A stretch of DNA of 64,000 nt from Apostichopus japonicus (Eukaryota > Echinodermata > Holothuroidea > Aspidochirotida > Stichopodidae). The notes under the pieces are model-generated. The model saw only the letters and a list, made by a program, of their open reading frames with translations, had not been told where the DNA came from and searched no databases. The stretch lies in NCBI RefSeq assembly GCF_037975245.1, contig NC_092577.1:5795001-5859000 (forward strand), given 5' to 3'. The first letter of the stretch is position 1; each line of letters opens with the position of its first letter. The position numbers and the translations under genes are program-made. This document shows, one piece after another, positions 1-64,000 of the stretch.

Positions 1-442
1 GATATGGCAAGGATATTTGCACAGCCTCTTTAGTAATGTATTTTAGTTTGGTATTTATGAAGGAGATATATAGATAGACCCGAATGAATAACAGTTTGAA
101 CTACTTCCGGTTGAAGTTGCTTTTCGCAAGAAAAAAAAACAGAATTGTAAGGATTGAGACTCTTTTTTTGAGGTCAAATCGAATCATTAAGAATTTCGAA
201 TCGAAACTAATTAAACAGCTTCAAGACAAGATGAAAAAAAATATAGGCTACTTCAGAATTCAAGGCGATTGCTGTCATGGCATAAATGCGACAGTGAATC
301 GCAATAAACACCTGTGTTGCTAAATTTGCATAATTCATTAACCACTCCTTGCTTGAATGATGATAATGATGATGATTGACGAAATTTTTCACACTTGCTT
401 ACTTTATATATTTCGGTTTGTCTCTTATCTCTCTCTCTCTAG
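1..442 (+). other. Intron sequence upstream of the SLC22-like last exon
   Basis: No coding similarity is visible here. The stretch ends in a CT-rich polypyrimidine tract and an AG at 441-442, a good 3' splice acceptor for the exon that follows. It is therefore read as the end of an intron of the transporter gene that enters from the left edge. Confidence 0.6.
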
Positions 443-668
443 GACCTCAGTTACAGGGATATGCTCAGTCGCTGCTCGGGTAGGGGGTATGGTTGCCCCT
501 CTAATCCTGGTATTGGGACAATATTGGGTCTCTCTACCCCTTGTCTGTTTCGGAGTCTCGGCCATCTTGGCTGCATTCCTTATGTTTATGCTTCCAGAGA
601 CCAAAGGTAGATCAATGCCTGATACAATAGGAGACTCAGTTAAGCTAAGGCGAGTGCCTGTCAGGTGA
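443..668 (+). CDS. SLC22-family organic ion transporter, C-terminal (last) exon
   Basis: This is the final coding exon of a major-facilitator membrane transporter. Reading from the acceptor at 441-442 gives about 75 residues ending in TGA at 666-668. The reading starts R-T-S-V-T-G-I-C-S-V-A-A-R-V-G-G, the conserved segment before transmembrane helix 11 in SLC22 proteins (RNTGLGVCS-like). It continues through two hydrophobic helices (TM11 and TM12) to LPETKGRSMPDTI, which matches the family signature LPET.G..LP.TI at the end of TM12. A short basic cytoplasmic tail follows. Family members carry organic cations, anions or carnitine across the plasma membrane; the substrate cannot be told from this fragment. 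The first codon is split by the intron (phase 2). Upstream exons lie outside the window, so the gene is partial only because of the window edge. Confidence 0.85.
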
Positions 669-1876
669 GACTATACGATACAAGGATAAGGAGTGTAGTA
701 ACAAAACCAGATATTCCCAATGTTATGTTATGTTATTTTTATGAAACTAGGAGGGTGAACTGTAAAAAAGAAGGGGTAAAATGCTGTGTATTAACGTTTG
801 ACGCATTAGGCGTGTGGTCCAGGGCCCAATCAGTGACCCTGTGGAGGGTAGGGGAGAAGAACCTGTTATTCAATACAGTTTGGTACAACCTTTAGACGAA
901 TGAGGAAAGCTTTAAATTTTGCACATCAGCCCCATACATTATATCGCTGGAAAAGAGGAAATTCTTAAGGAAAATACTTATTTTAGAAGTTATGAGTAAG
1001 TAGTAGTAGTAGTAGTAGTAGTAGTAACAATATTAATAATAATAATGATAATGATGACGACGACGACGTCGATGACGACGACGATGACGACGATGACGAT
1101 GATGACGATGATGATAATAATCATCTATTTTCCAAATGGAACAGCTGTTGTTGATTTGTCCATCACCCTGCAGGCCGCAGATATATGTTGTGTTTGTTTC
1201 TTCTTTAACTTTCAAAATGACAGTACCATATACGTAGACCTTTCATATTTAAGTTCCTTTTTTTGGCAGACCTACGAAATACATTTTCTTTTCTTTTGAT
1301 GTTTACAGAAATGAAGACAATTCTGTCGGTGGCGCTGTTACAACAACCAACACGATTACATCGTAGCGCGCACTGTCTTGGACGGTAATATAAGGGTTGT
1401 TTAGAGGGACACAATATGGAGACCAAACTTCAAATGTGATTCAATTAAAGTAGATAAAAATCCTCCCATCATCTTTGACTTAAGGAATTTATTTGAAAAA
1501 AAAGAAAGAAAGTTATCATACACGAGTGATTTTTTTTATTAGCTTCATTTTAGCTGTGGCTGAGGTAACTATTGTTTAAAAGAATATTTCAGACGGGCGA
1601 GAACTATTTTTGAGTAGGAAAACCGTTTTGATAGGAATTTAATCTAAGTAGGTGGCAGAAACTTGGATACCATTCTTTCATACCATTTTTAGTATAACTG
1701 GTTGAAGTTGGCACATTTTTATAACATGTGTGTTAAAACTTACACAATAGAAATGGACATCCCTACAGTCACATTTATCACGTTCAAACGTTCAAAATCT
1801 AAATATCTAAATAAAGACATGTATATAACTTGTCATTGAACTTGTCCAGGCATGTTCATGTCAACATTAAATTGAT
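669..1876 (+). other. 3' flank/UTR of the SLC22-like gene, with microsatellites
   Basis: No further coding exon is seen. A GTA trinucleotide run lies at about 1000-1026 and an imperfect GAY/GAC trinucleotide run at about 1044-1113. A possible polyadenylation signal AATAAA is at 1810-1815, and ATTAAA occurs near 1443. Which one ends the transcript cannot be decided from sequence. Confidence 0.4.
1000..1113. repeat. Trinucleotide microsatellites (GTA)n and (GAY)n
   Basis: A pure GTA run is followed by AAT repeats and then an imperfect GAC/GAT array. It lies in the 3' flank of the SLC22-like gene, and the short Asp/His-rich open frames across it are products of the repeat. Confidence 0.85.
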
Positions 1877-2086
1877 ACTGGCTTCTCGGCCTTTTGGCTA
1901 AGATCATGTGTAGTATCTGTACCCTTTCAAGGGGAATCGTAATGCACACCCGACGATGATCACACAGTCACAGTCCCGATGCAAGGGGACTGGGGTTGAG
2001 ATCGGATCAGTCGTTAGGCAGTTTGGATTTCGTGCCCAGGTTCTTTCCTGGGCGATTTTTTTTCTTAAAAAGTACATTAAATTGAT
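1864..2086 (+). mobile_element. U2-snRNA-headed SINE, copy 1, with 13-bp target-site duplication
   Basis: From about 1880 the sequence reads GCTTCTCGGCCTTTTGGCTA and continues AGATCATGTGTAGTATCTGT. This is nearly the first 40 nt of U2 snRNA with one or two changes. The rest, to about 2073, is not U2 but a unique body ending in TTCTTAAAAAGTAC. The 13-mer ACATTAAATTGAT flanks the element perfectly at 1864-1876 and 2074-2086, so it is a retrotransposed insertion. A second copy with the same head, body and tail sits at 24515-24756. Together they define a SINE family of roughly 200 bp. It is not a working U2 gene, because homology stops after stem I and the branch-site region. Confidence 0.85.
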
Positions 2087-4559
2087 CCATGAACTATCAT
2101 TTTCACTGAACGTTGGTTCTCTGGTGTAGGGTCGCATGCATCAAACAAATGGTACAACGAAGTAAAAAAAAATACCGCTTAATAGGGGGCGGTAATCACA
2201 AATAAATTCCTGATGGAATGTTATTATTTCTATCATACCACTATGACAGAAATGTATTCCTGCTTGAAGGTTAACCATCATTGTCCGAAAAAGAGGCTAA
2301 AAGTAGTCCAACTGAAGTGCTTGGTCTTGCATATTTTCAATGATCATCATTGTCTTGTCTGCCTGTATGTAAAACAGCATAAAAATACAGATGAATTACA
2401 GCATTTCAGAAATTCTTTGGTTAAATCTGGATGTTACTCCGAGGTAGCAAAAACCTATAAGCGGTCATAAAAATAAAATTTGCGTGATGCCCAGGATAGG
2501 TCAAGACCTCAGCTATCATGTGGTAGGTAGCATATGCCATATGAACAAAACGTCTATCTATGCTTTTAGAAGGACTTGGAGACTAACGACACCTTTTCAG
2601 GTTTTTGTTTTTAATTTTGTAGAGGAGCGCCCTCACTTTGAGATGCTCGCTGATTTGACTAAAATCACAGAATTTTAAAGAAAGATTTTAGACAGAATTT
2701 TAGATTTTATGTCATAGTGCAACAAAACAAAACAAAGTAACCATTACTGATAATTTTTTCCCAAATCTTTTCGGCTCTATGAACGTTCACAATTCAATAA
2801 AAGCTTACAAGTCTGAATACTGAAACGTTTTTCTTTCAAACCTATATCGAGCATGATGACGTCATACACATGCATAGCAACCGTGTTTGTCATAAAACAA
2901 CATTAATTTTTGTCCTTGACAAATCTATTATTCATGCATTGTGATTATGTTATTGTAAGCCATAAGGGCATAGTATTTTTTTTACTTTTTTTGGCACTTC
3001 TACAACAGAACTCACATAATGGTCTAAGTGTTGTGAGCTAAGTTTAGTTCAGCTACTATGATTGATTGGCATAAACCTTAGTAATTTATCAAAACATGAA
3101 CGGTTTGTGTATAGTGCAATCTGGACGTAGCTAATATGACAGGATTTGAACATTTTCAGTAACATATGCACGAACTTTATGGGGAAAAAATCCGGTGACG
3201 AATGGTTAATTAATAAACGTAATTATGACAGTAGATATAGTATATAATTGTTTATCTATAAAATCGAACGGATGCAACCGGACTGAAGTTTGCTGCAATG
3301 AAACTTAGGTTATCTGTCGAATCGGTAAAACGTTTAAAAAAAAATCTTTTTTTAAACCTCAATTTTGTTGGTAAGAATAAATTTATTAAATATATGGCAA
3401 TATTAAATTTGGAATGCAAATTTTAATCTTATCTCGATTTTCACTATTTTTAGCATTCCGTTTTGCTTTTTACCTCTACTTTGCGTGGCTGGGTTGCACT
3501 ATACAAAACAACTAAACAGTCTGCAATTTTGCGTGTGATGTGTATGGATGCAACTACATAGTAATAGCCGAACAAGGGCGTGCCTAGCTTGTCATACCTC
3601 AACGAAAACTGGATTTGTGTGTTACTTGAGTATATAGTGGGTGTACTGAACTTCGTCGGATCGAGGAGACTCGCAAAGATACCAGCGCGTTAACTGTTTC
3701 TCTGACTTTCAATAATGTAATACTTTATATATTGCCCCTTTTTTGCTAACTTTGAAGTCTTTAAGCAACTGCCATGGCAATTTTCTGAGCCTACGGTGAT
3801 GTTTTTCTAAGCCTAACTTTGGCCACAAATTTCCTTAAAAAAACAACATGATATATACTTGGACGCAGCTATAGTGACGTGATCAAAGGTTTGGGGGGGG
3901 GGGGGGGAGCGTTGAAGGATTTACATTCAGCCGAGGAAGAATAAGACCACTCCTACCATAAAGGTTCACGCTTGCCCTGTCTAAATATCAGTCGGCGGAA
4001 TCACCCCCGCCCCACCCAGGCCCCCTGAAATTCTGTGCACGCCACTTCTTTGCCGAACTTCATTTACAGGTGACCCAAGTTTACTGTTACACCGGCTCCA
4101 TAAAGTACTGAAGCACTTTTAATTCCCTCAACTTCACGCCTCTTTCTTCCCCCATCACCGGCTCGTGAGTCTCCTTGTTGAGTACTTGAGTAAATCGACC
4201 CTTGAGACAATGGCGTATAACCTACCGGTCCGTAATGATGCGGCAGGGTCCCAAATGCACCAATCGATTGTCTTTTGACAAAAATCACGCACATTGAAGT
4301 TTGTATAATGAAGGTGACCTAATTAAATGCCCCGTTCCACTAGTCGAAAATGTATGCCTAATGGGTAACCCGGGTGAGTGGCACTCACCCATATCCGTAT
4401 GGCCAATCTACCAGTTATAATTACGTTCCCCAACAATTGTCCTACTTGCTCTGCCTTTTCCATCAATCTTCCCCTTCCCTCACCCCTCGACTCACCAATC
4501 CCCCTCCAGCCCCCCCCCCCCCACACACACACATGTCACACACAAGCAACCTAAACTAA
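2087..4559. other. Intergenic region between the SLC22-like gene and the C8orf34 orthologue
   Basis: AT-rich sequence in which I see no coding exon. It contains a G-run near 3894-3908 and C/CA-rich runs at about 4508-4532. Short open frames here have no recognisable protein character. Confidence 0.5.
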
Positions 4560-4811
4560 AGTAGCATAATCGCTTCGTGCTCTGCGCTCCTTCAGTTATG
4601 CGTGGGAGGTCGTGCACAGTAACGAATGTGCTGCGCTGCTGTTCACACTAGCTCTCTCTATTTGTACAGTATACCAGTTCTACAAGCCGGGTATAGGGAA
4701 TCTGACTGTATAGTGGGCTCATAGCAGAAGAGAATCGCTGTTTCTGACGTTGATATTCCAGGGAATATTTCTGCCATAAGCCGATCTACTCGTGCAATCT
4801 GTTACGGAGCG
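4560..4811 (+). promoter_or_regulatory. Likely promoter-proximal region and 5'UTR of the C8orf34 orthologue
   Basis: This is the stretch immediately before the start codon at 4812. No TATA box is obvious and the transcription start cannot be placed. An in-frame TAG at 4722-4724 with no ATG between it and 4812 supports 4812 as the first usable start, if this is all one exon. The start context is G-C-G-ATG-G. Confidence 0.35.
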
Positions 4812-4874
4812 ATGGCGGCCCAAAAGGGTGTTCAGGACTACCTGGAGAAACACAAAATAAGTGCATTGTTTGAG
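4812..4874 (+). CDS. C8orf34: C8orf34 orthologue exon 1 (start codon, first half of RIIa-like domain)
   Basis: Twenty-one codons beginning MAAQKGVQDYLEKHKISALF, ending at a GTGAGA donor in phase 0. The YLEKHKI..LFE pattern is the first helix of RIIa/Dpy30-like docking domains and closely matches human C8orf34. Confidence 0.85.
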
Positions 4875-7800
4875 GTGAGAGCTATTGATGGACAATTTCC
4901 TCGAATATGAGTATCGTCCAGAATGGTTGAGGCCTAACTTTAGGCTAGGCTACCGTTAGGCTAGATATATTTTATTATACTGGGTTAACAAATACGCTAG
5001 GCCTAAGTCTGGATAAACCAGGCTAGCCGTACAATCACTTAGTAATGTGCTTACGTTAGTAGCCAACTACTAGAGCTTAACTAGTAGTAGCCTCAAGTGA
5101 CCTAGCCTAACTCCTTGAGAAATATTTCTATAAAAAAAAATGAGCTGAAGTCCAGATGGATGGAGGTCTAGTCTAGGCCTTTGGCTAACATTAATGTTTT
5201 GTGTAAGGCAAAGACTGTGGCTGCATACAGGCCAAGCCTACAGTACACTAAATTGTTCAATCGGGCCAGTAAACCCTTACGTTAACAGTTGAGATGAGGC
5301 CTATCCTTAACCTTAAAGACAACAAGTCTAGGAATAGGACATAAATTATTAGCCTCATGTCACTTTTGGCCTAGCCTAATGGGACATAGCCTAGGCCTAC
5401 CATCAATAGTTAAAGCAGCTTTAGCCTGTTGTGAGTTACTAGGCCGAACTGTAGGCCCAACAATTAGTCTACAGTAAAGACCTAGTCTAGTGCTAAGACA
5501 GAAGCACGTAAACAAACAGGCCTAGCTTAGGCAAAGTGTTAATCCCAAAACACCAAACCAAGTTAATTGTCACTGTAGTTCTATATGGTAACAATAGGTA
5601 CATTTTTCTAGATAAACAACCTACCCAGTGTCACCATAAAGGAGGCTCTCCTTGGACTTTAAATGTTTATCAATAAGGCCTAATTGTAGCTATATGAAAT
5701 TCTCACTCATGCACCAGTGACCAGCGAGCCAAATGTACATTAGCCACGCAAGGAGTTTGGCAACATACTAATTCTTCCATATACTTAATTCTCATATTTA
5801 TTTTGATATACTGCACACCTTAATTTACATAATGTAGTGCCTTGTGTAGAGTTTTACAGTTTTGGGCTTCTCTGTACTGTAGTAACTCAAAATATAGATC
5901 ACTTTTAGTGAAGTACTCTTAAAGAATTTGCCCACTTGTGGGCAAATTCTTTCAGAGTAGTAATTGAGGTAGGCCTATATATGTAAATTGTACATGTTGT
6001 AGTTATTTTGTTTTTAAATTTAATATTCCATAGTGTCTAGGAATGAGTTTTGAAATTTTAAGGTCAGATTCAGTAAAGAAAGTATTTACAGTTAGGATAC
6101 AGTATATGAAGTTTAATACTTAATATGTTAAACTATGGTTGCAATCCTTATAATCTTCCAGACTCCATATCAACAGCCCATTTTTAAGATTCCATTTTCT
6201 TCACATACTGTATGTGCTATCTGTCAGACTAATGTGCTTTAATTCTGGACATCAAAACTGTACAACCAAGTATAGCATACTGTAGTACAGTAAGTTGCAC
6301 TTGTGTAGCAAATGCATTGTTTATAGTGGTACTGTAGTTCTTAACTGTGTGTGATAGCAGCTATGTAGTAATTCTGGTGTTTCTGCCAAATGGTCGCCTG
6401 ATCACCTGATCCTCTTAATTTATGTGACTGAAAGTAGAATTTGTACAGTCGTGTATAGAGGTACAGTAAGGCCTTCTCATACGACCTAACAACAGTTAAA
6501 CCCTGGTCTTTGCTACAACTTATCACATCCAAATGAGCACAACATTTTCAAACAGTTGCACCCTGGGGAACAACGGTGCCCTAGGGGACTTTCCATAGGG
6601 TGCTGCCACATGTGCATGCAACTATAGTTACCTTGCATGTCCCCATTTATGCCCCTGGGTGGTGAAAAGACACATTGTCATTCCCAGTGATGTGGCCAAC
6701 ACTGGTAAGGACTTGTAATGATCCGGCCAGGACTCGATCCTGCCAGGACTCGATCCGGCCAGGACTCGATCCGGCCAGGACTCGATCCGGCCAGGACTCG
6801 ATCCTGTAATCCTTAGATCTCAAGTCCTTTGCCTTTCCATTAGACTACCATCCTCCCCAGTAGCGAGCCACATAATATGTCAATGGTATTAAAATGAGAT
6901 TCAGCCAAATTCATGAAAAAATACAGGACCGGTCAAGTTTAAATTTCACATACAGTATGTAATGAAGAAAAAGTTGGAAAATGGGGGAAAAAGCATAAAC
7001 ATGACCGAATAATGACATTGGTTTCAGTGTCAACACTGGTAACATTCTACCTATTAAATTTGAAAAAAAGAAGGGAGTGAGGCAGGCTTGGGGTAATCGT
7101 AATCAGTAATCGTAATCGATTACAATCGATTACATTTTTTGAAGTAATCGTAATCTTAATCGTACACAGATTTACAAGTCCATACAGTTTTTATGCATGG
7201 CTGAATTTTGCGCATATCCCAGATGGAACAGGACTTTTATTCTGCTATCTCTGTCATATTTAAGCCAAAGAGGGTGGATGGGTTTGTGTCGCTTTTAGTC
7301 TACACATATTACTATGGTGCACCTAGTCCTGAAATTAACATATATATCAAATTTAATGGACATGTAAACTGTTTCTCTAGCTCTCATTGGATGATCATAG
7401 TCACATGTCGCTTTCTTGTGAGCTCGACTTGGATGAAATCGACATATGTACTGTACAGAAGAAATTGACAAACAGTACAGTATGTCAAATTAAATAGACA
7501 TGTCGGTGGCTCATGCTCTCATTGGATGAGCATAGTGATACTTTTCTGATAGTAAGTCTGATTGGAAGAAGTTCACATACAGTTTTATGTCGAATTGTCA
7601 ATTTAACTGGACATGTGTTGGTTTTTCCTGCTCTCCATCAATTAATTCATTTATTTATTCAACCAATGTTTAAACAAGTATAACACATCAAAATCAGAAC
7701 CTTCCTCCTGCTCCGTATTAAATATGAGTAAGAAATGTATTCATAAAAATATGTGAAGATATACAAATATGTGAGAATCTAAAATTATAAGAAATATGTA

Positions 7801-10800
7801 AAGGTATGCACAAAAATGTAAGAAATCCAAAAAAGTGAAAAAAAATGAATATAAAAAATTTGTAAATATATGTACAGTAGCTAAACGCTGAAAAGTGTCA
7901 AAATGTGCAAAACTAGACGCTTATTTCACCAAGAAGTACAGACACAGCAAATAGAAGGTAGAAAATTAAAATATAACCATAACCAGGGTGATTCGAATGA
8001 CTCATAATTTTGTCCAATCTCTTAGCGGTCTTTTCTAGATAGATTATGTGCAAGCGACGGCAGAGTGGTACAGGTCTATGATTTTTTCCACAGACCGAAT
8101 TATAGACTCATTGGAAGATCATTGTCACATGCGTTTTCTTTTGCTCTGATGAGATGAAATCGACATTTGTCTAATTAAATTGACAGTTTTTTTTCCAATC
8201 AAAGCTAGCACCAGAACTGGCTAGTGGCAATGGTCTTCCAACGTGGAAGAAAAGCCGAAATATGTCATTTTAATTTAACATAATCTCAATTTCTTTGACA
8301 TACTGTATGTTGATTTCATCCAGTCAGAGTATGAGAAACTTACATGTCAATTTAATCTGACATGTATATATGTCAATTTCAGGACGTACAGTATGGCACA
8401 CTAAGCGCACCATACTGTATATCATGTACAGTACCTACACAGCTCAAGTAAGAACTATGGCGCACACTAGGCGCACCATATATCATGTACAGTACCCAGG
8501 GATGTGCCCAGGATTTCATGAGTGCAGGGTATACTGATCGCCATCCTGCGGGAGGGGTCTAGGGGGGCAGGGGTGTCCCCCTCCCCTTTGAGAAATTTTG
8601 TGATTTTTGAAGGTGCTCAGATGCCAAATGCTGGCACTTGTGTAGCTTTTTAAGCACATACACAAGTACTAGTTTTGCTAACAATTTCCTTTTTTTACTT
8701 TTTTTCAATTTATGTTGAATATATTGAATATAGGAATGTTGGGATTTTAGATGAAAATAGTGCTGGGCTGGATTCACGATTTTTAAGACAGTGCTGGCGG
8801 TAATTTTCAGTGCTGGGTGTGCCGCCCAGCATGGGCACATCCCTGAGTTACTAAACACATAGTGAGGACGTATGGCACACTAGGCACACCAAAGCTATGT
8901 ACAGTACCTACACATAGTAAGGTAGTATGGCACACTAGGCGCACCATATATCATGCACAGTATCTACACATAGTAAGGACGTATGGCACACTATGGGCAC
9001 CATATATCATGTACAGTATCTACACATAGTAAGGTAGTATGGCACACCAGCTTGTCAACACGATATCTCAAGATAGGAATCAGGGATATTTTTTCATAGC
9101 AAGTAGATGCCCCATATCAAGTAGAATAAGTTCATTCTTTTTGGTACAGGTCAAAGGTCATCTGAGATCACCAGAGTTAAAACTGAAACCTTGTAAACAT
9201 GATACCTCAAGTTAGGAAGCATGCATACTTTTTATACCTGGCCTTGTAAACAGGGTATCTCAAGATGGGAGACCTGGATACTTCACATACAGTACTTATC
9301 ATGTGGATGTATGATATTGAATAGAACTCAATTGTTTTAGGTGGAGATCAAAGATCATCTGGGTCACCAGCTGTCAATCGCTGAAACCTTGTAAACATGA
9401 TATCTCGTGGTAGAAATCATGGATACTTCTCATCAGTGTTGGAAAACCTTGTTAAAGAGCATAAAGGCGTGGGGTCCAGGGGCCCGCCCTAGGGCCCTGG
9501 TGGGGTCAGGGGGTGGAACCCCTTGTAGGGGTCCAGGGGGCGAAGACCCCGGAAAATTTTGGTATTTTTGCGTGTCTGGCGATAAAAAATTCACAGTAGA
9601 GGATGCAAAATACTGACAACTTTTTTAATTTAAATTGTCACGGAGCTGATGAAAATTTTAAAATGACAAGTTAGAGTAGCTACATTATATATGTTATAAA
9701 ATGAAAAGAGATTTAATCTGTCTTACAATCTTTAAAAAGTTGAACTTACAGAACTTCCGATATTATGAAACAGACAACGTTCGGCAAAACCCTGTTTACA
9801 GACTGCCTAACAATGAATAGCGCACACTACGTACATCAGTTTACAACTGCAGTACGGTTTAACACTACTTAAATACTACGGTAGGCTGCTGTACATGTGC
9901 TGCGAATTTCCCCAGGTACCTTACCAAACAACTGTGCGCTCATCCCCTGTCTAACACCTGTTTGTTAACTTTTTTGGCAAGTTTCCAAGAAACGTTTCAT
10001 GGAGTATTCCCCATGATACACGAGGCACATCGAGGCCCCACTAGCTATGGCCATCTTTATGAATGTAAACCTTGTAATAAAATATGTTTTAGGCCACTAG
10101 GCATGATAAACTAAATGCTTAATATTATTTCCATGTTCTTGTAGAAAACGTCAAGTTCGCAAAATACAATTAGTTGTGTTTTTGTAGTTACGTGAGATCC
10201 GTAACCAACGAGGTGGTTAGGCTATTTGCTATGCACTTAACTATGGTAGGATATTATTTTTTCCGTATTTTGGAAATTCTAGAAAATACTTTCTTTTCCC
10301 GCTGCTTAACACCAGATGTGGTCTTACGGTTTATTCATAAATGGGTGTACTAGAGCCTTGTTTACATGATATAAGTTGCATTTAGCACGATATGCCAGTT
10401 TCGCGTGAATTTTTCGAAAGTGTTTTGATGGATCTTTCGTAAAATTTGAAAGGTGTACCAAATTACTTTTCGTACACAATTGGTAATTTCTCTACTGATT
10501 TTCAGAGTTGTTCTTACAGTCAAGTGAATAAGTTGAACATTGAGTATATACTCCGCGAATGCAAGAAAACGATCCGGGGATTGCCAGCAGGCAAATGTTT
10601 TATTTGCGGGATTACTGAGTCAGTTCAAGGGAATCCCACACCTTAGAGGGAACATTGAATTGAAGTCAAATTCATACGAAAGAAAACGTTTACTAACTAA
10701 CATACAATATAAGTATAAAAAAAATGGGGAATGGCAATATTGTTCAAAACATTTCCCACGAGGCTGATTTATTACAGCAACCTTCCCGCGCTGGAGCGTG

Positions 10801-13800
10801 TGTGTCTGTGTGACATGGCCCTTGTGAGTGGGTTGGGGACACATCATTACTCGTTATAGGCTATTGTGACTAAAATTGCGAGCAAGCTCTCTGGACATTT
10901 TTCTTTTGTTTCTGAAACTTTTCTTCCCTTATTGTTTTTACAGATATACTTTTTTGCTCCTTCGTGTTTTTTTCAAAGTTGCGTCCCGTTTTTTTTTTTC
11001 GTTTTTTTCCCCCCGATTTTTTTTCCCCTCCAGCCAGGCTGGATTTCCCGCGAGCATCGCGGATTTCCCGCGAACCTGGTTCGGAAGGTTCGCAAGGTTT
11101 TCCAGCCCTGCTTCTCATACTGTACATGGATTGGCATATTGAGCACAAGAACCCCATTGTTGTTGGTGTAGGTCAAAGTTCATTTGAGGTCACCAGGTGG
11201 GAATCATGGATAGTTCTCATACTTGGTGTGTGGACGCATCACATTGAGTACGTTCAAGATCCCTATCGTTTTTGGTGGAGGTGTGTATCGACACGTACAG
11301 TAGACTGACCTGTGTTTACCATGTCATATATATGTGTAATTGTACAGCAAAATACAGTAGTTGTTCAGTACATTTATATTTTAAGAACTATTTCTAGTGA
11401 ACAAGCAAAACGCTAGTGTAATGAAGTCATCAAGATCTCAATGCAAATTGCATTCTGGTTATTATTAGTATAAATTTTGTGTTTTTAATTTTTTTTAAAT
11501 TTGTCATGATTGAGTAAGTGTTTTTCTATTGCTACTGTTAAGTGAAATATGTTGATATAAAACCACACTTGAATCGTAATACTGTACTGACATACTGTAT
11601 GTATATATATATACACTAACAGAGGCAATATAATTGATCAAGTATTGTATAGCAAACTGCTTGACATTAAAGACTTACACCCATCCACCTTGCCTTGTTT
11701 GTGCAGTAATGCGATCAGCAGCTTTTTTGTACATTATATCAAAGACTCTCACATTAGAACATAAACAAATCTGATTAAAACTGGTGTTTATCTCGTAGTG
11801 AACCTGAAATATTTCCTAATAAGGGTAAGCCTAAGTCCGTATACAGAAGTACACTACAAAAGTCTAAGTACTCAAGTTTCAAATCACAGAGCTATACTGT
11901 AATATACAGAGAATAAGTTAACCAGACTTATTGCATGAAAGCCATGGCAGAATGATATGCAAACATGTACTTTTCAAATTGGTACAATCAATAACCCTTT
12001 TCTTTTTCATAAAGGAACTACATCTGACACTAAAGCATTTTCAGATACTGTAAGACAATTTTCAGAGTCTGATTCAAAACTGCTATTGAGACACAAATTT
12101 GAACACTTAATCATTCCCTCAGCTGTACAATACACTGCACACTTAACAAAATAAAAGCATGACAAAACAAAAAAAAACAAACAAATAAAAAAAAAAACAT
12201 TCTCAAAATTTCATTCACTGGTTCAACAGCAGCACCTCTGCTTCCTACAGTATACATACATGTATTGTTAAACTGCAATAAAAATGCAGTGTTTTGTCAC
12301 TGGCAGCAGTGCAAAGCGAATACTTTTTTGTTTTATTAACTGTTTTGTTTATCATTTAATTCGTTTTCTCCATGGCAACGAAATGGCAGCCAACACTTAA
12401 ACTTTCTTTTTTTTATGACTTAGTTATGAATAAATGTACAGCTCTGTGTATAACAATTGAACACATTTTGTTCCCCTTTAGCTGTGTAAGCAGTGGCGGT
12501 GTGTTCCATGCCGACTGCACTTGTAATGTCCAAAAAAAAAAAAAAAATGGGATTTGGAGACCTTTATTCCACTTCATATTGCCAGCTCCTGCTTCCTCAC
12601 AACAACCCTGCTATATTCAAACATTGGATGCTTGACAGCTTTCATTGCTATGAGACACAAATTGTTTGTTTTTATGTTGCCATGACGATAACCATCTGTT
12701 TGTTTGATGCGAGGCAAAAGTGTAATTGGAAAATCCTGCTTGTACGGGAGTCTGTACGCAGTAGTAGTTAGTACACTTGCAATGTGGCACCAGTCAAGGG
12801 GAAGGACTTTCTTTTAATGATTGGGAAGTTTTGAAATACTTTCACTTGGTTGAAGATGAAGCGCTTGTGTAATGGCAAAATTAAAGGTTGAAGTGATTTA
12901 AAAATGGAAATAAAATTGTAGTCAGTTAGAGGGAAGAGGAGAGCTCTGAACATTGGTGTGCATTCGACTTCATGTATGTCGGTACTATATAGTATTATGT
13001 ATCGGGCTGATCAGTCTCTTGTGCACTGTACTATAACTTGTGCACTGTACGTATGGGATACATATATGGCAGTGTATGGGTTTTTTACTGTAGGCTTCAG
13101 TATATAATGTATATTGGATCGAAGCATGTGTTAGAAATCAATCAATATATATCGCTCAAAAAGCAAAAAAAAAAAAAAAAAATGAAAAAGAGCACAATGG
13201 TTGAACATGTGTACATGTTAAGTGTAAATGGTTATATGTTCTGTGTATTAATGCTTATAGCCTTTCACGCACAAGAATTTATCAGTTTAAGAAATTTACG
13301 GATGCATGCATTGCATGCAAAATTTGTGCCTGGGTGAAACTTGTTTGTACATTGCAGGTACAGTGATGACATACCTATATCCACATTGGGTCAGTATATT
13401 CATAATGTGGGGTAGGTACCACCACATATATCCCTCCAGATTACACATCCTGGACTCCAAGATTGGTGATTTTGACTAAACAACAACAACAACAATAATA
13501 AAAAAAAAAAGTATTAGCTCATTTGTTTTGACATTAATATCCACAAAGCAGTTAATGAAATTCTGCTTATAACACTGTTTTACTTACGAGTGATAAGATT
13601 TTTAACATGTGCGATTTGGATATCCCACAGTGAAAAACAATACAAAATGTGCCCAAACCCAGGACTCCCATGCTGGTCAAATAGTTACTGTAAGAGTTGG
13701 CAGGCAGGCATGCATGCAAACAGTGGAATTCTGTGTACATTTATGTACATTACTGAAGGTCTAGGTATTCATATTGTAAATCCCTCAAAATTCACACTAA

Positions 13801-16800
13801 TTTACTGACTAAATGCAAGTGCATTTTGCTATTTGCCACGCCCCAAAGAATTTTTTTTTTTTAAAATTCTGCATTATTCTGTCAGTAGACATTTTCAAGA
13901 ACACAAATCACTTAAATGATACTGTATCTGTGGAAATTGATTTTGAATAGCGATTGGATTTTCAAGCAAAATATCACAACTTTTTTTAGCAATTATGGTA
14001 AATGCTAAAAACTGTCTGTACTTCAAATACACGGCAGATATATGCCGATTGGTATAGTGCGTATCTATATTTGTACTCATTTTTTGTATTGTACTTTACC
14101 CTTCAGGGTTAAGGATTTTTCTGTTTGTCTCTTGGACAACCACGATTATTATCTTTTGTCAAATTATGTTAATATGTAATTAGCTTTTGTGAATTGTTTG
14201 AACAGCAAATAGTAGAAAACATATTTAGTTATTTCATTATCTCCAGAGTAAGAGAGTGGTACTGATATTTATAGTTTTCCCATTTTAGTTACAATGTAAC
14301 CAGAATTTGATGTGGCCAAATAGTTAGTCATCTGTCAGATGACCACCCACTACGGCTGATTTGGGTCGTCCGTCCGAACAGAAATTTTGTCATCTCGGAC
14401 GTTAACGAATATTGAATTTTATGATCTTATTTCTTTGTTTTCAGGATTTGATGTCAAAGCTGGTTAACACACTGCCATCTGAACCGGTACCGTATCTCAT
14501 TAAAATCCTACAGAAGTTTGAAGAGAAAGCCAAAAAACAGGTAAGTACTGTATGTTTGTAAATTAGAACACTGCAGCTCTCTCCTCCAATATAAATAATA
14601 TATATTCATTTTACTATGATATTTTGCAACCGGAATGTTGAGAGGGACCTGTAACCATCACTGTTGATACCTGTTTTGTGTGTGTGTGTGTGTGTGTCAG
14701 TGATTGTGAATGTGACTCACTAGCAGCATGTAGTACTGTATGTACAGTATCATGTTGTCGTTATTCAAGCTGCTTTGCTAGAGAACGTGATACTGTAGTT
14801 ATTAATCCCCCAAAATAAATGTCCTTCACCCCCAAAAAATTCAATCCAATGTTTTAACATTTTTGATATCCGCATAATTACCAAATATCACACAGATTTT
14901 GAGCACAACAGCTGTTGCCACAGTGACTATTTCCCTAGATAATACTGTAGGCCTTCAATGGAAGTATGGAATTGTCTTTCCCTTTTAATGGGAATAAGGT
15001 ACGGCTACAGTACTTGTACAATTTACCAACATGCTGAGCACTTCTTGGAGAACTGTGAATTACAATTAAAAACACTGTTAATCGCTTAAAATGTATTGTT
15101 TAGTGTACAGCTCCTACTGTACACAACCAGGTGCTTGACCTTGTATCTGTCATGTGCAGTTTTTTATTAGATTTTTTTTTTTTTTTGGGGAGGGGGGGCT
15201 TTAGTTCCATTCCTGGGGTGCATAGCAAGCTTTCCACTTTACATTAAGTAAATCTTGCAAATATATATATTGCATATGGACAAGCTTACAGTTATTACCA
15301 ATGAATGCAAGTTGGAAGAATTTTTCCAACAATAATAAAGCTTGTAAATTAAAAAACTTGAGACAAAGTGCTCACAACTTGTGGTACCTTGCAGTGTTTA
15401 CTTACAGTGCTATTGTTACTGTGGGTAATACCTGGAATTATGTCAATACCACTAAACGTACAACCTGCATACCTATATATATCCGCCATCATTGTCCAAA
15501 TTTAAAAAAAGAAATTTGGTACATGTAACTGTAGCTGTGGCTTTCCTGTTTCTATGATCACAGCTTTACAGATAGTGAATATTTTCCCCCGTCGTCATAG
15601 CAACTGACACAACTGCAGTCAAGTGTGGGGTATTATTGCTAGGCTTTTAATCACCAAAATAAACTTTCTCTCCAGAGGGGGAGGGACTTAAGAAAAAAGT
15701 ACAGACCTAACAATTTTTTCTTCAGTGAAAAACATGTTTGGTGATATCCAGGGTTGTGTTTCGTAGAAGTGGAAAAAATAGAGAAAAGATTAAAGAAAAT
15801 CAGCTTCTGACTTTAATGTAGTGTGTAAGGCAATGGTAAAGTTCCAACAGGAAGCAAACATATATTTATAGTACAGTGTACATACTTTGTTATGTGCAGA
15901 GTGAAAACATGAATGTGGGAGGTGCAACATTAATCCAGAACATTGTGCACATGTATGACTTATAATGTATAGTTTTTATCGTATCATATATGGTTGCATA
16001 GAATACAGTACCATATATTGGTGTCAGATTTGTTGATACGTGAGTGACTTTTTTTTTTGGCTGGACAGTGGACATGCTGTACCAAAGTTAATCAGTGCTC
16101 TAAGGTCTTGCCTCAAGTGTTTTTATGAACAGACTTACTGTAGTTTAATCCATACAGAATACTGCACAGTGTTGCAGGCTGTGCAGTAGATCAGACAGTC
16201 TATACAGTATACTGTACAGTGCAAATTTCACAATCTTTGCCACGTGCTATAATCTTGCGAGTGCTTCCAAAATCTACTGGCTAACTTGGTACCGTGACAA
16301 GTGTAATATCTTTTCTGGTAGTTTGGTAATATGATCAAAATTTGATTGAATCACTAAGTAGATGTTCAAAGGATAAAGTTACAAGCCCAAAGCAAAATCA
16401 CAAGGATTGCCATTATTGCTATTAAAAAAACCTCTTAAGTTTAAAAGCAGATTTTCTCTCTGTTTAATCAATATTGCAAAATTATGGTACATGTAATATT
16501 ATGTACAGGTGTTATATCAGTGATGACATGTATGTATGTGTGTATGTATAATTCTGTGTATGTATGTATGTATGTATTGTATGTATAGTATGTACTGTAT
16601 GTATGTATGACATGTATGAGAGTACAGTAGCTCATAATGATCGAGTGTGTGTTACTGTACAGTACATGCATTCATTGAACGCTTCACCTTCTCATACTAT
16701 ACTGTACAGTACTGTAGTCATCAAACTAATTTCATTTGTGGTAATATTAATCTTAAATGCCTTTTCTTTATAAATTGTCCAATCAATCGAGCAGCATCCA

Positions 16801-19800
16801 AAGGAACCCAGCAAACCAAGAACGCCAGTAGTAGTTAAAACCAAATCGCCATCAGCCACCCCCACAGAGGCCAAACGAAGCCGTCCAACAGTGGTCAGAA
16901 CCATCTCATCGGGTACTTCAGAATGGACCGTGTTGCCAAGTTAGTGCTCAATTTTTAAACTTCAAAATTCTTTTTCTTTTATGTTCAACTTTATATATAA
17001 TATTTTCTACTTGTTAAAGTGTGTTGATGGTCTCTCACTCTATCGATTAACATCTATTTCTAAATTAACATAAAATTTAACCTTTGTGCCCTTACTGTAC
17101 ATGTTGTTTCTTATAATACTTTCCCAACATGATTGACATTGTCCTAGTTAACCGTACAGTACTTCAGGAAACTTCAAATTTGTGTCAAATTTATATTTTC
17201 CAAGAAATTGAGCATTGGTGGTTCCCAATGAAGACCTCATTTAGCTGGTGAGGAAAGTAAAATGTCATTTCTGAAAAATACAGTACTGTAGTTTGGACAC
17301 AGTTCTCAGCTCAAGTTGGTTCAAAACGGTCTTCATGTGGTTGCCTTCTAGAGAAAGCTTTCTATGCATGATGCCAATAAAGATTCAGTGAAAGTTAGAC
17401 AAGTTAGTCACTGAAACAACAGAACTGCATAAAAAGCAGAATCACACCACTCAACTGATACAATAAATGCTCTAAAAGTGATCTTCTGAATTATACGATG
17501 GATGTGCAGATTTAAGCATTGCCATTCAGGGGTGGGATAATTGGGGAGGGATGATGGGGGATGGGATTGATGGAGGGGGAGGGGGGTGGGGAGGTATGGA
17601 GGGTTGGGGAAGGTGGGTTGTTGAAGATGTGGGATAATTTGCATTGCTTGTCTACATCTTACAGTACTTGTAGATGAGGTGTTTTTCGTTCTGTATTTAA
17701 TTATCCTTTGAGCTGGAATGGGGCCCCACCTGTGATACTTCAATATGAACACACTAGAATATATGTCAGTAGTGTGCAGGCCAGGCTATGTGTTTTTATT
17801 ATTATTATTATTATGATCATTTTCTGTTTGTGTGTGATATGGAGTTGCATGGGGGCCAGAAGCTGGGCTAAACATTCCATACATAGTTGTGTGAAGACAA
17901 TTGAGGTACTGTAAAAAAGATTGCCCAAACGTGATACTGTATGTACCCAGTAGTCTTGAAATTGTTGGGTCCTCGAGTTATGTACGTAGACACCTCTAAA
18001 CCTGCGACGGTAGGCAACAAAACATTTAATTGTGTGACATTCATGAGTAGTTACATAATAGTTACATACAGTTAATACTGTAGCATTTAATGTACCATCA
18101 AATAAATATCTCTGCTTGTACTGTACTGCTGTGTATATTGTTTTGCAGACTTTTGTAGATTTTGCATTTGGAGCTGGTACATGAAGCATTATAACATGTA
18201 CTGTAATGTGTGTACTGCTTTCCTAGGAATTTAGTGAGCATCTGGCTTAGTTTTTAGCATAAAATTTCTCTAATTGTTGACGCCCAACTCTGAGCTTTAA
18301 TGTGCTGTATTTGACAGAGTGATTTTTCTGGCCAAAATTATATTTACTTTGATGGCTCCTACATATTAAGAGTGTTCAACTCAGGTTTTTTTTTCTTTCA
18401 ATATTTTTTTCTTTTTTAATTATTGGGGAGGTTGGGATAATAATAATTTTTTCTTTTTGGGAGAGGGGGGAGGGGAATATTCCTGATGTTAGTACTTTGA
18501 TATGTACACATACAGTACCCGTACCAAGATCTAGTGCACATATACATACTGTAAAGTGCAGTACACATGATCGAACTTTGCTACCAATACACACTAACAG
18601 AGCCAGTGTTTTTTTGGTAAGATTCACCAATCACATTACTGCTTACAAAAATCAACCAGAACTTTATAATATATATCTTGCTTGTATTGGCAAAGTTTGT
18701 AACTATGTACAGTAATGATGCAAGTTGCTAAGGAAGTACGTAAAATTGTCGGAAATTCCCCCAAAGAGAAAATAATTTTGCGGGAACCTCTAAATAAGAT
18801 CCGGGAATCCCTCAATTGCACATGTCCTATTGCAAAAACTGAGCAGGGATATAATTGTTAAAAGTTTATAAAGTTGGTAGCTTCTGAATTTTGTCCCATA
18901 AAATACTTCATGGTTCCTTCACTGCATACACAAAACCCATACATATTTGCATAAATTTGCACATATATGCATAATATTTGCATATCAGTTTGCTCCCCCC
19001 TCCCTCCCAATATTATCATGTGGCGATGCAGTACTGAATAATTTATTCCCTGAGTGGGCCGATTCACGTGCTGCAAAACGTTGATGTACATGCACGATGC
19101 GTGTAGCTCTATACTGTACGTATGCACCGATGTACAATGACTCACTCAAAAACATTTAATTGTGTCCTGATATATGACAGTCTGCCATTCATTAACAATA
19201 GTCCCAATCACCCACCCACCCATTTTACATCAGTAATAGAATAAAATTGTTGGTCTGACCTACTTTTGACAGTTTAACTTGGTTTTCTAAAAAACAAAAA
19301 AACACAAAACTTTTGTAACACGTTTGGGCACCGGATGAGAGATGGTTATTTCCTAATGATCTGTACGATTTAATGTCGGTCGATTATGTCAATAGTGGAA
19401 CTCATACATATCTACATTAATAAGTAGCTTGTTATTCTGTTTTTGTTGTTGCCATGTTCCTGTGTTAAACTTTACAAATATATAGATTTGGAAAAAGGTA
19501 CAGGTCTGTTTGTCAACGGTACTTTTGGTTTCGTTGCTATGTATACTGTACCAGGTAATATTAAACCGGCCTGGTTAATGAACAGTTCACATTTTTTTTT
19601 CACTACAGTACTGTACATAGTTACTTTAAATTATTCTAATTTACTCCTGCGGTTTACTCAACAAATTTTTTTTTTTTTTTGTAGCGCATGGATGAATGTT
19701 TTGATCTTTTCAAGGTATTATTAAGGACAGAAAAAAAGCTAGTTATCTTACTGTATGTACGTCAAACAACTGCAAATAGGATGTGTATTATTATTATTAT

Positions 19801-22800
19801 TGGCAGAAATAAGCAACAAAATATTATCGACCTTGCCTAAAGGGAAATGAAAAACGAGGGGAAGAGACAAGAGAAGAAAGAAATAATATCCAAGCAAGCA
19901 GTAAAGTTGGGCCAACTGAATGATGACTTTTAAAAGTCTCATTTTACTATTGTACAGACCTTTCACAAATTTATAATTTGGATGGTACCTGTCCTTGACT
20001 TTTTAATTAACTGTCCTGTACTCTAGGTTGCCAAACTGATGTAAAAACATATCTCGAACTGTTAATAATTCCAATAAGTGTGAGAGGAGGCTGTGGTAAA
20101 GCAGTTTCATTCGTTATAAAATAGGTGCATGTCGTTGAATTTTTTATTACAGTAACTGTCCTGTACTGTAGGTTACCAAACTGATTTAAAAACATGTCTC
20201 CAACTGTTAATAAAATTTCCAATAAGTTGAGAGGCAGCTGTGTTAAAGTAATTTCATAAACATATTTTTAATTCTAAAAGTAGACTATGTTAGATGGAAA
20301 TGTACTAAAGTAGAGTACTGTCTCGTGGATAAATTTGTTTGTACTTTTAAACCATTTTGTTAGATAATATTATACTGCCAGCTACAGTACAGTCAGAGCA
20401 GGGCAAAGTTTTCATGGAATCCCCCACCCCCCCACCCCACAATCAACTGTGTCTCTGGCAGAGGACAAGTTGTTTACTTGAAATTTAAATTGTATTGTAA
20501 CTAAAACAACCTCTTGGAAGTAGGTAAAATGATAAACTGGTATCACTCTCAAAACTGGTGACATGGTTTTCCATTCACTCTAGCCTACACGTCTCTCCTA
20601 CCACAGTATAAATAGTACGTCCTACAGTGACATACTCACTGGTCATTGCTAGCCTGCTTCCATTTTACGAACCCCCAAATTTGTTAGTCCAGACGACCAA
20701 AATGTAAAGGTCCCGTTTTTGTAACCTGGGACAACCAGAATAGGAAAATCCTCAAAAAATATGTCCAGCATTATTTTGTGACTAATTATTTCCCCAAATC
20801 TGGTACAGTAGGTACTTGTGTACATAACACAATGCCAAACTACACTCAGCGACTTTTGATTTGTTTCTTAACTTTCTCTTTGATGTGTTAAAAAGTGATT
20901 TTTTTTGTTGTCTTTTAATCCATTTTGTGTGCACAAACTCTTCTCATCCATCTCTCTCTCTCTCTTTCCGCCCCCCTTTCCTCTTCTTCTTCCATGTTCT
21001 CTTCTCGTTTGACATACCTCTCACTCTGGTCATCTCCATCATCTCTGGTCTGCTGTGCATATTTCTCTCACGCCCCCCTGTCGCTACCTCTAGCCTTGGC
21101 GAACATGGGCGAGGACAGAGGTTACGAACGCCCGTGGGTGCAGAACATGAAGAAGATCTCAAGGTCTCCCGATTCCTCGGTCGAAGATGCTCCTAGAGGT
21201 AGTTAAAGTAGTTTTAACGAGGTGGTTTAACGAGGTTTGAGGAAATTTGTCTTTGTTTAAAAACCTTTACCCTGTTACTGCCCATTCTCTTAATAGATCC
21301 ACAAATGACGAGAACAATAGGAACTTGTTTGTGGACTTTTACAGCAAAACTAGGTTACCGTGAGGGAAATCCAGAATTTGTCGAGGTTGTTCAAAAACTT
21401 TGGAGACCTACTGTACGGTAGATATTTCTGCCTCTTGTTTTTGCCTTTAGTTTTAGTCTTACTTGCCAAAAGATGCTATCTGTTGTATTTTAGTTAGTTG
21501 CGAGTGGCTTTGATGTGCACATATTTTGGTTTTATGTGCAAATTTCATTCTGCAAATCAGTACAGGCCTATTCTGCAATATAGTTCTTGTCCTTACTTTG
21601 CTACTGCATATAGTGTTCTGTTTATGGAAGCGTATTGCAGGTTTGTGATAAGTACAGTATGGTACAATTGACCATTTTCTTTTTTAACAATTATACAATT
21701 TATCTTTTTAATTACATGTATTGTCTTTTTCTTATATCCAAGTAGCACTGTAGAAAAATGTTTTTGACTATCAAATGTAAGCTATATGAATGATTTATGT
21801 AATAATGTAATAATATTCATTGTGTATTTATCAATTTACTGCCATAATTAAACTGTGTGGAGTAGATTATTGAGTAGTTGTAACAGGAATAGTGTGTGAT
21901 AAGACCATCTCGTGTACAGTAGTTTACACCTGTAGGTATGCACAGGTGAGTTTTCACGGTTTCTCAGTTGGAAAAAACAGTCGCATCATCACAGTCCCTC
22001 TTTTATTCTTAACTTATTTCCTTTTCCCCCAATGGACAACTACACATGATTTCTGACTAAGACTTGATGATAAGAAGCAAAGACATGAAAGAATTTGCTT
22101 AGCTGATGGCACTAAGGGATCTACTCAACTTACAGTAGTTATTTGCAAGAGTAACACTAGAATTGAGCTAACTTTGTAGAATATCAAGTTTTGTGAAGAG
22201 GCCACATAGTAATTCAGAAGAGGGGGGGGAAAAAAAAAAAAAAAAAAATTATTATAATAAAAAAAAAAAATTATATAATTAAAAAAAAAAAAAAATTAAT
22301 AATGAAAAAAAGACATACTATGTGTAGACTTTTCTGGCATTGGTTTATTTCTGACAGCAGAATAACGATAAGACTGCCAAGTGACTCATCTGCACATACT
22401 GTAAGTAGAATGTCTGCCCTTGAAATGCTGACAAAAAGATTGCCACATTTTGTGCATGTTTGCACTTTTAATGCAAGCAAATTGTCCCTCTGGGGGAGGG
22501 GGAGTCTAGACCTCTTTCCCCCGGAGGCCAGGCTTATGATTTTGACACTTGACCTTATTCTATCTCTACCATGCTTTGATTATTACTTTTAATTACTTGT
22601 TAAAATATGACTCAATTTTGGTGTCTATTTTCGAGAGTTGTTCTAAGAATAAAAGTACAATAATGACAGTATGCAGACATCAGTCTGTTTAATATCCTAA
22701 AACTGAATTTTTTGTCAATTTTGTGGTTTTCTGTCGTTGTTGTGGTAAATTTGAAAGACACTTCACCAATATTAGGACATTACATTGCGTAAATAGTATA

Positions 22801-25800
22801 TAATGCTTCCTTTGTGGGTAATTTTGGGGGTAATTTTCTGATTTTATATTTGTCTCACAGGAAGCAAGAATGTACCTTAATTTACAAAGTGACAGACACG
22901 TGTGATAGTTATTTCATCACATCAAATGAATATTCAGATAATTGTGGTCACAATGGAAGATATCATACCCATATTCGTGGTTTCACACCACAGTATCTAC
23001 TTTTGAATCCCTCTCTTAGTCTCTTACTGGCTCTCATACCGGCCCTTCCTTCACCTTGCCCAGTGTGACCTGGTGTTATAATTATAGCACTGTACACCCT
23101 TAATGACCAGTCACTTTTGATGATCAACCAGCCTGGTCTTCTATTTGGCACTGTACACCCTTAATGACCAGTCACCTCACTGATGATTAACCAGCCTTGT
23201 CTTCTATTTGGCACTGTACACCCTTAACCACCAGTCACTTATGATGATCAACCAGCATGGTCTTCTATTTAGCACTGTACACCCTTAACGCCCAGTCACT
23301 TATGATGATCAACCAGCCTCCTAATTCTACCCTGTGTCACCCAGTTGATCGGGAATAACCGGTTGCAAAATAAAGGGAAGTTCTAAACTTATTACCAGAT
23401 CACTCTGGGCATGGTATGTGGATCAAGAGTGCTTAGTTTGTGAGGAGATAGGTAAGGCCTTTAGTTTCTGTAAGTTTCCAAACCATTAATGGCATGTAAC
23501 ATCAATGAAGCTACGGATGTACTGGGTACACTACTACACGGTACAGTAATACCTCCAGGAGGTTTAGCAAGATGGTAGAAATACAGCAGTGGTTTCTTTA
23601 CATTGCAAAAATCTATTATTGTAGAGAAGGCTCTCTCTTGCACAGTGAAGTGCTTGCATGAGTGACTGCAGAAAAGATTTATGCCGAGTGGGAACTTTCA
23701 AAGGTGGTTCTAACTTTGCCATTGACTGGTGTTTGCAATGAAGGACTTACTCTACCTTATCATTTGCGTAACCCTTTTGTCGAAAGGTTTATAAAGGTAA
23801 GTGAACCTCTATTCATAAAAGAACCGTATTGTACTCTACCCTTCCTGTGTATTGTTAGCCAAGTTTTTTTTAAAGTTTTTATTGGGTTATTTTTGTCCTC
23901 AAAAGTACTATTCAAGATCCATTTGACACATTTTCTCATTGCAAAATTTAACCTCTTTCTTCAACAGTGCGTAAACCGAAACGTGCAGAATCTAAACAAA
24001 GCCTAGACAATGACACACCGCCAAATCAACAGCAAAGACAACCAAAGAAATCTAACGCAAAGTTGACAGCAAGTGAGTGAAACAGGTTGTCTGTAGGTAT
24101 TTTACAGTAAATGCCACTTCCATCGCTTAACCTGTGTCCTTATAAAAAACAAAATAAAATAAAACTGTTAGCAAACTGCTTATCCACTAGAGAGCCTGTG
24201 TAAGAGAATGTGTAAAAGTAAGTTGGCCTGACGTTTCAATCCTACAGTAGCAGGATCTTCAAAGGCTAAAAAGGCCAAAGGCTCTTTAGCCTTTGAAGAA
24301 GATCCTGCTAGGATCGAAACGTGAGGACAACTTACTTTTACACATACTCATAAAAAACAAACGGCAAATTCTCTCTCACTCTACCATGACTAGCATCATC
24401 TGGGGGCCTTTTAAGCACATGTCCTCCATTGGAGACCGGTCATCAACTGACAATTGTCTTGTTCATTACTAATGTACGAACCACCAACAGTGCCTAGTGC
24501 AGAGTGTACAAAATTTAAGTAGCTTTTCAAAGATTAAGATCGCTTCTCGGCCTTTTGGCTTAGAAGACCATGTGTAGTAACTGTTCCCTTTCCAGGGGAA
24601 TGGTGATACACACCTGACGATGATCACACAGTCACAGTCCCGATACAAGGGGACTAGGGCTGAGAGTGGATCAGTCGTTCGGTAGTTGGTTTTCGTGCCC
24701 AGGTTCTTTCCTGGGTGACTTTTCTTAAAAAGTACAACTATTAAGTAGCTTTTCAAGGTCTTTGTTTGTTAGAGGTTGATGGTTGTAACTTTCCTTTACC
24801 TCTTTGGCTTCGAACGTCAAGCAGAGGCATTGTTATTTATAGGTATTCTTTTTATTGATGGCTCACCGGCTTCTACATATCGAAGTAATAGTCTGTATTC
24901 ATTCATACCTATCAGTGAAATTGTTAGCACTGTTGGCAAATAATCATTATAATGCCCCTAATGTATTTTTCCTTTGGAAGTCAGGCAGGGGCATCCTTAT
25001 CTAAGTATTCTTATTTTAGTTATTGACGACTCACCGGCTCTAGGCATTTATATATCAAAAAAATGGTTGAAATATGTATATTTATTCATACCAATCACTC
25101 AGTATAATTGTTAGCACTGTTGGCAAATAATCATTATAATGCCCCTATAATGTATTTTCCCGTCGGAATTCAGGCAGGGACATTCTTATAAGTATTCTTG
25201 TTATAATTTTTTGACGTCTCACCGGCTCCTAGGCATTTATGTATCAAAATGATAGTTGTATTCATTCATACCAATCACTCAGTATAATTGTTAGCACTGT
25301 TGGCAAATAATCATTATAATGCCCCTAATGTTTGACCATCACTTATAGCCCACCTAGCCATGCCACAATTTAAGTGCCTTGTTGGACTCATTCCACTTAG
25401 ATTTTGTCTGGTGTGTAGGACCTTACCGATGGATATCATATTCTGTAGGTTTTTTTATTGCACAAAGCCATCTGTCAGTCTACAATTATATTTCTCAACA
25501 AAACCGGTCACATTTCTCATTTCGTTGTCCATTTCAAGTCTTTGTCCAAGCTGGCATTGGACCACTTCGTTTTTTGTGGCTCAAGAGCAACTTTTATCGA
25601 AACAGTTTGGATATTAGATGCTATTGGCAAGAATAAGACTTTGCAAATCAGGTGCCTTAGTAGGGTGGGGCTGCAGGGCAGCTGTGGGGAATTGGGGTGG
25701 GGGTAGGGAAAGAAAATCTGAATTTGGTTATAGACAGGGTGATACACCTTGGTACTTTTTAGTCACTGTTGTCTTTCTAAGTGAATTAAGTGAAACTACT

Positions 25801-26075
25801 ATATCAGCAATGTTTCCAAGTCAACTGCTTTTTGTATTGTCCACCCGCTCACCTTCCTGCACTTTTGGTACTAGACCAGTGAAGGTTTCCTGTCTCTCGC
25901 TTACATTTCTGCCAAGTATTCGAACCATTTATAGGAAGAGGAAATCCATTAATAACAAGAGTGGTGTGTCAAGTCAGACTGTTAATATGGTGATAAATTT
26001 CCCCTCGGTATGGCTGTACCTGTACTGTACTGCACTACAGTTAGATTGTGAGAGTACAGTACTGTATGTGGAAAC

Positions 26076-26114
<39 letters not shown>

Positions 26115-26554
26115 CAATAAATAAATAAATTCTTAATATAGCGACAAATACCAAAAGGCAACTAGGCGCTTTACAAACCCTTAAAACAAAAAAAACACAA
26201 AAAAAACAGAAATCATGATTAAAAGTCTAGAAAACACATAAACAAAAATTAAGCAGTATGTAAAATACAAACACAAAAATCTAAAAACACGAGAAGACTA
26301 TAAACAGACCAAACCTATAAAAAACAAAACAAAGGATAAGCACATAAAATAGAGTTGTAAATCAGTTTGATATTTCATAGCAATATTGAAACATTGTCAA
26401 GTTTTCCTTCAAAGATTTCTTTGAAAAATGCTGAAAATAAAAGTTGTTGTCATCACTTGAAATCTGCATCATGCCTCTGGATTTGAAATTGATGTAACTT
26501 TTACAAATTTATCTACTGAGGCCTTTTTTTGCAACAGATTAAGCAGTTTTGCTT

Positions 26555-26593
<39 letters not shown>

Positions 26594-29500
26594 CCTCTCT
26601 AGGATATGAAGTAATGAAGCAATTTGTTATGTTTGATACAGTAATGGTACTGTATGCTAAGAAAAACAGAAAAATTAATACTGGATTTCTTGGGTTGATT
26701 TGAAATATCATGGGAAATGAATTAGTGTATGAATGTTATCAGCTGATCTATTACATATGGTGATGACGATCGCGCTGACTTTGCTCAGTGAGTTACTTCT
26801 AGCCTTAAGCTACGTACTGTACGTGATTTCTGCGATGGTTCGACCAGATTCCGCCAGCAAAAAAAAAAAAAACTTGAATATTCGTAAAGGTCGGGAGTCA
26901 AATTTTCTCAAAGCAAGGAGTAAATCTCCCAAACTTCACGCATGCTTTGAAGTTCTCTGTATAATTCCACTACATGGGCCGAGTTATGCACGAAAGTGTC
27001 TCTGAATACAAAATTGATACCTACTGTATCTCCTCGTTTCACTGTGGGAAATTTTGTTAAAGATTCTGCTAAGGATTAAATTTGCGATTGATAAAGTGGT
27101 TGCGATTTGATTTACAAATTTGGCAAGCATGGCAAACTACAGTGGGTAAAAGTGCATCAACTGTACTGTATGTATATACTTAGAGGTGTTTGTATCCAGT
27201 TACAAAGTATGTGAATTTAGGAGACACGCAAAATCAAAGTACTGTACCCCTAGTGTACCATACAGCGCACAGTATACAGTATAACATGTACTGTAGCAAC
27301 TGCAGAGTATCAATGGCTCACACAGGAGTGCTAATTATCGTAATTCGGCTTTCTTGAATGAAGTCCAAAGTTGTTGATCTAGGACTATTTAACCTTCAGG
27401 ACTCTACTTGATTATTCAATATTTTCTTACCCATAAATTTTACTCTGTTTCTTCTTTCGTTTCTTTTTTTCAGATTCAGAGCTATGGGCAGTAGAGGGGG
27501 TAAGACACCATTGACTTTCTTTCAATTAATCCAACTTGTAGTGTTCAAACAATGCTATCTTTTATTCCTTCTGGTATCATGTATTATGACACCCCTACTG
27601 TAGTAATACAATCAACCAATCAAATCTCTCACTTCCTCTCACTGAAGTATAGCATAACCCCATAGCAACTATTAGTCATGATAGTAATATTATAATAAGG
27701 GTCAGAGGTTATCACTTCTTGGACAGTTTATCTTTGTTTCTGTGGTCATTTGTATGCAATAGTACTAGTAGAGAGAACAAGCTGAATACTTTAGAGATCA
27801 TCATCAACTTATGTTGTGTCTTATTTTCATTATCCACAGAACATTATACAACTTTCCTTTTTCCAATTTTTCCATGGTTGATATATTGTACAGTCGTTAG
27901 ATCTGCGATATTCAAGAGAAAAATATGTAATCTTTAGGATGGTAGGATACCATGATCATGACATTTTGTTTAATATACGCATATAAATATATGCTTATGC
28001 GTATTTGCATATGCAGTAGGTTTATGCATATATTATCTATGTATATATGCATATGCGTACACAGTATGTATGCATATATGTAAATAAATGTGTTTGCAAA
28101 TGCAGAAATATATGCATCAATATATTCGCGATCGAGGTTGTATCAGTGTTGACTGGAGTCACCGTATCAATTAGAGTTAGAAATATTTATACAGGTAGTA
28201 ACTCACTCGGTCTTGACGTCAAAATAAACTGACTGTTTGCAACAACTGATTAATGGAGATAAACATATCGCAGAACATGATCATAATATTATTAGTGAGC
28301 ATTCCTGATACTTTATATTGTAAACTAAATTGTTACCTCAAATTTCAAGCTTGCCCTATAAGTAGCAGCTATCCTAAGGTAACATAAATACAGACATGTA
28401 TGCCCATAATCCTGTGCCTGAATACTGTCATAATGCCAGACCGAGAAACGATAACTAAATTAATAAAAAAAAATAGTAATCTCACATGGCTGAAACCTTA
28501 TCTGCCTCGAACCTCAGTCTCACACAGCTGGGCGGACCGTGCTGCCAATCTCTGCAAGCATTTGCCTAAAAGCTCATAAAAACCACTAAACAGTGTAACG
28601 TGTAACAATTATAATGTTTTTACTTGTGTGTCTTTTATGATCCAATCAACGCACAGTATTATTGAGCATGGCATTTGAGGTATTTTTATGGTATTTTTAT
28701 GGCACCAGCCAAATGTTTTTGACAGCAATTTTTATGTGAGATGGTTTGACAGATCATGATGGGGAATGGATTATGTCATCTATTTTATATACGAACACTG
28801 GTGGCATAGTGATTTGAATAAAATAGATAATTTTACCTATTTCATACCCCCCCTTACCCCATAACCTTCATCCCATATATCCCCTCTCCCATACCACCTC
28901 CACTCTGAAGTGAAAAGTGAAAAGGGAAGACCATGAAGACCGTGGAGTTTGATTAATTTTTTTTATACTGATGTAAAGGCATTGGATGGTTAGTTCTACC
29001 TATTACACCCCCTGCCCATCCCCACCCCCCCCCAATCTAAGAAGAGGACACACAATAGATTGAATCCTTAATTACTGTATGAAGCCTTTACAACACGTAC
29101 TGCAAATATAATATGTTTATCAATGCAATTGCCTAGTTTCACTTCATGCAAAATGACAGGGGAGAAGACTTCAAAAGTTAAAATAAACCTTCCTTACATT
29201 TTCATTTGGCAGTGGTTGGGGGGGGGAGGGGGGTGGCTTAGATTTCCAACTGAAATTTTTCATCGATATCACCTACGGCACTGGATGTAGTACTTAGCAT
29301 TTACTATGCATGTTAATCCACATGGACAGTTATATTGCACATTAAATCTCCTTCTAATACATTCTTATACATCACAAACCCAGAGATGTTGAACTTTGGC
29401 CTAACCCCAATCAAATAATACTTACCGTAGCATTTATTACATTCCCAGCTAACAGGTCAGGCCAGGTCAGGTTAGTAATCTTCCCTTGATCATAAGCCGC

Positions 29501-32500
29501 CATCACAGCACGTATCAATTTTCACATGTTTGTTACAGCTGTATGTTGACAATATTATTATATTTTGGCACTATAACACGACACTCTACCAAATCTAGGG
29601 AGAGTTGTAATCCATAAGCCCTTGCCGGTTTCTCCCAAATTTTTGGTCGCTTAATCGCCGTAAAAATAACTGCCGATTATTATAATTATTATGATGGTTA
29701 TTTATATCGATTTTCCCTTTCACAGGAAGAGTCGGCCTCCAGAATGCCAGCTGAATCAGACCAGCCCCGACCGACCAGTCAACAGCAAGAGGAGACGTTA
29801 ATGAAGGAAGAGCTATCTACCAAAACCCTCGGCAGGAAGACCAGCCAGGAGGAAAAAACAGACAAGGAGGAACAGGAAACTGCAGTGTAAGTGATTTATT
29901 AAATTATTTCATTCATTATTTATTTTATCCGATTGATTTAATAATTTAATATTTGATTTTTATATAGCGCTTTATACCAGCGATATGCCTCAAAGCACTT
30001 TACAGATGTTATATTACCCCCTGGTCAATAATAACCTGTCCCAGAGACAATCCCTCCAGTCGGCAGCAGTTATATACTGCACCCAATGACAGGTTACCTC
30101 ACAGGCACCCATTTAACTCCTGGGTGCAGAGAGGCAAGTGAGATAAAGCATCTTGCCCAAGGACACTAAGTAATAAACTAGGAAGGAATCGAACCAGCAA
30201 TCCTTGGATCACAAGTCCGATGTCTTAGCCAATTGGCCATTGCGCTCTCGATATAATTATGATTATAATTGTAATTGTAATTTACTGATTTATTTATTGA
30301 AGACTGGAAAATCGAGGTTAGGTGTTGCATAATTTGTCTCACCCTGCATGTTCGATAAACATCATCTTTGTAGTTTTCTTTTTTAAATCAAACTATCTTG
30401 TTTCAAAAGTTTTTTGGGTGATATATTTTTGATATAACAATGCTGATTGCAGTTATGCCATTTAGTAGTGCACAATATTTTGAGAAGAAAAGTAAGTACT
30501 ATAGTGGTATGGTATTTTTGATCAGTTTTGAAGCCAGCTGTTCCTGGTTTGTTTTTGATAGATTTTTCCCACAACAACAATCACAACAACAATCAGCCTT
30601 GAAGGTTAGTTGTTTTTATGATGCTAAGCAGTTTAGCAGAGCTCTAAGATGAAAGGCGTACTACATACACTGCTGCTCAGGTGGATATCCAATTTACAGT
30701 CTTAACTCATTTACAATTTTTCTTTACAATTTGGAATGACCATTCCAGATAGGAAACTCATTGATTTTACCTGGGATAAAAAAAAGAAGACTCATATCGC
30801 TTTAGGATTGAACCCACAACCTCCCAGATGCTAGGATTCATTGCTTTTAAATGCCCCTGCCGTTATCCACTCGACCGTAGCGCCATTATTACAATATGCA
30901 TGGATCTGCTTTGAGAGATATTGTTACTTCATATCTGATATGCATGGAATGTTGGTGAGATATTGTTACTTCATTTTTTTCATATGTCTATTTAGAGAAC
31001 AGAGGAAAGCTCGACCGGGACAGAAATCCAAAGAACACAAAAAGGAACTCGCCGAATTGGTCGCCAGTCAGCGGGAGGTGGAAACGTTGACTTTCTTGGA
31101 CACTGGAGAAGATGAAGGCGATGTCATTGATCCAGTGGTCGAAGAAGCTACAGATATATATGGTAGGTTAATTAGAAAAGATAAAAAAATGAAAAAAAAA
31201 AAAAAAAAAAAAAAAAATAAGAAAAAAGAGAAAAAAGATAAAACAAAGAAAAAAAACAAAGAAAAAACAAACGAAGAAAACAAAAAAGAGATAACAAAAT
31301 GAAAACAGAAGAAAAAAAATTATATTGAAAATTAAATCAGAGACTAAACATGAAAATTGACCTACTGGCAACTAGAAACATTCTTTTTATTTTTGTTCAT
31401 GTTGTCAGGTTAGTAGCAGGGACGTAGCCAGGGGGGGAGCAGGGGGAGCGACCGCTCCCCCCTTTTCAGTGTCGATTTTTTTTTTTTTTAAACTCGTTTT
31501 TTTAGCATGGTATTTTGTCAGTGCTCTTTTGATCTTGAATACTCGTCAGCTCCGTTAACTCGATTGTAATCGTAGTAACATTCACGCCTACTGATTCAAC
31601 TACTTACTTAGTTTGGCAGATGCAATTAGCTCAATTTAGCTTATAGCCAATTACAAGCCTACAGTTGGCCACTGCGTTATAAAATACATATTGCCTACCT
31701 AACCGCACTCTATGGAATGTCACGAACTGTATGCACAACAACGTCGACAACGTTGGTTCAATGAGTCGTCCTAAGTTGTTGCACGAACAGCATGTTATGA
31801 AGCTAAGCTAGCAATCGTACGTGATACTCACTTCCTATAAATAATTATTACACTGCTAATACACTGCGATAACAATATTTGTTTTTAGGCCACTGCATAT
31901 CTGGCTGTATTACAAAATATGAAAGTTTATATTGTCCATCAGTTAAGTTCGTCTAATGTATTAAAGTCCAGACATTGGACAATAAACAAGAATCATCCTA
32001 CTGGAAAACTTGTAAAAGAGCACTATGTTTGTCTTTCTGATATATTATGTAAAAGAACATGTAAAAGAATTTAAACAGGAAACAAAATCTGCTGATACTG
32101 ATATCATATGATCAGGGCGTAGCCAGTATGTAGCACGATAGTTTCATTCAACACTCTACCCGCCGAAAAAGACTATAGGATCCGATCTTGTCAGTTTTTT
32201 AACATGTAGTTAAGAACCCGTTTACGCAGATAATATTTCAGTTGAGAAAACACTTGAGAAATTTGCATCAGATGGCAATCGTCGGATAGCTCTCGTCTTC
32301 TCTTATTAGGCTAACTTAAACATTTACTAGCTACAGTTGTATCAAAGACATTTCTGGACTATCTTTGTATCTACAAGTATCAGAAGTTGAAAAGTAAGAC
32401 TACTCTGTACATGTACCATCAAGGGCGGCTGAACCGGGGGGCACAGGGGGCAAGTGCCCCCCCCCCACTTTTCCTCAGGTTAAAAATGTGCCCTTTTTCT

Positions 32501-35500
32501 ACATAAAACTTGTACTCTTGATCACCTTATTAGGTCAGCGATATTTCAGTAAGAGATCTAATCCTGATTTAGAACTATCAGGGGCGTAGCCAGTATGTAG
32601 CACTGTAGGCCTGGGCCTATACTTTTTTTGGCCAAGTTATCTTTTTTATTAAAAGACCCATAATTCGAATCCATAAGCTTGCTGGACGAGTTGAAGAGTC
32701 TAGACAGGAAAAACTATTGAAATGAACGTAGCAAGATTATGGCTAAATTAGGTGACCTATTCTTCTGTCATCTAGGCTGTCATTCATATCGCGTGCCGTT
32801 TCATTCAATACTCTACCCGCCGAAAAAGACAAGTATACGATCTTGTCAGTTTTTTAACATCTACCTAAGAACCTGTTTACGCAGATAAAATTTCAGTTGA
32901 GAACATTCCACAGTTAAATAAGCCTATCGTTGATTAACAGACTTTATATGTATAGAGCTGCAGCACTTTGTTGCCTGTTGTTGTCACGATCGGCATTCCA
33001 AGTTCCAAAACAGCCTTTTCGATAAACATTTACTAGCTATAGTTGTATCAAAGACAATACTGGCTATGGTTGTATCAAAGACATTTCTGGCCTATCTTTG
33101 TATCTACAAGTATCAGAAGTTGAAAAGTAAGACTACTAAGACGGGGGGGGGGGGGGGGGGGGTTGATGGAGTGATGTGTATACGCAAATAAGATAATACA
33201 ATAAGATTTATAAAGGGTACTAAATATCAGGCTGCATCAGTCCAATCGAATTTCTGCAAAGTGCCCTTTGACGTCGGTGCCCCCCCCCCCCCAGATTAAA
33301 AGTGCTTCCGCCGCCCTTGTGTTACTTGCTAATTTTAATACATTATGTATTATTGAATTACGTACTATTTTAACTCGTTTGTTTTTTGGGTTTAAAAGTG
33401 ATATTGAATGAGGTGTCTCAAGTTAGCAAGAGGCCAGGGAACCAGAATGAACACTAGGGAAGGGCCGTTTCCGGCCATCTGGGGGGTTTGTAAACCCCAA
33501 AATTTTCTTGTACGCTCCACGCCAACCGATGGTGGCGCTCCGCTCAGATAGTCATGCCTACAACTTTGAAAATCCATATCAATCGCAAAAAGTGCTCCCC
33601 CCCTTTCAAATTCCTGGCTACGTCGCTGGTTAGTAGTGATGTGAACTTAGTAAGGCATGTTTCCTTGTGACAGATCTCCTCTCAGCGTCAGAGGGGTCTT
33701 TGCCTCGACATGTGCAGATTGGAGTGTGATTTACCAAAATATATTGGTTACACACTTTTGCTGTTCATATGCTAATTCATGTTACTGAGATACAGTATTT
33801 AATGTGATACCAAAGATAACTGTAGCACATTTTTTTGTTTTAAGCATTGTTTCTTTTATACAGTTGATCACTTTCACTGAATCCATTTCAAGTTTTACTC
33901 TTTGCCCAATTTTTGTTGTTGAATAATTCAAATTCCATTGAAACCATCTTGGACATCCCTAAAGTCAGTGGCATAGCATAGCGCAAGAAAAAGAAGTTTA
34001 ATCCTTGCAAAGGTTACAACCTACCAGTACTGTACTTTGACGTATATTTTGGGTACAGAAGCTACTTTTCATAGGTATTGGTTATTGTTCAGTTATCACA
34101 ATTATAATTCTTTTGTTTCATCTCTCTGTTTAAAAAATTATTTTCCTGATACACATTGTCATCCTAAAATCCTGATTTTGTATCAAAAAAAGAGAATAAA
34201 AACTGATTTTAGAATTTGACTGTTTGAAGTATTAAGCAGGTCTGTAGGTGATGTGATGGTCTCCTTTAATGACTGTGTCTGTTCTTGTCGAGAGGTTTAA
34301 TCCCTCTACCTGCACAGCTGCACTCCAGTATATGTATGTCAAGATAAGTTGCTACGGAGTCCTTTTTGTAATGTTTGTTGTCCTCACTGCCTGACATCTC
34401 ATGAAACCAGCAGTAGAGCTTAGAGAATATGCATGAGCAGCACAATGGGATAGAATTTACCCAGCGGAATCTGTCGGGTGGTGGTTTTGACATGCTCCCT
34501 TAGTAGATGTTTCTTGCCACTATGTGTGTATACTGAGGCAGGTATGGCCGATTGTGTTACTGTATGAGTATGTATGTATGTATGTATGTTTAGTATGTAT
34601 TTTAGATCCTCCTGCACGCAGGAACTCGCAAGAAGTCATCATTGGCTTATCAAAGCCGCAAGCTGACCGAAGTCAGTCTCTTAGATTCATATTTAACGTC
34701 CATGATTATGAATTGTCAATTGTCAAGAACTCTGTAACTGGACGACATACATTAATCTTGGAGTGACTCGAACTTTGGACCTTATGATTGAAAGGCACCA
34801 GTGTTAACCACTGAGCAATAGTAACACTCCTAAAAACTGGTAGTATGAGAATGTCTGGTCATATGTTACTGCCTAACAAACTTCCATTCAAATATTTGAA
34901 TCTGCCTCGCTCACTCACTCCCTCACTTAGCTATCTCCTCACAATGTCTCACTAGTTCTTACTCTTTCATATCAAGAGTACGGTGGTCATCTGGTCACCT
35001 TTTAGCGCCCGCACTCATTCTGCACTACTGCCTTTGGGATTCGTAGCTTTGAAACTGGTTATCAAATTTTTGGGAACTTGAGATCTTTAAAAAGTTTTCC
35101 CCAATTATGGAAAATTTTCAACTACTTCCAAATGGTTCAATTGATTTTTCAGTTGTACTTGATGGTCTCTTCTCGCATAAAACCCCTTGAACTGGGCATG
35201 AACGGAACCCTTTTGGGTTTCCCAAAAGGGAAAACTCTGGAGTCACTCTTACCTTGCAAAATTGTGAGGGGGACCCCAGGTTGCAAAGTGGGCAATGACT
35301 ATAACATGGATTGCAAACCCGGTAGTGACTATTACAGTTAGCTTAGTCCAACACGGCAGCATGCAGAAACGTTGTACTCAAAGCCAAAGTGAATTTATCA
35401 GGTCACACATCCATAGTCTATGCATGCTAAGTTCTTCAATACCGCCCTCATTACCTTTCGGGATACATTTCATACTGTGAAGTTTGATTTTTTTTTTGGT

Positions 35501-37220
35501 CCGTCTTTCTTCCTCACAGAGGATGCTGATGAACTCATGGATGAAGGACTTGGCAATGTCAAATCATCAGGTCAAAAGGTCAAGAAAAAGGTCAGTATAA
35601 AAGGAAGCAAAAAAAAAAAAACAAATACTATGTTATCCTACTGAATCCAAGTCTGGTTGAGAAGATCAGTCAACAGACAGTTTCAATGATGGGAAGACCA
35701 CAGTTTTGAAGTGTAAAACCTTGAACTGGACTAATTACAATATTGATGTCCCAAACCTTGGACTGGATCTAACTAAATGTAGAGGTTTCAAACCCTTAGA
35801 CTGGACCATAATATTGATATGCCAAACCTTAGACTGGATCATACTAAATTTAGAAGTTACAAACCTTTAGACTGGACCATAATATTGACATGCCAAACCT
35901 TGGACTGGATCTAAGTTAATGTTGAAGTTAAAAACATTTAGACTGGACCATAATATTGATGTGCCACACCTTAGACTGGATCTAACTAAATGTAGAAGTT
36001 ACAAACCTTTAGACTTGACCATAATCTTGCTGTGCCAAACCTTGATCTTACTAAATGTAGAAGTTACAAACCTTTAGACTGGACCATAATATTGACATGC
36101 CAAACCTTGGACTGGATCTAAGTTAATGTTGAAGTTAAAAACATTTAGACTGGACCATAATATTGATGTGCCACACCTTAGACTGGATCTAACTAAATGT
36201 AGAAGTTACAAACCTTTAGACTTGACCATAATCTTGCTGTGCCAAACCTTGATCTTACTAAATGTAGAAGTTACAAACCTTAAGACTGGACCATAATGTT
36301 GATATGCCAAACCTTGGACTTGATCTAACTAAATGTTGAAGTCATAAACTTTAGACTGGACCTTTGATAGATGATTTATTCAGCCACATGCATAAAAATA
36401 CAATGGAAATTTTAAACTGATGTGCCAAACCTTGTACTAGATCTAACTAAATGTGGAAGTTGTGAACCATAGGTTGGACCACACTAGTGCCAAAGGCTGG
36501 ACTGGACTACAAATAGTGTAAAATTTTGTGAATTTGCATAAAAATGCATGAACCGATGTAGTGTGCATGTATAAAATTATAAAATGGACTAATCTAAATG
36601 GTAAATAATATTTCAGTATTGAAATATCAAAGACCAGATTATGCATTTGATATGAACATAATGTTAGTTCTATTTTCTTTTACCTTCACGCTAACCTAAT
36701 TCTAAGGATCGGTCTTTATTGTGGATGGTTTATGTTAATCTGCCTTTTAATATTTTTGCTCATTTTACAGAAAATGTCAAAGGGACCAGATGTTAAAGTC
36801 ACTATGTGCAACACTTGTGCAAGGTATGTTAACCTCCCAATCACCTGTAGCCTAGTTGGAATGTTATTTTTTCTTCATTTTCTGATTTTGGTAAGAATTG
36901 TATGTTTGGTTTATAAATATGTAACATTTAGGGGGCCTGATATTTTAGTCATAACAAGGGTCTTATTCAAAGTCGTGCTAAAGATATATAGATATATGTA
37001 TAAACACACATTGAGATCTTTTCACTGCGGCGACAATCAGGCAACTGAATCTTGCAATGATGATTATTTCCTTTAGGCGCTGTCAGGGAGGCTTCTTTGT
37101 GTGCGTGAAACTCTGAGTTGCAACGCAATGGAATAGCGTGATTAAACATATATCTATATAGCTATGCACCAGTTGTATTGAGCACTATACTGCTATTACT
37201 GAACTTTATACTACTGTATA

Positions 37221-37302
<82 letters not shown>

Positions 37303-40300
37303 TTTCTCTTCATTTCAATTCTTAATACATACCTCAGAAATATTTCTTTGTCTCAGAAGTTGGATTTGTTTTCCTTTCCTGAGAATACTCAGCTCTCCAA
37401 ATTAACACTGGTGTGACTCTCTTCATTCGCCTAGCTACCATTTCGACACCACAAGAGATTTCCACCATCCTCTGTTCTGTTTTAATTTTTCTACCATGAC
37501 CAAAAATTTATATGTTAAAAATGGTTTTAATATCGGCCAAATTTCTACATAAACACAGAGAAATGTAGCATTAACTTTACACATTTTATATTTATTTTTT
37601 GATTAACAAATTATAGAACATTACTATTAATGCCTCCCCAGACCCCCCCCCCCCCCTTTAAAAAGAAATTAAAAATATGGAAAGTCATGGAAATTTATCT
37701 TCTGCATAAAATAAACTAAAACACAAATGCAATATTTCATTATTGTTAATCAAACTGTAGATATAAATTTGTCCCCCAAATTATTTCCCCCTAACTCGTG
37801 CTCACTTTTAAAAATTTACAAAAAAGTAATGATAAGATGATTGGAAAAAACGATGACTTTACTAATGAAAATTGTAGACGATAGATTTATCCCTCATCAA
37901 CCTCTGATTTCTACTCCTAATTAATAATATTAATAATATTGAGGGATTTATAAAGATCAAAATAAAATAAAACTGTTAGCAAACTGCTTATCCACTAGAG
38001 AGCCTTTGTAAGGGAATGTGTAAAAGTAAGTCGGCCTGACGTTTTGCAGCAGTTAGGCAGCACCCAATTGACAGTTTATCTCACAGGGCCCCATTTATAC
38101 ACCTGGTTGAAGAGTGGTAATGGAGACAAATTGTCTTGCTTAAGGTTAAGGACACAATGTAATGATCAGGCCAGGACTCGAACCTGCAAACCTTAGATCA
38201 CAAGTCCACTGCCTTAACCACATGACCACAACGCTCTCTAACTAACCATCAATGACGAGCAATGACCGGTAATGGAGGAATGTGGACATACAGTATGCCT
38301 AAACTCAGATAATATGTATGTTGTATGTACTTTTAGATCCTCCTGCAAGCAGGAACTCGCAAAGAAGCCTCATAGGCTTATCAAAGCCGCAAGATGACCG
38401 AAGTCAGTCTCTCAGATTCATATTTAACGTCCATGATTATAAATTGTCAACAACTCTGTAACTGGACGACATGCATTAATCTTGGAGTGACTCGAACTTG
38501 GGACCTTATGATTGAAGGGCACCGGCGTTAACCACTGAGCTAAACACTCCTAAATGAATTAATAAATAATGAATTACGTTTAAATATATTTTTACTTTCA
38601 GGGTCATCAAGGGTGATGGGAGCAGTGATGTGCGTAGTTTTGGAGGTTTTACCAGTATTGAGAGTAGCAGTGGTGGCAGTGGCTTTGGAGCAGCACCTGG
38701 AAGTCAACGTGGCGGTGGGGGCGGAGGCCTGATGAGCGACGATGACTTTGAAAGTGCTTCACAGGTTTCTGGGCCGGTAAGAAACTTCACTAATACCCTA
38801 AGAATTAAACTCTTTGTCATCTTCCAAAACAGTCAGCGAGAACCTCCCAAGAGCAGGTCGCTTACTTGGAATACCCATGTGAACAATATGGCATCAAAAG
38901 CTAAACAGAGATTATATTGTATTCGTAGGCTCGCTGGCTTTGGCTTAGATTTTGATAAACTCAGCTTTGGCTTTTTCAGACAATGGTGTTGTCTTTCCTT
39001 GTGCACTGTGGCCCAGTTTTGTTATTATCCTGTTCTAAAGGACAATTAGACTACTTCAATAAATCCATCAAGTTGTATTCTACCATCACGGATGATTTTA
39101 TTGATGGTGTAATATGTCAGTGTGCTTCTTCTATAGTCGAGGATTCCGATCACCCTCTCTTTGATTTTTACATGAAACCACGTAGATTTTACACGATCCC
39201 ACGTATGCGGACAGAACGGTTTAGGCGATCATTTTTACCTAGAAGTATTAAGACTTTGAATGGTATGATACATAGATAACTTTTTTTAACCTATTTTTGA
39301 GATGCTGTAGTCCATTTTATTATATTGTCATTTTATGATGAATATCAATAAATTTTACTTTACTTTAACAGCATTGCTTTATCAGTTTGACTCCATAATT
39401 TATGTCTCTAACCAGTATTGATTGTTTTTCATCATTTCTTTTTTACAGAGGCAACCTGTTTGGGAATCAGAAGGTAAGTCAATTCTAAAATCTATCCATT
39501 TTACTCATTACCAAATATTTTTGAAATGATAGCAATTCCTCAGTGGTGTGACAACTGTTGAGAATGCTTGTTGTTGTCATGGTAGGTTTCTTGATTATTC
39601 ATAGAGGTGACTAATACCTGAGAATAATAAAGCCAAATGTAGCATGAAACTTAAAAGGGAATAGGATTGTAGAAATAGGTAAATGACACCGAAAGGGAGT
39701 AAACGCCGTATAAATTGGTAAATGAAACTAGTAGGCAATAAACGCTGGATTACTAGTTATATGAATCTGGAAGGGAGTAAACACCATATAAATAGGTAGA
39801 TGAAACCGGTAGGGAATAAACGCTGTATAACTAGGTGAATGAACCAGATGGGAATCAATGCCGTATAAATAGGTAAATGAAACGGGAAGGGAGTAAATGC
39901 TATATAAAGAGGTAAATGATACCGGAAAGGAATAAACACTATACATAGGTAAATGAAACCGGAATAGAGGAAACACCATATAAAGAGGTAAATGAAACCA
40001 GTAGGGAGGTAATGCCGTATAAATTTGGAAATGAAGCCGGTAGGGAGTAAATGAGGTATAAATAGGTAAATGAAACCGTGAAACCAATGGGCATACAACA
40101 ACATTAGCATGACATTTGAAGCTCAAGAAGTTGCTACTTCAACCAATACTCATAGAAGCTTGGTCAGAAGTTTTAGTTAAAAGTCTGTTGTTCTAGTTAT
40201 CGATGAAATTCAGAGAAAAGTGCAAACCAGAGCAGTAAAAGTGACTAAAATTTCTGATTTTTTTCTGATTTTTTCTATTAGCAAAACCGTTGTTACAGAT

Positions 40301-43300
40301 GATCTAAGGAATTGCTATTACTTACAACAGCAGTTTGATTTGAATTTGAGAATTGTGGCTCAAACTCAGCTAAAGTTTGATAAAGTTAAGCATCTTTTAG
40401 ACTCAATCAAGTCCATTATAACCCAAAAAATTACATCTCATTCAAAAATTAATCTGATTCTATGAAGAGGTGAAGTGTGTGAGGAGAATATTATACAAAA
40501 TGGAAAAATGGACTTCAATTTACTGATAACCATTTGGCTTCAATTAGATAATTGAAATTAAATGTTATTCAACCATCATTTCCTTCAAGCAGAAATAATA
40601 ATATTGGTGTTTATTGTTTTTTCATCTCTGATAGGAGAGGACGGTGCATCAGTAACACAGAGAAGTGTGCATGAGTAAGTAGAGTGATACAAGTAATATC
40701 AGGACTTCTATTTTTATATCACCTTCTTAATTTTTATTTTATTGCTGGTTTTCTTAATGGCACTTTTTCTTTTACTTTATAAACTTGCATGCTTCACCTT
40801 GCTGGGCTTTGCATGCCTCTATCGTGCCTGCCGAAATTGGTATGGGTATAATATATACAATCTAAATTGGGTTAATGAATTAACTAAATAATTATTGAAT
40901 TCACTTTTTATTCTCTGGATGTAAATTATCTGCAGTCATGGGAGTCGCTTATTTTACAGCGGCAATCAGCAAACGTTATCTATGGGGAAAGTAGAGTCAT
41001 TACTTAAGGTCATTACATTACATAATAACATAAGGTCATTACATAAGGTCCCCGGTTTGAGTCACTCCCAGATTAATGTATGTCGTCCAGATGCAGAGTT
41101 GTTGACATTTAACAATTCATAATCATGGACGTTAAATATGAATGTAAGAGACTGACTTCGGTCAGCTTGCGGCTTTGAAAAGCCAATGCGGCTTCTTCGC
41201 GAGTTCCTGCTTGCAGGAGGATCTAATATACATACATACATACATGCATTACTTCTACCACACATGAGATGTCAGGTGGTTGGGCAATTAACGCTTTATT
41301 GACCTCATTTTTGACCTCATCTTTGGTATCAAAAAGGGGGAAAAAATCACTTTCGTAACCAGATAATCAAGTTTGTAGAGTAACTGGAAGGTTTTTCGAG
41401 GCAGTAGGGTTTCACCGTTCCCAATCTGGTATCTGTAATCTGATGCTTTATGATGAACTTGTCTTCCAAATAGAGGCAATTAAGAGATTTGTGAAAGTCA
41501 TGAATGCTCTTCATATTCTTTCTGTAACATTTTGGAGGGTTGAAGGTGGATACTAATCAGTCATAAGTTGTAAATGGAAGCATGACTTATGATAAAGGCA
41601 ATAGTCGTGTTTCCGTGGTAACATCACCCTGTTAAATACATCAGTTGGCACAAAATGCATCATGAGGTGGTTTCAGTCCTTGTGGGACAAGAGAACTTAT
41701 GGTCATTGTGCACGACAGTTATAACCATTGGCTACAGCAAAGATCTGGCCTAACTTTGTGCTATAAATAAGTGCACAGGGGCTGTTGGATGAATACGTTT
41801 CCATCATATTTCAAATTGATTTTTTCTAGTATAAACATAAACAATATTTTTAACAAGCAGTAGTAAAAATACAATATTTAAACCATGTATATTTAATGTT
41901 TTAATTCATACAAAAGAATATAATAACTCAATAGAAAATTCATCTAAGTTGTTTGATTGAATAAAAAATTCAGCTCTATAGACAGAGGAATTCTTAAACA
42001 GCTGTATTTTTCTGTACTTTTGCAACATATTAGGATTTTTCAGCTTACTTTTTGATTGCACGTTAGGACTCCTTACGGAGGCATGCAAGGGGGTGATAAT
42101 GATCATCATATGGTAATTATACCATTTTGATGCATACACCAATGAGCAGTAACATGTATGATAGAGTAGTCACAAAAGATATTGAATATATTGCTGTCAC
42201 TCTGCACATTAGTTAATATAGCCTGAGCTTATGACACTTCCTAACCAGACTTTCTGAGGCAAAGCCTAATGTATAATATAAAATAGTGTCATGGGCTGGA
42301 GGGAATCGCTGTGGACATTAAAAGAAAATAATGCTAGATATGTTTGTTCATTTTATTTAATAAAATGAACAAATGATAAACACTGATTTAATTGGTCAAT
42401 AACTCAGCTCCTGTTTAAAACATGTGATACACACATTATCAGCTTAGTATCGTGGGAACATGAAAAAAAAAAATTGATTTAATTGTTCAGTAATCACTGG
42501 TTGAAACATTATCAGGTGAGTATCGTGACATCATGAGAAAAAAACGAACAAAAACCCCCCCAAAAAAACAATAGTAAGAAATGCAGCCAAATTAGGATTA
42601 TTAAGTAGTTAGTAAGAAGGACTTGGGAGAACAAAGAATCTGTCCTAAGCATTGCAGTAAACATGGAGTTGGCCAGCATTACATTACCTCAGCTTATGTT
42701 TCATTGCTGATGATCACGCCAAAATCTTTCCTCTCTAGGTGAAAATTATGCCCAATAAATACCATCAGTTTACCAACAAATAAGGACACAATATAAATTG
42801 TGTTCGTTAAATACAGTTAGTAACTTAATTATTTAATTGTTAGAGGTCATCAGTAATTTGAATGTCTTTATAGAAAGTCAAATATACTGGTCATTTATAA
42901 TTTTTTTTGGGGCTGTCAATATCATTTTTATTTTACACCGAGACATTAATACGCGTCAGTATTAATTTGGGGCTCATCACCTGCAAAATTTTGACTAATG
43001 TTCACATTGCATTGCATTTCTGCTTATTTATTTATTTATTGATTTAATTTCTTTTCTTTTTGTGATGATGGGTGATGGCAACCTTATTACATTCCTCTAT
43101 GCATTCATTGATAAATATTCATTTTGCTTGTTTTACGTTTCATATACATATATAGTTTGCATCTGGTATGTACATGGGTTCACTAACATATTATTTTCCA
43201 TTGCTTTGCCAAATTTTCTTTGTTTAATAGCGGCACAAGTGAATTATTCCAGATGGGAGCAAGGGGTCGCCCTGGAATGCGTCAGCAAGCATGGATGGAA

Positions 43301-45998
43301 GGGGCTGATGTGGTTGGTGCTTACTTATTATTATATCTACTTTATTTATGTCATATTAACCTCAGTTCTTTAATTAAGGTCACGTTTCTGGATCACTTTA
43401 AGACCTATGACTTGTCCAGTTCTTGTTATCGGACTTGGGAGGTGATTTATTCCTTCATGCCACTTTGACAGAGGAGTTCATGACACTGGACTAGTGAGTT
43501 CATGACACTAGACTAAAGTGTTCCTGACTCTGGACTAACGAGTTCATGACACTGGATTAATGAGTTCATGCCACTGCACTAAGGAGTTCATGACAATGAG
43601 TTCATGCCACTGGACTATTGAGTTTGTGTAGACTTGCATGGTTCATGTAGAAAAAACTGTACAAGGTTCTTACTGTATGTTCCCTAAAGAACACAGCTTA
43701 AACACTCAACTGGTGGACTAATAAAGCCAGCCTTGTTTACAGCGGTTGAACAGACATTGGTGTATTCCTCCAATTATATCAGTGAAATCCTGCTGGTTCA
43801 GGTCCAAGAAACTCTATTCTGCAACATGGAACAGTGTGGGAAGCAACTAAACGATATATAGAATGGTGCGGCTACTGTATAATAAACACTACTGCGTGAT
43901 ATGACATTGTACATCCATTGACTTCTGCACAGTAGTTGACATTGATAGAAAAACGACGGATGGGCAGATAGTGATGGAGATACTGCACTACATTAGATGT
44001 GGCTGCAGAACGAGTCAGTGTTTCATGTACTAACACAGGTAGACATACCAGTATGTCTATTACATGACACACTTAAGACGTGCTTCAAAGTAGGGAGTTT
44101 TAGCTCGGTGGTTAACACCGGTGCCTTTCAATCATAAGGTTTCGAGTTCGAGTCACTCCAAGATTAATGTATGTCGTCCAGTTACAGTTGTTGACAATTG
44201 ACAATTCATAATCATGGACTTAAAATATAAATCTAAGAGACTGACTTCGGTCAGCTTGCCGCTTTGATAAGCCTATGAGGCTTCTTCGCGAGTTCCTGCT
44301 TGCAGGAGGATCTAAAATACATACATACATACATATACACTCATTTCACGAAACAAACGCCATTCCCAATCATATGAGACCAAGCTAAGCTTGTCTGTTA
44401 TGTTGATACTACAATTTGCCCATGGATACATAAAGACTTTGATGTGCTTTTTAGTAAAAAGTAGTGAAAATATGTGCATTTCACTATGTGCTGGTTTAAT
44501 TGGGTGGGTGGGTGGGGGGGAGGGGTGTTGTGTTAGTGTAGTAAAATGGTCCCCAGCTTTGATATGCAGAGTTTTATTGAACATAGCTATATTTTGGAAT
44601 TTGCATAAAAATTGCATGAAAATAGTATGGCATGGTGTTTAGCAGTGCCTTTTGTGCTTTACGATATTTTACTCTAAGTAACTACAAATGGATCATATTT
44701 GTCCTCGTTTTGGTTGTCCAATGATCACACCTGCCATGTTAAAATCCATCAAAGTTCCATTCGACAAACGTGTTGGTAAACGACACATTGGTGGAATTTA
44801 CTACCAAGCAGTGTCATCTAGAGTTAGATAAATGACATTTAGATGGGGTTTTGTTCCCTGTGGAAACGTTATTTTTCTTTTATAACGTGGGTGGAATTTT
44901 GTGATACCAGAACACAGCCTCCAAGATCTTAACTGACGTAGAGCAATGTAGCATTACATCCCAGGAAGTTAACAATTTAACGAAACACAGAGCAAAATTA
45001 TTGCCCTCTGATAATGATGGTTTATCGAACTGCAAAGGAACTTTTATGTTACTTGTCTACAATGGAAGATATATTTCTTAATCCAAGTCTGGGCACGAAA
45101 ACCTTCAAAACCATTCAGGTTTATTCACTTGCAATGGGAGTCCCTTACATCGAAACTGTGACCGTGTGGTCACGACAATCTTACATCTAGTGAGGGACCA
45201 CCTGTCCCTTTAGGAGAGCATAGTATATCACACATGATCTCGGTTAGAGGTAATATCGAACAGAAGTAAACCCGATATAAAGCCTGGGCACTAAAACACA
45301 AACAACTTGTTCCACTCTCAACCCCAGTCTCTGACTACATCGAAACTGTAAACCGTGTGATCACGACAATGAATACGTCTAGTGAGGGATCACAAGTCTT
45401 CTCAAAAGAGAATAGGGCACTACGCATGATCTCGGTTAGAGGTAAATTTGAAGAAAAGTTCACCCGAGATTGAGCCTGGATACAAGAACCCAAAAAATTC
45501 TTGATCCAACTCTCAACCCGTCACCTTACGTTGAACCTGCAACTGTGTGATGAGGATATTTTTGTACTATTATATTATTTAAATTTTCTTGAAATTGCAG
45601 GGTAATGAAACCCCAGTCACCTTACATCGAACCTGGAACTGTGTGATGAGGATTTTTTTGTGTCATTTTTTTCCCTTAATTTTCTTGAAATTGCAGGGGA
45701 ATGAAACCCCAGTAACCTTACATCGAACCTGCAATTGTGTGATGATGATTTTTTACTATTATTATCATTATTTTTATTTTATTTTCTTGAAATCGCAGGG
45801 GAATGAAACCCCAGTCACCTTACATTAAGCCTGCAACTGTGTGATAGTGATTTTTTATTATGATTATTTTTCTTTTTAATCTTCTTGTCATTGCAGGGGA
45901 ATGACAGGCAAGTAGCGACACCGACGGCCTCAGAATCCTCAATGCCGAGAGGTCATACTTGGCACGCCCGGTCGGATGACGACGATTCCAGCGTCTGA
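4812..45998 (+). CDS. C8orf34: C8orf34/VEST1 orthologue, complete gene of 15 coding exons
   Basis: Coding exons: 4812-4874, 14445-14540, 16795-16912, 21094-21198, 23968-24072, 27474-27499, 29726-29886, 30996-31162, 35520-35590, 36771-36823, 38602-38776, 39449-39473, 40635-40674, 43231-43312, 45897-45998. All phases join without a frame break, giving 462 codons plus stop; the human protein is slightly longer. Residues 1-53 resemble a RIIa-type dimerisation/docking domain (VQDYLEKHKI..LFE, then LM.KL....P.EPVPYLI..LQ). Later islands match the vertebrate protein: YERPW..N.KK (exon 4), KEHKKELAELVASQ (exon 8), a DADELMDEGL acidic patch (exon 9), VKVTMCNTCAR (exon 10), DDDFESASQVSGP (exon 11) and QPVWESEGEDG (exons 12-13). 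RIIa-like domains usually form dimers that bind amphipathic helices; the protein's own role is poorly known. The 3' end of exon 14 is the only doubtful boundary. A possible AATAAA lies at 46649-46654. Confidence 0.85.
5921..5952. repeat. Perfect 15-bp-arm inverted repeat in intron 1
   Basis: AAAGAATTTGCCCAC, two Ts, then its exact reverse complement GTGGGCAAATTCTTT. Flanking TACTCT and AGAGTA extend the pairing after a one-base mismatch. No coding or RNA role is evident. Confidence 0.9.
6700..6865 (-). mobile_element. tRNA-derived SINE remnant with five-fold amplified B box
   Basis: The minus strand carries a tRNA-like head. CTCGATCC on the plus strand corresponds to GGATCGAG, a B-box core, and the CTCAAGTCCTTTGCC segment resembles the related copies at 30190-30250 and 38160-38240. 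Between 6727 and 6806 the 16-bp unit CCAGGACTCGATCCGG is repeated exactly five times with two single-base variants. The family has one such unit elsewhere in this window. Confidence 0.6.
7340..8400. repeat. Degenerate dispersed repeat with GTCAATTTAA..GACATG motifs
   Basis: Variants of 'T(G/C)AATTTAAnnGACATGT' and 'CTCTCATTGGATGA(T/G)CATAGT' recur about every 130 bp, some inverted. This suggests a decayed tandem or foldback element. Boundaries are approximate. Confidence 0.4.
8390..9050. repeat. Tandem array of a ~55-bp unit (GTACAGTA..ACACATAGTAAGG..GGCACACTAGGCGCACCATA)
   Basis: About two copies lie before 8497 and four after 8845. The unit includes CACACTAGGCGCACCATATA and TCATGTACAGTA. 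The array is interrupted by the MITE at 8497-8845. Confidence 0.75.
8497..8845. mobile_element. MITE-like element with 14-bp terminal inverted repeats
   Basis: It begins CAGGGATGTGCCCA and ends with the exact reverse complement TGGGCACATCCCTG, about 349 bp in all. The interior has no coding capacity. It lies inside the 55-bp tandem array, so it inserted after the array formed. A clean target-site duplication could not be made out. The CAGGG ends are compatible with a non-autonomous hAT-type element, but this is inference. Confidence 0.7.
9050..9440. repeat. Degenerate repeat with AGGTCAAAGGTCA and CTTGTAAACATGATATCTC motifs
   Basis: Three to four diverged units carry ACCTTGTAAACATGATA(T/C)CTC, GGAATCATGGATACTTCTCAT and AGGTCAAAGGTCATCTGAGATCACC-like segments. 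A related unit lies at about 11120-11290. The first unit contains a perfect AGGTCA-A-AGGTCA at 9148-9160. Confidence 0.55.
14445..14540 (+). CDS. C8orf34: C8orf34 orthologue exon 2 (second half of RIIa-like domain)
   Basis: Thirty-two codons, phase 0 at both ends, between TTTGTTTTCAG and GTAAGT. It contains LMSKLVNTLP and PVPYLIKILQKF, the second helix and conserved Pro-containing turn of RIIa-like domains. Confidence 0.85.
14541..16794 (+). other. Intron 2 of the C8orf34 orthologue
   Basis: No coding exon. It contains a (TG)n run near 14676-14697, a (GTAT)n microsatellite at about 16528-16610, and many TACTGTA/TACAGTA words. Confidence 0.6.
16795..16912 (+). CDS. C8orf34: C8orf34 orthologue exon 3 (basic, Pro/Ser/Thr-rich linker)
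   Basis: Enters in phase 0 after CGAGCAG and leaves in phase 1 at TCATCGG|GTACTT. It reads HPKEPSKPRTP...KRSRPTVVRTISS. The RTISS end aligns with RTLSG of human C8orf34. The donor was chosen because only it keeps frame with exon 4. Confidence 0.7.
16913..21093 (+). other. Intron 3 of the C8orf34 orthologue
   Basis: No coding exon. It includes a two-copy tandem repeat at about 20010-20262 and G-rich/pyrimidine-rich simple sequence (17520-17600, 20940-21060). Confidence 0.6.
20010..20262. repeat. Two-copy tandem repeat, ~145-bp unit
   Basis: CTGTCCTGTACT(C/G)TAGGTT...CCAAACTGAT...CTGTTAATAA...GAGAGG.(G/A)GCTGTG appears twice in direct orientation with moderate divergence. Confidence 0.75.
21094..21198 (+). 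CDS. C8orf34: C8orf34 orthologue exon 4 (YERPW motif)
   Basis: Phase 1 to phase 1. It reads ..LANMGEDRGYERPWVQNMKK and then a Ser/Asp-rich end. The Y(E/D)(R/K)PW..N.KK motif is shared with human C8orf34. The donor is GAG|GTAGTT. Confidence 0.8.
21199..23967 (+). other. Intron 4 of the C8orf34 orthologue
   Basis: No coding exon. It contains poly-A/AT runs at about 22230-22300 and a four-copy 61-bp tandem repeat at 23087-23322. Confidence 0.6.
23087..23322. repeat. Four-copy tandem repeat of 61 bp
   Basis: The unit begins GCACTGTACACCCTTAAYG and ends TCTTCTATTTG, with copies 85-95% alike by eye. Confidence 0.85.
23968..24072 (+). CDS. C8orf34: C8orf34 orthologue exon 5 (basic, Gln/Lys-rich)
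   Basis: Phase 1 to phase 1 between TTCTTCAACAG and GTGAGT. It reads RKPKRAESKQSLDND...QQRQPKKSNAKLTA. Low sequence complexity; assigned mainly by phase, splice sites and position. Confidence 0.65.
24150..24345. mobile_element. Foldback/MITE-like element with ~60-bp inverted arms
   Basis: The left arm 24210-24270 (GTAAAAGTAAGTTGGCCTGA...AGGATCTTCAAAGGC) pairs with the right arm 24285-24343 (GCCTTTGAAGAAGATCCTGC...AACTTACTTTTACACA). The left flank from 24150 (AACTGTTAGCAAACTGCTTA, then TCCACTAGAGAGCC) recurs at 37962-38044. There only the left arm is kept and it runs into a SINE. Confidence 0.75.
24515..24756 (+). mobile_element. U2-snRNA-headed SINE, copy 2, with 16-bp target-site duplication
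   Basis: From 24539 it reads ATCGCTTCTCGGCCTTTTGG, identical to the U2 snRNA 5' end, then CTTAGAAGACCATGTGTAGT. The body follows with the same CAGTCACAGTCCCGAT and GTGCCCAGGTTCTTTCCTGG blocks as copy 1 and the same TTCTTAAAAAGTAC tail. TTAAGTAGCTTTTCAA flanks it at 24515-24530 and 24741-24756. Confidence 0.85.
24770..25335. repeat. Three-copy tandem repeat, ~180-187-bp unit
   Basis: The block TTGTTAGCACTGTTGGCAAA...TCATTATAATGCCCCT begins at 24921, 25108 and 25288. The preceding CTCACCGGCT and CAGGCAGGG(G/A)CAT blocks recur with it. Confidence 0.85.
26079..26130. repeat. (AAT)n/(AAAT)n microsatellite
   Basis: AATAATAAT... followed by AAATAAAT. The run of Asn it gives in one frame is a repeat artefact. 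Sequence just after it (ATATAGCGACAAATACC...GCGCTTTACAAACCC) resembles the ATATAGCGCTTTATA...CACTTTACAGA block at 29960-30010 and may be a decayed relative. Confidence 0.8.
27474..27499 (+). CDS. C8orf34: C8orf34 orthologue exon 6 (26-nt microexon)
   Basis: TTTTTTTCAG|ATTCAGAGCT...GAGGGG|GTAAGA. Phase 1 to phase 0, adding NSELWAVEG. Its size and phase exactly bridge exons 5 and 7. Confidence 0.65.
27500..29725 (+). other. Intron 6 of the C8orf34 orthologue
   Basis: No coding exon. It contains an AT-rich ATGCATAT-type stretch at about 27970-28110 and scattered G/C runs. Confidence 0.55.
29726..29886 (+). CDS. C8orf34: C8orf34 orthologue exon 7 (Glu/Gln-rich acidic segment)
   Basis: Phase 0 to phase 2 between CCTTTCACAG and GTAAGT. 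It reads EESASRMPAESDQPRPTSQQ... and ends EEKTDKEEQETAV. Likely disordered or coiled. Confidence 0.75.
29955..30250 (-). mobile_element. tRNA-derived SINE (family B)
   Basis: On the minus strand the head reads GCGCAATGGCCAATTGGCTA (A box) and, about 35 nt on, GGTTCGATTCC (B box). A body with CAGGAGTTAAATGGGTGCC-like and CTTTGAGGCATATCGCTGG-like segments follows, ending in a TATATAAAA-type tail. Relatives lie at 38045-38245 and 6700-6865. Confidence 0.7.
30810..30893 (-). mobile_element. tRNA-Leu/Ser-like fragment (SINE head or tRNA pseudogene)
   Basis: The minus strand reads GGTCGAGTGGATAACGGC (A-box-like) and GTTGTGGGTTCAATCC (B-box-like), about 60 nt apart. This spacing fits class II tRNAs with a long variable arm. 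The acceptor stem does not pair well, so it is not called a functional tRNA. Confidence 0.45.
30996..31162 (+). CDS. C8orf34: C8orf34 orthologue exon 8 (KEHKKELAELVASQ motif)
   Basis: Phase 2 to phase 1 between GTCTATTTAG and GTAGGT. KSKEHKKELAELVASQ aligns with the KKLLAAMLSQ segment of human C8orf34 and leads into an acidic stretch (DTGEDEGDVIDPVVEEATD). Confidence 0.8.
31409..33636. mobile_element. 2.2-kb hAT-like element with 8-bp target-site duplication
   Basis: Ends are CAGGGACGTAGCCAGG (31417) and CCTGGCTACGTCGCTG (ending 33628), imperfect inverted repeats of the CAG(N)GGCGTAGCCAG type. GTTAGTAG flanks it exactly at 31409-31416 and 33629-33636. Eight-bp duplications and these ends are typical of hAT transposons. 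No transposase frame is visible, so it is non-autonomous. It contains the nested element at 32420-33319. Confidence 0.85.
32420..33319. mobile_element. Nested element with CAAGGGCGGC inverted ends
   Basis: It starts CAAGGGCGGC and ends GCCGCCCTTG. It lies inside the larger hAT-like element and contains a copy (about 32582-33140) of the outer segment 32116-32404. Both share GGCGTAGCCAGTATGTAGCA, CTACCCGCCGAAAAAGAC and CTTTGTATCTACAAGTATCA. Target duplication is unclear. Confidence 0.65.
34561..34832 (-). mobile_element. tRNA-derived SINE (family A), copy 1
   Basis: Reverse orientation. A (GTAT)n tail at 34561-34600 is followed by the body (TTAGATCCTCCTGCACGCAG, GCTGACCGAAGTCAGTCTC, GTCCATGATTATGAATTGTC). 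The tRNA-like head at the right end includes GTTAACCACTGAGCAATA, the complement of the A box. Confidence 0.8.
35520..35590 (+). CDS. C8orf34: C8orf34 orthologue exon 9 (acidic DADELMDEGL)
   Basis: Phase 1 to phase 0 between CTTCCTCACAG and GTCAGT. EDADELMDEGLGNVKSSGQK aligns with the EDDAMELLEDL region of human C8orf34, then a basic KVKKK. Confidence 0.8.
35591..36770 (+). other. Intron 9 of the C8orf34 orthologue
   Basis: Mostly occupied by the 71-bp tandem array described separately. No coding exon. Confidence 0.65.
35690..36490. repeat. 71-bp tandem array with a 207-bp higher-order repeat
   Basis: Unit: CCAAACCTTGGACTGGATCT, AACTAAATGTAGAAGTTACA, AACCTTTAGACTGGACCATA, ATATTGATATG. About ten units. 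The three-unit block at 35887-36093 is followed by a nearly identical block from 36094 to about 36300, offset by 207 bp. Confidence 0.85.
36771..36823 (+). CDS. C8orf34: C8orf34 orthologue exon 10 (VKVTMCNTCAR motif)
   Basis: Phase 0 to phase 2 between CATTTTACAG and GTATGT. KMSKGPDVKVTMCNTCA(R) matches the KVTLNICSRCAR segment of human C8orf34. The CxxC pair is conserved and could be structural. Confidence 0.85.
37217..37300. repeat. (TA)n microsatellite
   Basis: About 40 TA dinucleotides with one TACA interruption. Confidence 0.95.
37962..38245 (-). mobile_element. Foldback fragment joined to a tRNA-derived SINE (family B)
   Basis: 37962-38044 repeats the left flank of the element at 24150-24236. 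The family B body then begins abruptly (CAGCAGTTAGGCAGCACCCA) and ends with the minus-strand head at about 38170-38240 (complement of GGTTCGAGTCC B box and an A box). Confidence 0.65.
38313..38552 (-). mobile_element. tRNA-derived SINE (family A), copy 2
   Basis: Same order as copy 1: a short GTATG tail, TTTTAGATCCTCCTGCAAGC, GATGACCGAAGTCAGTCTCT, then the tRNA-like head with GACTCGAAC (B-box complement) and GTTAACCACTGAGCTAAA (A-box complement). Confidence 0.8.
38602..38776 (+). CDS. C8orf34: C8orf34 orthologue exon 11 (Gly/Ser-rich, DDDFESASQVSGP)
   Basis: Phase 2 to phase 0 between TACTTTCAG and GTAAGA. It reads RVIKGDGSSDVRSFGGF, a Gly/Ser-rich linker with six consecutive glycines, then LMSDDDFESASQVSGP. 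The last part aligns with ALMEEGDEFEKASKLTGP of human C8orf34. Confidence 0.85.
38777..39448 (+). other. Intron 11 of the C8orf34 orthologue
   Basis: Almost entirely a truncated non-LTR retrotransposon (see that entry). The open frame running out of exon 11 is read-through into it. Confidence 0.6.
38840..39370 (+). pseudogene. 5'-truncated non-LTR retrotransposon, C-terminal end of reverse transcriptase ORF
   Basis: One frame reads SLTWNTHVNNMASKAKQRLY..RRLAGFGL, the usual segment after the RT palm in CR1/L2/Rex-type elements. After a frame change it continues ..LSFLVHCGPVLL and ..DHPLFDFYMKPRRF...R(M)RTERFRRSFLPRSIKTLN. That is the standard 'HPL...RT.R...SF.P.AI..LN' end. A stop at about 39278 is followed by a short 3' UTR ending ATCAATAAATTTTACTTTA. 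Frameshifted and inactive. Confidence 0.8.
39449..39473 (+). CDS. C8orf34: C8orf34 orthologue exon 12 (25-nt microexon)
   Basis: TTTTTTACAG|AGGCAACCTG...CAGAAG|GTAAGT, phase 0 to phase 1. RQPVWESEG aligns with HQPWILPSDTESEG of human C8orf34. Confidence 0.75.
39474..40634 (+). other. Intron 12 of the C8orf34 orthologue
   Basis: Contains the 39-bp tandem array at 39671-40079. Nothing coding is recognised in the rest. Confidence 0.6.
39671..40079. repeat. Tandem array of a ~39-bp unit, about ten copies
   Basis: The unit is near GGTAAATGAAACCGGTAGGG followed by AGTAAACGCCGTATAAATA. Because 39 is a multiple of three, two minus-strand frames stay open with a 13-residue period (FHLPIY..F.PYR). 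No start context, splice sites or homology support expression. Confidence 0.85.
40635..40674 (+). CDS. C8orf34: C8orf34 orthologue exon 13 (40-nt microexon)
   Basis: TCTCTGATAG|GAGAGGACGG...CATGA|GTAAGT, phase 1 to phase 2, adding GEDGASVTQRSVH. Assigned by phase and splice sites. Confidence 0.6.
40675..43230 (+). other. Intron 13 of the C8orf34 orthologue
   Basis: Contains a 5'-truncated family A SINE (41045-41248). The rest is AT-rich with no coding exon seen. Confidence 0.55.
41045..41248 (+). mobile_element. tRNA-derived SINE (family A), copy 3, 5'-truncated
   Basis: It starts inside the B box (GGTTTGAGTCACTCCCAGAT) and continues through GACTGACTTCGGTCAGCTTG and GAGTTCCTGCTTGCAGGAGG to a (CATA)n tail. 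The A box is missing. Confidence 0.8.
43231..43312 (+). CDS. C8orf34: C8orf34 orthologue exon 14 (3' end uncertain)
   Basis: Enters in phase 2 after TGTTTAATAG and reads GTSELFQMGARGRPGMRQQA then WMEGADV. A phase-0 exit is needed for exon 15. GATGTG|GTTGGT (43312) and GAT|GTGGTT (43309) both work but are weak donors. A longer version ending AAG|GTCACG at about 43378 would add a hydrophobic tail unlike the rest of the protein. Confidence 0.5.
43465..43630. repeat. Short tandem repeat, ~22-27-bp unit (GAGTTCATGACACTGGACTA)
   Basis: About seven imperfect copies of (A/T)GAGTTCATG(A/C)CACTGGACTA. Confidence 0.8.
44091..44337 (+). mobile_element. tRNA-derived SINE (family A), copy 4, full length
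   Basis: The head reads TTTTAGCTCGGTGGTTAACA (A box) and GGTTTCGAGTTCGAGTCACT (B box), then body and (ATAC)n tail. It is the most complete copy in the window and shows the family's structure. Confidence 0.85.
45080..45580 (-). repeat. Diverged antisense U2-headed-SINE units in tandem
   Basis: Two near-complete units (about 45080-45266 and 45268-45458) and one partial unit (about 45460-45580) match the reverse complement of the U2-headed SINE. Shared body blocks include TCTGGGCACGAAAACC, TCCACTCTCAACCCCAGTC and ATCGAAACTGTgACCGTGTG. The U2-head part appears as CACATGATCTcgGttAGAGG. Divergence is high, so they are old or a different subfamily. Confidence 0.6.
45585..45896 (+). repeat. Tandem 96-102-bp units repeating a 3' splice-site look-alike
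   Basis: TTCTTGAAATTGCAGGGGAA-type junctions (with variants) end at 45600, 45696, 45798 and 45896; the last is the acceptor of exon 15. After each of the first three comes TGAAACCCCAGT(C/A)ACCTTACA and then (A/C)TGTGTGATGA. The CCCCAGTCACCTTACATCG block resembles the antisense SINE body. Confidence 0.8.
45897..45998 (+). CDS. C8orf34: C8orf34 orthologue exon 15 (C-terminus and stop)
   Basis: Starts GGGAATGACAGGCAAGTA after CATTGCAG in phase 0. It reads GNDRQVATPTASESSMPRGH, TWHARSDDDDSSV, then TGA at 45996-45998. The acidic Ser/Asp tail fits the protein's style, but this end is not clearly alignable to human C8orf34. Confidence 0.65.
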   Translation, partial: GNDRQVATPTASESSMPRGHTWHARSDDDDSSV

Positions 45999-46848
45999 AT
46001 TTGTTTGCTACTGCCGCTGTTTTTTTACCTCCGTGAAGAGACGGCCTCTTCTCCTCTTGGGTTTGGACGGGGCCTGACTAGCTGCCAAGTACTCTGCTGG
46101 TCTTAAAGCATGCAGGGACCGCATGCTACCAGGTGACCGGAGAAGCCACGCCCACTGTGCAGATAAAATTAACAACCGCTATGTGATTGGATAGTTTTTT
46201 TATGTATTCGGACGAAACGTGCGTCCTTCGTGAATATGCACATGATTTTAACTACCAACGTTTTTATAGCAAAAACAAGGCGTGTCACATTTATAGTAGA
46301 CTTGAGGTTGCATTATATATATATATATATTTACATTGAACAATGTGATAGAGGTTACAAGTTATTTTTTGCTGGCTTGGTGACAACACCACAAAGTCTT
46401 GCATATGTATTCCTGTTGAGTAAAGTCATGAATAATGCATGACATTTTATCATAGACCTGCCGTAACTTTTGGACGGCTTCATATAATGCTGTGTATGTT
46501 ATGTTTGTAGTACCATCATGTCTATTGAAGTTGGCTTTATTTGAGATTTTTAAAAAAAAATAAATTTTGACAATTATGCGTATACATGTATTTTCACTAT
46601 GGACATGAATAGACATGTCGTTAATACTCTTTATTCATTACAGTCATGAATAAAGATGAATGTTGTGATGAAATACAGTTGATAACTTGAGGCTAGCAAT
46701 TATTATTCGCAACTCAATTCTACTTCAAGGATACATTATGATTTGTTTTAAGTATATGCATAATATTATTGCTGATAGGAATGAACTTTTATTAAACTAA
46801 CTAGGAGTAATCAGTTTAAATATTGCAATTAACAGAAGCAGAAAAATG

Positions 46849-46852
<4 letters not shown>

Positions 46853-46922
<70 letters not shown>
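46853..46922. repeat. (TA)n microsatellite
   Basis: About 35 uninterrupted AT dinucleotides. Confidence 0.95.
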
Positions 46923-46924
<2 letters not shown>

Positions 46925-47947
46925 AAGTATTGTAAACTTGAAAAAAAAAGAAAAAAATTTAAACTCATAACCTGTTTTTTGCGATGATGTTGGTGATGAC
47001 CTTGCTCACCAATGGAGAACTGTAAGACGTAAGTGTACTTCATGACTGGAAATTTGGCTGTGTTTGTAATTCTTGTAACATACAGATGAGCTGATGAATA
47101 TGCATTTAAACCATACAAATGAGGTGATGAATATGCATTTAAAAGCTTACAACCAGGAATGAAATATAGCAACTGCATCGTCAGTGGTATAAAAGCTGTT
47201 GTGCTTACTGAGCTAATAGAAAGAACACAATAATGTTATTAGGTGTCATTGGAAATGATCATAAACATTGCAGGTAAAAAAGAAAGAAGAATTCCCTGTA
47301 ATTTATGTCGATGAAATTCCAAGTAGAAGCCATCGCTTTGGATAATGCAGTGTTATATCGGCCTATAAGGGGTGACCTATCAACACCCTGTCACCCTCTG
47401 TTTATTTCATATTTTATTCCCTTTTTTTTTTCTTTTTTTTTGATGTGAAGTCAGCAATATTGTTTTTTTTTTCAGGTTAGTATATATACAAGACCAGTTT
47501 GTGACAATTTTACTCTTATAACCTGTGCAATAGAAATAAGCTGGTTGCGTTGTATGCTGTCTAAAACTTGTATAGTTTCACGTGTGACATTTGAAAATGG
47601 GAGTTTTAAGCAGCTATTGTCAGTGGAGTACCTTTCATTGTTATGTTACAGTTTTTTTTTCTTTTTTTTTCTTCTGACATTTGTTTCCATCTCTCTATTT
47701 ATCCCTGATCAGGTTGGAAATTTATATTTGCTAACATTTAAGAACTGCACTTCTTTCAACCAGTAATTTTAATTGGTCGTACATACTCATTGTCTTGTCT
47801 TGTCTTTGCTTTTTTTTTATAGATTTTTTTAGTTGTGTTGCATTTTTTTTTTTTTTTTTTTTTAATGTTGGAACTAGTTTTTTTTTTATAGATTTTTTTA
47901 GCTTTAATGTATAGATAGAGAACCATGGTCTACGAGCTTGCCGTGTA

Positions 47948-48240
47948 CTGTGGTCTGTAGTTGAACAATGAGGTATACCAGCCATTTTATAATCAAGTCA
48001 GTTCTAGCCAACTAACTCACAAAAAAAAATCCTTTTCTGTTAGTTGTCTGTAATTTTACAATGAGATATACCAGCCATATTATATTCAAATCATTTCTAG
48101 CTGACTTACTAACTCACCTCCCCCCCCAAAAAAATCCTTATCCGTCAGTTGTATGTAGTTGCACACTGACGTATACCAGTCATATTATATTCCAGTCATT
48201 GCTAGCCGACGAACTCACCCCCCCCCCCAAAAAAAAAAAT
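47948..48240. repeat. Three-copy tandem repeat, ~97-bp unit
   Basis: TGGTCTGTAGTTGAACAATG, AGGTATACCAGCCAT and CTAACTCAC blocks recur three times. Each copy ends in a C-run and/or A-run of different length. Confidence 0.75.
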
Positions 48241-51200
48241 AATAATAATAATAATTGTCTGTCATATGATGTGGTCATTGTTACCATACGATCTTATCCG
48301 ATAGAAATTTATGTAGGTTTCGTATGGGTCAATTTTTTCTTTTATTTGCACACTATAATTTGTTTGGTAGAAAAGTTATTGTTAACTAGATGGAGACAAC
48401 AATAGAACCCCAGCAATGATTGTATTTACTGTCAATAGAACATTTGTCACTTGGACAACCCTCATAGTGAGAAACAGGACAAAATAAATACATAAATAAC
48501 CCTGACAAAATAGCGAAAAATATAACTTCAAGCAAGGATTATCTGTTGGAAATGTTCATGTTTTCACTGAAGCATGTGAGTGCAAAAATGAGAAACTTCA
48601 TTGAATATTCATGAATCTATGTGAGGAAGAGAGAGTGGGTATGAGCGTTCGGTTTTCGGATTTGTTTGACTGATTTTGAAAAGACCTGAATTGCTGATAT
48701 ATTTAATTAGTTTCTTATTTAGAGCTACAAAAACGCGTATTGGGGGGGGGGGGGATTACAACATTATGCAAATTAAACAAAATTAAAACTTTTTTTTTTA
48801 ATTCATTCTGTGTTTAAGTTGAGTTGATTTGCATATTTTTCAATGCTGTTGAAATTGCCAACTCTTGCTTGCTGCCTTTTGTTGTTTGTTTGTTTTTGTT
48901 CATCTTTGAACGTACATGAAATGCTCTTTCACTTTTGATGGTACGGAAATATGTAAGGTGTATATATATATAAATATATGCATATAACCTGTGAAGTAGT
49001 ATTGAATATTCATAAAATTTGCATATTGTGTTTCAATATTCATGTACAGTTGTTAATATTTTCATGATGTGTATAGATGTTACATTGGACGAAATAGCCC
49101 ATTTATTCATACTGGGATCGATTCTTTCTTCATCGTTGGTTGAAAAGGTCACAAGCCCTTGCATCTTACATAATTATATGCAGTTTTAGAGACGTGGTGG
49201 CCTGTTGTCATAGCAACACAGATGCAAAATTCATGACTATTTGCTCTGTCCATTGTCAAACCTTACTTTATTAACACTAACATGAGGGAAAGCGTGAAGT
49301 TGGGGGAGCATCCTTTTATTGTGTGTACATTGGAGGGGAGTGGGGGGCGGGAGGGCGGAAGGGGTGTAGATGATAATAGAGGGAGATAAACTCTTATACT
49401 GAAGAAATACTTTGCTTGGAGGGGAAAAAAAGAGAATCGGAAGACCCTTTCAAAATTATGTTGTAAAATTGGCCATTGTCTGTTCTTTTGGTCAAATCAA
49501 GACATGAAATTGATTTGACATTGCACAAGAATACTTTGTATGGAATTTACTGGATGGATTGCTGTTCAAGGTGCGGTACCTTCTGAGCCTGCAGTGTATT
49601 TCTTCTTACGCCATCTCGAAATATATAATCTTCGAGGCCAGAAGGGATAGGAAGGATCACATTATGTCAGTTGAGGTGTTTTGGGATAAGGACTGATTGA
49701 GGAGTAAGGCTGGGGGGGGGGGGAGGGGACCTCATTCTTCTCACCACGATGATTTTAGCACAAAGCGTGGTTCACATATGATCATTTCACCACCACTGAA
49801 CATTGGTTTGACTCCCGAGTCCGGTTTCCCCCCCCCCCCAATATCGAACCTGTATCAGGTTCTCGCGGAAGGAAGGGGGTCGGGGTGCGGAGAAGGTAAA
49901 TTCTACAATGGTTCCTCAGTTCAGTGTCGCAAATCAACATCTTCATTATGTTAGATTCACCAAGTTTAAGTTAACTCCGTAATACATATACATAACGTTA
50001 CGGTAGTTGATTTAAATATGCATGGATGGTCAGACCAACATGATGTACTATATAAGACTAAAGAAATAAGTGTATCATTTTATTTAAAAAAAACTGTGTG
50101 AATTTACGAAAGTTCTGTACAATGGATTGAAAAATATTTGAAATAAATTAAATGTATATTTAGTGCCAAGTTATTTGATTATTTTTCTTTAAACTTGGTT
50201 TTCACAGGTTTAACTGTCACCACTCCCCCTCCCCCCTACCCGCTCTACCAAATTTTAAGATGTCTGTTAGATGAACCCTTTCAAGAACCATACCCTGTTT
50301 TCATTTCCATCTCCACCCAGAGCACACCCCTTTCCCCTCAACTGCGTCAACTGTAGATACCCAAAGTACTGGTTAAGGTCCATGTCAGGTTACGTAATAG
50401 ATAAAGTATGTGCTAGATAGGTTTATGCAAATGAATACTGGATAGCTTTGACTTTGGAAGTCGTGTATGATGTTCAAACCTGGGATTAGGTAGATATTTG
50501 AAATTTGCTGCCCCATACAAATCTTGTATTTGTGATATGAATTATTTAACTTTGACATGGGAGGCCGAGAAATCTAACACATTCTTCCCTTGAACGAACG
50601 TGCATGTTACCATGTATAATGTAGTTGCATTATGAGGACTATCGACGCACACTAACGGATTAACACACAACATATATATGTATATACCGGCAAAAAAAAA
50701 TCTTATCATATATATCGGTCATTGACATAATTTAGAAACTGTATGCTATATGTTGCCAATTTCATCGCAACGAAAAGTACGGGTTATTAATAGAATAAAG
50801 GAAGAAAAAAAATAATAACGCCATAGATTCTCGGGGTAACCAATTAATCACGACTAAGGTAGCGGATTCGAGTGATAAATGGCGTAGACGGTTCAAAAGT
50901 AAGGGTATGTGTAAAAGATACCAAGTAGCCTTATATCTTATTCTGGAAATTCATATTTCAGAAATATATGTAATAGCTCAAACCTGTGGCAAGTGAAGCT
51001 ATGAAAATGACAAATATAGAAAAAAAAAGACAACAAATCATATTTGATTTCGACATATTTCCTCTCCTTTTAAAATAATTGGTAGAAAATAGGGTATTTA
51101 GATTCACATGTTAATAGTATATAGTCTTGTATTCACCGTCTTAACTTAGTCATAAAACTCAGTAAAAGGGTGGACTTGGAGTTTGTGTTTTTTACGGAAG

Positions 51201-51372
51201 ATCAACATCTTTGACCAATTATCTTGGAACAGCCGTTTTGTTAGGATTTACATTTAAACATTTGCCAAGTGTAGACATTTGCCGTCACAAAAAATCACGC
51301 TCATTCAACTGAAAGCAGAGAAATATTAAAATATTTTTTTAAATATGCTTAAAAGTTTATAATCTTCCTATA

Positions 51373-51520
51373 ATGAGATCTGATTTACTTCTCGCGGCAG
51401 TGGTCACCCTGTCTCAGTATGTATTTATTTGCGAAAGTGTCCCTCTGCACAGCGAGGATTATGAAGAGAAATCCATCCGCCGGTTAAGAGGTCTAACGGA
51501 TATGCAATATTCCGATCAAG
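51373..51520 (+). CDS. Lectin-like gene exon 1 (signal peptide)
   Basis: ATG followed by MRSDLLLAAVVTLSQYVFIC: a short basic N-terminus and a hydrophobic core ending near CES, typical of a secretory signal. An acidic/basic stretch (HSEDYEEKSIRRLRGL) follows. It exits in phase 1 at CAAG|GTATAT. Confidence 0.7.
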
Positions 51521-54500
51521 GTATATTTCTATGTATATATTGTTACATTATTTTCCAAACGGAGAGATTAACGGTTACTACAAAATGATACAAAAGTGTG
51601 GGAATGCTTAATCTATTTTAACTATTTCGATATAAATCGTATATATACCTTTAAAGAACTCTATACCAAATAAATGTAACTTTATTTTGTTCCTCATTTC
51701 ATATGTTATTCTTCTTTGTTAACTACGGCGGTGGGGAGGGCATGGGGGTGGGGGCTCGGGTATTTTGGCAAGAATGTACATCGCCATGATAGTGTTAAAA
51801 CCTATTTACTATACAACAGTACCTAAATGGATTGTAGAGTTTGTGATCGGTTCGTTCGTGATAATAATGCTTCTTAAAGAGACGATCATGTTAGAGTTTC
51901 AACTAACATACACCTCAGAACATTTTCCATCCTTGAAGATATATTATTCTCATTTAGAACGACACATTCGGTGTGATAAATGTTAACGATCACCACCGCC
52001 GACAGTCATGTATAACCCGTTCGAAAGTTGTATCACGTTTTAGCACGCTACAATACCATGTTATTGTAGTGTATTGGAAAGGAGAGTGTATAGTGTCAGC
52101 CGATTAACATGATAGTATGCAATACTATGGTACTGTAATATTAAAAACAAACAATATAATTGTTATGATAACATATCATTGTACTATGTAATACTATAGC
52201 GCAAACATATCATTGTGGATGATTTAAATTATATTATTATAATACACTGTCATTGTATGATACCATTTGAAACGAGTGATATAATTATGCAACACTATTA
52301 TTGTGGATGTTTATAGTATATTATATTATTGTTGACACTAATTGAATCCGGTGGTAAGAAAGAGATAGTGGCTCCCCCTTTGGTCAGACACCTCTTCCCT
52401 TCACTCTTATATCTCATGATTGTATGTTTGATTAGTATTTTTTCTTTACCAAAAGTCCGTTTTTAGTGAAAATCTTCCCTGTAAAGATTGGATTGAGAAA
52501 CCAAGTTGCATTAATGTATTGACACCCCCACCCCCCTTCATTACTTGCAGTCTTCACTGTTTGTGTACTAATTGTGTGCATATATCCTTGCGTGAAGTGT
52601 GCGCAAGCTGCGAGAGGTGTCCCGCTATTATCTCGAAGATTCTGAAGTCTTGTAACCTCTAATTCCCAATGGCTTAATTGGGTTAACCGAGCGATCCCTC
52701 CCACACCACCTCACCCATCCGAAACAGTAGCGTTGTGTCTCGTGTTCTCCTGCTGGAATCGAATTGACAATATACATCTTTCAGAACAGTATATCTCAGT
52801 AGGCCTGTACAGTTCTGGGTGTATAATTAAAAGTTACTAAGAAGGGATACATTTACATTATGTTTTCTTTCCCCTTCAAATTAGGTGTATTACAGAAATT
52901 CGTCGTCATGAGCTGTCCAGATGACTTCCAACTAGTCATCGAGCCAGACGAAGCAGAGATTGTCGTCCGATGGGAGGATGACACTACAGAGGAAACCGTG
53001 AAAATGTCAACAGCACATCACGAACATTCAAACCGTATCGAGGCCACAATTGAACGGGTTTACGAAGACAGTAGTTCGGAAGTTTCAGGCTGTAAATTTC
53101 TCGTCACACTGCGAGGTAACGTTTACCAGCACATCCTCATTTAAATCATTCTGCCACGATATATCGAGTATTTGAGCTGACTTCTGCTGCAAACACCTCC
53201 AACAAAATTTTGCTTGAAATTGTAGCCTTAAATATTTTAAATATATACGTTATTTTTCGACTGTAGTTTGAACAAACTGCATGCCTTCACAGTAACTTTC
53301 CAACCGCTGATGGAGTCTTTATTTCATACTAAGACCTTTTTTTTTACCGGAGTTTGATGGACATCACTAAGGAGTAAGGTTTAAACCCAACGCATTCGTT
53401 AGTATAACAATCACTATCCACTTTGATGTGAGGTATATCGCATATTGAAAATTCATCGGAGATGTTGTAGTCAGCATGTCTTTTGACTCCAGATATGGTT
53501 ACACCTTCCCGCATTCAAATTATGCCCCTTCTGTATCTCCACCACTGTCACCCTCTTCCACAAAATAAAGACTTTTGATATTATCGGCTTTTGGTAACGA
53601 TAGTTAACATATACAAGAGTTATAGTTCAACACTTCTCTGAAATGAAACTTGACTAATCAATATATAGAACTACATTTTATGGTAGTATCAAAGATCATC
53701 GAAAATATGCAACAAAACTAGCTGAAAATCCTTTTTTTTTAAATCAATTAAACATCCATTAATAAACATCGGCCTTTGTATTCTCCATTTACTCTCATTC
53801 TGCTAGAAGAACAAGATAGTTCATCCTCTGAACTTATCAATATGCACGAAATTGACGTCATCAACGAAACAGCAGCAGAATCTGTCGATTACGTTACAAC
53901 TGAAGATCCTTCCGCAACTCATACAGATTCAATCACCCAAACTACAAATTCAGATGACGTCACGTCGCCACCTTCTACGCAGATGTCAAGACTTGAAGAA
54001 AGTGACGTTACAGCAATTGTCCCAGAGATGTCTATAGTTGACTATACAACGAGCAGCCGCGTAGATATCGAAATAACCAATAAGGAAGCAAACTTTGAAT
54101 ATGTTACAACCACAGTATCAGCAACTATGGAAGACACTGAGCGAACGTCAGTATCTCCCAACGCACATACACAACAAGAATGGGGAATTGGGACTACCGA
54201 TAATAAATTGACATCCTTTAGTTCCACATTACCCAGTCAGAAGGCCCAGAAGATAGATTCTACCGAAGCAGTAACACATCAGTCAGAAATCGTTGGTACT
54301 GTGAGTCCGCTAGGACTATCGAGTACTGTATTAACCAATCAAGGAGAACTATATACAGGTTTCGCTAACAAGATACCGACATCGGACGTTAGTTTGGAAA
54401 ATGTCAACACACCTTCGACGAATGGGACGGATCTGCTTACAATGACTACAGTATCTGAGAACTTCATTGAAAATGCCACTGTGTCCTACACCTCAGATAT

Positions 54501-57500
54501 GGACAACAAGACGGTCACTGAACAAACACCGACAGAGGGCAACTTTGTGAACGACTACACCTCTATGTCGATCTTATTTAATAATACTCCAGCAATGGAT
54601 ACCATAACGACAGCTGAGTATGAAGTACAAACGGATGCTACAGGAGACTATTCGGACGAAACTACGTTATTAATGAACAGCACAGAGACCGGAATACCAG
54701 ATGAATATCAAGAGAGCCTCAGTTACGATGAACCTACTTCGTCAACACCCACCGTTACGTCACCCAAACAATTTGGGAATACAAATGGACGAATGGGACG
54801 AATTGATTCGAGTACAGAATCTGACCATGTAAATTTTGAATCATCAACTGATGAATATTTGTACACTAATAGCAACTCTTCGACTGAAATCAATTTCAAT
54901 CAATTTTTGTCTCTAACAAATGAGCCCGAATTGGAAATTTTCAAAAATGTAACTACAGATGCTACTACACTGGGACAGGAACTAACAAGTGTAACAGTTG
55001 CTACTGAAGAATACTTCATCAATGAGACGACAGAGGTTCCGCTAACTTCAAACCTTGGACCTGTTCACTACGAAACTGAAACAGCCTTTTCAACAATAGA
55101 AACATCAACCGTTCGGCCAACTAATGAACCAGAATCATCTAACACGCTCCAGAGAACTACTGACATGACGTCACAAAGTGTTAACCCTACGAGGGATTAC
55201 GAAGGGAATCAATCATTCAGCGATTTATATCAGAATGGTACAGTTCCTGAGGTTGATCACGGGAGAGACGGTTGTGTGCTCGTAAACGGAACCATTATAC
55301 AGGTAAGAAAACACCAGTAAGCAATCCGTGGCGTTGTCTAGGCGATTTAAATAACATTGCTAAGAACCAATGGCATGACATTGTTGTAATATTATAAAAA
55401 TATCATGTCGTTAGTGACGTTAACCTTCGCTTTCTTTGAAATACGTGAAAGAAGACACTCCAAACTTTGAAGATCCAAGCCATTACTACAAATCCTTATC
55501 CCCTTCCATATCCTCCAGGTCTTTTTGTCATTTGCACATAACTATTTTGCTTTGCCTACATCAAATTTAATTTGTCTCTTCATAATGCAGGTTGGAGGGT
55601 CATTTACAACCGCGAATTGCGCATATTCCTGTACTTGCCGTCGACAAGGTACTCTGATGTGTAATAGAAAAGGATGTGATCAATTTCAAGAATGCAACAT
55701 CAATGATGGTATCAGTGACTGTTACTGTCGGAAAGGATTTTACCATGATGGCGAGAAATGTATCAAAGGTATTTATAGGCAGAGACATAATCACACTTTC
55801 TATCTGTGGAATCGACTTACCTTCCTCCTCTCCCTCAAAGTCATAATGGTAATTAAGCGCTAGTGTTTGCAGTAGAGAAAATGTACGATGAGTCAGTTTA
55901 GAATGCCAATCAAAGCGGAATACATTACAATCTATTGTATCATTTAATATCTTTATTCTGTCTTTGACTGTCCATATGGGATAATAAATAAACACCCGAT
56001 TTGTCTCGTGGGTCCATATTTCATTTAGAATTTTCTTAAGGCCCTATCGATTGTCCGCGTGTTGGGTTAACCGTCTTTGTCCCCGCCTTCATCTTCACCG
56101 TCACGCAACGGCAATCATCATTGTTTTGAACAACGTCAACATCGTAAATGATTCTTCATAAACCATCAAAAGTTAAAAACATACGTGACAGTGTCGTCAA
56201 CAAGATCAACATCATAAATGATTTCTTAATAAACCATCAGAAGTGTAATCAGTACGTGGCATTTTCTTTATCTTTGCCATGTTATATTCGTTTTCATCGT
56301 CATCAACATCTGTATCTTCATTGTCATCGTTCGTATTTGCATATCTATCTCCTTCTCCGAGGTCATCTCGATCCTTTGTCATCTTCATCGCTATGGTTGT
56401 CGACGTCAAACTGATATTATGACGCTACCTTTTTATCATATAACTATTTTAAACAGATTGCCCTGATCGTTTTATTACGTTCGAAGATGGATGTTACCAT
56501 TTCCATAATGAAAAGATGAATTTTGATGATGCCCAAAAGTTTTGTCAGAGTATGAGCGCCAACCTGGCTGTGATAAAAAACGGCAGAGAAGATGCTTTTA
56601 TTTCAAGTTTGGCGGGAATTAAAAAAGAAGTATGGATCGGAGCGTATAGGGGAAAAACCGAAGGTACTATTTATTAATCAAGATGTTTTTGTTAACAGCA
56701 TGTATTCACATATTTCAACCCTTCAGTAAACAAATCATTTAAAAACAATATGTTCAGTCTCATTCGGTTTGTATCACAGTACTGGCATCTTTTTCTCCAC
56801 ATCGCAAGTAAAGTTGAGTCGTAACCAAAACCTCGACCTGCCACAATCCTGTACTTGGAAATCCCTACTGAACTAGAGACCCCACCCCAGTGGCGCGGGC
56901 TGTCCACCGCGGACGGGTTCAACTCGTAAGCACACTAACCAACGAGTTACTAAGCTAGGGAGCCCCCTCACTTGTCCCTCACAACAGCTGATACATATTC
57001 CTAGCTATAGAAGTCAAGTGATCTCACAAAGAAAGTAAAATTCTGCTGGAATATAAAAATATCAATCGCCATATAGATCTGGCCCACGGTCCCAGTGAGC
57101 TCGCGTTCCTTTTTCTATAACGTTGCTTGTATTATCACGGTGTTCGCTATAATGACATATCCTTGATGCTACTGACCTCTTTCCTCCTAGTATTTCGACC
57201 TGTATACGAGCTTTCCAATTCATCAGCTACTCTTTCAATTTACGAAACATGAGCACGTGAATAATCTTTCATATATCGATGCGTACAGTATACTAGGTGT
57301 AGCATTTGTCAACCTTTTCCCAGTACAAAACATCCCTATAGCTACAAGGGTGGAAACTGCTGGCATAATATGTTCGACCGCTTTTCAAAGTTAATATCGT
57401 TCGACCACTGTTTTATCTTTTAATGGTAGATCCAGTTTATTTGACAACGACTGGGGATCTGCAGCATTCTCAGATATGGAGTCCAGAGATGCCGAGTGGG

Positions 57501-59497
57501 ATCTATCGACTGGAATTTTCATTCTATCCTCTTCACAAGGCGCATATCTTTCTCGGCCCAAAACCAAAACTAGTGAAAGAAATGTACGAGATTGGTAAGT
57601 CAAAATGACAGGCAGCAAAAAATGTTCTCAGCTTAATCATTGAAGTACCACCAGCAGTTCTTTAGACGTTACCGACCCACAGCTGGTCTGTGAACATTGA
57701 ATATTGATTTGTTGAAGCTGAATTAATTGCGTTGTGGAATATGGATGTTGGCTGGACTTTCTTAAGTCGACATGCAACAGTCACATAGAACATCCAATTG
57801 GTTAACAACAATTGACAAATCACTTGAAGTAGTTAAAGGATATTCAATTTTGTAAAAAGGAAAATAGCTGTTCTCTTTCATGTTAGTTGTCGTTGTTGCT
57901 GTAATACTGTTGTTGTACCACTGGTGTTGTACCACTGTTGTTGTTTTGCTGTTGTTGTTACTGTAATTATCGCCCAGTGTCGAATTATTTAAGAGACAGA
58001 TGAGCAAAGAGCCTATAGGGGCTCATTGATGAAGGCACACAAAGGTCAATGGGTCTCGGCGAACTCTTCCAATCAGACAGTACAACTTCATATATCCTGG
58101 CGGTGCCTGCCAAACTTAATATGGTGGCATGAGAAGCGAATAACATGGCTTAAGATCACTGAGGATCTGTCGTTGCACTCCTTGTTGTCGCTATGACGAT
58201 GATATTGTTCGTCACTTGGGTATGTTGCCCCGAAGGTAATTAAAATCTCATAACTAAGGAATAAATTGCTTGAATCTGCCTACAGTGATGATGTTACAAC
58301 CCGTTGCGACCGAGTATTTTCATTCTCGCCTCTGATTCGCTGATATGGCATCATGTGATGATCCCTGACAACCCATTATTTTTTTAATTACATATTTTGG
58401 ACTTCATTAGCACGTGCAAATCAATAGAAATGAAAACATTTTGGGAGGGTATGGAGTTAGTAAACAGGGTTCAGTGACCAGTTCAAGGACACTGACAAAG
58501 CATATAATACAATTATAGACAATGCGATTATCAATGTGGCACTAAAAGTCTAATCAGTGGTCTTTTATTGACATGAAAATTATAAATGAAATAAAGATGG
58601 TTCTATTGGTGATTATCTTTATCCACTGTTTTTTTTATATGTCAACACTACTAAAACGCAAATCCATAATTCATTAACCCTAATTCACGATGCATTTGTA
58701 TATCTCCTCTTGTAGTACTCGGAGAGTCGGGTGAATTTAACGTATTAATCCGAAGATGTCCGAATTGTATGGAAAAGTTCGCAAAGTATAGGTTCAAACT
58801 TACGGAGACCAATGTGACCGACGGAGACAGATTTTACATAACATTCAAGAACAATATGATTGAACTTGGCCAAGTCGGTGCTTATTCGCCATTTGTGAGC
58901 TGGGTCGACAGGACCGGTCGACCGCGTGACATTCGTTACATAGGATTTGCAAGTGATGGAATCGTCACCCAATGGCGTATATTCTGTAAGTGAAACATTT
59001 ACACATAAGCCTCTTCAGCTTTCTTAGTTTGATTTAAATCAAGCTGCAGTCACCTTTCTGCAATTGCAAGCTGTTGTTTGTGTTTGAAAACCTACAGTCA
59101 CTTTTCAGCATTTTTAGCTGTTTCTATTATATAATACCATACATCCGCAAAAATACACAAAGTACACACAGTATCCGCTTTCGCTGAAACTAGAGGTGAT
59201 TCGCTTGCCTTGTCATCGTCATAATCGCTTGACATATAAAGATTTCTGCATAGAACTTTGCAGTAAAAATGCCAGATTATTGATTTACTTGTATATTTTA
59301 TACTTCCGTTTCTCATTTTATCCTTAGTTGACTTTCATTGGGTCGACGGGTCACCATGGATATACGAAAATTGGTATCTCACGGAGCCAGATTTGTTCGA
59401 TGACGTTGACGCATGCGTATTTGCTAATTACAAGTACAGCGGCGCTTGGAATGATGACAATTGTAAACACCAGAGACGATTCATTTGTAAGATGTGA
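51373..59497 (+). CDS. Secreted HYR / mucin-like / TILa-EGF-like / C-type lectin protein with an inserted Methyltransf_FA-like domain
   Basis: Exons: 51373-51520, 52885-53115, 53807-55302, 55591-55768, 56457-56663, 57430-57594, 58716-58985, 59328-59497. The phases agree throughout, giving 954 codons plus stop. Domains in order: signal peptide (about 1-22); diverged HYR module (CPDDFQLVIEP...CKFLVTL); about 500 residues rich in Thr/Ser/Glu with many N-x-S/T sites; a TILa/VWC-like plus EGF-like Cys-rich module; the first half of a C-type lectin domain; a Methyltransf_FA-like domain; the second half of the lectin domain with WND and the final Cys. There is no transmembrane segment, so the product is probably secreted. 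Likely roles are carbohydrate or surface binding in extracellular matrix, mucus or immunity; this is inference from domains. An AATAAA lies at 59966-59971. Confidence 0.75.
51521..52884 (+). other. Intron 1 of the lectin-like gene
   Basis: AT-rich. A palindrome-like ATACTATGGTACTGTAATAT stretch at about 52110-52340 repeats 'ACTAT..TTGT' words. No coding exon seen. Confidence 0.55.
52885..53115 (+). CDS. Lectin-like gene exon 2 (HYR-like module)
   Basis: Phase 1 to phase 1. MSCPDDFQLVIEPDEAEIVV then RWEDDTTEE, ending SGCKFLVTLR. The C-P-D-D-(I/F), V-x-W and C-x-F-x-V-T features and about 70-residue length fit a HYR (hyalin repeat) domain, although the centre is diverged. Confidence 0.65.
53116..53806 (+). 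other. Intron 2 of the lectin-like gene
   Basis: No feature recognised beyond the splice sites GTAACG and TCTGCTAG. Confidence 0.6.
53807..55302 (+). CDS. Lectin-like gene exon 3 (1.5-kb Thr/Ser-rich mucin-like exon)
   Basis: One open exon of 1,496 nt, phase 1 to phase 0. It is dominated by Thr, Ser and Glu (DYVTTEDPSATHTD, TTTVSATMED, TIETSTVRPT) with no cysteine until GRDGCVLVNGTIIQ at the end. About a dozen N-x-S/T sequons (NET, NGT, NAT, NKT, NST, NSS, NVT, NQS) are visible. It is expected to be an extended, heavily O- and N-glycosylated stalk. There is no clear tandem repetition, unlike many mucins. Confidence 0.8.
55591..55768 (+). CDS. Lectin-like gene exon 4 (TILa/VWC-like and EGF-like Cys-rich module)
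   Basis: Phase 0 to phase 1. With the end of exon 3 it reads GCVLVNG..., VGGSFTTANCAYSCTCRRQG, TLMCNRKGCDQFQEC: the spacing of a TILa/VWC-type module seen in tectorin- and FCGBP-like proteins. DCYCRKGFYHDGEKC follows, the C-terminal loop of an EGF-like domain. Confidence 0.7.
55769..56456 (+). other. Intron 4 of the lectin-like gene
   Basis: Contains a short duplication (AACCATCAAAAGTTAAAAAC / AACCATCAGAAGTGTAATCA around 56160-56250) and CATC-rich simple sequence (56290-56400). No coding exon. Confidence 0.55.
56457..56663 (+). CDS. Lectin-like gene exon 5 (N-terminal half of C-type lectin domain)
   Basis: Phase 1 to phase 1. DCPDRFITFEDGCYHFHNEK gives the long-form CTLD start with two Cys. 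Then come FDDAQKFCQSMSANLAVIK (helix 1-2 and the first core Cys), EDAFISSLA and VWIGAYRGKTEG. WIG is the conserved strand before the long loop region. The exon ends exactly where the loop begins. Confidence 0.85.
56664..57429 (+). other. Intron 5 of the lectin-like gene
   Basis: Contains a minus-strand tRNA-like fragment (56860-56975). The acceptor for the next exon is a modest TTTAATGGTAG. Confidence 0.5.
56860..56975 (-). mobile_element. tRNA-like SINE fragment
   Basis: The minus strand reads CCCTAGCTTAGTAACTCGTT (A-box-like) and CGAGTTGAACCCGTCC (B-box-like) with tRNA-like spacing. Unlike families A and B. Boundaries are approximate. Confidence 0.4.
57430..57594 (+). CDS. Lectin-like gene exon 6 (N-terminal half of Methyltransf_FA-like domain)
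   Basis: Phase 1 to phase 1, 165 nt. It reads DPVYLTTTGD, IWSPEMPSGIYRLEFSFYPL and HKAHIFLGPKPKLVKEMYEI. The 'F.V....AHI.L.......YEI' pattern is the first half of the farnesoic acid O-methyltransferase (PF12248-type) domain. The acceptor TTTAATGGTAG has a short pyrimidine tract, which fits weak or regulated inclusion. Confidence 0.75.
57595..58715 (+). other. Intron 6 of the lectin-like gene
   Basis: A GTTGTTGTACCACTG-type repeat at about 57890-57960. No coding exon seen. Confidence 0.55.
58716..58985 (+). CDS. Lectin-like gene exon 7 (C-terminal half of Methyltransf_FA-like domain)
   Basis: Phase 1 to phase 1, 270 nt. VLGESGEFNVLIRRCPNCME continues the domain (EI(V)(L/I)G...(N)..IR), then DRFYITFKNNMIELGQVGAY, SPFVSWVD, and DIRYIGFASDGIVTQWRIF. 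The pattern 'F.I.....I..G..G...PF..W.D....(V/I)(R/K)Y(V/I)GF..' is characteristic of the Methyltransf_FA family. The family name comes from arthropod proteins; most members are of unknown activity, and no SAM-binding motif is visible here. Confidence 0.8.
58986..59327 (+). other. Intron 7 of the lectin-like gene
   Basis: No feature recognised beyond GTAAGT and the TTTTATCCTTAG acceptor. Confidence 0.6.
59328..59497 (+). CDS. Lectin-like gene exon 8 (C-terminal half of C-type lectin domain, stop)
   Basis: Enters in phase 1. DFHWVDGSPWIYENWYLTEP, DLFDDVDACVFANYKYSGAW, NDDNCKHQRRFICKM, then TGA at 59495-59497. It contains F.WVDGSP, the NW.L motif, EPD at the position of the EPN/QPD sugar-specificity triplet, the WND motif and the last three core Cys. 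EPD is neither the mannose-type EPN nor the galactose-type QPD, so specificity cannot be predicted. Confidence 0.85.
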
Positions 59498-62429
59498 TTG
59501 GTCAAGGGTTGACTACGTCATCAGCTTGAGAATATAGATATGAATATTTATGATGAAACGTAATAATAATATCACTCATGTCACTGTTAACCGTTAAATG
59601 AAGATGAGTTTTTGTCGCATGGGAGGAGAAGAAAATGATTTTTGATGATTAATACTGCAGTTAAATTTAAAGATTGTAACATTAACTGACTATGATAAAT
59701 ACATGCATGACACACCAGCATACGTACACTCGCTGTTAAAGCAAATTTTCGGGGTATTAATATTTTAATAATACTTATGGAGGTTATGGAGATCCTTATT
59801 AACAAATAGCAATGCAGCTTCATACCTTGTCTAAACAAATCACCATTTTTAAGTTAAACAGCATGAAGTCGACAAGGTGAAAGTAAAGACAAAATATCAA
59901 TCATTTAAGTAATTTGCCTGTGATTAGCATGAAAACAGGGGTAAACGAAACTGTTATATAAATCAAATAAATCAAAACGTGTATTACAATTTAACGATTT
60001 CTTTGTAGTGTGGTGTATAGGCTATATGTTATAAGGCATGTTCAGAGTTTGTATTGAGTTCCTTGGGTCACTCATTGCTCAGAGTATGAACCTTTGCCAT
60101 TTTGTAAGTTCGTTTAGTGTAACATCTATTCATCAGAGTAGTTGTATGATATGTATTTTTCACATTTCCCACCCCAGACTGCCAAACTTGACCCGATACT
60201 CATTAAAAGCTGACTTTATGCCAGCGGTTTTGTTTTTAAAAATACAGCTCATTTAATTTATTGGCTTGTTTTCTTTTGTACTTCCTCGTCTACGTATTCT
60301 CCATCGCTTTTAACACGATACAATATAAATATGTGCAAATATTCCATTTTTTGTTATTAAATATAGGAACGTATATACATTAGAAAAAAGGTTAGTTAGT
60401 AAAGGGTCTTTTTTCTTTAATGATAAATGGTTAGAATATATCATAACGTTAGAAATTATACTCATCAAAACAGATTCGAAATAATTATTGCCAATTATTA
60501 TTGTTTTAAAATTACTAGAATAATTTTTTTAACTGTTACTGAAATAATGTCACAACTGCATTATACCGGAGGTTTTCATATGTCTAGTAACTAAAAGAAA
60601 TATATTTCATAACGTTATTATGGAATGACTAATTACCAATAATGCCAAACAACGTTATACGTCTATGTGGGGGATTCACAACGCGTGGTTGTCAAATGCC
60701 AGTTACGAAACGCACTGACGATATAATACATACGAGTGAATTGGACAGTTGTTTATTTTTTAACTTACATCAGGACTTTGGCCTTAGGATCACAATGATT
60801 ATTTTGTGGCAGTCGTACATACACTGTAAAAAATTTCTCTGTATATTTACAAAAGAAAAGCTGTCAATTAGTTTCCATCTGTTTTTTCATCAGTGTACAA
60901 CAGCAACTGTAAATGCACAACTACGGTTTGTGTAGAAACAGGTTCATTTCTATTTATTCAGGTACAATTTTATGTGGCAACATGGAAAAAGTGATGTAAA
61001 ATTCAAAATACTTTTTGTATATTGGTCGAACTTTTTTCGTTTCTAGACAGAATGCTTCCGTTAATTTACCAAATAACAGTTTGTATACACAGTAAAAAGG
61101 TGTGGTTGAAAGTAAAAGTTATGTATTCAAATGAAGCTGCTATATGTTGGTAAAGTAATTTGTGATCCTGGGCGAATCCTTTGTAGAGAGGAATTTGTTG
61201 TACATGAAAGAGATTTAGATGAAAAAATAAACGTTATACCAAGAGGAACACATTGAGAGAGTCAAATTTACCAAACACACATATCTTTATTTACCAACAT
61301 GCAATCTTGACAGGTGTTTTAAACTTTTAGAATATCATAAACAGCAAATGTGGAATTAGCACTGCAAACAACAATGTAACAATATATTACACTAACATGA
61401 ACAGTTTAGATATCATTCCAAAACAGGGATAAAGTGTGAATTTGTCTACCAGTGCGTTGAAAAACAGTGATATTATCATACTACTACTAAACTATTTCAG
61501 CATATTAATCTGGACTTTCCTGATGATATTAGACTCCCAAAGGTAAAATACTATTTAAGCAAGATTGATAAATGCTGAATAGCAGGGGGTCAATTTACCT
61601 TATGAACCTACCAAGGATACTGCTGTCCATTGTAATTAGCACTCTTACAAAGAGATAGTGTCTAGAATGAAAGAGCAACGACTAAAAAATACTATTCTAT
61701 GACATACTAAAGAAATAAGAAACAAAACAATAACATGAACCTGGAAACCACTTAAGTTGCATTGAAACTGAACCTGAAACAAAAAGCTATTAACAGTGTG
61801 AAACTCAAATACTATTTATATGCTTAGAGTACTTAAAAGGACTTCTTCTAGTAAAAATACTTTATTTCGAATGAGTACAGTTGCTACCCTTGGAAATAAG
61901 CTTTACTGCTATCAGAACAACTCCCAAATCAATAGAAAGAAAAAAGAAAACAGTTAGATTGATGGTCAATGTCAAAGTGATGAAACTTCCATTGAAATGC
62001 TCAGGCACACTGGGATATTTTTTTGATAAAATGAACCCTTTCCAATATATAGAACAATCAGAAAATCTACTTGACAGTGCTCAAATTTGGGATATTTTTA
62101 TATAATTACATCCAACTTGTACTGAAAAAGCTACGAGGTTGTTCTGTACAGAATCATATTTTGTATTTAAGAAAATACAATGTTTGGTTAAAAGACTTCT
62201 GAAGCAAGCAGATTACCTTATTGTTTATTAAGTATTTTAAAAATCAACTTTAAGTTACATTGTAACATGAATCTGTAAAATTTAGTGATTTATAGCAGAA
62301 TAGTTCACAGATTCAGCGCTTTTGAAATGGAGGTATCATTTAACAAAAAGTATACGGCATTAAACAAAACAAAATTAAATGCAGTTAGCTCAAGTAGCTT
62401 AATACTTTTGGCCACATTCACTGCATATC
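59498..62429. other. 3'UTR of the lectin-like gene and intergenic DNA
   Basis: AT-rich, no coding exon recognised. The likely polyadenylation signal AATAAA is at 59966-59971. Noticeably fewer tandem repeats and SINEs than in the C8orf34 introns. Confidence 0.5.
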
Positions 62430-63097
62430 TCACTCTCTACTTTCCTTCATCTGCTCACAAAGAGAAGTTACTTTCGGATTTATACACCATCTGTAAGATT
62501 TCTTTGCCCTAGACCCTCTCCCTGGATCAATCTCGAACAGTATTCTGTAGGGAATAATTTGAAAAAAGTTTCATGAGTCCAATCTATCCTTGTTTACCAA
62601 AAACATCCTAGTGCTTAAAAATTAAATTTATTCAATTTTGGTAATAGTATCCCTAAAATTAGTTAAACTTCACATAAAAGTTATATATAAATATATATAT
62701 ATAAGTAAAAGTTTGTATCCATTTTATTATATATAAACTGTTGTTATTTGCATGCCGTGACAGGTGCACTAGTAGTTTAATGAAAACATTTAATGTTGCA
62801 CAACATTTGTTGGCATTGACAGTTCTTCTTTGCAGTTCTTCTTGCATGATCTCAACAAGATGGAGGAACTGTACTTTGAATGCACCTCCTTTGTTAATCT
62901 GTCAAGAAACTAGGTTTAAACTGTACCTCTGTATGTATTCCATGGTTGCTTGAACCTCGAGCTATGGGATAGCATATGTTGAACACATAGTAGCTCATGA
63001 ACAACATCTTCAACACAGCAGTAATGGATGTAGGATACAGCAGAGGTTCCCGATCAACTGTTATTGCCATTCTGTTTCTAAGAAATGGATTGCAACC
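62430..63097 (-). CDS. Possible minus-strand gene fragment, C-terminal part of an uncharacterised multi-copy family
   Basis: Two exon-like stretches. 63097 down to about 62930, after TTATGTAACAG, reads CNPFLRNRMAITVDREPLLY then ITAVLKMLFMSYYVFNICYP. 62544 down to 62430, after TTCCCTACAG, reads ILFEIDPGRGSRAKKSYRWC, INPKVTSLCEQMKESRE, stop. A 'YYVFNI.YP ... F.(E/I)NP.RG(S/T)K.K ... NPKV.SL' pattern ends many uncharacterised animal proteins I remember from multi-copy, possibly transposon-related families. The exons do not join cleanly in phase, so this may be a decayed copy. Confidence 0.35.
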
Positions 63098-63394
63098 TGT
63101 TACATAAAAACAAAAGTATTTTTTATTAATATCTTAAAGTATAAAAATCCATGGATTATAATTTTAAAAGCAATTTCGTTCAGAAATTATGCAAGAGTAG
63201 CCTGCAAGTGAAACTCTTGCACTCTGGATGAATCCAGTGGTCACCGTGATGCACTTTACTACAAAAAAAGTCAAAACCTGATGATCTAGTGCATAGATAT
63301 GTGAGACCAATCATAGTCTTAGGATAGAGATAAAATGAGTGTTTCAATACCATCTTCTCTATGGTCATGATAGAAGTGACTTTTCAAAGCTGAA

Positions 63395-63522
63395 TAACTT
63401 ACAAAAATTCTGTTGCACTTTTCTTCAGGAAATGCACGTAAATTGAAAATTTGGTTGATTTTGATGAAGCCTGTAGTGACACATCTTTCTAGCTGCAGTA
63501 TCAGAGTGAACACGTAACCATC
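63395..63522 (-). CDS. Possible further minus-strand exon (unidentified)
   Basis: Between TACTCTCTTGCAG and GTAAGT on the minus strand the only open frame reads GYVFTLILQLERCVTTGFIK then INQIFNLRAFPEEKCNRIF. Good splice sites, but its exit phase does not match the next candidate exon at 63097. Family not recognised. Confidence 0.25.
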
Positions 63523-64000
63523 TGCAAGAGAGTAAAAACATATGGAAATTAAAACCTTTCGGAAATGGGTCAGGCTCTCCAACAATACATTACAAATCCG
63601 GTGCCCCTGACTATTCCATCTCAGGTTTAGCTGAAGCCAATCCTATGAAAGGAAAACAATAAAACACTTTTGGTTACATATATATTGACAGATGACAAAT
63701 CATATCAGTTAATACTGTAAGTAGGTTACAGTTTGGCATAATTCATAACACCCACAATCAACACATTCATGCTAAGATCGGGTTAGTATAGCATACAACA
63801 GTGCATACATCAACTGTTCATGATACTTAAAGTAGGCTAGGGGCAATTAGCAGCTCAGGCACAGTTCTGGATGGGTGGGGGTGGGGGGGGGGGAGGAGGG
63901 CTAGGAGGTAGACTTTGCCTGTAAGTTTTTTCTAGCTCGCAATTATCACACTTCCCCTTTACAAAGAAATTTCCTTCAGGAATTTTTTGTATAGTTAACT
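63523..64000. other. Right edge, no feature recognised
   Basis: AT-rich with a G-run near 63878-63893. If the minus-strand fragments are real, this would be intron or upstream sequence of that gene. Confidence 0.4.

Follow-up and report, generated by a model that had tools for sequence, protein, structure and literature searches.

A gene family of the sea cucumber Apostichopus japonicus whose C-type lectin domain carries a predicted Methyltransf_FA domain in its long loop

Domain insertion and variability of the long loop in C-type lectin domains (CTLDs) are both known in general. For the domain family PF12248 (Methyltransf_FA, or FAMeT) a close described setting is the footprint of sea stars, where the domain is combined with EGF-like and/or hyalin domains in the proteins Sfp3, Sfp4a, Sfp5 and Sfp7 (PMC9382459). 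The part of that paper available to us calls the role of FAMeT in footprints unknown and adds that, among adhesives, it might be specific to sea stars (PMC9382459). A further footprint protein, Sfp1, is also given a FAMeT domain (PMC9382459); it is entered as 'CTL' in a table of one partly available report (PMC7037938) and as 'galactose binding' in the accessible text of another (PMC4275877), and because of these differing descriptions a CTLD in Sfp1 is uncertain. PF12248 is also present in an abalone shell-matrix protein (accessible part of PMC6003135), and FAMeT may not be an enzyme (accessible part of PMC10015273). Its name refers to farnesoic acid O-methyltransferase, but this should not be taken to imply enzyme activity in the protein described here.

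We describe a gene in which a PF12248 domain appears to lie inside a CTLD. No report of such nesting was found in searches of the open-licence literature, although unpublished protein annotations may exist, and the pairing of PF12248 with a CTLD, in such a position and across a gene family, appears to be new.

The window gene and its nested head

The window, i.e., the whole stretch of 64,000 nucleotides that was analysed (C17:5795001-5859000 of its assembly), holds an eight-exon gene model on the plus strand, running from an ATG at 51373 to a stop at 59497 in a single open frame of 951 predicted amino acids. Exon 1 (51373..51520) supplies the ATG and an N-terminus that resembles a signal peptide by eye, no predictor having been used, and ends in a phase-1 donor. 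Exon 2 (52885..53115, phases 1 and 1) is weakly HYR (hyalin repeat)-like, with 17.6 bits against a PF02494 cut-off of 21.7; in the full-length protein no HYR match was listed at E <= 0.01. Exon 3 (53816..55302) encodes a Thr/Ser-rich, mucin-like stretch with 87 T and 60 S among the 484 residues counted. Two alternative in-frame acceptors are possible for this exon, at 53807 and 53810, and give proteins of 953-954 aa. Exon 4 (55591..55768) encodes a Cys-rich TILa/EGF-like module, for which TILa (PF12714) scores above its cut-off and EGF_3 below. Every junction of the gene but one is phase 1, the exception being the phase-0 junction of the Thr/Ser-rich exon with the TILa exon. The protein terminates directly behind the CTLD and therefore has no membrane anchor after it; the predicted product is a secreted protein of about 951 aa.

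The head is encoded by the last four exons. Exon 5 (56457..56663) carries the first half of the CTLD, as far as WIGAYRGKTE, and contains three of the six conserved Cys, while exon 8 (59328..59497) carries the second half, with EPD, WND and the remaining three conserved Cys, followed by the stop. Between them, exon 6 (57430..57594) and exon 7 (58716..58985) encode the N-terminal and C-terminal portions of the nested PF12248 domain. An earlier note on this DNA had placed the CTLD halves in exons 5 and 8 with phase-1 GT-AG junctions, and the coordinates, frames, sites and phases were all found as it claimed: exons 5-8 form one frame, with phase 1 and GT-AG at each of the three junctions. The lengths of exons 5, 6 and 7 (207, 165 and 270 nt) are each divisible by 3. 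The insert comprises 145 residues and the primary sequence of the CTLD is thus non-contiguous, which is the novelty of the arrangement and does not bar homology.

The note had also proposed a PF12248-like domain in exons 6-7, and an HMM search (hmmscan) bears this out, with a match of 44.8 bits against a cut-off of 24.2 (E 1.4e-11, profile positions 21-136 of 140). When exons 5 and 8 are joined, PF00059 matches them in a single stretch over its whole length (profile 1-107 of 107; 79.7 bits, E 3.4e-22, cut-off 22.6), whereas with the insert kept the score falls to 69.2 bits and the match is broken in two. The joined CTLD aligns to several solved CTLDs, e.g., those of PLA2R, DEC-205 and the mannose receptor, with no gap across the junction, and the insert therefore interrupts a complete CTLD. 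Two viral lectin-like Pfam families also matched the CTLD weakly, below cut-off. Solved structures matched the insert only at E values of 0.61, 0.6 and 0.92, all of which we took as chance.

The complete PF12248 domain would be placed in the long loop of the CTLD, just past the WIGL strand. Six cysteines (C1, C12, C29, C243, C259 and C267) and W59 are invariant in all nine CTLDs aligned, an alignment that leaves out one of the nested relatives (L068). By the disulfide topology usual for CTLDs, we take one Cys pair to link exon 5 to exon 8. Because this pair spans the insert, the CTLD core is presumed to fold around it. That the insert folds on its own, where it would lie in space and how exons 5-8 are spliced are all inferred from the genomic sequence.

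With the gene's own parts, minus the Thr/Ser-rich exon, as tblastn queries, no second copy of the gene was found within the window. The window does contain copies of a dispersed repeat, each about 200-250 bp long and 88-92% identical to one another, at 34581-34834, 38313-38554, 41042-41249 (inverted) and 44094-44336 (inverted). Overlapping self-match blocks at 35704-36362 and 39669-40083 are probably tandem repeats, and open frames at 38573-39279 resemble, as far as we can judge, the end of a reverse transcriptase of retrotransposon type.

Nested relatives and empty sites

The genome was searched with exon 5, the insert and exon 8 as queries; only the best candidates were scored, so the counts given here are lower bounds. 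Five loci on contig C15 (L042, L043, L044, L045 and L046) have the pieces in matching order and strand, and full models could be read for each. A sixth relative, L068, also on C15, was reached by the PF12248 family search of the genome. Contig C15 thereby holds six of the seven nested genes, and three of these lie inside a span of about 76 kb. Both Pfam domains score above cut-off in all seven genes modelled; the insert scores range from 25.7 to 112.1 bits, the lowest being that of L043, which is narrowly past the cut-off of 24.2.

The insert occupies the same site every time. Exon 5 stops 9-10 residues from WIGL, counting from and including its W, and exon 8 starts 1-2 residues ahead of F-x-W in all seven genes. 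The exon 5/6, 6/7 and 7/8 junctions are readable as phase 1 with GT-AG throughout, and the inserts, 134-147 residues long, are class 1-1 modules in every case, with both ends in phase 1 and a length that is a multiple of 3. Among the five relatives searched for an upstream TILa/EGF-like exon, as in the window gene, L042, L043 and L045 have one; none was matched in L044 and L046, for which the upstream sequence covered came to about 2 kb. The inserts of the six relatives are only 23-35% identical to that of the window, and for this reason we regard the nested layout as old. The insert of L045 is 45-48% identical to the non-nested modules on contig C4 described below, compared with 28-38% to the other nested inserts compared, and separate gains or exchange are therefore possible.

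Because the same nesting recurs in at least seven genes, the splitting of a CTLD by another complete domain seems to be a genuine arrangement and not a misread gene. The gene model was read from genomic DNA only, and one could suppose that exons 6-7 are a separate gene within the intron, or that the arrangement is an artefact of gene prediction. This candidate was tried and rejected, and we hold it to be extremely improbable, since seven loci share order, strand, site and phase, and the eight exons of the window gene, once spliced, read as one open frame.

A different question is whether exons 6-7 are always included. The reading frame is preserved with the two exons included or skipped in 7/7 nested genes, and skipping them would yield an ordinary CTLD. 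This intact frame would suit an alternative cassette, such that the main product is a plain CTLD and the nested form a minor isoform or a switch. The exon-5 donor of the window gene, AAG/GTACTA, deviates from the GTAAGT consensus, and in insect famet genes PF12248 copy number is altered by alternative splicing (accessible part of PMC10015273), both of which point the same way. However, exons 6 and 7 retain frame, splice sites and domain signature in all seven genes in spite of their low identity, which suggests that they are used, and the exon-5 donor is GTGAGT in two of the six other genes (L045 and L046). On balance we find a predominantly plain product unlikely.

Three further CTLD genes (L047, L048 and L054) have the same phase-1 intron just past WIGL, of 1002, 1284 and 1109 nt respectively, with no insert. 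In L047 two candidate phase-1 acceptors lie a few bases apart. In these three introns tblastn gave no match at E <= 0.01 to exons 6 and 7 from the first six nested genes, and none at E <= 0.5 to those from the window gene alone. Among 20 loci with the last CTLD exon, a script found a phase-1 acceptor in 18; on reading, an acceptor of this phase at the site holds in 16, five nested and 11 non-nested, in L030 weakly. The 11 include the three empty-site genes just described. In three of the other loci (L036, L037 and L040) the WIG strand lies within the same exon, and L039 is ambiguous.

The earlier note had left two readings side by side, a folded domain-in-domain insertion next to the sugar-binding loop and an exon-shuffled cassette. 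The seven nested genes, together with the three relatives whose identical intron is empty, support the two as one, with the cassette as the probable mechanism and the nested domain as its product. Specifically, a two-exon class 1-1 cassette would have come to sit in a phase-1 CTLD intron that appears still to be empty in many CTLD genes of the genome. In fish CTLD genes an intron lies 'downstream of the WIGL motif', its phase being unstated in the accessible part of the source (PMC514892). Because of the empty sites and this same-position intron in fish, an old intron that took up a symmetric module is the simplest account. Exon order, phases and empty sites are read directly from the loci; the event is presumed to have been a gain, not a loss.

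The opposite course, in which nesting is ancestral and the CTLD genes with empty sites have lost the cassette, is compatible with the divergence of the inserts (23-35% to the window), which makes the architecture old, and neither gain nor loss is resolved by the trees. A single origin of nesting is neither demonstrated nor rejected by them (AU p 0.32 for 17 CTLDs and 0.06 for 11 PF12248 domains); the trees have few supported branches, L068 is in neither, and in the CTLD tree, which also has long branches, four entries consist of the last exon alone. The fish intron and the 11 non-nested loci nevertheless fit an older, empty intron, and we rate ancestral nesting as unlikely. Our best reading, which we consider probable, is that the nested CTLD head arose from a cassette in an old intron; it would be carried by a secreted, mucin-like protein, tentatively of matrix or adhesive type.

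PF12248 modules elsewhere in the genome

At least 21 places in the genome carry PF12248: the family search returned 22 rows that merge to 20, to which C15:943k is added. Seven of the 21 are nested, and eight were examined by tblastn with the window exons and by reading of open frames and are non-nested (two on C4, one on C9 and five on C11). At the place on C23 no CTLD half was matched within the 2.5 kb viewed; an additional weak PF12248 match with an internal stop is also seen on C23. The nested count leaves out five places (C4:8.617M, two on C5, C11:2.606M and C11:2.954M).

At C4:430k and C4:571k a single-exon PF12248 domain with Cys at both ends (positions 3979-4506 of L051, C4:426000-435000, and 4681-5235 of L052, C4:567000-576000) is preceded by a CTLD last exon and, as judged by eye, followed by a CTLD first exon. 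The domain thus lies between two CTLDs, in tandem order and on the same strand, and not inside one. At C9:3.95M (L053, C9:3948000-3957000, minus strand) a Thr/Ser-rich repeat exon is followed by a single-exon PF12248 and then by fibrinogen-C exons, which makes fibrinogen-C another partner of PF12248. At C11:2.63-2.64M (L049-L050, C11:2625500-2645000) five tandem PF12248 pieces stand beside exons of SUEL (galactose/rhamnose-binding) lectin, and one C11 copy is apparently also split, directly after the Y-E-V motif.

All three single-exon copies read (two on C4, one on C9) have Cys at both ends, compared with 0/7 nested inserts. We infer that the two ends of the PF12248 domain are near each other, a disulfide holding them in the free-standing domain and the host loop doing so in the nested one.

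Outside this genome, no PF12248 match was found in 14 control genomes. A search beyond animals with the L045 insert gave 18 pattern hits in genome contigs, none of which was confirmed, and none in viral contigs; with a single protein as query it reaches close relatives only and so says little.

Sugar site, function and known systems

The canonical sugar-site motif of CTLDs is EPN or QPD plus WND, and the window gene has EPD and WND. The EPN and WND pair is complete in none of the seven nested CTLDs and, by script, in 7/11 non-nested CTLDs with the same intron (Fisher p 0.013); when L041 is read by eye the latter count becomes 8/11, the p value applying to the script count. The loci compared are related, non-random and picked by similarity, and they include close duplicates (L033 and L034), so that the contrast is a lead. 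As a lead it fits a classical sugar site that is altered or lost, though the window CTLD may still bind Ca2+. The nested domain would take over or reshape the surface used by a classical CTLD for binding Ca2+ and sugar. A bolder reading would be that, in this gene family, a second binding domain in the long loop replaced the canonical Ca2+/EPN site by a composite site, and that inclusion of exons 6-7 switches between plain lectin and composite; we put this forward as a speculation that we consider unlikely.

The head would be borne by a secreted stalk that is rich in Thr/Ser and includes TILa/EGF-like and HYR-like modules. Of the module types that footprint proteins combine, the window gene shows PF12248 and TILa above cut-off and EGF_3 and HYR below. 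Because these PF12248, TILa/EGF-like, HYR-like and mucin-like parts recall the footprint proteins of sea stars, we tentatively favour a role in secreted mucus, matrix or tube-foot adhesive, where the protein may bind glycans or matrix partners. The main rival is a role of the composite head in immune recognition. Invertebrate immunity frequently involves CTLDs and secreted lectins with several domains, and immune gene families are often clustered, as are the nested genes, with six of seven on C15 and three in about 76 kb. Against this, the stalk and the TILa/EGF-like, HYR-like and PF12248 modules are closer to the sea star footprint proteins, and the EPN and WND pair is not retained. We regard an immune role as somewhat unlikely, and return to the matrix or adhesive role as the one tentatively preferred.

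A complete module in a CTLD loop, present in at least seven genes that also have relatives with the site empty, would offer a natural test of how well the fold tolerates insertion, and the same family would test how intron phase guides domain-in-domain evolution. The unexplained PF12248 domain gains a fixed position beside a known binding face, and its role becomes testable by comparison of nested and empty genes. If the protein does belong to an adhesive or mucus, the secretions of sea cucumbers and sea stars would be linked.

The window protein resembles Sfp3, Sfp4a, Sfp5 and Sfp7 of Asterias rubens in being, by prediction, a secreted echinoderm multi-domain protein with FAMeT, and its stalk resembles the Thr-rich Sfp12; unlike in the window gene, no CTLD nesting is described for the Asterias footprint proteins in the accessible part of that paper (PMC9382459). 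The FAMeT proteins of insects and crustaceans have the same Pfam domain, with a copy number that splicing alters in insects, but, as far as the accessible part of the source goes, their PF12248 occurs in tandem or as PF12248-DUF3421 with no lectin domain (PMC10015273). With long-form CTLDs (PF00059) the window gene shares the full-length profile once the insert is removed, the six conserved Cys and a WIGL-type motif, and its best solved matches are the CTLDs of PLA2R, the yolk sac IgY receptor, DEC-205 and the mannose receptors. It differs from an ordinary CTLD in that its long loop carries a complete second domain and EPD replaces EPN. The PF12248 copies of the nested genes, in turn, belong to their family by score, 7/7 lying above the Pfam cut-off, yet they are sited inside another domain.
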